From Protofrankia sp. CiP1_Cm_nod1 (GTDB lineage: Bacteria; Actinomycetota; Actinomycetes; Frankiales; Frankiaceae), in the NCBI RefSeq assembly GCF_920888515.1, contig NZ_CAKKTM010000455.1, forward strand, positions 1 through 35,019: a stretch of 35,019 nucleotides of DNA, given 5' to 3'. Made by a program: the position numbers and the translations under genes. How positions within the stretch are numbered: the stretch's first letter is position 1; the number at the start of each line of letters is the position of its first letter. Below, in pieces: positions 1-35,019 of the stretch. The notes beneath the pieces are model-generated. The model was not told the origin of the DNA and did not search any database. It saw nothing but the letters and a program-made list of their open reading frames with translations.

Positions 1-1
1 G

Positions 2-829
2 GCTGGATCCGCCTGGGCCGGCCCGGCCCGCGGCGGGCGCTCCGCCGGCCGCGGGGACCGCGACGAGCCCGAGGAGCTGGTGGTCGGCCGTAACGCGGTG
101 GTCGAGGCGCTGCGGGCGGGCGTCCCCGCGTCCGTCCTCTACGTGGCCGCCGGTACCGAGTACGACGAACGCCTCGACGAGGCCCGCCGGCTGGCCCCAC
201 CCGCCGGGGTGGCCGTCGCGGACGTCGCGCGCGGCGAGCTGGACCGGCTGTGCGGTTCCGCGCCGCACCAGGGGCTGGCGCTGTCGGTGCCGCCGTTCCG
301 CTACGCCCATCCCGACGACCTGCTCGCCCGCGCTCAGGAAGCACCGCCCGGGCTGCTGGTGGCTCTGGACGGCGTGACCGACCCGCGTAACCTCGGGGCG
401 GTCGTCCGGTCGGCGGCGGCGTTCGGCGCGCACGGGGTCGTGGTGCCCGAACGGCGGGCGGCCGGCGTCACGGCGGCGGCCTGGAAGACGTCGGCCGGCA
501 CCGCGGCCCGGCTGCCGGTGGCGCGGGCGACGAACCTGGTGCGCGCGCTGACCGGCTGGGCGCAGGCCGGCCTGTTCGTGGTGGGGCTCGCCGCGGACGG
601 CGAGGTCAGCCTGGACGACCTGGAGATGGCCTCCGACCCGCTCGTGCTGGTCGTCGGCTCGGAGGGCCGCGGCCTGTCGCGGCTGGTCGGGGAGCACTGC
701 GACCTGACCGTGCGGATCCCGATGGCCGGGGATGTCGAGTCGCTCAACGCCGGGGTCGCCGCGGGCGTGGCGCTGGCCGAGATAGCCCGCCGCCGCCGGC
801 TGGACGCGGCGGCGGCGCACCTTCTCTGA
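2..829 (+). CDS. rlmB: 23S rRNA 2'-O-methyltransferase RlmB (SpoU/TrmH family), 5' end outside window
   Basis: The reading frame is open to the left edge, so the gene starts upstream. The first visible residues are Gly/Arg/Ala-rich, like the basic N-terminal extension of actinobacterial RlmB. A GTG at position 80 is an internal Val of the substrate-binding domain ([11 protein letters not shown]), not a convincing start. The SPOUT domain follows: [16 protein letters not shown] (motif 1 with the catalytic-loop Asn and Arg), [13 protein letters not shown] (motif 2) and [15 protein letters not shown] (motif 3), which form the trefoil-knot SAM site. The family methylates the 2'-O of a guanosine in the peptidyl-transferase region of 23S rRNA. 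TrmH-family enzymes acting on other RNAs are the alternative, but the N-terminal extension favours RlmB. Confidence 0.9.
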
Positions 830-857
830 GCCGCCTCCCGCTCTGAGCCGCCTCCCG
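824..857. repeat. 17-bp tandem duplication across the rlmB stop codon
   Basis: Two exact head-to-tail copies of CTCTGAGCCGCCTCCCG (824-840 and 841-857). The first copy contains the rlmB stop codon, so the duplication lies in the 3' untranslated region and leaves the protein unchanged. Confidence 0.9.
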
Positions 858-878
858 CGCGTCCCCTGGCCCGAAGCC

Positions 879-895
879 GGCCGGTGCCGCCGGCC
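879..895. terminator. Weak GC hairpin between convergent rlmB and marR
   Basis: GGCCGG and CCGGCC arms (6 bp) are separated by 5 bases, between two convergent genes. There is no T tract. It is only a candidate bidirectional terminator. Confidence 0.3.
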
Positions 896-902
896 TACCG
901 TG

Positions 903-1460
903 CTACTGGCCGACCACCTGTGACCAGTGCGCTGTCGAGGCGGGTGCGGACGACACGGCAGATGCGGGCAGCCCGGCAGATGCGGGCAACACGGCCGGGG
1001 CGGAGCGTCCGGTCTCGTCGTCGAGGATGGCGACGGTCCGTTCGAGCAGGGAGCGGAACTCCTCCGACTCGGCGGGGGTGAAGACCGCGGTGAGGCGCTG
1101 TTCGACCGCGAGGGCGACGGCGTCCGCCCGGTCCAGCAGCGTCCGGCCGGCGGGGGTCAGCCGGCACTGGAAGACCTTGGCGTGGACGTCCGACCGCTCA
1201 CGCACGATCAGCTCCTTCGCCTCGAGCGTGAGCAGCAGGCTCGCCATCGACTGGGGCGTGACCATACATCGGCGGGCGAGCTGGGCGCCGGAAAGCCCCG
1301 GCGAGCCGGCAAGGGTGAGCAGTACCGTGTACTGCGGGACGGACAGGCCGACGTCACGCAGCGCCCGGGTCTTCTCCCGGATGAGCGCCTGCTCGGCCCG
1401 CTTGATCGAATGCCCGAGGCGGGACGCGGCGACAGCGGGCGACGGTTCGTCCCACTCCAT
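903..1460 (-). CDS. MarR-family transcriptional regulator
   Basis: Predicted 185 aa. The start is the ATG at 1460 because AGGAGAG lies 8-9 bases upstream on the minus strand; an earlier in-frame start at 1529 has no such site. A MarR winged helix is recognisable at about residues 10-140: a dimerisation helix, then VPQYTVLLTLAGSPGLSGAQLARRC (helix-turn-helix) and KELIVRERSDVHAKVFQCRLTPAGR (wing). The C-terminal 40 residues are Ala/Ser/Pro-rich and include an 18-bp tandem duplication (956-991). MarR proteins usually repress themselves or a neighbour and respond to small phenolic or toxic ligands. No obvious target gene adjoins; the facing gene across a 419-bp gap is the FadR-type regulator. Three CGGATA direct repeats lie in its promoter region. 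Confidence 0.82.
   Translation of the reverse strand: MEWDEPSPAVAASRLGHSIKRAEQALIREKTRALRDVGLSVPQYTVLLTLAGSPGLSGAQLARRCMVTPQSMASLLLTLEAKELIVRERSDVHAKVFQCRLTPAGRTLLDRADAVALAVEQRLTAVFTPAESEEFRSLLERTVAILDDETGRSAPAVLPASAGLPASAVSSAPASTAHWSQVVGQ
956..991. repeat. 18-bp tandem repeat in the MarR gene tail
   Basis: Two units, 956-973 and 974-991, are identical over the first 15 bases (CGGCAGATGCGGGCA). They encode repeated Leu-Pro-Ala-Ser-Ala in the C-terminal tail, in frame, so the repeat only lengthens the tail. Confidence 0.85.
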
Positions 1461-1879
1461 TTCGTGGCCTCTCCTCTCGCATCCTCTCGCACACCGTCGG
1501 TACCCCCGGGCGGATACACCGGCCACCACCGGACGGATACACCAGCCCGTGGGCCCGGATATCCCGGGCCGTCACGTCAGCGGCGCGGAAATGGCGGCGT
1601 CAGCACTCTAATACTCCCTACCCACCCCCAACCGGCAGTGGTACATAAACCGTCATCCGTGGTGGCAGCGTGGATACGGCGATGTGTCAGCCAGCGGTGA
1701 CGGCGCGGCGCCCGGTCAGCTCGCCAACCTACCGGAAACCCAAAACAATGGCCAGCGAACACCGGTGTGGGTGGATTCACACGGCGTGGGCGGCCTCACA
1801 AGAATCCGGCCGCGCCGGATCATGACACTCTTCCGCGGTTAGCATGGCTTCTCACGCTTCAGCGAGGAGGCGGGCGACA
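1461..1879. promoter_or_regulatory. Divergent control region between MarR and FadR-type genes
   Basis: This 419-bp gap contains no convincing gene. CGGATA occurs three times in the same orientation at 1511, 1534 and 1556 (spacing 23 and 22 bp), the first two as the longer CGGATACACC. GGCCCGG and CCGGGCC arms lie at 1552-1570. A perfect 10-bp palindrome ACACCGGTGT is at 1759-1768, with GTGTG-N8-CACAC overlapping at 1765-1782. The first group lies just upstream of the MarR gene and the second about 110 bp upstream of the FadR-type gene, so they are candidate operators. Which protein binds each is inference. Confidence 0.4.
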
Positions 1880-2680
1880 ATGGCTGTCAGGACGACGAGA
1901 ACCGCCAGGACGACAAGGGCTGTCAATATGTTCGGGCCGGAACGCGGGCCGAGGTTCAGCAAGTTCTCCGAGCTGGTCGCCGACGACCTCCGGGGCAGGA
2001 TGGCACGCGGCGAGGTCAGGCCCGGCGAGCATCTCCCGCCGGAGAGCGAGCTGATGGACGTGTACGGTGTCGCGAGGCCGACAATGCGCGAGGCGCTGCG
2101 CATCCTCGAGTCCGAGTCCCTGATCGTCCTTCGGCGCGGCTCCCACCTGGGGCCACTCGTCCAGGAGCCGGACACCCGGGTGCTCGCCCGGCAGGCCGGC
2201 CTGCGGCTGCAGATGCAGGGCACCTCCGTCCGGGACCTGCTCGAGGCACGGGCGGTGATGGAACCGGGCGCGGTGGCGCTGGCGGCGGCCCACCGGAGCG
2301 GATCGGACCTGCGGGGCATGCGCGACTGCCTGCTGGCCGCCGCCCGCTCACGCAGCATTCTCGATTTCTCCCGGCCGTCCGCCGAATTCCGCATCCTGGT
2401 CGTGCGGTCATCCCACAACAGAACTCTGATCCTGATGGCGGAACTCGTCTCGGCCCTTCTCCGAAAGGAGCACGAAGCCGTCCTGCGGAAAATTCCCGAG
2501 GCGGCCGGGCAGCAGCTCATCCGGCAGTCGCTCGCCCGCTACGAACGCCTGACCGACCTGATAGAAAACCAGGACGTACGAGGCGCCGTCGCATTCTGGC
2601 AGGACAACGGCGCGGCAGACATCGAACTCGGGACGGACAACACCCCGCAACCGGGCCCGATGCTCACGGTCTACTCCTGA
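1880..2680 (+). CDS. GntR-family regulator, FadR/FCD subfamily
   Basis: Predicted 266 aa. The ATG at 1880 is preferred because GAGGAGG lies 9 bases upstream; a frame-compatible start at 1844 has no ribosome site. The N-terminal GntR winged helix (about residues 25-95) shows LPPESELMDVYGVARPTMREALRILE, and an all-helical FCD ligand domain follows (about 110-240; RDLLEARAVMEPGAVALAAAH). In metal-binding FCD domains an Asp-x3-His motif is usual. Here the matching stretch reads SAEFRILVV, with the Asp and His missing, so the ligand or metal site probably differs. Such proteins control carbon or organic-acid catabolism, but no catabolic operon adjoins and the target is unknown. Confidence 0.82.
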   Translation: MAVRTTRTARTTRAVNMFGPERGPRFSKFSELVADDLRGRMARGEVRPGEHLPPESELMDVYGVARPTMREALRILESESLIVLRRGSHLGPLVQEPDTRVLARQAGLRLQMQGTSVRDLLEARAVMEPGAVALAAAHRSGSDLRGMRDCLLAAARSRSILDFSRPSAEFRILVVRSSHNRTLILMAELVSALLRKEHEAVLRKIPEAAGQQLIRQSLARYERLTDLIENQDVRGAVAFWQDNGAADIELGTDNTPQPGPMLTVYS

Positions 2681-2933
2681 CCAACCATCCCGGGACGCGC
2701 TCCCGACGCAGCAGCCCTCACCCCTCACGACCGGGGACGCGTGGTCACCCACAGGCGGCGCATCCCCGGCCGGCACCTTGTCAGCCCTCGGCAGCCTCAA
2801 CCCCCGGCAGCGGCGCCGGTACGGTCAACAGCAGGCGGCAGAACGGTGACGCGACCGGCGTCCCAACGATCACTCGGCCCCGAGGCGCGTGATCCTCCCC
2901 CGATGCCCTACGCTAGGAAGCGTCCTCGGACCG

Positions 2934-3006
2934 GCCGGCGTGGCGCAACTGGCAGCGCACTCGACTTGTAATCGAGCGGTTAGGGGTTCGAATCCCCTCG
3001 CCGGCT
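2934..3006 (+). tRNA. tRNA-Thr(TGT)
   Basis: A complete 73-base cloverleaf. The acceptor arms GCCGGCG and CGCCGGC pair fully, the anticodon stem CTCGA/TCGAG encloses CTTGTAA (anticodon TGT, Thr), and the T arm is AGGGGTTCGAATCCCCT. The discriminator base is T and CCA is not encoded. An accessory-looking stretch starts just downstream, but I saw no integrase or second copy of the tRNA 3' end to define an attachment-site pair. Confidence 0.95.
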
Positions 3007-3115
3007 CCCTCCTGACCTGGGCCTTCGTCACTGACCCGACCCCGAAGTGATCGTCATGTACCCAGCGGTGTACCCAGGCCATCTCCACTGTCCGGTTCGT
3101 CGGTGGCGTCTGTAA

Positions 3116-4339
3116 CTACGGTCGCACGCCCATAGACGCCGCAAGCCCTGCAAGGCCGACCTTTCGGGCGCGCCGGACGGTCGCCGCGTCAAGAAGATCG
3201 CGAACTATCTGGTGTGCAAGCCGCTGGTTACGCAGCCACTCAGGGGCCGTCCCCTGAAGCTGGCCGACAGTTTGGATGGCCGCGTTGTACTCCCGCACCG
3301 CTGTCTGCGCTTCGGCCACGGCAAGCAGGTGACGGGACCAAGTCGACTGCGGAATGTGCGTGGTGGGCGGCACATTGCGTGCCAGCGCCAGCGCCAGCGC
3401 GCGTGCCGCGTCGCCAATGGTCATCGCCATCTCCACCTCCATCGTGGCTACGGTTGTCGGGCCGAAGGATGCAAAGTACTCGCCGTAGTCGAGCCGGTCC
3501 CGTTCCACGCGTACGGCGGCTGACCGGGCCAGGTTCAGTAGATCACGCGCACGCTCCGGCCGGTTGTTGCGCGCCGCGCAAGCCGAAGCTCTGACCAGCA
3601 GCCGTCCCCACACCGAGATGTGCGCGGGAGTGCTCCTCGTCAATGAGGGTTCGATCTCCTCTGCCATCTGAACGGCTGTGTTCTCCGCATCCGCGAATCG
3701 ACCCTGTCGCAGAAAGATCCACGCGAGGTATGAGGCGGTTGATCCCCGGATGACGTCGTCGCCGACCATCTCCGCTGTCTCTCCCGCCTGTCGGAGGGCG
3801 CCGTAGGCGAGGTCTTCGTACCGAAGCTGGATCAGCACGGAGCCGGCGATGATGTACGCGGATGCAAGGAGCCGGTTGGCCTCCATGCCGTCGCTCTCGT
3901 CGTCCTCCGCCGCGGCCGCACGAGCCGCGGTCAGTACAGCGGGAAGCTCGGTGACGGCCTCGTTCAGCCGCGAGTCGTTATAGAGCCGCGCCGCGTCTTC
4001 GACCATCGCGCGCAGCGTCACCGCCGAAACAGGCGCTGCCGGGTCCAGCCGCTCTGCCGGACTCGGCTCCAGAACCCGGCGTAGGGGCAGCAGCGCCGCT
4101 CTCCCGTGTTCCTCCGTGTCGTCCATGTAAGCGGCTCCCTCGAACAGCTCAGCCGTCCGGATATCCAGTCCACGCGCGAGTGCGTGCAGAGTCGCGACCC
4201 GGACGCTATCCCGTTGTCCCTGTTCCAGTTTATTGATCACAGCGACCGAAACTCCGGACCGTTCCGCCAGTTCCTCCTGGGTCAGTCCCCGCCGTCGGCG
4301 CACCTGCGCAAGTCGATCCCCGAGGCCTGTTTCCGTCAC
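3116..4339 (-). CDS. XRE helix-turn-helix regulator with TPR-like C-terminal region
   Basis: About 407 aa from a GTG at 4339, chosen because AGGGGTGG lies 8 bases upstream; an in-frame GTG at 4375 would add 12 residues. The first 65 residues form an XRE DNA-binding domain (LGDRLAQVRRRRGLTQEELAERSGVSVAVINKLE written in two parts: GDRLAQVRRRRGLTQEELA, then ERSGVSVAVINKLEQG). The remaining 340 residues are Ala/Leu/Arg-rich helical repeats resembling tetratricopeptide arrays. Such Cro-TPR proteins are numerous in actinomycetes and often control a divergent neighbour. Here the divergent genes are a GRDP-like protein and a phosphotransferase. An inverted repeat TCAGTA-N10-TACTGA at 4427-4448 lies between them. 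The signal it senses is unknown. Confidence 0.85.
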   Translation of the reverse strand: MTETGLGDRLAQVRRRRGLTQEELAERSGVSVAVINKLEQGQRDSVRVATLHALARGLDIRTAELFEGAAYMDDTEEHGRAALLPLRRVLEPSPAERLDPAAPVSAVTLRAMVEDAARLYNDSRLNEAVTELPAVLTAARAAAAEDDESDGMEANRLLASAYIIAGSVLIQLRYEDLAYGALRQAGETAEMVGDDVIRGSTASYLAWIFLRQGRFADAENTAVQMAEEIEPSLTRSTPAHISVWGRLLVRASACAARNNRPERARDLLNLARSAAVRVERDRLDYGEYFASFGPTTVATMEVEMAMTIGDAARALALALARNVPPTTHIPQSTWSRHLLAVAEAQTAVREYNAAIQTVGQLQGTAPEWLRNQRLAHQIVRDLLDAATVRRARKVGLAGLAASMGVRP

Positions 4340-4426
4340 CGGTCTGACCACCCCTGCCGCTGGATACTCACCCACAGCGTCCCAGACATGACGCCGCGCG
4401 CCAGCAGAATACGCCGCTACGTCCGT

Positions 4427-4448
4427 TCAGTAAGCAGAGTTGTACTGA
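4427..4448. promoter_or_regulatory. Candidate operator between XRE regulator and GRDP-like gene
   Basis: TCAGTA and TACTGA arms with a 10-base spacer lie in the 4376-4543 divergent region, about 95 bp upstream of the plus-strand gene. The dimension suits an XRE dimer. Binding is inference. Confidence 0.4.
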
Positions 4449-4543
4449 CAGGCTTCTCTTCGGCGCCCGCCTTCGGCGGCATCCCCGCCGACCAAGTCGC
4501 CGGGAGTCTGCGCCTACCACAGCGATAGGTAGAGGAGAGCAGC

Positions 4544-5020
4544 ATGTCCACGCCAACGACGGTCGTCACCCGCAGAGGCCGCGACCTTGTCGCGCCGAAG
4601 CTGTTCAACCGGCTGTCCGCCCGGCTCGCGGCCGATCATCTTGTCGACCGCGAGTACGCGGAGCGAGTCATCGACCAGTCTCTCGCCTTCCTCGCCGCGT
4701 GCGGCACGGACCTCGAGACGCCGCACAGGCCCAGCCACACCGTGGACATGGGTTGGCACACCTTCCTGTTGCACACCAAGGAGTACTCGCTGTTCTGCCG
4801 GCAGATCGCCGGCCACTTCATCCACCACGTGCCGGACGACACGCCGCCCAACCTCACAACCGCTCCAACCAGGCACGCCTCTACGATCACCTTCATCGAG
4901 CAAGCTGGATACGTCGTCGACCATGAGCTGTGGTTGACGAGCGCCAGGTGCGACCCTGACGAGTGCTCGGCAAGCGGCAGGGATGGCGACGAGAACAAGG
5001 ACGGCCGCATCCTCAGGTAG
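4544..5020 (+). CDS. Glycine-rich-domain (GRDP)-like conserved protein
   Basis: 158 aa; ATG preceded by AGAGGAG six bases upstream. The central block SHTVDMGWHTFLLHTKEYSLFC followed by HFIHHVP (about residues 65-97) matches the pattern of plant and bacterial glycine-rich-domain proteins, where an Asp-x2-Trp-His core with further His, Tyr and Cys residues is conserved; the exact biochemical role of the family is not established. The short Asp/Glu-rich C-terminus is unrelated. The gene is followed after 18 bases by a phosphotransferase gene on the same strand and faces an XRE/TPR regulator, a grouping that suggests one regulated module. Function cannot be assigned beyond family resemblance. Confidence 0.7.
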   Translation: MSTPTTVVTRRGRDLVAPKLFNRLSARLAADHLVDREYAERVIDQSLAFLAACGTDLETPHRPSHTVDMGWHTFLLHTKEYSLFCRQIAGHFIHHVPDDTPPNLTTAPTRHASTITFIEQAGYVVDHELWLTSARCDPDECSASGRDGDENKDGRILR

Positions 5021-5038
5021 ACGGAGCCGATCTTTCCG

Positions 5039-5889
5039 ATGAAATGGAACGACCTGCCCACACAGGTCCGCGACGCGGTCGAGGCGCACACCGGACCCAT
5101 CATCTCCACCAGCGCGGTAGATGAGGGGGACGGCTGCGACCTCGCCGCCGTCGTCGACACGGACGACGAGCGGCTGTTCGTCAAGGCCGTCCATGGCGAG
5201 GGCCGCCGGGCGCGCTGGCTGCGCAACGAACACACCTACGGGCACCTGGCCGCCGGTATCGCGCCCAGTACACGGTTCGCCTGCCAACTCGACGGCTGGC
5301 TGCTGGTCGGCTTCGAGCACATCGTCGGCCGGCCGGCGAACCTCGCGCCCGGTTCCCCCGACCTGCCCCGCGTCGGTGCCGTCGTCGACAGCATCGCCCG
5401 CCGGCCCGGCGATAATCTACGTCCGCTTTCCGAGCGATGGCGCAACGGGAAGGCGTGGGCGGAACTGAAGGCGCTGCCAGCGGACACGTTCCCCGGCTGG
5501 GATATCGCGGCGGCGGCCCGCCACGCGAGCGCCGTCAGCGAAGCTGTCGCGGGGGACAGGCTGATCCACACGGACCTTCACGCCCACCAGTTCATGATCG
5601 CGGACGATCGGATCCGGGTGGTCGACTGGGGCTGGCCGGCCCAGGGCGCCGGATGGTGGACGCCGCGTTCCTGATCATCCGCCTCGTCGGCGCCGGGCAT
5701 TCACCGGAGCGGGCCGAGCGGTGGGCGGCCGGGCTGACCTGCTGGGCCGGCGTATCCGACGATGCCCTGACCGCCTTCGCCTGCCACGTGGCCGGGCTGT
5801 GGACCGTCCGCGCCCGGCAGGCAGGCACCCATGCGGCCCACAACCGAGCGGCGACGGCACGCGGCTACGCCACCTGGCGAAACCTCTGA
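5039..5889 (+). pseudogene. Aminoglycoside-phosphotransferase-like kinase, frameshifted
   Basis: The first frame (5039-5674) gives a kinase-like fold: RLFVKAV (possible ATP-binding Lys, residue 49), HTDLHAHQF (177-185, catalytic loop) and VVDWG (Asp196, the metal-binding DFG equivalent). It then ends prematurely after GWWTPRS. The next frame down continues as VDAAFLIIRLVGAGHSPERAE to a stop at 5889, which is the expected C-terminal helical part. A single missing G in the run near 5652-5656 (GGATGG-TGG) would restore one protein of about 283 aa. APH-fold proteins phosphorylate small molecules; the substrate is unknown. It lies 18 bp after the GRDP-like gene, so they probably share a transcript. 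It may be a real pseudogene or a sequencing indel. Confidence 0.8.
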
Positions 5890-6066
5890 CTCATCTCGTG
5901 GAAACCGGTTTCCCACCCCCACCGTGCTGAGCGAGTCGCATGTGAAGGGCTCTGACCGTGTCCTGCTCTCTGCCGACGCCGGCACGACGGCGGCATCTAC
6001 GTCATTTGTCCGTATTCTGCGCGGCCCCGTCACGCTTCGCTCCCCGGCGCCAGGAGCCGCTGTCGC

Positions 6067-6486
6067 ATGAAAGTCACCATGATCCTGTGCGATGCCGCCC
6101 AGGTGTCGGAAGGGAAGCTCTACATCCTCGGCGGTGGCTGGAATGTTGCAGGCCCCGGCCCCTTCCCTGCTGCGATCGGCATGCTGATCGAGGTCCCATG
6201 GGATCATGGCAACAGGCCGCTTACCCTCCATCTTGAGCTTCACGAGGAGGATGGCTCTCCCGTCGTCCTGCCAGGACCGGTCGGACCGCAGCCGATCAAG
6301 GTGGAAGCCCGGGTGGAAGTAGGGAGAACGGCCGGCGCGGCAAAGGGCTCCCCCCTTACGGCACCCCTCGCGATCAATATGACGCCGTTTCCTCTGACTC
6401 CCGGTCGCCGTTACACGTGGAAAGCCCGGATCGAGGAGGAGCCCGAGGACGCATGGGAGGTCGGCTTCCAGGTCCGGCCCACCTGA
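6067..6486 (+). CDS. Conserved actinobacterial protein of unknown function (DUF6941-like)
   Basis: 139 aa, starting MKVTMILCDAAQVSEGKLY and containing the Gly-rich turn ILGGGWNV. The rest alternates short beta-type segments (PLTLHLELHEEDG, IKVEARVEVG, PLAINMTPFPLTPGRRYTW), consistent with a small all-beta sandwich. I recognise the overall pattern as a family of about 140-residue actinobacterial proteins filed, I believe, as DUF6941; no function is known to me. A CAGGAG lies 11 bases before the ATG, a loose ribosome site. A stem-loop follows the stop codon. It is flanked by the broken kinase and the vapBC pair, with no evident partner. Confidence 0.7.
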   Translation: MKVTMILCDAAQVSEGKLYILGGGWNVAGPGPFPAAIGMLIEVPWDHGNRPLTLHLELHEEDGSPVVLPGPVGPQPIKVEARVEVGRTAGAAKGSPLTAPLAINMTPFPLTPGRRYTWKARIEEEPEDAWEVGFQVRPT

Positions 6487-6495
6487 TCGCCCCTT

Positions 6496-6531
6496 CCAGC
6501 AATCCAATGCTGGCATTGCATGCATTGCTGG
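6496..6531 (+). terminator. Stem-loop after the DUF6941-like gene
   Basis: Outer arms CCAGCAAT (6496-6503) and ATTGCTGG (6524-6531) enclose an inner hairpin CAATGC-TG-GCATTG. It begins 10 bases after the stop. There is no T run, as is usual in GC-rich actinobacteria. Confidence 0.5.
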
Positions 6532-6703
6532 CTGAGTGGCGACGACGCCCACGCCAGACCCGGCTGGCGCCACGGACAAGCCTGAAGGCTGGCGGACGGA
6601 TCGAACCGCATTACGGGGCAGGAAATCGCACCGCCGCGCCATTCGAGCACCAGCGGCAATGGCCCGCGTCTGGCCCCGCCGGCCGGCCGGGACGGGACCT
6701 TCA

Positions 6704-6736
6704 ATGATCATCTCACGTAATCGATCATGCTATCAT
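6704..6736 (+). promoter_or_regulatory. vapBC promoter and candidate operator
   Basis: An AT-rich island in a GC-rich region. ATGATC (6704-6709) and GATCAT (6723-6728) form an inverted repeat with a 13-base spacer, next to TATCAT (6731-6736), a good -10 match about 40 bases before the antitoxin start. VapB proteins normally autoregulate at such repeats. Confidence 0.5.
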
Positions 6737-6775
6737 GAGCGAAGAATCTGATATCAGACCTGCGAGGTGACACTA

Positions 6776-7009
6776 GTGGCCGACATCCTGGTGCGCGACG
6801 TACCCGACACGGTTCTTGCCGAGCTTGATGCCGCCGCCGCCCGGGCCGGCATTTCGCGTGTCGAGTACCTGCGCCGCACGCTTGCCGCCGAAGCCGAGCG
6901 GGCATCCCGCGACGCGCGTCCCCCGCTTGCCCGGACGGACTGGGCGCGGCTGGGCGGGCTGATCTCGGACCTCACCGACGAGGACGTGATGCGCGGAGCC
7001 TGGTCTTGA
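6776..7009 (+). CDS. vapB: VapB-type ribbon-helix-helix antitoxin
   Basis: 77 aa from the GTG at 6776, chosen because GAGGTG lies six bases upstream and family members begin (M)ADILVRDVP. An in-frame GTG at 6767 overlaps that ribosome site. The N-terminal ribbon-helix-helix (ADILVRDVPDTVLAELDAAA then AGISRVEYLRRTLAAEA) would bind the operator, and the C-terminal tail (LGGLISDLTDEDVMRGAWS) would occupy the toxin active site. The stop codon overlaps an in-frame TTG of the toxin gene (TTGA), typical of translational coupling in vapBC operons. Confidence 0.85.
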   Translation: MADILVRDVPDTVLAELDAAAARAGISRVEYLRRTLAAEAERASRDARPPLARTDWARLGGLISDLTDEDVMRGAWS

Positions 7010-7044
7010 CAGGTCCGGTCGTGACAGGTCCGGTCGTGACAGGT
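7006..7044 (+). repeat. 15-bp tandem repeat carrying alternative VapC start codons
   Basis: Units begin at 7006 (TTGACAGGTCCGGTC), 7021 (GTGACAGGTCCGGTC) and 7036 (GTGACAGGT, then diverges). Each unit begins with a possible start codon in the toxin frame, and each contains AGGT that could serve as a ribosome site for the next. Confidence 0.9.
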
Positions 7045-7443
7045 GGCTGGCTCATCGACAAGTCGGCGATGGTCCGCATACCGACCCATCCCGATGAGCC
7101 CGTCTGGTCACAGCGAGTCGATCAAGGTCTGGTGCACGTGTGCGCGGTCACGCTGCTCGAGGTGGGATATTCCGCCCGTAACGGCGCTGAACACGCCCAG
7201 CTTCTCGGCACCCTGCCTCTCGCGCGCATGGTCATCCACTGGGACACGCCGGCCACCGTGACCCGGCGCGCCTACGAGGTCCAGGGCCTGCTGGCCACGG
7301 CCGGCCGCCACCGGGCCCCAGGCGTTCCCGATCTGCTGATCGCGGCGACGGCGGAAGCCGCCGGGCTTACGGTCCTGCACCGCGACCAGGACTTCGAGCT
7401 GATCGCCGACCTGACCGGACAACCGTTGTGCCGGCTGCCCTGA
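7036..7443 (+). CDS. vapC: VapC-type PIN-domain ribonuclease toxin
   Basis: 135 aa from the GTG at 7036, the start that places WLIDKSA at the usual N-terminal position. TTG 7006 and GTG 7021 would add 10 or 5 residues made of the repeat (TGPVV). PIN acidic residues are present: Asp8 (LIDKSA), Glu42 (LLEVGYSA), Asp99 (VPDLLIAA) and Asp117/119 (HRDQDF). These coordinate Mg2+ for cleavage of RNA, in known VapC toxins often tRNA or the 23S sarcin-ricin loop. It forms an operon with the antitoxin just upstream. The residues are intact, so the toxin is probably active. Confidence 0.87.
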   Translation: MTGGWLIDKSAMVRIPTHPDEPVWSQRVDQGLVHVCAVTLLEVGYSARNGAEHAQLLGTLPLARMVIHWDTPATVTRRAYEVQGLLATAGRHRAPGVPDLLIAATAEAAGLTVLHRDQDFELIADLTGQPLCRLP

Positions 7444-7839
7444 TCTTCCACCACCCCCACACACCACGGCACGGCTGACACTCGAAGACCCGCGGCTGGC
7501 CGGTGAGCGTCCGCTCGAACATGCCTGCGTTCATGAGATCGAGGGTGAAAGTGGCTGCTACAGCGACCACTTTCACCCTCGATCTCATGGTTCCCGACAC
7601 TTCGGAGGCGTCAGGGATGGGGGCAGGGGCGGGGGGAACCCCGGGGCTGTATCCGGTGGCCAGCGGGACGGTCGGCGTGTGCGCGGCCGGTCGGGAGGCA
7701 GGGGCGCGGGTGGGCGGCGGAGATCGCGGTGGCGCTGGAGGGCTCGGCGGCGATGCCGGCAGCGGCCAGCCTGGTGACCGGTCCGGCCGCTGACGCGGCA
7801 CTGACCGAAACCTGATCCAGGCCGACTCACCGCCAGGGG
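7444..7839. other. Gene-free gap containing a large perfect inverted repeat
   Basis: No reading frame in this stretch has a credible start, ribosome site or recognisable product. The only structured element is the inverted repeat at 7532-7589. The rest (7590-7839) is GC-rich sequence without visible repeats. Confidence 0.6.
7532..7589. repeat. Perfect 23-bp inverted repeat (long hairpin)
   Basis: The arm 7532-7554 (starting CATGAGATCGAGGG) is the exact reverse complement of 7567-7589. The 12-base loop CTGCTACAGCGA can fold further through GCT/AGC. The arms are less GC-rich than the surroundings. It begins 89 bases after vapC. It could be a vapBC terminator, a REP-like element, or the remains of a miniature mobile element. 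I saw no second copy in the window. Confidence 0.85.
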
Positions 7840-7881
7840 TTGACGGCGCCGCATGACACCTGTCAGTATTTTCTGACAGGT
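7840..7881 (+). promoter_or_regulatory. Promoter and operator of the winged-helix regulator
   Basis: TTGACG (7840-7845) resembles a -35 box. ACCTGTCAG (7858-7866) and CTGACAGGT (7873-7881) form a perfect 9-bp inverted repeat around TATTTT, lying over the expected -10 region and 30 bases upstream of the gene. An autoregulatory operator is likely. Confidence 0.55.
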
Positions 7882-7911
7882 GAAAGATGGGCATGACAGG
7901 GAGGGGAATCG

Positions 7912-8244
7912 CTGAACAGCGAGGAGCTTCTCGTCGTGCTCACCGCGCTGGGGCACGCGCAGCGGCTACGCATCCTCGCGGAACTGGCCGCCGGACGAGT
8001 ACACGTCAGCGAACTGGCCCGCAGGCTGGGCCTGTCCCGCCCATTGCTGTACATGCACCTCGAACGGCTGGAGAAGGCCAAGCTGGTGATCGGGCACCTG
8101 GAACTGTCCGAGAACGGCAAGGCGATGAAGCATTTCGAGCTGGTCCCGTTCGAGCTGCGGCTCACCGCCGACACGATCCTCACCGCGCTCCGAGAGGACC
8201 AGGAGACCGGCGCCGGAGGAGAAGATGACCTGAAAGGAGTCTGA
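7912..8244 (+). CDS. ArsR-like winged-helix regulator
   Basis: The conserved product reads NSEELLVVLTALGHAQRLRI from the first codons, then HVSELARRLGLSRPLLYMHLERLEKAKLV (helix-turn-helix and wing) and an acidic C-terminus. The start is uncertain. A CTG at 7912 sits six bases after GGGAGGGG and would begin just before the conserved NSEELL block, while a GTG at 7936 has GAGGAG nine bases upstream but removes that block. I prefer 7912 (110 aa), a rare start. ArsR-like proteins are small repressors; this one lacks an obvious Cys metal site. It heads an operon with two membrane proteins and an ABC exporter, probably its targets. Confidence 0.75.
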   Translation: MNSEELLVVLTALGHAQRLRILAELAAGRVHVSELARRLGLSRPLLYMHLERLEKAKLVIGHLELSENGKAMKHFELVPFELRLTADTILTALREDQETGAGGEDDLKGV

Positions 8245-8245
8245 C

Positions 8246-8479
8246 ATGTTCGGGGGCGTGGTCGCGATCGCCATCGTGCTGATTGTCATCGGTGGCATCG
8301 CGGCGAGCGTTGTCTCGTACTTCAGCCTGCAGAAACACCGCGCCGACGCGGTGGCCATGGCCGGCTACCGCAAGCTCGCCGAACAGGCGGTAGCCAACCA
8401 GGAAACGCTGAGAACCGAACTTGCGGGGCTGACCAGACGACTCACGGCGGTCGAGGAGCTGCTACGGAGCGTCGGATGA
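8246..8479 (+). CDS. Small membrane-anchored coiled-coil protein
   Basis: 77 aa; AAAGGAG six bases before the ATG, one base after the upstream stop codon. A single hydrophobic segment (about residues 4-26, VVAIAIVLIVIGGIAASVV) is followed by a charged helix with heptad-like spacing (EQAVANQETLRTELAGLTRR). I do not recognise a named family. The next gene begins inside its last codons (ATGA overlap), so the two are translationally coupled, which suggests a membrane scaffold or accessory subunit for the sensor-domain protein or the ABC exporter. Confidence 0.75.
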   Translation: MFGGVVAIAIVLIVIGGIAASVVSYFSLQKHRADAVAMAGYRKLAEQAVANQETLRTELAGLTRRLTAVEELLRSVG

Positions 8480-9216
8480 CCAGTCCACAAAATGATCCGT
8501 TGCGCCACGGCCGGCATCCGATCCGTCTCCCGCTCTCCTCGGCGCCGTGGATCGCGGCCGGATATCTCGGTGGATACCTGCTGGTCGGCACCGTGCTGTT
8601 CGCGGTCTGCCTCAGTCTTCTCTCGGTCGCCGCGGCTACCGGCATCTTCTGGCTCGGTGTGCCGGTACTGGTCGGTGCGGCCGGCATCATCCGCGGTTGC
8701 GCCCAGATCGAGCGGCTGCGCGCCGGGCTGGCCGGATGGCGCATCCCGAACGCCTATCGGCCGGTCCTGAAACCCGGCATCCTGGCTCAGGCCAGGACCC
8801 GGTGGACCGATCCGGCCACGATACGCGACTGCGTGTATCTGATTCTGCTTTATCCTCTGTTGTTCGCACTCGACCTGACCGCCCTGCTGCTCTGGATCGC
8901 CGGTGTGGCCGGGGCTCTCCTGCCCCTGTGGTACTGGTCTATTCCGGGCGAGCACGGGGTACAGCTCGGCTATTTCCCGGACGACGGGCCCGGCACCGGA
9001 ATCAAGGTCGACGACCTGTCCACCGCGCTGCTCGCCGCCATCGGATTCGCCGTCCTGTGCGTGCTGCTGGCCTATCTGGTGGTCGCCGCCGCCCGCCTGC
9101 ACCGCGCCGTCGCCACGATGCTGCTGCGACCGCCGGTCGATCCACTGGCCGACGCCAGACGCATGCTCACCGAACCTGGACCTCTCTCCCTGGCGCCTCT
9201 TCACCTGGACAGGTAA
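8476..9216 (+). CDS. Stand-alone putative sensor-domain membrane protein
   Basis: 246 aa with about four to five membrane segments: GYLGGYLLVGTVLFAVCLS, an adjacent IFWLGVPVLVGAAGIIRG, then after a charged linker VYLILLYPLLFALDLTALLL with WIAGVAGALLPLWYW, and late LLAAIGFAVLCVLLAYLVV. The opening pattern, with PLSSAPW before the first segment and RGCAQIERLRAGL after the second, matches the putative sensor domain usually fused to histidine kinases or placed beside ABC exporters. No kinase domain is present here. It is coupled to the small coiled-coil gene by ATGA overlap and lies upstream of the ABC ATPase. A role in sensing the envelope state for that exporter is inference. Confidence 0.72.
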   Translation: MTSPQNDPLRHGRHPIRLPLSSAPWIAAGYLGGYLLVGTVLFAVCLSLLSVAAATGIFWLGVPVLVGAAGIIRGCAQIERLRAGLAGWRIPNAYRPVLKPGILAQARTRWTDPATIRDCVYLILLYPLLFALDLTALLLWIAGVAGALLPLWYWSIPGEHGVQLGYFPDDGPGTGIKVDDLSTALLAAIGFAVLCVLLAYLVVAAARLHRAVATMLLRPPVDPLADARRMLTEPGPLSLAPLHLDR

Positions 9217-9288
9217 GTCCGGACCGGGGCGTCCGCATATGAAAAAGAATTCCTGGGAACCTGAATCCAACCAGGGGAGCAGAACACT

Positions 9289-10080
9289 GTGGTCGCATCC
9301 CGCGGTTCCGCGGCGGACGATGTCGTGCGCCTGGATGCCGTCCGAAAGGTCTATGGCAGCTCCCGGGGCGGCGTCGTCGCGCTGGATTCGGTGTCGATCG
9401 TGTTCCGCCGCCACACCTTCACCGCGGTGATGGGCCCGTCGGGCTCCGGTAAAAGCACCTGCCTGCACTGCGCGGCCGGGCTGGACACCCCGACCTCGGG
9501 ATCGGTGACCCTGGACGGCCGGGAGATCACCAGCCTGGGTGAACGCGAGCTGACCATTCTGCGTCGCGAAAGAATCGGCTTTGTCTTCCAGGCGTTCAAT
9601 CTGCTGCCCGCGCTCACCGTGGCGGAGAACGTCGCGCTGCCGGTGCGCCTTGCCGGCCGCCGGCCCGGGCGAGGCACGGTGGACGCGGTGCTGGCGCGGG
9701 TCGGGCTCGGCGAGCGCGGGAGGCACCGGCCCGGTGAGCTGTCCGGCGGCCAGCAGCAGCGGGTGGCCATCGCCAGAGCGCTGATCACCCAGCCCTCGGT
9801 GATCTTCGCTGACGAGCCGACCGGCGCGCTGGATGCCTACACGTCCCTGGAGATCCTCGACCTGTTGCAGCAGGCGGTCCGCACCGGCGGCCAGACCGTT
9901 GTGATCGTCACGCACGACCCCGTCGCGGCCGCGCACGCCGACCGGGTGGTGTTCCTGGCCGGCGGCCGGCTCGTCGGCGAGATCCTCCAGCCGACGGCAC
10001 AGGCACTGGCACTGGCACTGGCCGAGCAGATGACCAAGCTCGGTGCGCGGGGCAGGACGCCGGCCGGGCAGGTGTCCTGA
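9289..10080 (+). CDS. ABC transporter ATP-binding protein, MacB/LolD type
   Basis: 263 aa; GTG start with GGGGAG ten bases upstream. All ABC motifs are present: Walker [10 protein letters not shown] (49-57), Q-loop FVFQAFN (Gln101), signature LSGGQ (151-155), Walker B VIFADE (171-176) with D-loop GALD, and switch His209 (VTHD). FNLLPALTVAENVALP is typical of ATPases that pair with FtsX-like permeases in lipoprotein or antimicrobial-peptide export. The tail holds a short CACTGG hexamer repeat encoding Ala-Leu. Its stop codon overlaps the start of the permease gene at 10080. The permease is frameshifted, so the transporter may be inactive in this strain. Confidence 0.93.
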   Translation: MVASRGSAADDVVRLDAVRKVYGSSRGGVVALDSVSIVFRRHTFTAVMGPSGSGKSTCLHCAAGLDTPTSGSVTLDGREITSLGERELTILRRERIGFVFQAFNLLPALTVAENVALPVRLAGRRPGRGTVDAVLARVGLGERGRHRPGELSGGQQQRVAIARALITQPSVIFADEPTGALDAYTSLEILDLLQQAVRTGGQTVVIVTHDPVAAAHADRVVFLAGGRLVGEILQPTAQALALALAEQMTKLGARGRTPAGQVS

Positions 10081-12589
10081 TGCCGCTCCTGGCCCTGCGG
10101 ACGCTGAGGTACCGCGCCGGCGGCTTCGCCGCGTCGTTCGCCGCGCTGGCCTTCGGCGCGGTGCTGGTGATGGCCTGTGGCGGCCTCATGGAGACCGGGA
10201 TCCGTACCGCGGTCCCGCCACAGCGGCTGGTCGCCGCCGATGTCGTGGTCACCGGCGACCAGTCGCACCCGGAACCGGTCCGGCTGGACGCCGCGCTGGT
10301 GGCCAGGATCAGGTCGGTGCCCGGCGTCGCCGATGCCGTGCCGGACCTCTCGTTCCCCGCCGCGCCGCTGCGCGACGGCACACCGGTCACCGACGGCGAT
10401 CAGCGGATCGGGCACGCCTGGGCGTCGAGCGCGCTCGGCCGATACCGGGTCCGCGACGGCGCCGCGCCGGCCGAACACGAGGTCGCGGTGGACGCGGCCA
10501 CCGCGGCACGGGCCGGCGTCCATGTCGGCGACCAGGTCGACGTCGTGGTACGCGGCGTCCCCGCACGGTTCCGGGTCAGCGGTGTGGTGTCCACGGAGCG
10601 GCCGGCCGCGGGCGCGTTGTTCTTCGCCGAGCCCGACGTCGCCCGGATCGTGCCCGCGGCCGACCGGGTGGACGCGATCGGCGTGCTGGCCGCGCCGGGC
10701 GTCCGGGGCGGGCAGCTGCGCGACGCGCTGGCAACAGCGTTGAAGGACACGCCCGCGATACTGCTGACCGGGAACGAGCGCGGCCTGGCCGAGTTCGCCG
10801 ACGCCGCGGACGGCGGCGAGACGATGATCGTACTGGCCGGCGTGTTCGGTGGGCTCGCGGTGCTGGTGGCCGTCTTCGTGGTGGCCGGCATCCTGGGCCT
10901 CTCCGTGCAGCAACGGCAGCGGGAGATGGCGCTGCTGCGGGCGATCGGCTGCACCCCTGGCCAGCTGCGCCGGCTGGTGCTCGGCGAGACCGCGGTCCTC
11001 GGCCTGCTGGCCACCCTGGCCGCCTACCCGTTCGGTGAGCCGGTCGGGCGGTTCCTGTTCGGCCAGCTGACCGACGGCGGTGTCGCCACCCCGGCGATCG
11101 TGTTCCACCAGGGCTTCGTGCCCACGCTGGCCGGCTCGGCGGTGAGCGTGCTACCGCGCTGCTCGCCGCCTGGGCGGCCGGCTGGGCCGCGGCCCGCACC
11201 CGGCCGACCGAGGCGCTGGTCGAGGCCGGCCTGCGGCGGCGCTGGGTGAGCTGGCCGCGCATCCTGTTCGCGGTGTTGTTCCTGGCCGGCGGGATGGCCC
11301 TGACCCTGGTGACCGCGCTGGTGATGAAGGGCCCGGTCGCGGCGAGCACCGCCGGCCCGACCGCCATGTTGTGGGCCACCGGTTTCGCGCTGCTCGGCCC
11401 CGGCCTGACCAGAGTGATCGTAGCGGTGCTGTACGTACCGCTTCGTGTGATGTGCGGGCTCGCCGGCCATCTCGCCCTGCTCAACGCGCGAACACGGCGG
11501 GTCAGGACAGCCGGCATGATCATACCGGTCATGCTTGCCACCGGCCTGGCCACCTCGTTGCTGTACCTCCAGACGTCCCAGTCCGCGGCCGCCGACCGGG
11601 CCTACACCGAGAACCTGCGCGCCGACGCCGCGCTCACCGCCACCGCGGGCGGCTTCCCGGTCGACCTGGTGCGCTCGGTGCGCACGCTGCCCGGTGTCGG
11701 CCAGGCCAGCGCGGTGGTGAACAGCGAGGGCTACCTGGAGAGCGAGGAGGTCACGGAGACCGGCTACCGGGAGACCGTGCCGCTGCGGGGCATCACCGCC
11801 GACGGCGCGGACCGCACCGCACCGGTCGCGCTGACCGCCGGCACCCTGGCCGACATGCGTGGCGACACGGTGGCGCTGGCCACGACGAGCGCGCGGCACT
11901 TCGGCTACAGGCTCGGTGACACCGTGCCCCTGTGGCTGGGCGACAACACCAGGGTCGCGGCGAAGGTGGTCGCGCTGTTCACCGCGCGCCACGGGTTCGA
12001 GACCATGCTGGCGCCCGCCGAACTCGTCGCCCCGCACACCAGGACCGGCCTGGCGCAGGAGATCCTGGTACGCGCCGCCCCCGACGTTGAACCGGGCACG
12101 CTCCTCGCGGCCCTCACCCGCTTCGCCGCCGGCCATCCCGGCCTGCGTGCGGCCGGCCAGGACGCCCTGCGCTCGGCGCACGCGCAGCAGGAGCGGACCG
12201 GCATGTGGATCAACTACCTGCTGGCCTTCATGATTATCTGCTACACGGTGCTCTCGCTGGTCAACACCCTGATCGTGGCCACCGCCGAACGTCGTGGGGA
12301 GTTCGCCGTACAACGCCTGACCGGCGCCACCCACGGCCAGGTGCTGCGCATGATGAGCGCCGAGGCGGTGCTGGTGGTCGCCGGCGGCATCATGCTCGGC
12401 ACGCTGGTGTCGATCACCACGCTGGTGCCGTTCAGCCTCGCGGTCAGCGGTTCGCCGCTGCCGCACGGCCCGCTGTGGATCTACCTGGCGGTGACCGGAT
12501 CAGCCGCCGCGCTCACCCTGTCCGCCACCCTGCTCCCCACCCTCCACGCCCTGCGCACCCCGCCCGTCGCCGCGTCGGTCACCCCGTGA
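10080..12589 (+). pseudogene. FtsX-like ABC permease, split by a frameshift
   Basis: The 5' frame (10080 onward) encodes a first FtsX half: an N-terminal membrane helix, a large extracytoplasmic domain, then VLAGVFGGLAVLVAVFVVAG and QQRQREMALLRAIGCTPGQL, the conserved FtsX coupling segment. After the Val codon near 11150 this frame loses sense. The frame one base back continues as TALLAAWAAGWAAARTRP and on through 11246-12589, the second half with its own FtsX motif (AERRGEFAVQRLTGATHGQV). Restoring one G at 11150/11151 (GTG-GCT) gives a single protein of about 836 aa, the usual double-FtsX size. The downstream half alone has a possible GTG start at 11246. True mutation or sequence error is undecided. 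Confidence 0.83.
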
Positions 12590-12671
12590 CCTCGTCCGTC
12601 CACTACACGTTCTTTTCTCGGCTTTTCCCGGTTTTTCCCGGCGGCGACGGCCGTCTCGCGAGCCGGCCGCG

Positions 12672-13880
12672 TCAGCGCAGGATGCCGGTGTGGCCGAGGG
12701 AGTAGCGGCCGGGCTGGGGCCAGACGCAGGCGCCGTGCGGGCCGGGGCCGACCTTGATGCGGGCCAGCAGGCCGCCGTCCCTGGTGGAGATCGCGTAGAC
12801 CTCGCTGTTGTAGCGGCCGGTCAGCCACAGCACCGAACCGTCGGCGGACACCCCGCCCATGTCCGGGCTGCCGCCGCCGGGGAGCTGCCATTTCTGCCGG
12901 ACCTGGCGGGTCGCGAAATCGATGACGGAGATGGAGCCCTCGCCGCGGTTCGACGCGTACATCACGGTCGCGTCCCGGCTCGGGTAAAGGCCGTGCACGC
13001 CCTTGCCCGTCGCCAGGAAACCAATCTTCTGGAACCGCACCGGATCGATGATATGCAGGCCGTCCGCCATCATGTCGGCCACGTAGAGCAGTTCGCCCCG
13101 CGGATCGAGTTTGATGTCCTGCGGCATGCCACCGACCACCAGGTAGCCGACGACCGACAGCGTCCGCAGGTCGACCTTGACCAGCTTGCCGGAGAACTCG
13201 CAGGTGGCCACGAAGAAGGAGTCGTCGGCGGCGAAGTCGACATGGTCGACGCCGGGGCAGTCGACCTTCACCTGGGTGCGCAGCTCCCAGGTGTTCGGGT
13301 CGTAGAAGTCCAGCCGCTGCAGCGCCTCGGCGACAACGACCGCGTATTTCCCGTCCGGCGTGAAATACATGTTGTACGGGTCGGCGACGGGGATGTTCGG
13401 CCCTTTTATCTTCCCGGTGGCCGGGTCGAGCGGGGTGAGGCTGTTACCCGTGTTGTTGGTCACGTACAACGTCGACAGATCCCACGACGGGACGACGTGC
13501 TGCGGAGTGCCACCGGTCACGAAATGGTCGACCACCTGGAAGGTCGCCGGGTCGATCACGTCCACGGTGTCGCTGTCGCTGTTCGGGACATAGACGAGCT
13601 GCCTGGCCCCGCGGACGGCGGGGCTGAGCTGGTTCGCCCCGGCGGCGGCGTACACGTTCACCGGCTGTGCCCCGCCGCCCCCGCCGACGGCGGTCGACGA
13701 CGGCGGGGGCGACCGCGGGGACGGCGGGCTCGCCGCCGCTCCCGAAGCCCGCGCCGGGGGCGGGGCGGGCTCGGACGGCCCGGCTTCCTCGCCGCAGGCC
13801 GCGACCACGCCGAGCCACAACGCGGCGATGACCACCAGGCGCAACGCCCGTGACGATCGGGCGTCGTGGTATGTCCACAC
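12672..13880 (-). CDS. Beta-propeller (YVTN/YncE-type) lipoprotein
   Basis: 402 aa from the GTG at 13880, chosen because GGAG lies eight bases upstream and because it gives a normal signal peptide. An ATG at 13955 would add 25 residues with no ribosome site. Arg-rich start, hydrophobic [12 protein letters not shown], then the lipobox VAAC with Cys29 for lipidation. A Pro/Ser/Ala-rich linker follows, then repeated blades: [79 protein letters not shown]. YncE-like propellers bind partners or ligands outside the membrane; the function here is unknown. It is divergent from the crcB cluster with a 103-bp gap. Confidence 0.85.
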
Positions 13881-13983
13881 AGGGCATGCTCCGATTCCGG
13901 CGGGTTCGGGAACGACAAGCGTAGAGGCGTCCACCTTGGTGGCACCCGGCCGCATAGGAGGCTATCCAGCCAGGAAGGCGCGT

Positions 13984-14472
13984 ATGGACAGCACCCCATC
14001 ACGGAAAGTCGTCAAATCCGCCGATCCTGGCGTGGATTCGTACATTCCAGCGCCACACCCGAAGCCGCGCCAGGGGCTATTTTTATTACTGACGGTAATT
14101 TCGCTTGGCGGGGCGGCGGGGGCGTGTGCCCGCTACGCGGCATCGCTGCTCTGGCCGGCCCCGGCCGGCGCCTTCCCGTGGACGACGGTGCTGGTGAACA
14201 CCACGGGGTGCGCCGCCATCGGCCTGCTGATGGCGGCGATCACCGAGCTGCCCGCGGCGCATCCGCTGCTACGCCCCTTCCTCGGCACCGGTGTCCTCGG
14301 CGGGTACACGACTTTCTCCACCTACGCGGTCGACGCCGAGCGGCTCGTCGACGCCGGCCGGGCCGGGACGGCACTGGCCTACCTGACGTCGACCGCGGCG
14401 CTGGCGCTGGGCGCCGTGTGGCTGGCGTCCACGGCGGGACGATCACTGACAGTGCGCTGGAACGGCCGCTGA
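13984..14472 (+). CDS. crcB: Fluoride channel FluC/CrcB, first copy
   Basis: 162 aa; ATG with AGGAAGG five bases upstream. A hydrophilic 30-residue N-terminus precedes four membrane segments. Family motifs are intact: GACARY (46-51), TVLVNTTG (pore Asn72) and [12 protein letters not shown] (103-114, the Phe-box and central Na+ turn). FluC dimers export F-. It is followed by a DUF190 gene and a second crcB, the usual actinobacterial arrangement. No fluoride riboswitch consensus was recognised upstream. Confidence 0.93.
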
Positions 14473-14521
14473 CGACCGCCGACGACCACTCTGGACCATC
14501 ACGGATAGTGAGGTGGAAGCG

Positions 14522-14866
14522 ATGAGGCTGACCGGGCGGGCACTGCGGCTGACGGTGTTCGTGGGCGAGGGCGACATGTGGCATCACCGTCCGCTGGCAA
14601 CCGAGATCGTGCATCGCGCCCATGCCGCCGGGCTGGCCGGCGCGAGCGTGTTCCGCGGCCTGGAGGGATTCGGCGCCTCCTCCGTCGTGCATACCACCCG
14701 GCTGCTGTCGATGAGCCAGGACCTGCCGACGGCGGTGGTCATCGTCGACGACGAGCCACGGGTCCGCGCGTTCCTGCCCCAGTTGGACGAGCTCGTCACC
14801 GAAGGCCTGGTGATCATCGACGAGGTCGAGGTCATCCGCTACACCGGCCGGGCGGCGGACCGGTGA
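14522..14866 (+). CDS. DUF190 family protein
   Basis: 114 aa from the ATG at 14522 with GAGG eight bases upstream. It shows the DUF190 pattern: [19 protein letters not shown] at the start, then [17 protein letters not shown] and a C-terminal VEVIRYTG strand, a small ferredoxin-like (PII-like) fold. The family is repeatedly found with CrcB, so a regulatory or accessory role in fluoride export is inferred, though the biochemistry is not established. Its stop overlaps the start of the second crcB by GTGA. Confidence 0.9.
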
Positions 14867-15237
14867 GCTGGTTACTGGTGATCGCGGGGGCGATGGTCGG
14901 CGCCCCGGCGCGCTACCTGACCGACCGGGCGGTGCAGGCCCGCCACGACACGCTCTTCCCCTGGGGCACGTTCACCGTGAACGTGGTCGCCAGCGGCGTC
15001 CTCGGCCTGGTCGGCGGGGCGGTGCTGGCCGGCGCCGCCCCCGCCCGGGTGGGCCTGCTGGTCGGCACCGGGCTGTGCGGGGCGTTGAGCACCTATTCGA
15101 CGTTCTCCTACGAGACGCTGCGGCTGGCGCAGGACGGCGCCCGGCTGCTGGCCGCCGCGAACGTTGCCGGCAGCGTCCTCGCCGCCTTCGGCGCCGCCGT
15201 CCTCGGGACGGCCGTCGCCCGGGCGCTGTGGGGATGA
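14863..15237 (+). CDS. crcB: Fluoride channel FluC/CrcB, second copy
   Basis: 124 aa starting with a GTG that overlaps the DUF190 stop codon. GAPARY (13-18), TFTVN (pore Asn40) and the Phe-box STYSTFSYE are present. In place of the canonical GG-x-TT before FST this copy has [10 protein letters not shown], so its central turn differs from the first copy. Paired crcB genes often form heteromeric channels in which one subunit contributes fewer working pore residues, so this may be a complementary subunit. It converges with the MFS gene across 75 bp. Confidence 0.9.
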
Positions 15238-15312
15238 GAGCCACGGAGCTGAGGACCGTGATGACGAGCTGCGCGGACGAAATACGAGGACGAGATGCAA
15301 GGACGAGAACCG

Positions 15313-16827
15313 TCACGATGACGAGACCGGCTGTTCGGGCAGGGTGGGCTCGTTGGCCTGCTGGGCCGGGATGCCCGCGGTTTTCCGTCCGCTCCGGGGA
15401 GCGCGCAGCACGGTGACGGCGAGCAGGAGGCCGAACGCCACGCATCCCGCGCCGGTGAGCACCCCGAGACGGCAGCCGCCGGTGAACGCGGCGAGCTGGC
15501 TGTGGCCGTCGGCCAGCAGGCTGGCCGTCCGGTTGCTGGACAGCGTCCCCAGCGCGGCCAGGCCGACCGCGGCGGAGATCTGCATGGAGACGTTGACGAT
15601 CCCCGAGGCCAGGCCGGCGTCGGCGGGCGCGACCTGGGCCACGGCCATGGTCAGCAGGGGCATGAAAACCGCGCCGGTCCCCAGCCCGACCAGGATGAAG
15701 GCGAAGAAGAGCCCCGGGAAGTAGTCGACGCGCTCACCCCCGAGCGACCAGGCGAGCAGCAGCAGTCCAGCGATCATGGAAATCAGCCCGGAGATGAGGA
15801 CCCGCTCGGGTCCGAAGGCGGACACGAGCCGGGCGGTGATCCCGACGGAGAGCACGGCCACCATGACGGTCTGCGGCAGAAACGCCAGCCCGGTGTGGAC
15901 GGCGTCGTACCCGAGGGCCTGTTCCAGGTACAGCGCCCCGAAGAAGAACACCCCATACATGCCGGCGGCCACGACCGCGCGTACGGCGCTGGAACCGATG
16001 AGGCTGCGCAGCCGCAGGATCCGTACCGGAACGAGCGGGTTCGACGTGCGCGACTCACGGACGGCGAATGCGCCGAGCAGCGCGACCGCGACCGCGCCGA
16101 GGCCAAGGGTGTACCCCGAGAGCCAGCCGTACTCGGCCGCCTGCACGATGGCGTCGATGCCGATCAGCGTCGCCGCGGTGACCAGGACGGCACCTGGCAG
16201 GTCGGCCCCCTGCCGCAGGCCGCTGCCGGGGCGTTCGGAGATGAACACGGCCGCGGCCGGCAACGCGAGCAGGCCGATCGGGATGTTGATGACGAAGATC
16301 CAGTGCCAGCCCAGGGCCTGCGTGAGGAGACCGCCGAGCAGCAGGCCGAGCGAACCGCCGCTGACGGTGACAAGCAGGTAGACGCTCATCGCCCGGGCCC
16401 GCTCATGTGGCTGCGGGAAGTCGGTGACGATGAACGCGAGGATGGTCGCCGATGCCAGCGCTCCGCCCAGGCCCTGCGCGAAACGGGCGGCGATCAGGAA
16501 CTCCTGCCCGTCGCTGAGCCCGCAGGCGGCCGAGGCGGCGGTGAACAGCGCCATGCCGGCGAGGAAGACCTTCTTCCGGCCGACAAGGTCGCCAAGCCGG
16601 CCGGCGACCAGCAGGAAGCTGCCATAGCTGATCATGTAGGCGTTGACGACCCAGGTGAGGTCGGCCTGGCTGAAGCGCAGGTCGTTCTGAATGACGGGCA
16701 GCGCGACGTTCACCACGCTGGAGTCAAGAATGATCATTAGTTGCGCCGTGAGGGCAACGAGCAGGGCGAGCCATCGCCGCCGCGAGCGGGAGCGTGTGAC
16801 CGGAGCCGGAACGATGATGTCGCTCAT
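15313..16827 (-). CDS. MFS drug:H+ antiporter, DHA2 (14-helix) type
   Basis: 504 aa with about 14 membrane segments. LDSSVVNVALPVIQNDL in helix 1 (motif D1), the loop 2-3 motif GRLGDLVGRKK (motif A) and GGSLGLLLGGLLTQALGWHWIF (antiporter motif C region) are typical of EmrB/QacA-type exporters. It is divergent from a MarR regulator, and the promoter (TTGATT-N16-TATAGT) holds a perfect palindrome in its spacer. The TATAGT box ends about ten bases before the ATG and no ribosome site is visible, so the transcript is probably nearly leaderless. The substrate is unknown. Confidence 0.9.
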   Translation of the reverse strand: MSDIIVPAPVTRSRSRRRWLALLVALTAQLMIILDSSVVNVALPVIQNDLRFSQADLTWVVNAYMISYGSFLLVAGRLGDLVGRKKVFLAGMALFTAASAACGLSDGQEFLIAARFAQGLGGALASATILAFIVTDFPQPHERARAMSVYLLVTVSGGSLGLLLGGLLTQALGWHWIFVINIPIGLLALPAAAVFISERPGSGLRQGADLPGAVLVTAATLIGIDAIVQAAEYGWLSGYTLGLGAVAVALLGAFAVRESRTSNPLVPVRILRLRSLIGSSAVRAVVAAGMYGVFFFGALYLEQALGYDAVHTGLAFLPQTVMVAVLSVGITARLVSAFGPERVLISGLISMIAGLLLLAWSLGGERVDYFPGLFFAFILVGLGTGAVFMPLLTMAVAQVAPADAGLASGIVNVSMQISAAVGLAALGTLSSNRTASLLADGHSQLAAFTGGCRLGVLTGAGCVAFGLLLAVTVLRAPRSGRKTAGIPAQQANEPTLPEQPVSSS

Positions 16828-16830
16828 GGA

Positions 16831-16864
16831 ATAGTCACTATACCGTTGACTATCAACGAATCAA
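16831..16864 (-). promoter_or_regulatory. MFS promoter with MarR-type operator in the spacer
   Basis: On the minus strand: TTGATT (16864-16859), a 16-base spacer and TATAGT (16842-16837). The spacer is almost filled by the palindrome CGTTGA-CTA-TCAACG (16844-16858). A second palindrome, ATAGT-C-ACTAT (16831-16841), overlaps the -10 box. Binding there would block RNA polymerase. Confidence 0.65.
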
Positions 16865-16897
16865 TATTGACACCACGATGATAAGATCGTTGGAATC

Positions 16898-17332
16898 ATG
16901 AGCGTCGCCGCAACCACCTCAGGGTTGATCGTCCTGTTGACACGCCTCGCCCGGCGCGTGTACCGGGAGGCCACCGACGACGTGCTCGGCATGACGCTCA
17001 AGCAGTTCGTGATCCTCAACCATCTCAGCGAGGACACCGGTGTCCCCCAGCGGCATCTCGGCGATGTGCTGTGCCTGGACGCGAACAACCTCGTGCTGCT
17101 CCTCAACGAGGTCGAGCGCGCGGGCTGGGTGGAACGCCGGCGCGATCCCACCGACCGCCGGCGCCACCTCGTCTATCGCACGCGCGCCGGCAGCAGCGCC
17201 CTCACGGCCGCCGAACGCGGGATGGACGCCGTCGAGGACAGGATCCTCGACACGCTGAACCCCCAGGAACGCACGGCCCTGCGCCTCCTGCTCGCCGCCG
17301 CGCTGGCGGAGGGTACGCCGTCCCACGACTGA
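16898..17332 (+). CDS. MarR-family regulator of the divergent MFS exporter
   Basis: 144 aa with a standard MarR fold: VLGMTLKQFVILNHLSEDTG, then helix-turn-helix QRHLGDVLCLDANNLVLLLNE and wing WVERRRDPTDRRRHLVYRT (the Asp-Arg wing tip is conserved). TGATAAGAT at 16879-16887 is an extended -10 element only ten bases before the ATG, so a very short 5' leader is likely. It shares a 70-bp promoter region with the MFS gene, and autorepression together with repression of the exporter is the expected circuit. Confidence 0.9.
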   Translation: MSVAATTSGLIVLLTRLARRVYREATDDVLGMTLKQFVILNHLSEDTGVPQRHLGDVLCLDANNLVLLLNEVERAGWVERRRDPTDRRRHLVYRTRAGSSALTAAERGMDAVEDRILDTLNPQERTALRLLLAAALAEGTPSHD

Positions 17333-17502
17333 CGGCGACCATACATGATCGATCGTAATCGGTCAGGGCCGGTCAGCAACCAGTACACCAGCCACGACGC
17401 CGGATGAGGCGTGAAGCGGCCACGCGTGGCGCCTGCGGCGAGCTGCGGCAGTCTCGGCCGCCAGCGGCTGGGCCGACTTCGGGCCGCCGGGTGACCGGAC
17501 GA

Positions 17503-17556
17503 TTAAGCGGAATCAAACTCCACTTAACTGTTACGATCCGGAGGGCAATTCCGCTT
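17503..17556 (+). promoter_or_regulatory. TetR-type operator upstream of the second MFS gene
   Basis: TTAAGCGGA (17503-17511), a 7-base spacer and TCCACTTAA (17519-17527) form a 25-bp dyad with one mismatch in nine. A further half-site TCCGCTT lies at 17550-17556. The -10 region and ribosome site follow. The TetR gene just after the exporter is the obvious candidate repressor. Confidence 0.6.
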
Positions 17557-17573
17557 GTCCGGGACGGAGGCCC

Positions 17574-19049
17574 ATGTCCACAGAACGCAGCGACCAGCAG
17601 GTCGCCATCACTTTTGCCGCGCTTACGCTCGGTACTGCCGGTTACACACTGTTGCAGTCGATGGTGCTGCCGGCCCTGCCGGTCGTCCAGCGGGATCTGC
17701 ACACCTCCCAGACGACGGTGACCTGGGTGCTCACCGCCTACCTGCTGTCCGCCTCGGTCGCGACACCCATCCTGGGCCGCCTCGGCGACATGTTCGGCAA
17801 GAAGAAGATGCTCGTCGTCGTCTATGCCTCGCTGACCGCCGGATCGCTGCTGGCCGCGCTGACGAGCTCGGTCGGCGTGCTCATCGTCGCCCGGGTGGTC
17901 CAGGGGATCGGCGGCGGGCTGTTCCCATTGTCCTTCGGCATCATCCGCGACGAGTTCCCGGCCCGCCGGGTGCCCGGCGCCATCGGGCTGATGTCGGGGA
18001 TGCTCGGTATCGGCAGCGCGCTCGGCATAGTGATCGCCGGGCCGGTGGTCGACCACCTGTCGTGGCACTGGCTGTTCTGGATCCCGCTCATCATGTCGGC
18101 GCTCGCCACCCTGGTAACGGCGCTGTTCATCCCGGAGTCCCCGGTGCGCAGCCCGGGACGGGTCAACCTCCCGGCCGCGGCACTGCTGTCCGGCTGGCTG
18201 GTCGCGTTGCTGCTCGGGCTTAACCGGGGCAGCGCCTGGGGCTGGACGTCCGGCGGCACACTGGGCCTGTTCGGCGCGGCCGTGGTGCTGATCGTGCTGT
18301 GGATCCAGGTGGAGGAACGCTCCGCCGTACCGCTGATCGACATGACGATGATGCGCGTCCCGGCCGTGTGGTGGACCAACGTGGCGGCGTTGCTGCTCGG
18401 CGTCGGAATGTACTCGACCTTCATCGTCATCCCGCCGTTCCTGCAGGCGCCCCCGGAGGCCGGTTACGGCTTCGACGCCTCGGTCACCGTCTCCGGGCTG
18501 TATCTGCTGCCCAGCAGCATAGCTATGATCATTATGAGCTCCCTGATCGGCCGGATCACCGCCCGGCGCGGGGCCAAGCAGCCGCTGGTGGTGGGTTCCC
18601 TGCTGGCCTCGGTCCCGTTCCTGATGCTCTCGGTGGCGCACCACGAGCCCTGGGAGTTCTTCGTCGCCACGACCATCCAGGGCCTCGGTATCGGGCTTGC
18701 GTTCTCGTCCATGTCCAACCTGATCATCGAGGCCGTCCCGGCCGGCCAGACCGGGGCCGCGACCGGGATGAACGCGAACATCCGCACCATCGGCGGGTCG
18801 ATCGGAAGCCAGGTCGTCACCAGCATCCTGGCCTCCGGCGCCCTGGCGAGCGGGCTGCCGAGCGAGCACGGCTACAGCGTGAGCTTCGCGGTACTGGCCG
18901 TGTCGATGGTTGCCGCCGCGGTGGCGGCCGCCATCGTGCCGCTACGCCGGCAGCCCACCGGCACCCCGGCCAGCGAGGCTCCGGCCGCCAGGAACATGAC
19001 GCTGCCCGAGCCGCGCGGCGGTGCTCCGGCGACCACACAGTCCTGCTAG
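17574..19049 (+). CDS. MFS drug:H+ antiporter, DHA2 type
   Basis: 491 aa; ATG closely preceded by GGAGG. About 14 membrane segments; helix 1 VLPALPVVQRDL and GRLGDMFGKKK (motif A) are followed by GMLGIGSALGIVIAGPVVDHLSWHWLFWI (motif C region; split as GMLGIGSALGIVIAGP and VVDHLSWHWLFWI). The sequence resembles EmrB/QacA-type multidrug exporters. The C-terminal 30 residues are polar. It is followed after 38 bp by a same-strand TetR regulator and preceded by a 25-bp dyad, so it is probably induced by its substrate. Confidence 0.9.
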   Translation: MSTERSDQQVAITFAALTLGTAGYTLLQSMVLPALPVVQRDLHTSQTTVTWVLTAYLLSASVATPILGRLGDMFGKKKMLVVVYASLTAGSLLAALTSSVGVLIVARVVQGIGGGLFPLSFGIIRDEFPARRVPGAIGLMSGMLGIGSALGIVIAGPVVDHLSWHWLFWIPLIMSALATLVTALFIPESPVRSPGRVNLPAAALLSGWLVALLLGLNRGSAWGWTSGGTLGLFGAAVVLIVLWIQVEERSAVPLIDMTMMRVPAVWWTNVAALLLGVGMYSTFIVIPPFLQAPPEAGYGFDASVTVSGLYLLPSSIAMIIMSSLIGRITARRGAKQPLVVGSLLASVPFLMLSVAHHEPWEFFVATTIQGLGIGLAFSSMSNLIIEAVPAGQTGAATGMNANIRTIGGSIGSQVVTSILASGALASGLPSEHGYSVSFAVLAVSMVAAAVAAAIVPLRRQPTGTPASEAPAARNMTLPEPRGGAPATTQSC

Positions 19050-19087
19050 CGGCTGTGTTCGCCGCGTGACACTACTACCGTGTCGTC

Positions 19088-19771
19088 ATGAGCAGGACCG
19101 CGGAAACCTCGTCCGTGCCCGCGCTGTCAGAGACGACAGCGCCGGAACGGCTACGCTGCGACGCGGCGCGGAACCGGGAACGGGTGCTCTCCGCGGCGTC
19201 CGAGGTGTACGGCGAGCGCGGTCCCGCCTTCACCATGGAGGAGGTCGCCAGCCGCGCCGGAGTCGGCATCGGCACCGTCTACCGCCGTTTCCCGACCAAG
19301 GGCGCGTTGCTGGACGCGGTCGCCCTGCCCTACCTCGAGCGCATGCTGGGCCTGGCCAGGGCCGCCGGCGAGCACCGCGAGCCCGGCGAGCGCCTGGAGA
19401 CGTTCGTGCGGACCCTGGTGGAACGGCACGCCAGCGAGGGCAGGGGCAACAGCCGGCTGTGGGACTCGGCCCTCGGCCGGCCGCTGCGGGAGGAGATCCA
19501 CCGGGTGGTGGACGGCCTGCTCGAGGCCGCCCGCAAGGCCGGCCGGCTACGCCCGGACGTCACCTACCGTGATATTTCCGTCCTGTTGTGGACGGTGACC
19601 AGCCTGGTCGACGCGACCGACCGGGTCGCGCCGATGGTGTGGCGCCGCCATCTGGACCTGCTCCTCGACGGGCTGCGCCCGGACGGCCCACGGCCGCTGG
19701 CCACCCCGCCGGTCGACGCGCAGGAGTGGGAGCGGGTGGTCACGAGCTCCGCCGCGCTGCGTCTGCACTGA
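19088..19771 (+). CDS. TetR-family regulator of the preceding MFS gene
   Basis: 227 aa. The N-terminal helix-turn-helix is clear: RERVLSAASEVYGERGPAF, then TMEEVASRAGVGIGTVYRRF and PTKGALLDAV. The C-terminal ligand domain is of the TetR type with VLLWTVTSLVDATD. There is no ribosome site. TACCGT (19076-19081) lies seven bases before the ATG, so the mRNA is probably leaderless. Its 3' end overlaps the convergent MFS gene by 32 bp, which would allow antisense pairing of the two messages. Confidence 0.88.
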   Translation: MSRTAETSSVPALSETTAPERLRCDAARNRERVLSAASEVYGERGPAFTMEEVASRAGVGIGTVYRRFPTKGALLDAVALPYLERMLGLARAAGEHREPGERLETFVRTLVERHASEGRGNSRLWDSALGRPLREEIHRVVDGLLEAARKAGRLRPDVTYRDISVLLWTVTSLVDATDRVAPMVWRRHLDLLLDGLRPDGPRPLATPPVDAQEWERVVTSSAALRLH

Positions 19772-21320
19772 CCGGATCGCTCCCCTGGACGGGGACGGCC
19801 GGTTGCGGGGGGACGGCCGGCCGCGAGGGGACGGCCGTCCTCCGGCCGGGTAGCAGGAAGGCGCACGGTACCGCGGCGGCGGTGAGCGCCAGCGTCCACC
19901 AGAAGGTGTTCCCGAAGGCGTCCGCCAGCCCGGCCGCGTCCACCCGGGCGGATCCGCCCCGGTCAGCGATCCCGTGGGCGAGGACCACCGCGAGCACGGC
20001 GGTGCCGAGGGAGCCGCCGACCTGCTGGAAGATCCGCACCGCCGAGGTGGCGCGGGGGATCTCGTCCTGGTGCAGGCCGTGGTAGACCGCTGACATGACA
20101 GGGATCATCACCGCCGCCAGCCCGACACCGCGCAGGGCCAGGGACGCGCCGAGCAGCCACTCGCTGGTGCCGGTGCCGACCTGGGTGTAGGCGGCGGTAC
20201 CCAGCACGCTGAGCACCAGGCCGGTGATGGCGAGCGGCCGGACGGCCCCCCGGTCGGCGAGCCGGCCGGCCACAACCATGGCGATCATCATGCCGATTCC
20301 CTGCGGGGCCATCAGCAGCCCGGCCTCGGCCGCACTGCGCCCACGGACCTGCTGCTCGTACAGCGGGAGCAGGAACATCGCGCCGAACAGCGCGATCCCG
20401 GAGAGGAACATGATCCCGGATGAGCCGGTGAAGGACCGGCTGCGGAACATCCGCAGGTCGATGATCGGCTCCGCCTCGCTCGTCAGGGCATGCGCGACGA
20501 ACAGGACCAGCAGGGCCGCTCCGGCGACCAGCGGGACGACCGCCTCGAGGTCGGTGAAGCTGCCCCGGCTGCCCGCCGCCGAGAAACCGTAGACGACCGC
20601 CGCCAGCGCCGGGGAGAGCAGCACGAGCCCACGGACGTCCAGCGGATGCCGGCCCGGGATCCGCATGTCGGGCAGCCCCCGCCAGGCCAGCAGCAGGGCG
20701 GCCAGGCAGACCGGCACGTTGATGAGGAAGATCCAGCGCCAGCTCAGGGTGTCGATGATCACACCGCCTATGACCGGGCCCAGGACGGGCGTCACCAGGG
20801 CGGGCACGGCGACCGTGGCCATCAGCCGGCCCATCCGCCGCGGGCCGGCGGCCTGGGCGAGGATGGTCTGCATCAGCGGCAGGAGCATGCCACCGCCGAT
20901 GCCCTGCAGCACCCGGAAGGCGATCAGGCTGCCGGCTGACCAGGCCATCCCGCACAGCACCGACCCGACGAGGAACAACGCCAGCGACAGCATCCACATC
21001 CGCTTGCCGCCGAAGCGCTCCACCGACCAGCCGGTCAGTGGGATCACCATCGCCAGCGCGAGCATGTAGCCGGTGCTGACCCACTGGATCGTCGAGATCC
21101 CGACTCCGAACGAACGCCCCAGGGTGTCGATGGCGACTGCGATGATCGTGAGGTCCAGTTGCACGACCACCGTGCCGACCAGGATGATCCCGGCGAGACG
21201 GAGCAGCGCCGGGTCGAGCCGGTCGCTCTCCGCCCGCTTCGCCTTCGCCGGCTCCGGCCCGCCCGGCTCGTCCGGCTCGTCCGGCCGCTCGGATGCGGTG
21301 GACGCCTGGGTCTGTGCCAT
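19740..21320 (-). CDS. MFS drug:H+ antiporter, DHA2 type (third exporter)
   Basis: 526 aa from the ATG at 21320, where GGAGG lies six bases upstream; the open frame to 21467 has no ribosome site. After a polar Pro/Glu-rich N-terminus come about 14 membrane segments with VVQLDLTIIAVAIDTLGRSF (helix 1, motif D1-like), PVLGPVIGGVIIDTLSWRWIF (motif C) and FRVLQGIGGGMLLPL. The family exports lipophilic drugs or metabolites. It is divergent from a TetR regulator across a 191-bp region containing a 27-bp near-perfect palindrome. The last residues are Pro/Ala-rich and overlap the 3' end of the other TetR gene. Confidence 0.9.
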   Translation of the reverse strand: MAQTQASTASERPDEPDEPGGPEPAKAKRAESDRLDPALLRLAGIILVGTVVVQLDLTIIAVAIDTLGRSFGVGISTIQWVSTGYMLALAMVIPLTGWSVERFGGKRMWMLSLALFLVGSVLCGMAWSAGSLIAFRVLQGIGGGMLLPLMQTILAQAAGPRRMGRLMATVAVPALVTPVLGPVIGGVIIDTLSWRWIFLINVPVCLAALLLAWRGLPDMRIPGRHPLDVRGLVLLSPALAAVVYGFSAAGSRGSFTDLEAVVPLVAGAALLVLFVAHALTSEAEPIIDLRMFRSRSFTGSSGIMFLSGIALFGAMFLLPLYEQQVRGRSAAEAGLLMAPQGIGMMIAMVVAGRLADRGAVRPLAITGLVLSVLGTAAYTQVGTGTSEWLLGASLALRGVGLAAVMIPVMSAVYHGLHQDEIPRATSAVRIFQQVGGSLGTAVLAVVLAHGIADRGGSARVDAAGLADAFGNTFWWTLALTAAAVPCAFLLPGRRTAVPSRPAVPPQPAVPVQGSDPVSADAARRSS

Positions 21321-21414
21321 CACGAGCCTCCGGGAACGGTTCGGGGACGGTCGATGCCTGGAACGCCCTGGCGCGACGTAGCCGGACGGATACGCGACCA
21401 CGGCCGACGCTACA

Positions 21415-21502
21415 CTGTATCGACAACCCGTACAGCGTCTTCCAGGCGATACGGCGTATCGATTCACCGTACGAAGTATCGCTGGATCGGATCCGGCGAT
21501 AC
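21415..21502. promoter_or_regulatory. GTATCG half-site array with two palindromes
   Basis: GTATCG or its complement occurs at 21417, 21447, 21456, 21476 and 21497. CGATAC-GGC-GTATCG (21447-21461) is a perfect palindrome. 21476-21502 is a 27-bp palindrome with one mismatched pair, centred on GGATC-G-GATCC. The latter overlaps TACCCT (21500-21505), seven bases before the TetR start. Autoregulation and repression of the divergent MFS gene are likely. Confidence 0.65.
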
Positions 21503-21511
21503 CCTCGTCCC

Positions 21512-22333
21512 GTGCCCGGTGACCGCCATGCCGCGATCCAGACGCCGGACGCCTCCCCGCGGGCCGACCGGCCGCCGGCAGGCCTGCTGTGGGCCCGCCT
21601 GGCCAAGGAGAGGAAACCGGGGCTCACCCGGCAGGCGATCGTCGACACGGCGATCGCGCTGGCCGACGCCGAAGGGCTGGAGGCGGTCTCCATCCGGCGG
21701 GTCGCGGCGGCGCTGGGCGCCCGTCCGATGAGCCTCTACTCGCACATCCAGCGCAAGGACGACCTCTTCGAGCTGATGACCGACGAGGCAATGGCCGACA
21801 TCATCGTTCCCGAACCGCTGCCCGCCGACTGGCGGGACGCGCTGTGGACGATCGCCCAGCGAACGCGCGCTGTTGCCCTGCGACATCCGTGGATCGTGAA
21901 GGCCAGAGGCCACTGGCCGCGCCTGGGGCCCAACGCCATGCGCCATCTGGAGCAGTCCCTGGCCGCCGTCGCCGGCCTCGACATCGACCAGCGGCATCGG
22001 ATCCGCATTCTGCGGGCCGTCGACACCTACACGGTCGGGCACCTCGTCACCGAACGGCTCGACCAGGTCAGGCCGCCCCGGGGAGACGTGGACGCCACCG
22101 AGCAGCGGCAGCTGGTCCAGAGCTACCTGCGGACTCTCGTCGACACCGGCGACTTTCCCCGGATCGCCGAGCTGGATCCGGACCTGTCCGCGCTGACCGA
22201 CCACGGCGATGCGCAGCAGAGGTTCGACGAGGGCCTGGCGTGGGTGCTGGCCGGCATCGCCGCCTCCCTGCCGGAGCTCCCCCGCGGCCCTCGCCGCCGC
22301 CCGGACGCCGTCCGGGGAGCGGGCCGGCGGTAA
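21512..22333 (+). CDS. TetR-family regulator with tetracycline-repressor-like C-terminal domain
   Basis: 273 aa from the GTG at 21512; an upstream open frame to 21293 runs through the operator array and is rejected. Helix-turn-helix at about residues 37-85: GLTRQAIVDTAIALADAEGL, then SIRRVAAALGARPMSLYSHI and QRKDDLFELM. The long C-terminal region (WRDALWTIAQRTRAVALRHP) fits the TetR_C_1 class used by drug-responsive repressors. The likely -10 box ends seven bases before the start codon, indicating a leaderless mRNA. It controls the divergent MFS exporter by inference. Confidence 0.88.
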   Translation: MPGDRHAAIQTPDASPRADRPPAGLLWARLAKERKPGLTRQAIVDTAIALADAEGLEAVSIRRVAAALGARPMSLYSHIQRKDDLFELMTDEAMADIIVPEPLPADWRDALWTIAQRTRAVALRHPWIVKARGHWPRLGPNAMRHLEQSLAAVAGLDIDQRHRIRILRAVDTYTVGHLVTERLDQVRPPRGDVDATEQRQLVQSYLRTLVDTGDFPRIAELDPDLSALTDHGDAQQRFDEGLAWVLAGIAASLPELPRGPRRRPDAVRGAGRR

Positions 22334-22340
22334 CCGCGCC

Positions 22341-22370
22341 GCGACAGGGCCAGTCGCGACAGGGCCGGAC
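22341..22370. repeat. 15-bp tandem repeat
   Basis: GCGACAGGGCCAGTC (22341-22355) and GCGACAGGGCCGGAC (22356-22370). The shared core GTCGCGACAGGGCCG differs at two of 15 positions from the unit at the vapC start (7006-7044). Nearby, GTACGG-N6-CCGTAC (22419-22436) is a separate small dyad of unknown use. Confidence 0.7.
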
Positions 22371-22502
22371 AATCAGCGCGGCCGGGTACGGACGAGCGAA
22401 TCGACGCCTCTCCGCGCAGTACGGCCCAGACCGTACATAAACACCCAATTGGTATAACTCGAACACCCAGAGTGAGCAATACCACAATCCTCAATGCAGT
22501 GG

Positions 22503-22549
22503 TTGACATGTCTTACGCATTGCGTAAATCTACGCAATGCGTAAGACAT
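22503..22549 (+). promoter_or_regulatory. Promoter and paired operators of phasin-like gene 1
   Basis: TTGACA (22503-22508) is a consensus -35 box. It is followed by TTACGC-ATT-GCGTAA (22513-22527) and, 17 bp on centre to centre, TACGCA-A-TGCGTA (22531-22543). Together they form a perfect 19-bp inverted repeat with a 4-base spacer (22508-22526 and 22531-22549). The -10 element (TAAATC region, 22525-22530) lies between the two palindromes. The same layout is found upstream of the second phasin-like gene. Confidence 0.8.
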
Positions 22550-22608
22550 ACGGGGCGTCGGGACCGCACCACCAGCCCGGACAGCGTCAACCATGAAGGA
22601 GGGGCAGC

Positions 22609-22863
22609 ATGGCCACTACCACCCGTCGGCGGAAGAACACGCTGACGAAGTTCATCGAGGACATCGTCGACAACACCAAGGACCTCGTCGACGACCTCAT
22701 CGACCGCAGCCGCGACCTTGAGGACGACCTGCGCAGGACCGCGCGGAACGTCGTCGACGACGACAGCCCCAGCAGCGATGAGCTGCAGGACCTCAAGAAG
22801 GCCCTCGCGGAGCTGACCTCCAAGGTGAACCAGCTCGCCGAGACCAAGGCTGGCAGCAAGTAG
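22609..22863 (+). CDS. Phasin-like small amphipathic protein 1
   Basis: 84 aa; ATG with AAGGAGGGG five bases upstream. A basic start (TTRRRKNTLTKF) is followed by a long charged amphipathic helix (DIVDNTKDLVDDLIDRSRDL) and a C-terminal coiled-coil with Leu/Val heptads (LQDLKKALAELTSKVNQLAE), the pattern of granule-surface phasins and poly-hydroxyalkanoate granule proteins. It is a clear paralogue of the 27772-28029 product (shared KNTLTKFI, KDLVDDLID, LQDLKKAL). A PhaR-type gene lies immediately downstream, which supports the granule assignment. A strong stem-loop follows the stop, so this gene is probably transcribed much more than the operon behind it. Direct proof of granule binding is lacking. 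Confidence 0.72.
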   Translation: MATTTRRRKNTLTKFIEDIVDNTKDLVDDLIDRSRDLEDDLRRTARNVVDDDSPSSDELQDLKKALAELTSKVNQLAETKAGSK

Positions 22864-22876
22864 TTGTCGCATGGCA

Positions 22877-22918
22877 ATCAGGCCGGCGCTCTGGACGGAT
22901 CCAGGGCGCCGGCCTGAT
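22877..22918 (+). terminator. Stem-loop after phasin-like gene 1
   Basis: Arms 22877-22895 and 22900-22918 (19 bp, one G-T type mismatch) around CGGA, then CTTATGTTT. It begins 13 bases after the stop. It would act as a terminator or partial attenuator before the phaR operon. Confidence 0.8.
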
Positions 22919-22960
22919 CTTATGTTTACAATCAAGCATGAGGCAAAGGATGGACCATCG

Positions 22961-23452
22961 ATGAACGCGGCTGCCATGCCGGTCTCGGATGATGGTGCGA
23001 CCGAGCGGCTGATCAGGCGTTACGCGAACCGCAAGCTCTACGACACGGTGGAGCGGCGCTTCACCTCGCTCCGCCAGATCGAGCGGCTCATTCGCGACGG
23101 CGAGAACATCCGGGTCGAGGACCACGAGACCGGCGCCGACATGACAGCCCACTTTCTCGGCCGGGTGCTGAGCAACCGGGACTCGACGGACCTGCCCCTG
23201 GCCGAGCTGATCCGCATGCCGAACCGCATCGCCCGGATCGTCGTCGAAGACCGCCATGAGCAGCAGGACGAGTTGCGCGATCTACGAGCACAGATCGACG
23301 AACTCACCCGTGTGGTGTCCGCGCTCATCAGCGACGCTGACACCACGCGACCCGCGAAACCGGCAGCAGACCGCGACCAGAAAGATCATGTCTCCCCCAA
23401 GCCACCCCCTGATGCTCGCAAAGGCTCGGACGCGCAGAATGTGGACCAATGA
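22961..23452 (+). CDS. phaR: PhaR-type polyhydroxyalkanoate synthesis regulator
   Basis: 163 aa from the ATG at 22961 (AAAGGA ten bases upstream). An ATG at 22922 would add 13 residues, and earlier starts fall inside the terminator stem. The N-terminal PHB/PHA accumulation regulator DNA-binding domain is plain: LIRRYANRKLYDTVERRFTS, then LRQIERLIRDGENIRVEDHE and TGADMT. A coiled-coil (EQQDELRDLRAQIDELTRVV) and a charged tail follow. In proteobacteria PhaR binds both phasin promoters and the PHA granule, freeing the promoters when polymer accumulates. By analogy this protein is the candidate ligand of the TTACGC-N3-GCGTAA sites. The stop overlaps the next gene by ATGA. Confidence 0.85.
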   Translation: MNAAAMPVSDDGATERLIRRYANRKLYDTVERRFTSLRQIERLIRDGENIRVEDHETGADMTAHFLGRVLSNRDSTDLPLAELIRMPNRIARIVVEDRHEQQDELRDLRAQIDELTRVVSALISDADTTRPAKPAADRDQKDHVSPKPPPDARKGSDAQNVDQ

Positions 23453-23880
23453 GCCTGAATCAGCGCCGTACTCCACGCCCGCCCCGGGGGCACTACCGCC
23501 GCCTGCGACGTGACAGCGACGGCAGCCTCTACGACATCAACGAACATCGGCGGATTCCGCTCAGCGAGATCCGCGAGGACATCCAGGCCGGTCGCCGGTT
23601 CCGAGCTGTCCGTGACGGCTCGGGCGAGGACTGTACCAACCAGGTCCTGGCCGACGCGCTCAAGGGCGCGCTGGTGGACAAGGTTGGTCTGCAGACCGGC
23701 ATACCCGCGAGCCTCTCCGCTATTGCCGGTTCGCTACTGTCCGCTCTCGACAAGCGAGACAATGGCGGCGGCATGACATCCCATAATGGCTTGACGTCTC
23801 ATCGTAGCCTACGGGGGCAGCGCGGCAACAGCTTTCCCGGTACCGGCGATGAAAACCGTACGATCCCAGGCCGCGACTGA
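23449..23880 (+). CDS. Second, diverged PhaR-N-like protein
   Basis: 143 aa, coupled to phaR by ATGA overlap. Residues 16-70 (YRRLRRDSDGSLYDINEHRR, then IPLSEIREDIQAGRRFRAVR, DGSGEDCTNQVLADAL) align along their length with the DNA-binding domain of the preceding PhaR: LYD, then L-x2-I-x3-I-x2-G, then V-x-D-x-x-G-x-D-x-T. The recognition-region residues RYANRKLYD are replaced by RRDSDGSLYD, so DNA specificity, if any, must differ. The C-terminal 60 residues are low-complexity and polar. It may be a modifying partner, a granule-binding form or a second repressor. I know of no named family for it. Confidence 0.6.
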   Translation: MSLNQRRTPRPPRGHYRRLRRDSDGSLYDINEHRRIPLSEIREDIQAGRRFRAVRDGSGEDCTNQVLADALKGALVDKVGLQTGIPASLSAIAGSLLSALDKRDNGGGMTSHNGLTSHRSLRGQRGNSFPGTGDENRTIPGRD

Positions 23881-23897
23881 GAAGGGGAGACGGTCAG

Positions 23898-24383
23898 GTG
23901 CATCATGAGACCACGGTGCGGGTACACGCGCCGATCGGGGAGGTCTGGACCGAACTGGAACGCCTGGACGACATCCTCAGGCGTTCACCGGAGATCTCCG
24001 GCCCGATCCAGGTCGACGAGGACGGCGCCCACCGCATCAAGGTGCGGCTGTCGTGGGGACCGCTGAGCCGTCTCGTCGACGCGACCGCCCACATCGACTC
24101 CGCGATCCCGCCGCACCAGCTCACCTGGTCCATCCGCGTGCCCTCCCTGGACGTGCTCTCGACCCAGGTCTTCGACCTGACCTCGGTCGCCGAGGACGAG
24201 ACCAGCCTGCGTTATGTCGCGGAAGTCGACTGCGGACACCGGTATCCCTCTAAGCTGCGACGCGTGCTACCCGACCACGTCGAAGAACATGTCGAGTCGA
24301 TGGCGTCCCGGATAGGGACCCTGGCGGCCCAGCACTGGCAGAGCAAGCAACGGCTGCTCTTCCGCTCCGGCCCGGCCGCCTGA
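23898..24383 (+). CDS. SRPBCC (START/polyketide-cyclase-like) protein
   Basis: 161 aa from a GTG with GAAGGGGAG eight bases upstream. The SRPBCC helix-grip pattern is seen: HHETTVRVHAPIGEVWTELE at the start, then IKVRLSWGPLSRLVDATAHI, QLTWSIRVP, TSLRYVAEVDCG, and a long C-terminal helix HVEEHVESMASRIGTLAAQH. Such proteins enclose a hydrophobic cavity and bind or transfer lipids and other nonpolar ligands. Its stop overlaps the SDR start (TGATG). In a granule-associated operon it might carry a lipid or polymer precursor, but this is inference from position. Confidence 0.75.
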   Translation: MHHETTVRVHAPIGEVWTELERLDDILRRSPEISGPIQVDEDGAHRIKVRLSWGPLSRLVDATAHIDSAIPPHQLTWSIRVPSLDVLSTQVFDLTSVAEDETSLRYVAEVDCGHRYPSKLRRVLPDHVEEHVESMASRIGTLAAQHWQSKQRLLFRSGPAA

Positions 24384-25144
24384 TGGGTGACGAGGGCACT
24401 CTCCTCGGTAAAGTAGCCTTCGTGGCGGACGGCACGCGTAACCTTGGCGCCAGTCTGACCGACGCACTGCTCGCCCGTGGGGCGCGCGTGGCCGTCGGCT
24501 ACAGTCGGAGGCGCCCCGAAGTCGACGAGTTCCTGGAACAGCGCAGCGGCAAACCGTTGTCGGCGCATCAGGGAAACGTGGCATCCTGGCAGGACTGCTC
24601 CCGGGCGTTGGCCGAGGCCGCCGCCCATCACGGTGGGCTCGACATCCTGGTCACGACGATCGGCAATCAGCAGGCGACAGGCATCGTGAACGCGGTGCCT
24701 CTGACATCCCTGTCTCCGCAGGAATGGCAGCGCCTCCTGCTGGGCAGTCTGTCCGGTGTGTTCAATCTCACCTCAGCGGCTGCGCCGCATCTCTCAGGGC
24801 GAGCGACGGCCCGCATCGTGACCGTGCTCAACGCCCTGCCCGGCGGCAAGAGCTCCACCAACCCGCACACCTGGTTACGTGACGCCTTGTTCACCATCAG
24901 CCGACAGTTCGCGCGGGAGCTCGCGCCAGCCGGCATCACCGTCAACACCATCGAGTCGGGCCTGTTACACGACGAGTCGTTCGATGTCTTCCCTGGTCTG
25001 CAGGAGGAGGCCGAGTCCCTGGTACCGGCCGGCCGCCTCGGCGAACACGAGGAGGTGGCCCGGGTACTGCTGTTCCTGCTCGACCCGGCGTCATCCTACG
25101 TGACCGGCCAGGTTCTCGGCGTCGACGGCGGCATCAGGACATGA
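24383..25144 (+). CDS. SDR-fold protein lacking the catalytic residues
   Basis: 253 aa of Rossmann type: KVAFVADGTRNLGASLTDAL (altered nucleotide-binding loop; TG-x3-G-x-G is usual), HQGNVASWQDC, and GITVNTIESGLL near the end, with FLLDPASSYVTGQVLGVDGG closing the fold as in FabG/PhaB-like enzymes. The catalytic set is missing. The YxxxK region reads HTWLR (His for Tyr162, Arg for Lys166), the catalytic Ser position lies in TVLNA, and NNAG is replaced by TTIGNQ. A regulatory, structural or ligand-binding role is more likely than dehydrogenase activity. It overlaps the neighbouring genes on both sides. Confidence 0.78.
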   Translation: MGDEGTLLGKVAFVADGTRNLGASLTDALLARGARVAVGYSRRRPEVDEFLEQRSGKPLSAHQGNVASWQDCSRALAEAAAHHGGLDILVTTIGNQQATGIVNAVPLTSLSPQEWQRLLLGSLSGVFNLTSAAAPHLSGRATARIVTVLNALPGGKSSTNPHTWLRDALFTISRQFARELAPAGITVNTIESGLLHDESFDVFPGLQEEAESLVPAGRLGEHEEVARVLLFLLDPASSYVTGQVLGVDGGIRT

Positions 25145-26676
25145 GCGACAGCCGTGCCCGGGTGGTCGCGGGAGTTCTCTCCCAACTTCTTCTACAGGAG
25201 ATCAGCGGAGCGGTGGGGCTGCGTCGCAAGCGTGGCGACGACTCCGCCGACAGCGAGGAACGCGAAAAAACCCGGGCCAGGGGGATCCGGCACGCGCTCG
25301 AGTCACTCGGCCCGTTCTATGTGAAGATCGGCCAGATGCTGTCGACCCGCCCCGACATAATGCCGCAATACATGATCGACGAGTTTCAGAACCTCCACGA
25401 AAAGGTCTCCGTCGCGCCGTTCGAGACCTTCGAGCCCATTCTGGAGGAGGAGCTCGGGCGCGACTGGCGCAGCGCCTTCCTGGACATCAAGGTCGACAAA
25501 CCGCTCGGCGCGGCCTCGCTCGCGCAGGTCTACGCCGTCACGCTACGCACCGGCGAACGGGCGGTCGTCAAGATCCAACGGCCGGGTATCGCCCCGGTGA
25601 TGCTCGACGACATGGCCATGTTGAAGCGGCTGGGGAAGTTCTTCGCCAAACGGGTGCCCGACCTCGACGACGTCTTCGACCTCACCGCCATGATGGAGAT
25701 CATGTTCGACGCCATGAAGGCCGAACTGGACTTCCGCGTCGAGGCACGCAACATGGACGCCGCGCGGGAGGCGATGGAGGGGTTCGACAACCTCGCCGTG
25801 CCCGAGGTCATCTTCGTCACCAAGAAGGTGCTGGTGCAGCAGCTCGCACCCGGCACGTCCATCCGTGACGCCAACCGCGACAAGTTCACCAACGCCGAGC
25901 GCGAGGCGATCGGCCGCGACCTGCTCAGCTTCATGTACCGCGGCTTCTTCGTCGACCGGATGTTCCACGCCGACCCCCATCCCGGCAACGTCTTCGTCGA
26001 ACCCGGCGGCAAGGCGTACCTCATCGACTGGGGAATGGTCGGGAGAATGGACCGGCGCCAGTCGCTGACGTTCGCGAGCATTCTGGTCGCCCTCTCGCAG
26101 AACGACGGTCATGGGCTGGCAAAAGCATGGATCGAGCTGGGCCGGGCCAGCTCCTGGGCCAACATTCCGGCATTCGTCAGCGACTGCTGCGGTTTCGTGC
26201 CCACCATCGCCGACGCCAGCCTGGAGGATCTCAACCTCGGTGTCGCGCTGACGTCGATCCTGAAGTTCTCCAGCCGGCGCGGTATCCAGACCAGCCCGGT
26301 GGTCGCGCTGCTCGGCAAGTCGTTCGCCAATCTCGAGGGCTCGGTGCGCTATCTCTCGCCCGAGCTCTCGGTGACCGACGTCTTCGAGGAGGAGTTCCGG
26401 GACATCCTCTTCGATCTCGTCCGCGAGCTGCTCTCCCAGGAGCAGGCGGCGCAGTTGGTGCTCGACCTGATGGGCGGGTCGATGTCCATCGTCGAGCAAC
26501 TGCGTACTCTCGGTCGAGATATCTCCAACCGTGAGTTCACTGTCAACGTCAACGCGGTACAGGCCCGCCGGTCACGTCAGGAGGACCGGGCCGACGCGAG
26601 GACACGCAGCAACCGCAACATGTTGCTGGCCGTCGCCGCCGCAGCCTGGCTCGCCAGACGACGCCGAGCAGGCTGA
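25141..26676 (+). CDS. ABC1/ADCK/UbiB-family atypical kinase
   Basis: 511 aa; ATG overlapping the SDR stop codon by ATGA. The family signature is complete: KxGQ motif FYVKIGQMLSTRPDIMP (Lys62-Gln65), Ala-rich loop LGAASLAQVY (122-131) in place of a Gly-rich loop, Lys144 (VVKIQRPG), catalytic FHADPHPGN (275-283) and metal-binding LIDWG (Asp296). It ends in a short hydrophobic segment and an Arg-rich tail (MLLAVAAAAWLARRRR), a probable membrane or lipid anchor. The family supports isoprenoid-quinone or other lipid pathways through ATPase activity. Here it closes the phaR operon, which suggests a lipid-related job at the granule or membrane. The target is unknown. Confidence 0.9.
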   Translation: MSDSRARVVAGVLSQLLLQEISGAVGLRRKRGDDSADSEEREKTRARGIRHALESLGPFYVKIGQMLSTRPDIMPQYMIDEFQNLHEKVSVAPFETFEPILEEELGRDWRSAFLDIKVDKPLGAASLAQVYAVTLRTGERAVVKIQRPGIAPVMLDDMAMLKRLGKFFAKRVPDLDDVFDLTAMMEIMFDAMKAELDFRVEARNMDAAREAMEGFDNLAVPEVIFVTKKVLVQQLAPGTSIRDANRDKFTNAEREAIGRDLLSFMYRGFFVDRMFHADPHPGNVFVEPGGKAYLIDWGMVGRMDRRQSLTFASILVALSQNDGHGLAKAWIELGRASSWANIPAFVSDCCGFVPTIADASLEDLNLGVALTSILKFSSRRGIQTSPVVALLGKSFANLEGSVRYLSPELSVTDVFEEEFRDILFDLVRELLSQEQAAQLVLDLMGGSMSIVEQLRTLGRDISNREFTVNVNAVQARRSRQEDRADARTRSNRNMLLAVAAAAWLARRRRAG

Positions 26677-26728
26677 GCGGATGCTGTCCCTCCCGTCGGA
26701 AGGCGTAGGTGGTTTCGGTCGTCACCAT

Positions 26729-26798
26729 GGCTGTTTCCACCTACGGCTTCCGTGCTCGTAGGTGGAAACAGCCGTTGCCACAGCGGTTTCCACCTACG
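26729..26798. terminator. Bidirectional terminator with three copies of one arm
   Basis: 26729-26745 and 26757-26773 are perfect 17-bp inverted arms (GGCTGTTTCCACCTACG and its complement) with an 11-base loop. A third copy of GTTTCCACCTACG (26786-26798) can pair with the second arm instead. A related GCGTAGGTGGTTTC is at 26704-26717. It lies between convergent genes, directly against the stop codon of the minus-strand gene. Confidence 0.75.
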
Positions 26799-27704
26799 CT
26801 ACGGCTGTGGCTCCCGCGCGGAGGATGACTCCGAACGGACCGTGCGCGAACGGTCGCCTCGCCACACCGTCGCGCGGCTGTTCCTGATGCCGAGGAGCAT
26901 GTCCGTCCCGTCTCGGCGGATCTCTCCCTCGCCCCGGAGCAGTACCCCTCGTTTGCTGTCGAGCCGGTGACCGCCGGTGTGGGCCGTGACGGACACCGGT
27001 GCGCCGGAGGTGACGCCGACCAGCCTCGCCAACGCCGCCGGAACCCGGACAAGGGCGGTGTCCGGCTCCCAGGTGCCGGGCAGCACGACCGGCCCGGCAG
27101 CCGTCCGAAGGCCCACGCTCACGGGACGTGCATGCTCGAGGAGTTCGTCGAGGATCCGCCGCTCGTCCGCGGACCATGGCCCGGCGGGAGGTGTGATCCG
27201 TGTCTCGGGTGTTCCGGTAAGAAGCAGGTTCGCTTCGGGCCAGTCCCCGGCGGCCACGATCCCGCCTCCGGACGTCGTTTCGATGGTGCGGACGACGTCG
27301 AGCTCGACGAGTACCCGACTGGTGGGCAGGGTCGCGGTACGCAGGCCCAGGTCGGCCGCCATGCCGGTGAGGTGGCGGTTGTTGCGGCCGATGAACGAGA
27401 CCACGGTCGTCGGGGCACGCAGCAGGCGGCCCGGGGACAGCAGGTCGACCGGGGAGAGTGGATCAACGATCGACGCGTATCCGGACGCCGCGAGAAACTT
27501 CGTGCCAGCACGGATGAGCACGCTCATCCGGTCGTCCCGCCGTAACGCGCGTATCTTGACGGAGCTACGGGGAGCGACAAGTAACAGGTGGGGGTCGTCG
27601 ACGTCGAATATCTGTGGGGTCACATGCGGACCGAGCCTGGTCAGCACCCCGACATCCACGGTGTCGGCGTCGTCCACCCACGGCTCGAAGACGATGGCAG
27701 GCAT
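26799..27704 (-). CDS. Flavin split-barrel (pyridoxamine-phosphate-oxidase-like) protein with extra C-terminal domain
   Basis: 301 aa. Residues 10-95 fit the PNPOx-like split barrel: VGVLTRLGPHVTPQIFDVDD, LLLVAPRSSVKIRALRRDDR, MSVLIRAGTKFLAASGYASI, with the SVK and LRRDDR positions that contact flavin phosphate in the family. The remaining 200 residues have no family I recognise; they include TRITPPAGPWSADERRILDE and a later strand-rich stretch (LVRVPAALARLVGVTSGAPV). FMN, F420 or heme are all possible ligands. It is co-oriented with phasin-like gene 2, 67 bp downstream of it across a stem-loop, so it belongs to that unit. The ribosome site is weak. Confidence 0.65.
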   Translation of the reverse strand: MPAIVFEPWVDDADTVDVGVLTRLGPHVTPQIFDVDDPHLLLVAPRSSVKIRALRRDDRMSVLIRAGTKFLAASGYASIVDPLSPVDLLSPGRLLRAPTTVVSFIGRNNRHLTGMAADLGLRTATLPTSRVLVELDVVRTIETTSGGGIVAAGDWPEANLLLTGTPETRITPPAGPWSADERRILDELLEHARPVSVGLRTAAGPVVLPGTWEPDTALVRVPAALARLVGVTSGAPVSVTAHTGGHRLDSKRGVLLRGEGEIRRDGTDMLLGIRNSRATVWRGDRSRTVRSESSSAREPQP

Positions 27705-27723
27705 AAAGCCCCATAACGTAGCA

Positions 27724-27759
27724 ACGGGGTTGGCGCCGAATATCCGACACCAACCCCGT
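27724..27759 (-). terminator. Stem-loop after phasin-like gene 2
   Basis: ACGGGGTTGG (27724-27733) and CCAACCCCGT (27750-27759) with a 16-base loop. It lies 12 bases beyond the stop codon of the phasin-like gene on the minus strand and before the split-barrel gene. It mirrors the stem-loop after phasin-like gene 1. Confidence 0.7.
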
Positions 27760-27771
27760 AATCCGTCAGTG

Positions 27772-28029
27772 CTATTTACCGGTGCCCTTGACCGCGGAAA
27801 GCTGGTCGAGTTTCGCGGTCAGCTCGGTGAGCGCCTTCTTGAGATCCTGAAGATCGTCACCGCTGGGGATGTCGCCCTCTTCCTTGACCACGTTGGTGAC
27901 GGCCTTGCGGGTGTCGTTCTCGACGTCCTTCGCCCGGTCGATCAGGTCGTCTACCAGGTCCTTGCTGTCGTCGATGACATCACTGATGAACTTTGTGAGA
28001 GTGTTCTTACGACGGGTCCCGGTTGCCAC
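27772..28029 (-). CDS. Phasin-like small amphipathic protein 2
   Basis: 85 aa from a GTG at 28029, with GGGAGG six bases upstream; the longer open frame to 28371 runs through the operator and is rejected. The sequence parallels protein 1 along its whole length: basic ATGTRRKNTLTKFISDVID, acidic helix DSKDLVDDLIDRAKDVEND, and C-terminal LQDLKKALTELTAKLDQLSA. The two differ mainly in the middle and C-terminal tail, so both appear to be under selection. It has the same promoter-operator layout as copy 1, so the two are probably co-regulated, perhaps by the PhaR-type protein. Confidence 0.72.
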   Translation of the reverse strand: MATGTRRKNTLTKFISDVIDDSKDLVDDLIDRAKDVENDTRKAVTNVVKEEGDIPSGDDLQDLKKALTELTAKLDQLSAVKGTGK

Positions 28030-28064
28030 GGCACGCCTCCCTGAAGGCTCTTGTTCTGCGCGAT

Positions 28065-28109
28065 TTACGCGATGCGTAGAACTTACGCGGTGCGTAATAA
28101 TCATGTCAA
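28065..28109 (-). promoter_or_regulatory. Promoter and paired operators of phasin-like gene 2
   Basis: On the minus strand: TTGACA (28109-28104), TTACGC-ACC-GCGTAA (28097-28083) and CTACGC-ATC-GCGTAA (28079-28065). The palindrome centres are 18 bp apart. TAAGTT, a TANNNT-type -10, lies between them 18 bases after the -35. The match to 22503-22549 is base-for-base in most positions. Confidence 0.8.
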
Positions 28110-28412
28110 GGATTGCCAGCGGAAACGATCTGATGATCGTCGTCACATACCGGCAACACCGATACGACAGGCCGGCCGGCAAGCGGGCGGACACCAGAAG
28201 TGACCATACGGCTACAGCCAATAACTGACAGTAGCGATCCGAGCTCCCGTCAACGCTCTCCGAGCAGCATCCGCTCGGCCGCACGGAGGCACACCCGCCA
28301 CGGGGCCGCCGAGCATCACAATAATGATCATAAAGGTCGGATGGGTATGCGGTATTCGACATCCGACACACCGCCGAGACATGCGGAGTACACCTGCTAC
28401 CGTTCCGCTCAA
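28110..28412. other. Gene-free region between phasin-like gene 2 and the ABC importer
   Basis: No convincing gene. A small hairpin CCGAGC-N7-GCTCGG is at 28260-28278, and an AT-rich patch with the palindrome ATGATCAT is near 28324-28331. These may belong to the importer promoter, but no clear -35/-10 pair was found. Confidence 0.4.
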
Positions 28413-28454
28413 CCTGACCGAAGGGTTACACGTCCTGACCGAAGGGTTGCACGT
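28413..28454 (+). repeat. 21-bp tandem repeat duplicating the ribosome site of the ABC gene
   Basis: 28413-28433 and 28434-28454 differ at one base. Each holds GAAGGG followed six bases later by CAC-GT. In copy 2 this gives a GTG start at 28453; in copy 1 the matching codon is GTC. Confidence 0.85.
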
Positions 28455-29208
28455 GACGAAGAGCGCGCGAGGTGAACCCCTGATCGTCATGGAGGGCGTC
28501 GAGAAGTCCTTCGGCGGTTTCCGGGCGCTGCACGTGATCGACCTGACCGTCCACAGCGGCGAGGTGCTCGTCGTCATCGGCCCGTCGGGATCGGGCAAGT
28601 CGACGCTGTGCCGCTGCATCAACCGGCTGGAGACCATCGACGCCGGGCGGATCACGATCGACGGGCGGCAGCTGCCCGAGGAGGGCCGCGCGCTCGCGCG
28701 GTTACGGGCCGAGGTGGGCATGGTCTTCCAGGCGTTCAACCTCTTCGCCCACAAGACCGCGCTGGAGAACGTCACGCTCGGGCCGACAAAGGTCCGGGGA
28801 ATCCCCCGGGAGGCGGCCGAGCGCCGAGGCCGGGAACTGCTCGACCGGGTCGGCGTCGGCGCGAAGGCCGGCAGCTATCCGGCCGAGCTTTCCGGCGGGC
28901 AGCAACAACGTGTCGCGATCGCCCGGGCGCTGGCCATGGACCCAAAAGTGATCCTCTTCGACGAGCCCACCTCGGCCCTCGACCCGGAATACATCGCCGA
29001 AGTGCTCGACGTCATGACCGAACTCGCCCGCGACGGCATGACCATGGTGGTCGTCACCCACGAAATGGGATTCGCTCGGCAGGCCGCGGACCGGGTCGTG
29101 TTCATGGCCGACGGCGGAATCCTCGAGGAGGGCACGCCGGTGGAGTTCTTCGACAGCCCACGGACGCAGCGGGCTCGCGATTTCCTGGCCCGGGTCCTCC
29201 CGCACTGA
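28453..29208 (+). CDS. Amino-acid ABC importer ATP-binding protein (GluA/GlnQ type)
   Basis: 251 aa from the GTG at 28453, with GAAGGG six bases upstream inside the second 21-bp repeat. Walker [10 protein letters not shown] (43-51), Q-loop [10 protein letters not shown], signature LSGGQQQR (146-153), Walker [15 protein letters not shown] (167-180) and [11 protein letters not shown] with the switch His mark a polar-amino-acid ATPase. It heads an operon with a lipoprotein and two permeases, together a complete importer. Energises uptake at the inner membrane. Confidence 0.93.
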
Positions 29209-29287
29209 CCGCGCTGGCTCACCGGTGAGCCGGCCCGCCTCTCCTTCCCCCGTCCACAGCCGACATGATCCCCTCGAAAGGACGACC

Positions 29288-30226
29288 ATGCGGATTCCAC
29301 GCCTGCTGAGCCAGCTCCATCCGTTCCAGCCGCTTCAGCGGCACCCACGGCGGCGACGGAGGCTGGTGACGGCCGTCGTCGCCGGTACCGTCGCGCTCGC
29401 CGCCGCCGGTTGTGGGAGCGATACGACCGGTACCGAGGCCGAAACCACGGCGAAACCCACCTTCGCCACCGGCACCACGGCGGCCAGGCTCGCCGAGGCG
29501 GGGAAGGTCACCGTCGGCACCAAGTTCGACCAGCCGCTGTTCGGGCTGAAGGGCCTCAGCGGCAAGGTCGACGGATTCGACGTCGAAATCGCGAAAATCA
29601 TCGCCGCCGGCCTGGGGATCGGCCCGGAGAACATCACCTTCATCGAGACGCCGTCGGCCCAGCGGGAAGGCGCGATCCAGCAGGGCAGGGTGGACTTCAT
29701 CGTCGCCACCTACACCATCAATGACAAGCGCAAGCAGCTCGTCAGCTTCGCCGGCCCGTATTACCAGGCCGGCCAGGACATCATGGTGAAGAAGGACAAC
29801 ACCACGATCACCGGGCCGGAGTCCCTGCGCGCGGCGAACGCGAAGGTCTGCTCCGTCTCCGGGTCGACCCCGGCCGAGAAAATCAAGGAATACGCCGACG
29901 CGTCCAACATCGTGCTCTTCGATGTCTACTCCAAGTGCGCGGACGCGCTGCGTACCGGCCAGGTCGACGCCGTCACCACCGACAACGTCGTCCTGCTGGG
30001 CCTGGTGGACAGCAGCGGCGGCGCGTTCAAGCTCGTCGGCAAGCCCTTCACCACCGAGCCCTACGGTATCGGCATCAAAAAGGGTGACACCGCCTTCTGC
30101 CAGTTCATCGACGAGCAGCTGACCGCGGCGGCGGCGGACGGCCGCTATGCCAAGGCGTGGGAGGCCACGGCGGGCAAGGTCGCCGGGAGCGCCCCGGCGC
30201 TGCCCACGCTCGGCACCTGCTCCTGA
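29288..30226 (+). CDS. Glutamate-type ABC importer substrate-binding lipoprotein
   Basis: 312 aa; AAAGGA six bases before the ATG. Arg-rich start, hydrophobic LVTAVVAGTVALAAAGC with lipobox Cys42. The solute-binding fold follows: VTVGTKFDQPLFGLKGLSGK, DGFDVEIAKIIAAGLGIG, QGRVDFIVATYTINDKRKQL, FAGPYYQAGQDIMV. This resembles GluB-type glutamate-binding proteins of actinobacteria more than cystine or glutamine proteins, so glutamate or aspartate is the best guess. A perfect 11-bp hairpin follows the gene, as is common where the binding protein is made in excess. Confidence 0.9.
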   Translation: MRIPRLLSQLHPFQPLQRHPRRRRRLVTAVVAGTVALAAAGCGSDTTGTEAETTAKPTFATGTTAARLAEAGKVTVGTKFDQPLFGLKGLSGKVDGFDVEIAKIIAAGLGIGPENITFIETPSAQREGAIQQGRVDFIVATYTINDKRKQLVSFAGPYYQAGQDIMVKKDNTTITGPESLRAANAKVCSVSGSTPAEKIKEYADASNIVLFDVYSKCADALRTGQVDAVTTDNVVLLGLVDSSGGAFKLVGKPFTTEPYGIGIKKGDTAFCQFIDEQLTAAAADGRYAKAWEATAGKVAGSAPALPTLGTCS

Positions 30227-30260
30227 CCGTCGGGCCCCCGCGCCTTTCGTAACCGCTGTG

Positions 30261-30290
30261 GACCGCGCGGCCCCGATGAGCCGCGCGGTC
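30261..30290 (+). terminator. Intra-operon stem-loop after the binding-protein gene
   Basis: GACCGCGCGGC and GCCGCGCGGTC (30261-30271 and 30280-30290) form a perfect 11-bp stem with an 8-base loop. It probably stabilises the upstream message or stops part of transcription, which sets the ratio of binding protein to permeases. Confidence 0.75.
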
Positions 30291-30319
30291 TCCTGAGTCG
30301 ATGCCACCCCGGAGCCGCC

Positions 30320-30970
30320 ATGGATGTCATCACCGACAACCTAGGCCTGTACGCCGACGGCCTGCTGGGAACACTGAAGATCTGCGGTCTGGTCGCCGTG
30401 GCGGCGCTGCTGCTCGGGATCGTTCTCGCGGGGTTCCGGGTGTCGCCGGTGCCGCCCCTGCGTGCCGTGGGCACCACCTATGTGACGCTGGTCCGTAACT
30501 GTCCGCTGACGATCGTCCTGTTCGCCTTCGCCTTCGGCCTGCCGGAAGTGGGGATCAACGGCTCGTACTTCGCCTTCGGGGCCGCCGGGCTCACCGTCTA
30601 CACCGCCGCGTTCGTCTGTGAGGCGGTACGCAGCGGAATCGGCGCGGTGGACGCCGGTCAGGCGGAGGCCGCCCGTTCGATCGGCCTCACCTTCGGCCAG
30701 TCGCTGCGGCTGGTCATCCTGCCGCAGGCACTGCGGGCGGTCATCCCCCCGCTGGGCAACGTCGGGATCGCGATGGTGAAGAACTCGGCGATCGTCGGCG
30801 CGTTCGGGGTCGGTGGCGAACTCTACAGCGTGGCGAGCACGCTCAACGGCGCGCGGGGGGAACCGGCGCTACCGGTCTACTCCGGGGTCGTGATCGGATA
30901 TCTGATCATCATCATCCCGACCGGCCTGCTCGTGCTGGCGGCGGAGAAACGGCTACGGGTGACCCGGTGA
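30320..30970 (+). CDS. Amino-acid ABC importer permease 1 (GluC type)
   Basis: 216 aa; ATG at 30320. About five membrane helices and the permease coupling motif EAARSIGLTFGQSLRLVILP (EAA-x3-G), followed by RAVIPPLGNVGIAMVKNSAI as in HisMQ-type permeases. N-terminal LRTLKIC-like segment reads LLGTLKICGLVAVAALLLG. It forms the channel with permease 2, whose start overlaps its stop codon (GTGA). Confidence 0.92.
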   Translation: MDVITDNLGLYADGLLGTLKICGLVAVAALLLGIVLAGFRVSPVPPLRAVGTTYVTLVRNCPLTIVLFAFAFGLPEVGINGSYFAFGAAGLTVYTAAFVCEAVRSGIGAVDAGQAEAARSIGLTFGQSLRLVILPQALRAVIPPLGNVGIAMVKNSAIVGAFGVGGELYSVASTLNGARGEPALPVYSGVVIGYLIIIIPTGLLVLAAEKRLRVTR

Positions 30971-31824
30971 GCGGCTCAGTCCTCTACGACACCCCGGGTC
31001 CAAGGGGACGCCGGCGGATCGCCGTCGCCAGCGTGGCCGCCGGCATCGCGCTGGCCGCGCTGGCCGCGCTGGCCGTCCGTCGGCTGGCGGCGAACGGCCA
31101 GTTCGACGGCAGCCGGTGGAGCCCGCTGTTCAACCCCGGCGACGAGAACTTCCCGGCCCTGTGGCGTCTGCTCGGCGGCGGTCTGGTGCACACCCTGACC
31201 GCCGCCGGCCTGGCGATGTCCTTCTCCCTGGTGCTCGGGGTGCTCATCGCGACGACCAGGATCTCCGCGGCCCGGTGGTACCGGTGGGCCGTGGTCGGGG
31301 TGGTCGAGCTGCTGCGCGGCGTCCCCGTGGTGATCGCGATCTTTTTCGCGGCGCAGGTTCTCCCGGTCTACGGGCTGAAGCTGCCGCCGCTGTGGTACAT
31401 CGTGATCGGTCTGACCGCCTACAACTCGGTGGTCATCTCCGAGATCGTCCGGGCGGGCATCCTCGCGGTGCCGAAGGGGCAGCGCGAGGCGGCCGCCGCC
31501 CTGGGCCTCACCCGCGGCCAGACGCTGCGGATCGTCCTGCTGCCGCAGGCGTTCCGCTCGATGCTGCCGGCGCTGATCAGCCAGCTCGTGGTGATCCTCA
31601 AGGACACCTCGCTCGGGGCCTTCATCTCCTACGAGGAGCTGCTGCGCCGGGCCCTGATCGCCATCCAGACCCTGCACAACCCGATCCAGACCTATCTGGT
31701 CATCGGCGGCATCTTCATCCTCGTCAACTACCTGGTGACCAGGCTGGCGACCTACCTGGAGGCGCGGCTGTCCGGCCGGCGGGCCAGGCCGTCCGTGCCC
31801 GCGGAGGACCTGTCCACCGGATAG
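30967..31824 (+). CDS. Amino-acid ABC importer permease 2 (GluD type)
   Basis: 285 aa from a GTG overlapping the stop codon of permease 1. It is longer at the N-terminus, with an added membrane helix (VASVAAGIALAALAALAV) and a periplasmic loop. The core shows VVELLRGVPVVIAIFFAAQV, YNSVVISEIVRAGILAVPKG and the coupling motif EAAAALGLTRGQTLRIVLLP. The protein completes the importer. A strong 17-bp stem-loop follows, separating it from the convergent dioxygenase. Confidence 0.92.
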   Translation: MSGSVLYDTPGPRGRRRIAVASVAAGIALAALAALAVRRLAANGQFDGSRWSPLFNPGDENFPALWRLLGGGLVHTLTAAGLAMSFSLVLGVLIATTRISAARWYRWAVVGVVELLRGVPVVIAIFFAAQVLPVYGLKLPPLWYIVIGLTAYNSVVISEIVRAGILAVPKGQREAAAALGLTRGQTLRIVLLPQAFRSMLPALISQLVVILKDTSLGAFISYEELLRRALIAIQTLHNPIQTYLVIGGIFILVNYLVTRLATYLEARLSGRRARPSVPAEDLSTG

Positions 31825-31870
31825 CCACCGGATAGCGCTGCGCCCACGCCGGGCCCGTGGCCCGACAGCC

Positions 31871-31927
31871 GGAGGCCGGCCCCGGCCAGGCGACCGGATG
31901 GCGGCCGCCCGGCCGGGGCCGGCCTCC
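31871..31927. terminator. Bidirectional terminator between permease 2 and the dioxygenase
   Basis: Perfect 17-bp arms GGAGGCCGGCCCCGGCC (31871-31887) and its complement (31911-31927), with a 23-base loop. It lies between the stop codons of convergent genes. Confidence 0.8.
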
Positions 31928-31935
31928 AGCGCTGG

Positions 31936-32862
31936 TCAGCCGGCGAGGAAGGGCTGCCCGGCCACGGGTTCCGACTGCCGCCCGTCGACCCCGACCGGGA
32001 TGTCCCCTTCCAGGGTGATCCGGTACAGCACGCGGTCGAAGTCGAGGTGGCCCAGGTCGGACGGGCCCAGATGCGCGGTCGCCCGGTTGTCCCAGAAAGC
32101 GACGTCACCCGGGCTCCAGCGGAACCGCACCGTGTACTCGGGCCGGGCGATCTGCTCGTAGAAGAGCTCGAGAATCCGGTGGCTCTGCCGCGGGGAGAAC
32201 CCGATGATCTCGTTCTCCCCGGAGGTGAAGCTCGGGCTGACGAAAAGCGCCCGCTCACCCGTTTCCGGGTGCACCCGGACCACCGGGTGCACCGCCACCA
32301 GCGGATTCGACGCGATCTTCTCCCCGTAGGGGGTCCCGGCCAGCAGGCGGGGGCTGAAGCTGTGCTTGGCCCGTAGCCCGTCGGCGAGCCTGCGCAGTTC
32401 TTCCGGAAGGCCCTCGTAAGCCGCGACCAGATTCGTCCAGGCGGTGTCACCGCCGTACGGGGGGACAATGTCGGCGCGCAGGATCGACCCGGCCGGCGGG
32501 TTCACCAGCGCCGTGACATCGGTGTGCCAGCCGTTGTCATAGGTGACCTTCCGCTTGCCGAACTTCTTCTCGTAACGGCGGCTGTCGATCGGCAGGATCT
32601 GCGGGAAGCCCTCGGGCGGGGCGTCCTCGTGCGGATGGGCGGGAGTGATCTTACCGAACCTGGCGCCGAAGGCGATCTGCTCGGCGTGGCCGATGGACTG
32701 GTCGCGGAAGAACACGACCTTCCAGCGCAGCAGGGCGGAACGGATCTCGGCGATCGTGGCGTCGTCGGGCCGCTGGCTCAGGTCGACGCCGTGAATCTCG
32801 GCTCCGGTGTGCCCGGAAAGCGGCCGGACGTCGATACCCAGCCGCTGGACGGTACTTGTCAT
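31936..32862 (-). CDS. TauD/TfdA-family Fe(II)/2-oxoglutarate dioxygenase, AtsK-like
   Basis: 308 aa from the ATG at 32862 (GGAG nine bases upstream). The iron triad is visible: His113 and Asp115 in GWHTDVTAL and His264 in DNRATAHLG. A 2-oxoglutarate-binding Arg is in LYRITLEGD (Arg281). Conserved stretches ILRADIVPPYGGDTAWTN, HPVVRVHPETGERALFV and DIPVGVDGRQSEP resemble alkyl-sulfate-ester dioxygenases (AtsK type) more than taurine dioxygenase. Such enzymes release sulfite or sulfate from organosulfur compounds under sulfur limitation. The leader peptide and ROK regulator upstream on the same strand may share its regulation. The exact substrate cannot be read from sequence. Confidence 0.87.
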   Translation of the reverse strand: MTSTVQRLGIDVRPLSGHTGAEIHGVDLSQRPDDATIAEIRSALLRWKVVFFRDQSIGHAEQIAFGARFGKITPAHPHEDAPPEGFPQILPIDSRRYEKKFGKRKVTYDNGWHTDVTALVNPPAGSILRADIVPPYGGDTAWTNLVAAYEGLPEELRRLADGLRAKHSFSPRLLAGTPYGEKIASNPLVAVHPVVRVHPETGERALFVSPSFTSGENEIIGFSPRQSHRILELFYEQIARPEYTVRFRWSPGDVAFWDNRATAHLGPSDLGHLDFDRVLYRITLEGDIPVGVDGRQSEPVAGQPFLAG

Positions 32863-33227
32863 CGCTGCGTGCTCCAGACTGGTTGGCGGAAAGAACAGCC
32901 GGCCACCGGCATACAGCTGGGATACGAGTGGCACAGCAAACGGCGGCGGCAGCCCGCGGCGGGCCCTGAATCACTCGGAAGAACGCCACGGAACCACGGC
33001 CCCGACGCCTACGAAAGAATCAGGGCCAGCACGTCGCGTAATGCGGGAGAACAGTGACGGGCGACACGGTCAGCACACCCGGGCAATGCGCACCGGCACG
33101 ATGCGCACGCCGGCGGCGTACATTCATGAGATGTACGCCGGGACGCGGTGTACCCGATGTCGCTCATGTTTCGATAATCATGCCGCCGGCCGGCCGGGTC
33201 AATGTTTACCGTTCGAGTGAAAATAAC
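32863..33227. promoter_or_regulatory. Region between ROK and dioxygenase genes, with an inverted repeat
   Basis: No gene was recognised in these 365 bases. CGGCGTACAT (33114-33123) and ATGTACGCCG (33131-33140) form a perfect 10-bp inverted repeat with a 7-base spacer, sized for a dimeric repressor and 252 bp upstream of the dioxygenase. GGCCCTGA and TCAGGGCC (32962-32969 and 33020-33027) are a longer-range pair. The repeat may be the ROK operator; this is inference. Confidence 0.45.
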
Positions 33228-34511
33228 TCAGCCGGGCAGCCGTCCGGCTCCGGCCCCGGCTCCGGCCCGGGCCGGGGCCGGAGCCGGGGCCGGGGCCGGA
33301 GCCGGGGCCGGGGCCGGGCACAGGCTGCGTGGGCTGCGGTGGACGGCGTCCAGCACGGTCGCGCTCGCCGCGACGGCAAGGGTGCGCGGGCCGAAACGGG
33401 TGGGCAGCACGGTGCGTTCGGGGCTGGCGCACACCCGTGAGTGCGCCGCGATCTGCTCGTACAGGTCGGGCAGCAGGTCCGGCAGGAAGATCGCGGCAGC
33501 CTCGGTGAGTACCAGCACCTCCGGATCGATCATGTCCAGCAGCAGGGCCACCAGCCGGCCGATGACGCGCAGCCGCTCCCGGAAGAGCGCCAGTACGCGC
33601 TGGTCGCCACGGCGGGCCGCGTCCAGCAGGAGACACAGGTCGGGCTTCTCGATCATCCCTTCCCGGACCGCCCGCTCCAGCAGGACCCGTTCCGAGATGG
33701 CGGCCTGCACACAGCCGGACCGCCCGCAGGGGCAGCGCACCGAACTGTCCGCCAGCGGCAGGTGGGCGACGTCCCCGGCGCCGGCGTGCGGGCCCCAGTG
33801 CACCTCGCCGCCAGTGGCGATCGCCGCGTCGACGACGTTCCCGACGAACAGGTGCACCAGGCTGCGCCGGGCCCGCGGATCCCCGAACATGATCTCCGCC
33901 TGCGCCAGCGCACGGGCATGGCCGTCCACATGGACGGGCAGGCCGGTCGTCTCGGCGAGCACCTGGCGGACCGGCACGTCACGCCACCCCAGCAGCCCGT
34001 GCTCGACGATGACCCCACGCTGCGGGTCCACCCATCCGCCGGTGACCACCCCCAGCCCGAGCAGCCGGGTGCCCCGGGCGTGCCGTGCCACGAAGCCGGG
34101 AAGATACTGGCTGATCTGCCGCAGCACCTCGTGCGCGTCGCCCTGGTGCGGCACGCTCTCGTGGGCCACCACCTGGCCGCGCAGGTCCACCAGGCCGAAG
34201 GTGATGCTGGGGACGGCGATGTGCACCCCGCAGGCGAGGTGACGCTGGGTGTCGATGTCCAGGGGGACGAACGGCCGGCCGGCGCGCGGCGGGCTGGACA
34301 GCGCCGGCAGCTCGCGCAGCAGCCCGAGGGAGATCAGGTCAGCGGTCTGCCGCGACACCACGGCCGGGCTCAGCCCGGTCGCGCGGCCGATGAGGGTACG
34401 CGCCACCGGCCCGTGATCCAACACGGCGCGCAGCACCACCGCGGCGGTGCCGGTCGGGTCCGGGCGGACCGCGGTCATGGACGACGCCAGGGACTGGTTG
34501 CGTGCCGGCAT
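33228..34511 (-). CDS. ROK-family transcriptional regulator with Ala-Pro/Ala-Gly tail
   Basis: 427 aa; ATG with GAGGAGG six bases upstream. N-terminal winged helix (about 20-85: ARTLIGRATGLSPAVVSRQT), then a ROK fold. The zinc site is kept (His250 and CPCGRSGC, Cys260/262/267). The phosphate-binding DxGGTK loop of ROK kinases is replaced by GVHIAVPSIT, so it is a regulator, not a sugar kinase. The usual ligand-contacting END/ENDxN segment reads HVDGHARALAQ, so the ligand may not be a standard sugar. The last 35 residues are an Ala-Pro then Ala-Gly repeat encoded by the GC hexamer array at 33244-33319. A 26-codon leader ORF and a 265-base leader lie upstream. Confidence 0.88.
   Translation of the reverse strand: MPARNQSLASSMTAVRPDPTGTAAVVLRAVLDHGPVARTLIGRATGLSPAVVSRQTADLISLGLLRELPALSSPPRAGRPFVPLDIDTQRHLACGVHIAVPSITFGLVDLRGQVVAHESVPHQGDAHEVLRQISQYLPGFVARHARGTRLLGLGVVTGGWVDPQRGVIVEHGLLGWRDVPVRQVLAETTGLPVHVDGHARALAQAEIMFGDPRARRSLVHLFVGNVVDAAIATGGEVHWGPHAGAGDVAHLPLADSSVRCPCGRSGCVQAAISERVLLERAVREGMIEKPDLCLLLDAARRGDQRVLALFRERLRVIGRLVALLLDMIDPEVLVLTEAAAIFLPDLLPDLYEQIAAHSRVCASPERTVLPTRFGPRTLAVAASATVLDAVHRSPRSLCPAPAPAPAPAPAPAPARAGAGAGAGRLPG
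33244..33319. repeat. GC-hexamer tandem array that flips orientation
   Basis: CCGGCT/CCGGCC hexamers run left to about 33270, then, after the palindrome GGCCCGGGCC, the same units continue as their complement (GGCCGG/AGCCGG). The whole can fold as a long hairpin. It encodes the C-terminal Ala-Pro and Ala-Gly repeats of the ROK protein and is likely to vary in copy number. Confidence 0.8.
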
Positions 34512-34776
34512 GGCTGACCTCCTCGCGGCTGCGGTGCTGCATGCGGACTCGGCAGGGCCGCGGATGCGCGGACGTCGTCACGGCCCACGTGGTGGGCGGA
34601 CACACGGACCCACGTCGCCCGTCCCGCAAATGATCAATCTGATGGGGCCCGAGGCCCTGGTCAGGGCTGACACCCCTCTCGATGCCGCCTGCCAGCAGGG
34701 AAACAGCGGAGCCCGGGATGAAGAAGGAGTACATGTATCCGGACGGCCTGGGCACGCTGGGAATCCAGCGGCGGCA
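34512..34776 (-). promoter_or_regulatory. Leader region between the leader peptide and the ROK gene
   Basis: Candidate attenuator: GCCCAC-GTG-GTGGGC (34583-34597) is a perfect hairpin, and GCCCTG-GT-CAGGGC lies near 34651-34664. No gene other than the leader peptide is supported here. Confidence 0.45.
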
Positions 34777-34857
34777 TCAGGCGGATGGACAGAGCGCGCT
34801 CGCCACGCGACGGAGGTCGACGTGCGCGCGGCAGACCAGATAGGTATGCCGGCTCAT
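34777..34857 (-). CDS. Leaderless 26-residue HVDLxR leader peptide (attenuator-type)
   Basis: ATG at 34857 to TGA at 34779-34777, product MSRHTYLVCRAHVDLRRVAS followed by ALCPSA. The core R-x-HVDL-x-R-x-AS-x-LC is the signature of short leader peptides found before sulfur-related and other operons in actinobacteria. The promoter TTGACA-N17-TAGCGT ends eight bases before the ATG, so the mRNA should begin at or next to the start codon. The two Cys codons would allow ribosome stalling to report cysteinyl-tRNA. The first downstream gene on this strand is the ROK regulator. The peptide is too short to carry an independent function. Confidence 0.75.
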   Translation of the reverse strand: MSRHTYLVCRAHVDLRRVASALCPSA

Positions 34858-34864
34858 ACCCTCG

Positions 34865-34893
34865 ACGCTAGGCAACACCCGAATGGTTGTCAA
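34865..34893 (-). promoter_or_regulatory. Promoter of the leader peptide and ROK gene
   Basis: On the minus strand: TTGACA (34893-34888), a 17-base spacer and TAGCGT (34870-34865). It predicts a start at about 34858-34857, on the ATG. The -35 box is a consensus match. Confidence 0.75.
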
Positions 34894-35019
34894 CCAGGCC
34901 GATGGGGAACACCCGCCCCATCCCCATCCCCGTCCCTGCCGCCGCCGCCCGCCCGCCCGGCCGGCGTCCGGCGCGACGGACCGCCGAGGCCGGGCCGGCG
35001 GCGGGAACGTACGCGGGCC

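Follow-up and report, generated by a model that had tools for sequence, protein, structure and literature searches.

A probable PhaR-controlled granule-coat regulon with paralogous phasin-like genes in the actinobacterium Protofrankia sp. CiP1_Cm_nod1

Gene order at the locus

The window is a 35,019-nucleotide stretch of DNA from Protofrankia sp. CiP1_Cm_nod1. Open reading frames and domain calls at positions 22503–28109 display two units that converge, and the first gene of each encodes a small amphipathic protein (phasA and phasB, Table 1). The genes named in a preliminary description of this DNA are all present, including the split-barrel gene behind the second phasin-like gene, however a second PHB_acc_N gene (PhaR2) had been overlooked there. 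The overlapping operon is also as described; the PhaR/PhaR2, SRPBCC/SDR and SDR/UbiB joins overlap by 1–4 bases. Each end point chosen in that description, 22503 or 28109, coincides with the initial T of a phasin-promoter −35 box (TTGACA). A search of Rfam with the region 21000–29000 gave no match. A contaminant origin of the contig was rejected, as it carries an RlmB gene with 96% identity to that of a genus mate.

Table 1. Features of the locus (positions in the window)
Feature	Position	Strand	Basis
phasA promoter: TTGACA (22503–22508), 16 nt spacer, TAAATC (22525–22530)	22503–22530	+	layout shared across loci
PhaR-type operator 1 of phasA, TTACGCATTGCGTAA	22513–22527	+	fits published core YGCRNYGCR
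PhaR-type operator 2 of phasA, CTACGCAATGCGTAA	22530–22544	+	site scan
phasA, small amphipathic phasin-like protein, 84 aa	22609–22863	+	paralogy, profile match, helix moment
19-bp stem-loop after phasA, putative terminator or attenuator between phasin and regulator	22877–22918	+	folding energy
PhaR-type regulator, PHB_acc_N domain, 163 aa	22961–23452	+	PF07879, 62.7 bits
PhaR2, second divergent PHB_acc_N protein, 143 aa	23449–23880	+	PF07879, E = 7e-5, 23.3 bits
SRPBCC/START-fold protein, CoxG-like, long C-terminal helix	23898–24383	+	domain and structure match
SDR-fold protein, predicted pseudoenzyme	24383–25144	+	catalytic Asn-Ser-Tyr-Lys all replaced
UbiB/ABC1 atypical kinase-like protein	25141–26676	+	PF03109, 185.9 bits
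PPOX-like split-barrel protein, 301 aa, behind phasB	26799–27704	−	domain and model
16-bp stem-loop between phasB and split-barrel gene	27724–27759	−	folding energy
phasB, small amphipathic phasin-like protein, 85 aa	27772–28029	−	paralogy, profile match
PhaR-type operator 2 of phasB, CTACGCATCGCGTAA	28065–28079	−	site scan
PhaR-type operator 1 of phasB, TTACGCACCGCGTAA	28083–28097	−	site scan
phasB promoter: TTGACA (28109–28104), 18 nt spacer, TAAGTT (28085–28080)	28080–28109	−	layout shared across loci

Phasin-like proteins, regulators and promoters

The phasA and phasB sequences align end to end with ~64% identity, which bears out the paralogy proposed earlier. Both are small helical proteins, amphipathic as phasins are, and helix 1 is strongly so in each. 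The hydrophobic moment over 30 residues of helix 1 is 0.65 in phasA and 0.57 in phasB, and the mean of shuffled sequences is 0.29–0.30. The observed moment is reached by 0/1000 shuffles of phasA and by 1/1000 of phasB.

Profile-profile comparison (hhalign) with the PF05597-type phasins that adjoin PhaR in Chloroflexi and other bacteria gives a probability of 96.4% and an E-value of 1.4e-9 over 62 columns. In single-sequence searches against PF05597 (gathering cut-off 28.8), phasB scores 19.6 bits (E = 1e-3), which is under the cut-off, and phasA gives no match; the PhaR-neighbour phasins of Chloroflexota score 45.6 and 55.5 bits. PF05597 is the most frequent Pfam match among members of the phasin-like family, and the small proteins nearly always adjoin a PHB_acc_N gene or its operator. 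phasA and phasB are paralogues and remote homologues of the PF05597 phasins, and the earlier term "phasin-like" holds in this sense. When 397 genomes were searched with a phasin model, the genome of origin alone scored above 30 bits. Nine other matches at 21–28 bits were taken as coiled-coil noise, as was a match of phasA to the anti-phage protein ZorA (PADLOC, E = 7e-4).

It is very improbable that the small proteins are coiled-coil DNA-binding, nucleoid or cell-envelope proteins merely regulated by the PHB_acc_N protein. Short coiled coils are readily misassigned and the single-sequence Pfam matches are weak and mixed, however the profile-profile match, the rank of PF05597 among the family members, the adjacent PHB_acc_N genes or operators and the co-occurrence with phaC (see below) argue against this reading.

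The PhaR-type regulator carries the PHB_acc_N domain with a score above the cut-off of 25 bits, and the core RYANRKLYDT is conserved in the orthologue alignment. Its score against the TIGR01848 equivalog is 47.3 bits, under the cut-off of 109.45, and the N-terminal domain alone is matched. In a tree the protein falls in an actinobacterial clade (99/95). PhaR2 has orthologues in three other loci (L059, L067 and L171), and relatives keep it adjoining PhaR or UbiB.

A tandem palindrome, TTACGCNNNGCGTAA, is common to both phasin promoters, with two sites at each. Four sites within one mismatch are found in the window, compared with 0.04 expected, and all four sit at these two promoters. The putative operators are positioned between the −35 and −10 boxes and just past the −10 box, and at both promoters the two sites fit the published PhaR operator core YGCRNYGCR (PMC12542648). 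A TTGxxx-N16/18-TAAxxx layout surrounds operator 1 at nine actinobacterial phasin promoters. The promoter assignment is based on this conservation across loci; a scan for the sigma-70 consensus called no promoter in the region, because the −10 boxes TAAATC and TAAGTT fail the rule of the scanner. The regulon proposed in the preliminary description is supported by these identical tandem operators, which are kept in other actinobacteria and fit the published site; of the new evidence, this regulatory link is the strongest. The operator was not found at 11/12 in 472 kb (~9%) of the Protofrankia genome.

Both phasin genes are followed by hairpins. The segment 22864–22930 downstream of phasA has a folding energy of −44.4 kcal/mol (z −6.8), and the segment 27705–27771 downstream of phasB −35.2 kcal/mol (z −5.2). 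Hairpins are also present 3′ of the phasin genes in four other loci (L171, L061, L062 and L059).

Accessory genes and their conservation

The AlphaFold model of the SRPBCC protein (pLDDT 87) resembles CoxG-type START folds. Alignment of the SDR-fold protein with FabG shows that the catalytic Asn-Ser-Tyr-Lys residues are replaced by Ser, Asn, His and Arg, which sets it apart from active SDR enzymes of the FabG/PhaB type, and the catalytic Tyr and Lys are missing in 4/4 orthologues. Judged from this loss of catalytic residues, the protein is a predicted pseudoenzyme. Domain and motifs place the next protein in the UbiB/ABC1 family; the motifs KxGQ, ExD and DPHPGN/DWG are intact and a C-terminal hydrophobic segment is present. 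Its score against the ubiquinone biosynthesis equivalog TIGR01982 is 290.1 bits, under the cut-off of 487.55. The C-terminal half of the split-barrel protein resembles FMN-type split barrels in the AlphaFold model, and the N-terminal half (pLDDT ~30) is not reliable.

The preliminary description expected the gene set to stay together in relatives. Linkage is found in Sporichthya, Pseudonocardia eucalypti and an unclassified Actinomycetota MAG, but the gene set was not found in the genus and family mates searched. PhaR was likewise not found in these mates, nor was phaC, except in one genome (G006). The order phasin-PhaR-SRPBCC-SDR is present in three loci (L058, L059 and L060), and in two of these (L059 and L060) a split-barrel homologue lies immediately upstream of the phasin-PhaR operon. 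The phasin-PhaR pair itself is kept in Nocardioidaceae, Mycobacterium and Pseudonocardia. The accessory partners (pseudo-SDR, SRPBCC and UbiB) were not found in any described PHA locus, in line with the preliminary description; the open-access literature searched yielded no prior description of UbiB, SDR/SRPBCC or Pseudonocardia paired with a phasin.

The accessory genes may have a lipid-handling role in the context of a granule. One form of such a role is a quinone or isoprenoid module, in which the UbiB protein (Coq8/ABC1K-like) and the START protein (Coq10/CoxG-like) would supply the granule with lipophilic quinones or protect those on it, much as plant ABC1 kinases may on plastoglobules, and the phasins would provide a surface only. 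UbiB orthologues with 60/51/47% identity have a phasin-like gene adjacent in 4/4 genomes, the START fold is nearest to CoxG-type structures, and there are precedents in the ABC1K proteins and fibrillins of plastoglobules (PMC4915526) and in the control of CoQ distribution by UbiB proteins in yeast (PMC8346625). However UbiB orthologues at 41% identity occur without phasins in two genomes (G046 and G068), the phasin-PhaR pairs of Nocardioidaceae and Mycobacterium are without SRPBCC, SDR and this UbiB, and the ligand or substrate role is putative, by analogy. We consider this reading quite unlikely. The same doubt attaches to its wider form, a bacterial plastoglobule counterpart in which the kinase, the START protein and the dead SDR as a scaffold would manage quinones or isoprenoid lipids on a phasin-coated particle, wired by PhaR to appear only with the granule.

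Polymer, proposed regulon and known systems

A PHA synthase gene (phaC, PhaC_N) was not found in the MAG of origin, so PHA as the polymer of this organism is putative. As counter-evidence this is weak, because the assembly is fragmented and has a completeness of 87%. Among nine other PhaR-bearing actinobacteria, phaC is present in seven, compared with about 12–19% of the phylum; against ~50/396 in the phylum the Fisher p of this co-occurrence is 2e-5, in a test that ignores shared ancestry. This favours PHA, and the polymer in relatives is most likely PHA. phaC as a target of PhaR was rejected, as the operator was found at none of nine phaC loci; L155 has a single match of 10/12 that is unrelated. 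Phasin-like genes of another type, which match no Pfam family, adjoin phaC in two loci (L150 and L153).

The genome of origin holds two WS/DGAT acyltransferases, therefore triacylglycerol or wax inclusions are possible. The regulon could then be the same, with PhaR and the phasins gained horizontally and coating droplets made by WS/DGAT. The SRPBCC, UbiB and split-barrel genes point to lipid handling, and no PhaC_N match occurs in the genome or genus. However almost every genome tested has WS/DGAT, so its presence does not discriminate, and neither WS/DGAT gene has an operator nearby; WS/DGAT was rejected as the linked polymer enzyme on both grounds. The phaC genes of the other PhaR carriers also speak against such a droplet, as does the description of PhaR in the literature as a PHA sensor. 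This alternative is unlikely.

The locus is probably a granule-coat regulon of PHA (polyhydroxyalkanoate) type that PhaR controls. Against this stand the scores of the phasins under the PF05597 gathering score and of PhaR under the TIGR01848 cut-off, and the phaC genes without an operator. When polymer is absent, the PhaR-type protein would bind the tandem operators straddling the −10 box and block both phasin promoters, and would repress its own operon as well, a negative feedback. As polymer forms, PhaR would be titrated onto the granule (a mechanism described in PMC3079617), which would free the operators, and both phasins would be made in bulk. The hairpin 3′ of each phasin gene may leave the regulator and the accessory proteins less abundant than the phasins. 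The phasins would cover the granule via the amphipathic first helix and oligomerize via a C-terminal coiled coil. Co-expressed accessories would be SRPBCC, pseudo-SDR, UbiB, PhaR2 and the split-barrel protein; they most likely act on lipid or acyl ligands at the surface of the granule.

PhaR-phasin control has so far been worked out in proteobacteria. The same operator core is now seen in Actinomycetota, together with a conserved promoter geometry and a regulator gene placed within the phasin operon. The biochemical role of the ABC1/UbiB family is still under debate, and the locus links a protein of this family to a probable bacterial lipid or polymer particle. The function of that protein is therefore testable in Pseudonocardia eucalypti DSM 45351, which is available as an isolate. 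Other granule proteins could be located with the operator as a sequence tag, and the short phasins offer candidate granule tags to biotechnology.

Among the closest known systems is the PhaR-phaP circuit of Paracoccus denitrificans, Cupriavidus necator and Sinorhizobium meliloti (AniA), which has in common the PHB_acc_N regulator, small amphipathic phasins and the operator core. The S. meliloti phaP1 and phaP2 promoters also have two operator copies each. Unlike the proteobacterial circuit, the operator arms here are TTA/TAA, the regulator gene is inside the phasin operon, the phasins are ~84 aa long, a second PHB_acc_N protein and the SRPBCC, pseudo-SDR, UbiB and split-barrel genes are added, no phaC is nearby, and the host is an actinobacterium. 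The PF05597 (PHA_granule_1) phasins of Chloroflexota share the C-terminal coiled-coil motif P-[ST]-x-x-[DE]-h-x-x-L, the adjacent PhaR and profile-profile homology, however the actinobacterial forms are shorter, display the signature DxxKDhhDD and score under the Pfam gathering score. The GA14 phasin of Rhodococcus ruber is an actinobacterial PHA granule coat protein (PMC5658603), likened here by description and not by sequence. The SRPBCC model is a close structural match to 2pcs and to CoxG of M. smegmatis, but sequence identity is ~15% and the gene is outside any CO dehydrogenase locus. In plastoglobules ABC1K are core proteins beside the fibrillins (PMC4915526), and by analogy a UbiB/ABC1 family protein may here too accompany the coat proteins of a lipid particle. 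Plastoglobules differ in that they are plastid particles with other coat proteins and no common regulator, and the granule location of the bacterial UbiB is putative.

Putative operators at the phasin-like gene promoters

Putative PhaR-type tandem palindromes (operators) are present 5′ of phasA, TTGACAtgtcTTACGCATTGCGTAAatCTACGCAATGCGTAA, and 5′ of phasB, TTGACAtgattaTTACGCACCGCGTAAgttCTACGCATCGCGTAA. The sequence TTACGCNNNGCGTAA with at most one mismatch is found 4 times in the window vs. 0.04 expected, and all four are at these two promoters, in agreement with the regulon shared by both units that was proposed in the preliminary description. Operator 1 occupies the promoter spacer and its last TAA is the start of the -10 box; operator 2 begins 2–3 bases after operator 1. 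The TTGxxx-operator-TAA geometry is common to nine actinobacterial phasin promoters: the window contributes two, Sporichthya locus L059 three, Pseudonocardia eucalypti loci L058 and L171 together two, and L060 of the Actinomycetota MAG BP_133 and L063 one each. L059a and L060 have a single operator. Nocardioidaceae and Mycobacterium have related sites 5′ of phasin or PhaR genes, as does Chloroflexota in the form of TGACGC/GCGTCA-like variants.

The S. meliloti PhaR consensus has a core, YGCRNYGCR, and AT-rich arms, and the phaP1 and phaP2 promoters carry two copies (PMC12542648). All four window sites match the core. The core by itself is frequent (29 in the window), thus significance rests on the arms and placement. 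Nine phaC loci display no operator (one unrelated 10/12 match is in L155), nor do the 472 kb scanned of the Protofrankia genome at ≥11/12.

Proteobacterial PhaR occupies phasin promoters and departs on binding granules (PMC3079617). As read from sequence, the location of the operators, their overlap with the promoter and the autoregulated position are in line with this model. PhaR would sit on the phasin promoters, its own operon included, and leave the DNA upon granule binding; it would sense the polymer, phasins would coat the granule, and the functions of the accessory proteins are likewise predicted ones.

Phasin family, gene layout and accessory proteins

phasA and phasB are paralogues (64% identity) and the first helix of both proteins is strongly amphipathic, as first described. 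Single-sequence Pfam scores are under the cut-off. PF05597 is the most frequent Pfam match among family members, and the term "phasin-like" is borne out by the family profile, which matches PF05597-type phasins adjoining PhaR in Chloroflexota and other phyla (probability 96.4%, E 1.4e-9). The actinobacterial family signature is DxxKDhhDD, with D, K and DD invariant (16 sequences). Among 397 phylum genomes, a strong phasin score was found only in the Protofrankia genome itself. A phasin profile also matches PhaR proteins of several phyla (E down to 1e-26), those in L065, L084 and many other loci. Because the phasin coiled-coil motif seems to be carried in the C-terminal half of PhaR, the sequences suggest that PhaR and phasin have a granule-binding part in common. 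Small helical-looking proteins (~90–110 aa) adjoin phaC in BP_133 (L150) and P. eucalypti (L153); they have no Pfam family match and could represent a distinct type of phasin in actinobacteria.

The rightward operon has the order phasA, PhaR, PhaR2, SRPBCC, SDR, UbiB, with overlaps of PhaR/PhaR2, SRPBCC/SDR and SDR/UbiB; the leftward unit consists of phasB, a 16-bp stem-loop and the split-barrel gene. The genes originally listed are all present, PhaR2 having been left out. A 19-bp stem-loop separates phasA from PhaR, and hairpins are downstream of phasin genes in L171, L061, L062 and L059 as well; these fit a need for abundant phasin and scarce regulator. The convergent intergenic region contains repeated GTAGGTGGAAAC / GTTTCCACCTAC copies and has a very stable folding (-66 kcal/mol, z -7.3). 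It is probably two back-to-back terminators.

The SDR-fold protein can be aligned to FabG, but the catalytic Asn, Ser, Tyr and Lys are replaced by Ser, Asn, His and Arg, and Tyr and Lys are missing in 4/4 orthologues; it is thus, by sequence, a conserved pseudoenzyme. For SRPBCC, the structure model (pLDDT 87) has matches among START folds, CoxG included. UbiB retains motifs KxGQ, ExD and DPHPGN-DWG. The split-barrel protein, PPOX-like, also has homologues away from phasin loci.

Coordinates of features in the window and in loci of other genomes
Feature	Location	Positions	Strand
RlmB gene	window	80-829	
Region largely colinear with genus mates	window	1-3099	
tRNA-Thr	window	2933-3009	
114-aa protein with the two small membrane proteins flanking it	window	14188-15237	
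phasA	window	22609-22863	+
PhaR	window	22961-23452	+
PhaR2, second PHB_acc_N-type protein	window	23449-23880	+
SRPBCC	window	23898-24383	+
SDR	window	24383-25144	+
UbiB	window	25141-26676	+
Convergent intergenic region	window	26677-26798	
Split-barrel	window	26799-27704	-
phasB	window	27772-28029	-
PhaR matched by phasin profile	L065	9995-10672	
PhaR matched by phasin profile	L084	9995-10672	
Small protein adjoining phaC	L150	7747-8085	
Small protein adjoining phaC	L153	10603-10872	
Phasin-like genes facing UbiB	L172	2476-2947	
180-aa protein	L048	10755-11297	
180-aa protein	L049	10392-10934	

Linkage in relatives and origin of the cluster

The synteny proposed as a check is kept in three relatives. 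Sporichthya L059 has split-barrel, phasin, PhaR, SRPBCC and SDR genes rightward, and PhaR2, UbiB (52%) and three phasins leftward, with a Nudix-like gene in between. BP_133 L060 has split-barrel, phasin, PhaR, SRPBCC and SDR, with UbiB (47%) on another contig adjoining two phasin-like genes. P. eucalypti L058 has phasin, PhaR, SRPBCC and SDR, and ~100 kb away are an operator, phasin, hairpin, PhaR2 and UbiB (60%). UbiB orthologues above 45% are present in the four genomes with SRPBCC-SDR and in 0/6 with phasin-PhaR or PhaR alone. The actinobacterial PhaR domains form a single clade (support 99/95, tree on a short alignment).

In BP_133 L172, the two phasin-like genes facing UbiB have, in place of a PhaR operator, TCAACATATGTTGA-type palindromes adjoining a divergent TetR-like gene, a possible regulator swap judging by these sites. 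A conserved 180-aa protein is directly 5′ of phasin-less UbiB relatives (40–41% identity) in L048 and L049.

Synteny does not extend to closer relatives. A search of the other genomes of the genus and family, and of 396 further phylum genomes, gave no PHB_acc_N gene, and the same genus and family mates have no split-barrel gene; therefore the cluster looks acquired, or patchily lost, on this distribution. The cluster region displays no colinearity in the genus-mate stretches fetched. A contaminant contig was ruled out, since RlmB is 96% identical to that of a genus mate and the contig start is largely colinear with genus mates, to just past tRNA-Thr. In three genus mates colinearity stops at most ~90 bases past this tRNA, and what follows on the contig is possibly a variable region, although the gene list shows no integrase. 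By eye, the region of the 114-aa protein looks like a CrcB pair and a DUF190 protein (fluoride channel).

The polymer, and comparison with the proteobacterial circuit

phaC, which was to be located, is found in 7/9 other actinobacteria with the same PhaR, and none was found in the Protofrankia genome, an actinobacterial MAG of 5.2 Mb in 476 contigs that is 87% complete; the absence could be due to this incompleteness. The 397 phylum genomes gave 47 strong and 75 total phaC matches. Co-occurrence of phaC and PhaR has a Fisher p of 2e-5 (background 50/396) in a test that ignores shared ancestry. The MAG has two WS/DGAT genes, and most genomes tested also have such genes. PHA is thus favored, by gene content, as the polymer of the system; in Protofrankia itself the inclusion may hold PHA or another compound.

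The accessory genes had been considered new to described PHA loci, and the literature searched holds no description of an actinobacterial circuit with intra-operonic PhaR, PhaR2, pseudo-SDR, START and UbiB. The regulator-phasin circuit itself is of a known kind. Unlike the proteobacterial PhaR-phasin circuit, however, the actinobacterial form has an intra-operonic PhaR and a second PHB_acc_N protein, alongside pseudo-SDR, START and UbiB-related proteins.

Follow-up and report, generated by a model that had tools for sequence, protein, structure and literature searches.

Organization of the leader-ROK-tauD locus

Close to one end of the window, i.e. the whole 35,019-nt stretch of DNA analysed here, a short leader ORF with its promoter, a gene for a ROK-family regulator and a gene for a TauD-like dioxygenase follow one another on the minus strand. 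The features discussed below are as follows (coordinates are those of the window).

34888..34893, minus strand: -35 hexamer TTGACA of the leader promoter, read from the sequence; TTGACA or TTGAAA stands there in 18/18 Frankiaceae orthologs
34865..34870, minus strand: -10 hexamer TAGCGT of the leader promoter, read from the sequence; TAnnnT in 18/18 orthologs
34777..34857, minus strand: predicted leaderless leader-peptide ORF, 26 codons plus stop (NF042934 match; ortholog conservation)
34812..34818, minus strand: GACCTCC within the Asp-Leu-Arg codons, candidate sequestering strand, complementary to GGAGGTC at the ROK Shine-Dalgarno (SD) sequence
34789..34791, minus strand: invariant UGU Cys codon, proposed sensor (TGT in 148/150 among the leaders listed)
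34518..34522, minus strand: SD sequence GGAGG of the ROK gene, read from the sequence
33228..34511, minus strand: ROK-family regulator (PF00480, 104.5 bits, cut-off 22.9)
33203..33226, minus strand: dyad operator TTATTTTCACTCGAACGGTAAACA, candidate ROK site, abutting the tauD promoter (19/19 orthologs)
33174..33202, minus strand: further promoter, TTGACC-N17-GATTAT, with an ATG 6 nt after it; probably that of tauD, near-identical in genomes G001 and G002
31936..32934, minus strand: TauD/TfdA-family dioxygenase, taurine dioxygenase-like (PF02668, 194.7 bits)

The leader peptide, its promoter and their conservation

Read along the minus strand, the leader promoter consists of TTGACA, a 17-nt spacer and TAGCGT, followed after 7 nt by the ATG at 34857-34855. 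The ORF encodes the 26-aa peptide MSRHTYLVCRAHVDLRRVASALCPSA and ends with a stop codon at 34779-34777. The initial annotation had described a TTGACA-N17-TAGCGT promoter, which is indeed present, and its geometry is kept in all 18 readable Frankiaceae orthologs. Promoter geometry predicts that transcription starts at the leader's own ATG, at 34857-34858, the very position proposed earlier, and the 26-codon ORF of the HVDLxR class postulated there, predicted to be leaderless, is borne out by the sequence, by its NF042934 score and by conservation. A listed 38-aa ORF with a TTG start (34893-34777) was discarded as a separate gene, being the leader frame extended through the promoter. The contig ends at position 35019, so that 162 nt are known 5' of the leader ATG.

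The proposed comparison of leader and ROK synteny in relatives gave a uniform picture. The leader lies 5' of the ROK gene, on the same strand, in 18 of the 19 Frankiaceae ROK orthologs; in the 19th (G021) the contig stops 120 nt 5' of ROK, which leaves 18 readable cases, all with the leader. Among these 18, the spacing between the -35 and -10 hexamers is 17 nt (16 cases) or 18 nt (2 cases), the distance from the -10 hexamer to the ATG is always 6-8 nt, and the -35 hexamer reads TTGAAA once. The gap between leader and ROK is poorly conserved in both sequence and length: ungapped DNA identity between the genome of the window (G000) and G001 is 0.91 for the leader and 0.76 for the gap, and between G000 and G003 it is 0.86 and 0.51, respectively.

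Beyond these orthologs the association is looser. In a second family (f18) a leader was found at three of eight ROK homolog loci, the other five having none within 1500 nt. A variant leader is present at a ROK paralog locus of G001 (contig C92). At a ROK homolog locus of another family (G071, C16) the region upstream of ROK is devoid of a leader, and one lies 3' of ROK, before a gene for a peptide-binding protein.

The degenerate core pattern H-V-D-L/F-x-R-x-x-S/T-x-L/F-C matched in 31 of the 97 related genomes; a slightly wider version matched in 174 of the 393 genomes of the class, representing 51 of 122 genera. As a control, the reversed pattern gave zero matches in either genome set. That the leader exceeds chance follows from the absence of reversed-pattern matches together with the conservation of orthologs and promoter. 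At the sequence level, the leader can be regarded as confirmed, as a conserved element of a known kind.

Leader class and sulfur context

The peptide scores 27.8 bits against the NCBIfam model NF042934 ('putative leader peptide', cis_reg_atten) in a protein search, the curated cut-off being 27, and 26.0 bits, i.e. under the cut-off, in a six-frame search of the whole genome. Because of these two values its membership is borderline in score, while clear in kind. The feature common to the family is the HVDLxR-type core, and the family name alone does not amount to a functional test. With 21.6 bits against a cut-off of 45, the leader is not a member of NF042936 (Ms4527A family Cys-rich leader peptide), and no Pfam model matches it. 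In the genome of the window 14 NF042934 matches were found at E up to 1, six of which exceed the cut-off; weak matches occur in six of 14 control genomes, none exceeding it.

Further leaders of the same genome that were followed up precede genes for sulfite reductase, S-adenosylmethionine synthetase, a luciferase-type monooxygenase and peptide-binding proteins. Pfam recognized all but one of the six ORFs behind them. Class-wide, the Pfam tally covers the ORFs 3' of 70 other leaders (83 leaders minus 13 with ROK downstream; another two, L022 and L144, yielded no ORF), which were picked by a rough GC3-type gene-calling script. They include 16 nitrite/sulfite reductases and nine luciferase-type monooxygenases, eight of which match alkanesulfonate monooxygenase, besides SsuA/NMT1-type and peptide-binding proteins, TauD, TauE and a wide range of families represented once each. 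The context of the leader class is sulfur metabolism.

That the next gene after the leader encodes a ROK protein had been recognized correctly. However, the accompanying remark that this is a regulator rather than an assimilation gene missed the wider context: tauD lies 3' of ROK in 17 of the 19 Frankiaceae orthologs, and ssuA-, ssuC- and ssuB-like genes are annotated after tauD in the handful of relatives checked, to which the annotation of genes beyond tauD is confined and whose gene calls, from the GC3 script, are rough.

A single fixed UGU codon

The initial annotation drew attention to two Cys codons. Both are present, but only the second is conserved: eight of the 18 orthologs have Gly, Ser or Arg in place of the first Cys, whereas the last is invariant in 18/18. 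The idea of two Cys codons working as a pair was rejected, since the first is missing so often.

The last Cys is encoded by UGU in 148 of the 150 leaders listed, though internal Cys codons of the same listed peptides are mostly UGC (24, versus 5 UGU), which argues for selection on the codon itself. The other core codons of the listed matches have G or C as third base in 72-99% of cases, and Cys codons in neighbouring gene calls are UGC 543 times and UGU 120 times. A pattern demanding UGC gave 2 matches in 393 genomes versus about 307 matches in all (the class-wide total is a hand sum; codon and residue counts rest on the 150 matches listed). In the genome of the window, UGU stands at the last Cys in 8/8 leaders resolved by the script, out of 12 tried. 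A pyrimidine follows UGU in 82 of the 84 loci sampled; class-wide, 31 matches, about a tenth, have a purine there. As the matches share common descent, these counts are given without a p-value. The residue after the conserved Cys is variable.

In most bacteria both Cys codons are decoded by one tRNA. Taken together with the fixation of UGU, this makes slow wobble decoding, by which a single UGU codon would serve as a sensitive sensor, the simplest reading. A synonymous change at the fixed UGU could discriminate, for hundreds of leaders, between sensing through the tRNA and sensing through the peptide. A literature search on the HVDLxR motif and on UGU in leaders, most subscription journals lying outside its scope, found no paper on the codon bias; as far as searched, the UGU fixation and the operator link between ROK and tauD are new.

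The gap between leader and ROK

About 265 nt separate the leader from ROK in the window, and the distance from leader to SD ranges from about 100 to 410 nt across the sequences. No intrinsic terminator-like site was detected between leader and ROK (34776 to 34512), nor does Rfam match there, and a classical terminator/antiterminator attenuator was rejected on these grounds. Each of the 19 gaps examined contains more C than G, the excess in the window's gap being modest (0.37 vs 0.32).

The complementarity of GACCTCC to the ROK SD suggests that the leader RNA could possibly mask this site, for which the evidence is mixed. In folding calculations the SD was paired with the leader at a probability of at least 0.7 in 9 of the 19 sequences examined (G002, G001, G008, G018, G024, G023, G005, G022 and the G001 paralog); for the window's own sequence the value is just 0.08. 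Simulated ribosome stalling raised mean SD accessibility only slightly, from 0.136 to 0.197, and had almost no effect in the window's own sequence (0.19 to 0.20). Cognate leader-SD pairing was better than shuffled in 30-nt segments starting at -3, +3 and +9 from the His codon, which span HVDLxRVAS (8, 70 and 120 of 5000 shuffles, respectively). It was no better than shuffled in nine other leader segments or for the whole leader (5675 of 20000). A test by synonymous recoding gave a mean z of -0.77; groups g1 and g5 supported the pairing, g2 and g6 did not.

The ROK regulator and the tauD operator

The ROK domain was recognized by PF00480 with 104.5 bits. The N-terminal region (residues 20-66) resembles a winged helix, MarR_2 scoring 24.5 bits there, under its cut-off of 27. 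The protein carries CPCGRSGC from residue 260 and contains no DxGGT motif; we take the former to be the Zn motif and the latter the kinase motif of the ROK family. Its nearest named relatives are from Protofrankia coriariae (92% identity) and Candidatus Frankia californiensis (88%). The DNA for its Pro-Ala-rich C-terminal tail contains a short GC-only repeat (33252-33317). A role of PF00480 and PF14340 proteins in sulfur metabolism has reportedly been suggested from expression regulation by Lyubetsky et al. in 2014 (Comput Biol Chem 49:7; cited in PMC4833913 and PMC5850271). At the level of that title the claim for ROK is the same as ours, and the ROK-sulfur link is not new, having been proposed there already.

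The TauD protein scores 218.5 bits against NF007104 (cut-off 313), and the ATG at 32862 is probably the true start of tauD. As tauD has a separate conserved promoter, ROK looks like a transcription unit of its own. A single leader-ROK-tauD operon under one leader was dropped from consideration because of this promoter-like site before tauD, conserved in relatives. The earlier idea that the regulator itself stands under leader control fits this arrangement better than does simple operon control.

A weight matrix for the operator was built from 11 sites. A matrix site abutting TTGAC occurs in 19/19 Frankiaceae orthologs. G003 and G004 have tauD on the upstream side of ROK, and there too the operator precedes tauD. 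Sites outside the matrix set score 20.2-27.6 (G003, G004, G022, G026 and G013), those in G001, G005 and G018 being copies of sites used for the matrix. Other matches in the ortholog loci reach at most 15.4, except for one of 20.5 at the G071 locus, which does not abut TTGAC, and the best operator matches near the leader promoter stay below 13 bits. Searched for in eight whole genomes, the operator pattern gave 12 sites, all of which precede or adjoin tauD-family genes; the reversed pattern gave none in the same genomes. Of the extra sites, those in G000, G001 and G002 each stand immediately before a second tauD-family gene, and that in G004 adjoins a tauD-like fragment. In G000, the genome of the window, this second copy lies at C378:1809-1837 (plus strand, locus L193), directly before another tauD-family gene.

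From its adjacency and co-conservation we infer that the dyad at 33203-33226 would be bound by ROK. Its half-site presumably resembles NagC/Mlc operators. The position of the operator just upstream of the tauD -35 hexamer would suit a role of ROK as an activator of tauD. An activator would also suit observations in Rhodococcus qingshengii IGTS8. There, according to the accessible text of PMC8557817, a ROK regulator reached an abundance on dibenzothiophene 18-33 times that on sulfate, and the TauD and the choline sulfatase encoded next to it were detected in dibenzothiophene culture alone. The operator supplies a defined candidate target for the Frankiaceae ROK group.

Comparison with known cysteine leaders

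Attenuation by polycysteine leaderless short ORFs in Mycobacterium smegmatis is said to have been described by Canestrari et al. in 2020 (PMC8764745). According to the portions of the sources that were available, these ORFs attenuate by ribosome speed (PMC9031893; such attenuation is also described in PMC9094748 and PMC13236596). The statement in the initial annotation that peptides of this kind act as attenuators in actinobacteria holds for the polycysteine leaders tested experimentally in mycobacteria, so far as those portions go; for the present class member it would be a prediction. What the two types have in common is a leaderless short ORF (predicted in our case) that precedes sulfur genes and has a Cys codon towards its 3' end. 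However, the M. smegmatis type, as portrayed in the same portions, has contiguous Cys codons, whereas the Frankiaceae leader has one conserved Cys codon, UGU, the first Cys being absent in 8/18, and a regulator downstream.

Cysteine leaders without terminators were predicted in Actinobacteria by Seliverstov et al. (2005; PMC1262725). As far as the available text of that work goes, the leaders of its cys operons resemble ours in having a Cys codon near the stop and no obvious terminator, and differ in having runs of Cys codons and preceding biosynthetic operons. The uORFC-8-2 attenuator of cysS in Rhodobacterales (PMC8632094) is likewise a leader with Cys codons for a cysteine-related gene; unlike our leader, it is depicted in the available sections with two tandem Cys codons, a predominance of UGC and a U-run as in an intrinsic terminator.

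A proposed cysteine-responsive circuit and its alternatives

Based on our observations, we consider it fairly probable that the leader is a cysteine-responsive leaderless attenuator that sets the amount of ROK, and that ROK controls tauD via the conserved operator. The elements of this circuit legible in the DNA itself are the promoter geometry, the conservation of the ORF, the UGU fixation, the sulfur context and the conserved operator with its tie to tauD. Ribosomes would start on the 5'-terminal AUG of the leader. When Cys-tRNA is plentiful, the single UGU would be passed and the stop met four codons later; the RNA encoding HVDL(R) would then be free to pair with the ROK SD, so that little ROK would be made, and Rho might in addition be recruited by the C-rich gap, left untranslated. 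When cysteine is scarce, the ribosome would stall with UGU in the A site, leaving GACCTCC just outside its 5' edge, where a second, stacked ribosome would cover the HVDL segment. ROK would then be translated and act at the promoters of tauD, the simplest assumption being that it activates them. The supposed cascade would thus lead from cysteine shortage through a stall at UGU and more ROK to control of tauD. Points against it are that the leader has one conserved Cys codon, unlike the experimentally studied polycysteine leaders, that the signal of leader-SD pairing is uneven, that the distance from leader to SD differs so much between sequences, and that most ROK homolog loci in f18 show no leader within 1500 nt. 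With such a circuit, the catalogue entry 'putative leader peptide' would turn into something testable, composed of codon sensor, regulator, operator and target.

The SD pairing might have no role at all if attenuation depended on Rho, with the stalled ribosome shielding the RNA or keeping coupling intact and the freed C-rich gap provoking a Rho stop before ROK. The absence of an intrinsic terminator-like site from the gap speaks for this possibility, as do the general preponderance of C over G in the gaps, their poor conservation in sequence and length, and the same proposal for mycobacterial cys leaders lacking terminators, as given in the accessible text of PMC1262725. However, the C excess is modest in the window and the signal of cognate leader-SD pairing would be left unexplained, and we regard Rho-dependent attenuation as rather doubtful. 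Alternatively, the nascent HVDLxRxASxLC chain might stall the ribosome on a sulfur metabolite, in the manner of arrest peptides, the Cys codon being just a part of it. A simple codon sensor needs only Cys, yet the residues around it are conserved in the 18 ROK leaders, which were collected with a looser pattern (the class-wide pattern demanded His, Asp, Arg and Cys and so cannot show their conservation). A peptide-level sensor, in turn, needs no codon choice, and the near-exclusive use of UGU instead of the commoner UGC in the listed leaders, along with the variable residue after Cys, makes sensing by the peptide an unlikely explanation.

The ORF might, finally, merely feed translation, e.g. 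by reinitiation, with ROK and tauD being regulated by transcription factors alone. The ROK gene has a strong SD of its own, the tauD operator is a DNA element, and leader genes can raise downstream translation (PMC4833913, available text). That effect, however, is reported there for gaps near 10 nt, compared with about 265 nt here, and a constitutive leader would provide no reason for the UGU fixation or for the sulfur genes downstream across the class, for which we deem it quite improbable.

Additional leaders and neighbouring genes

In Frankia g5 (L077, L078, L079, L080, L081 and L082) a leaderless GTG ORF follows the tauD promoter, between ROK and tauD. Its RCRRC ending is conserved in 6/6 genomes and lies directly before the stop in five, in which the last Cys codon is UGU; this ORF is probably a further cysteine leader, different in type from the first. 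At L091 (G001, C92) a leaderless polycysteine ORF ending in CCPCCCC lies between the ROK paralog and an SsuA-like gene. It is like the mycobacterial type, while the leader before ROK at the same locus is of the HVDLxR type.

These two cases, the GTG ORF before tauD in g5 and the polycysteine ORF before the SsuA-like gene in G001, suggest that cysteine leaders may stand before both the regulator and its target. More tentatively than for the circuit itself, and with somewhat greater doubt than belief, we propose that a single wobble-read UGU, selected as a codon, might be the sensor class-wide, that in Frankiaceae it might feed a ROK activator of tauD, and that tauD or ssuA of some lineages might carry a second cysteine leader. 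If true, this would be a two-tier cysteine cascade in which the ribosome acts on the regulator and the regulator on a target that is itself gated by the ribosome.

In the window, a 52-codon Cys-rich ORF (33167-33009, minus strand) begins 6 nt after the -10 hexamer of the tauD promoter. It is not claimed as a leader, for it is not conserved in G001 and G002, though the promoter is. A polar amino-acid ABC transporter is encoded at 28324-31824 on the plus strand, convergent with tauD; its permeases come closest to models of cystine and ectoine transporters, all with scores under the cut-off, and G001 and G002 have related genes at the corresponding side of the locus.
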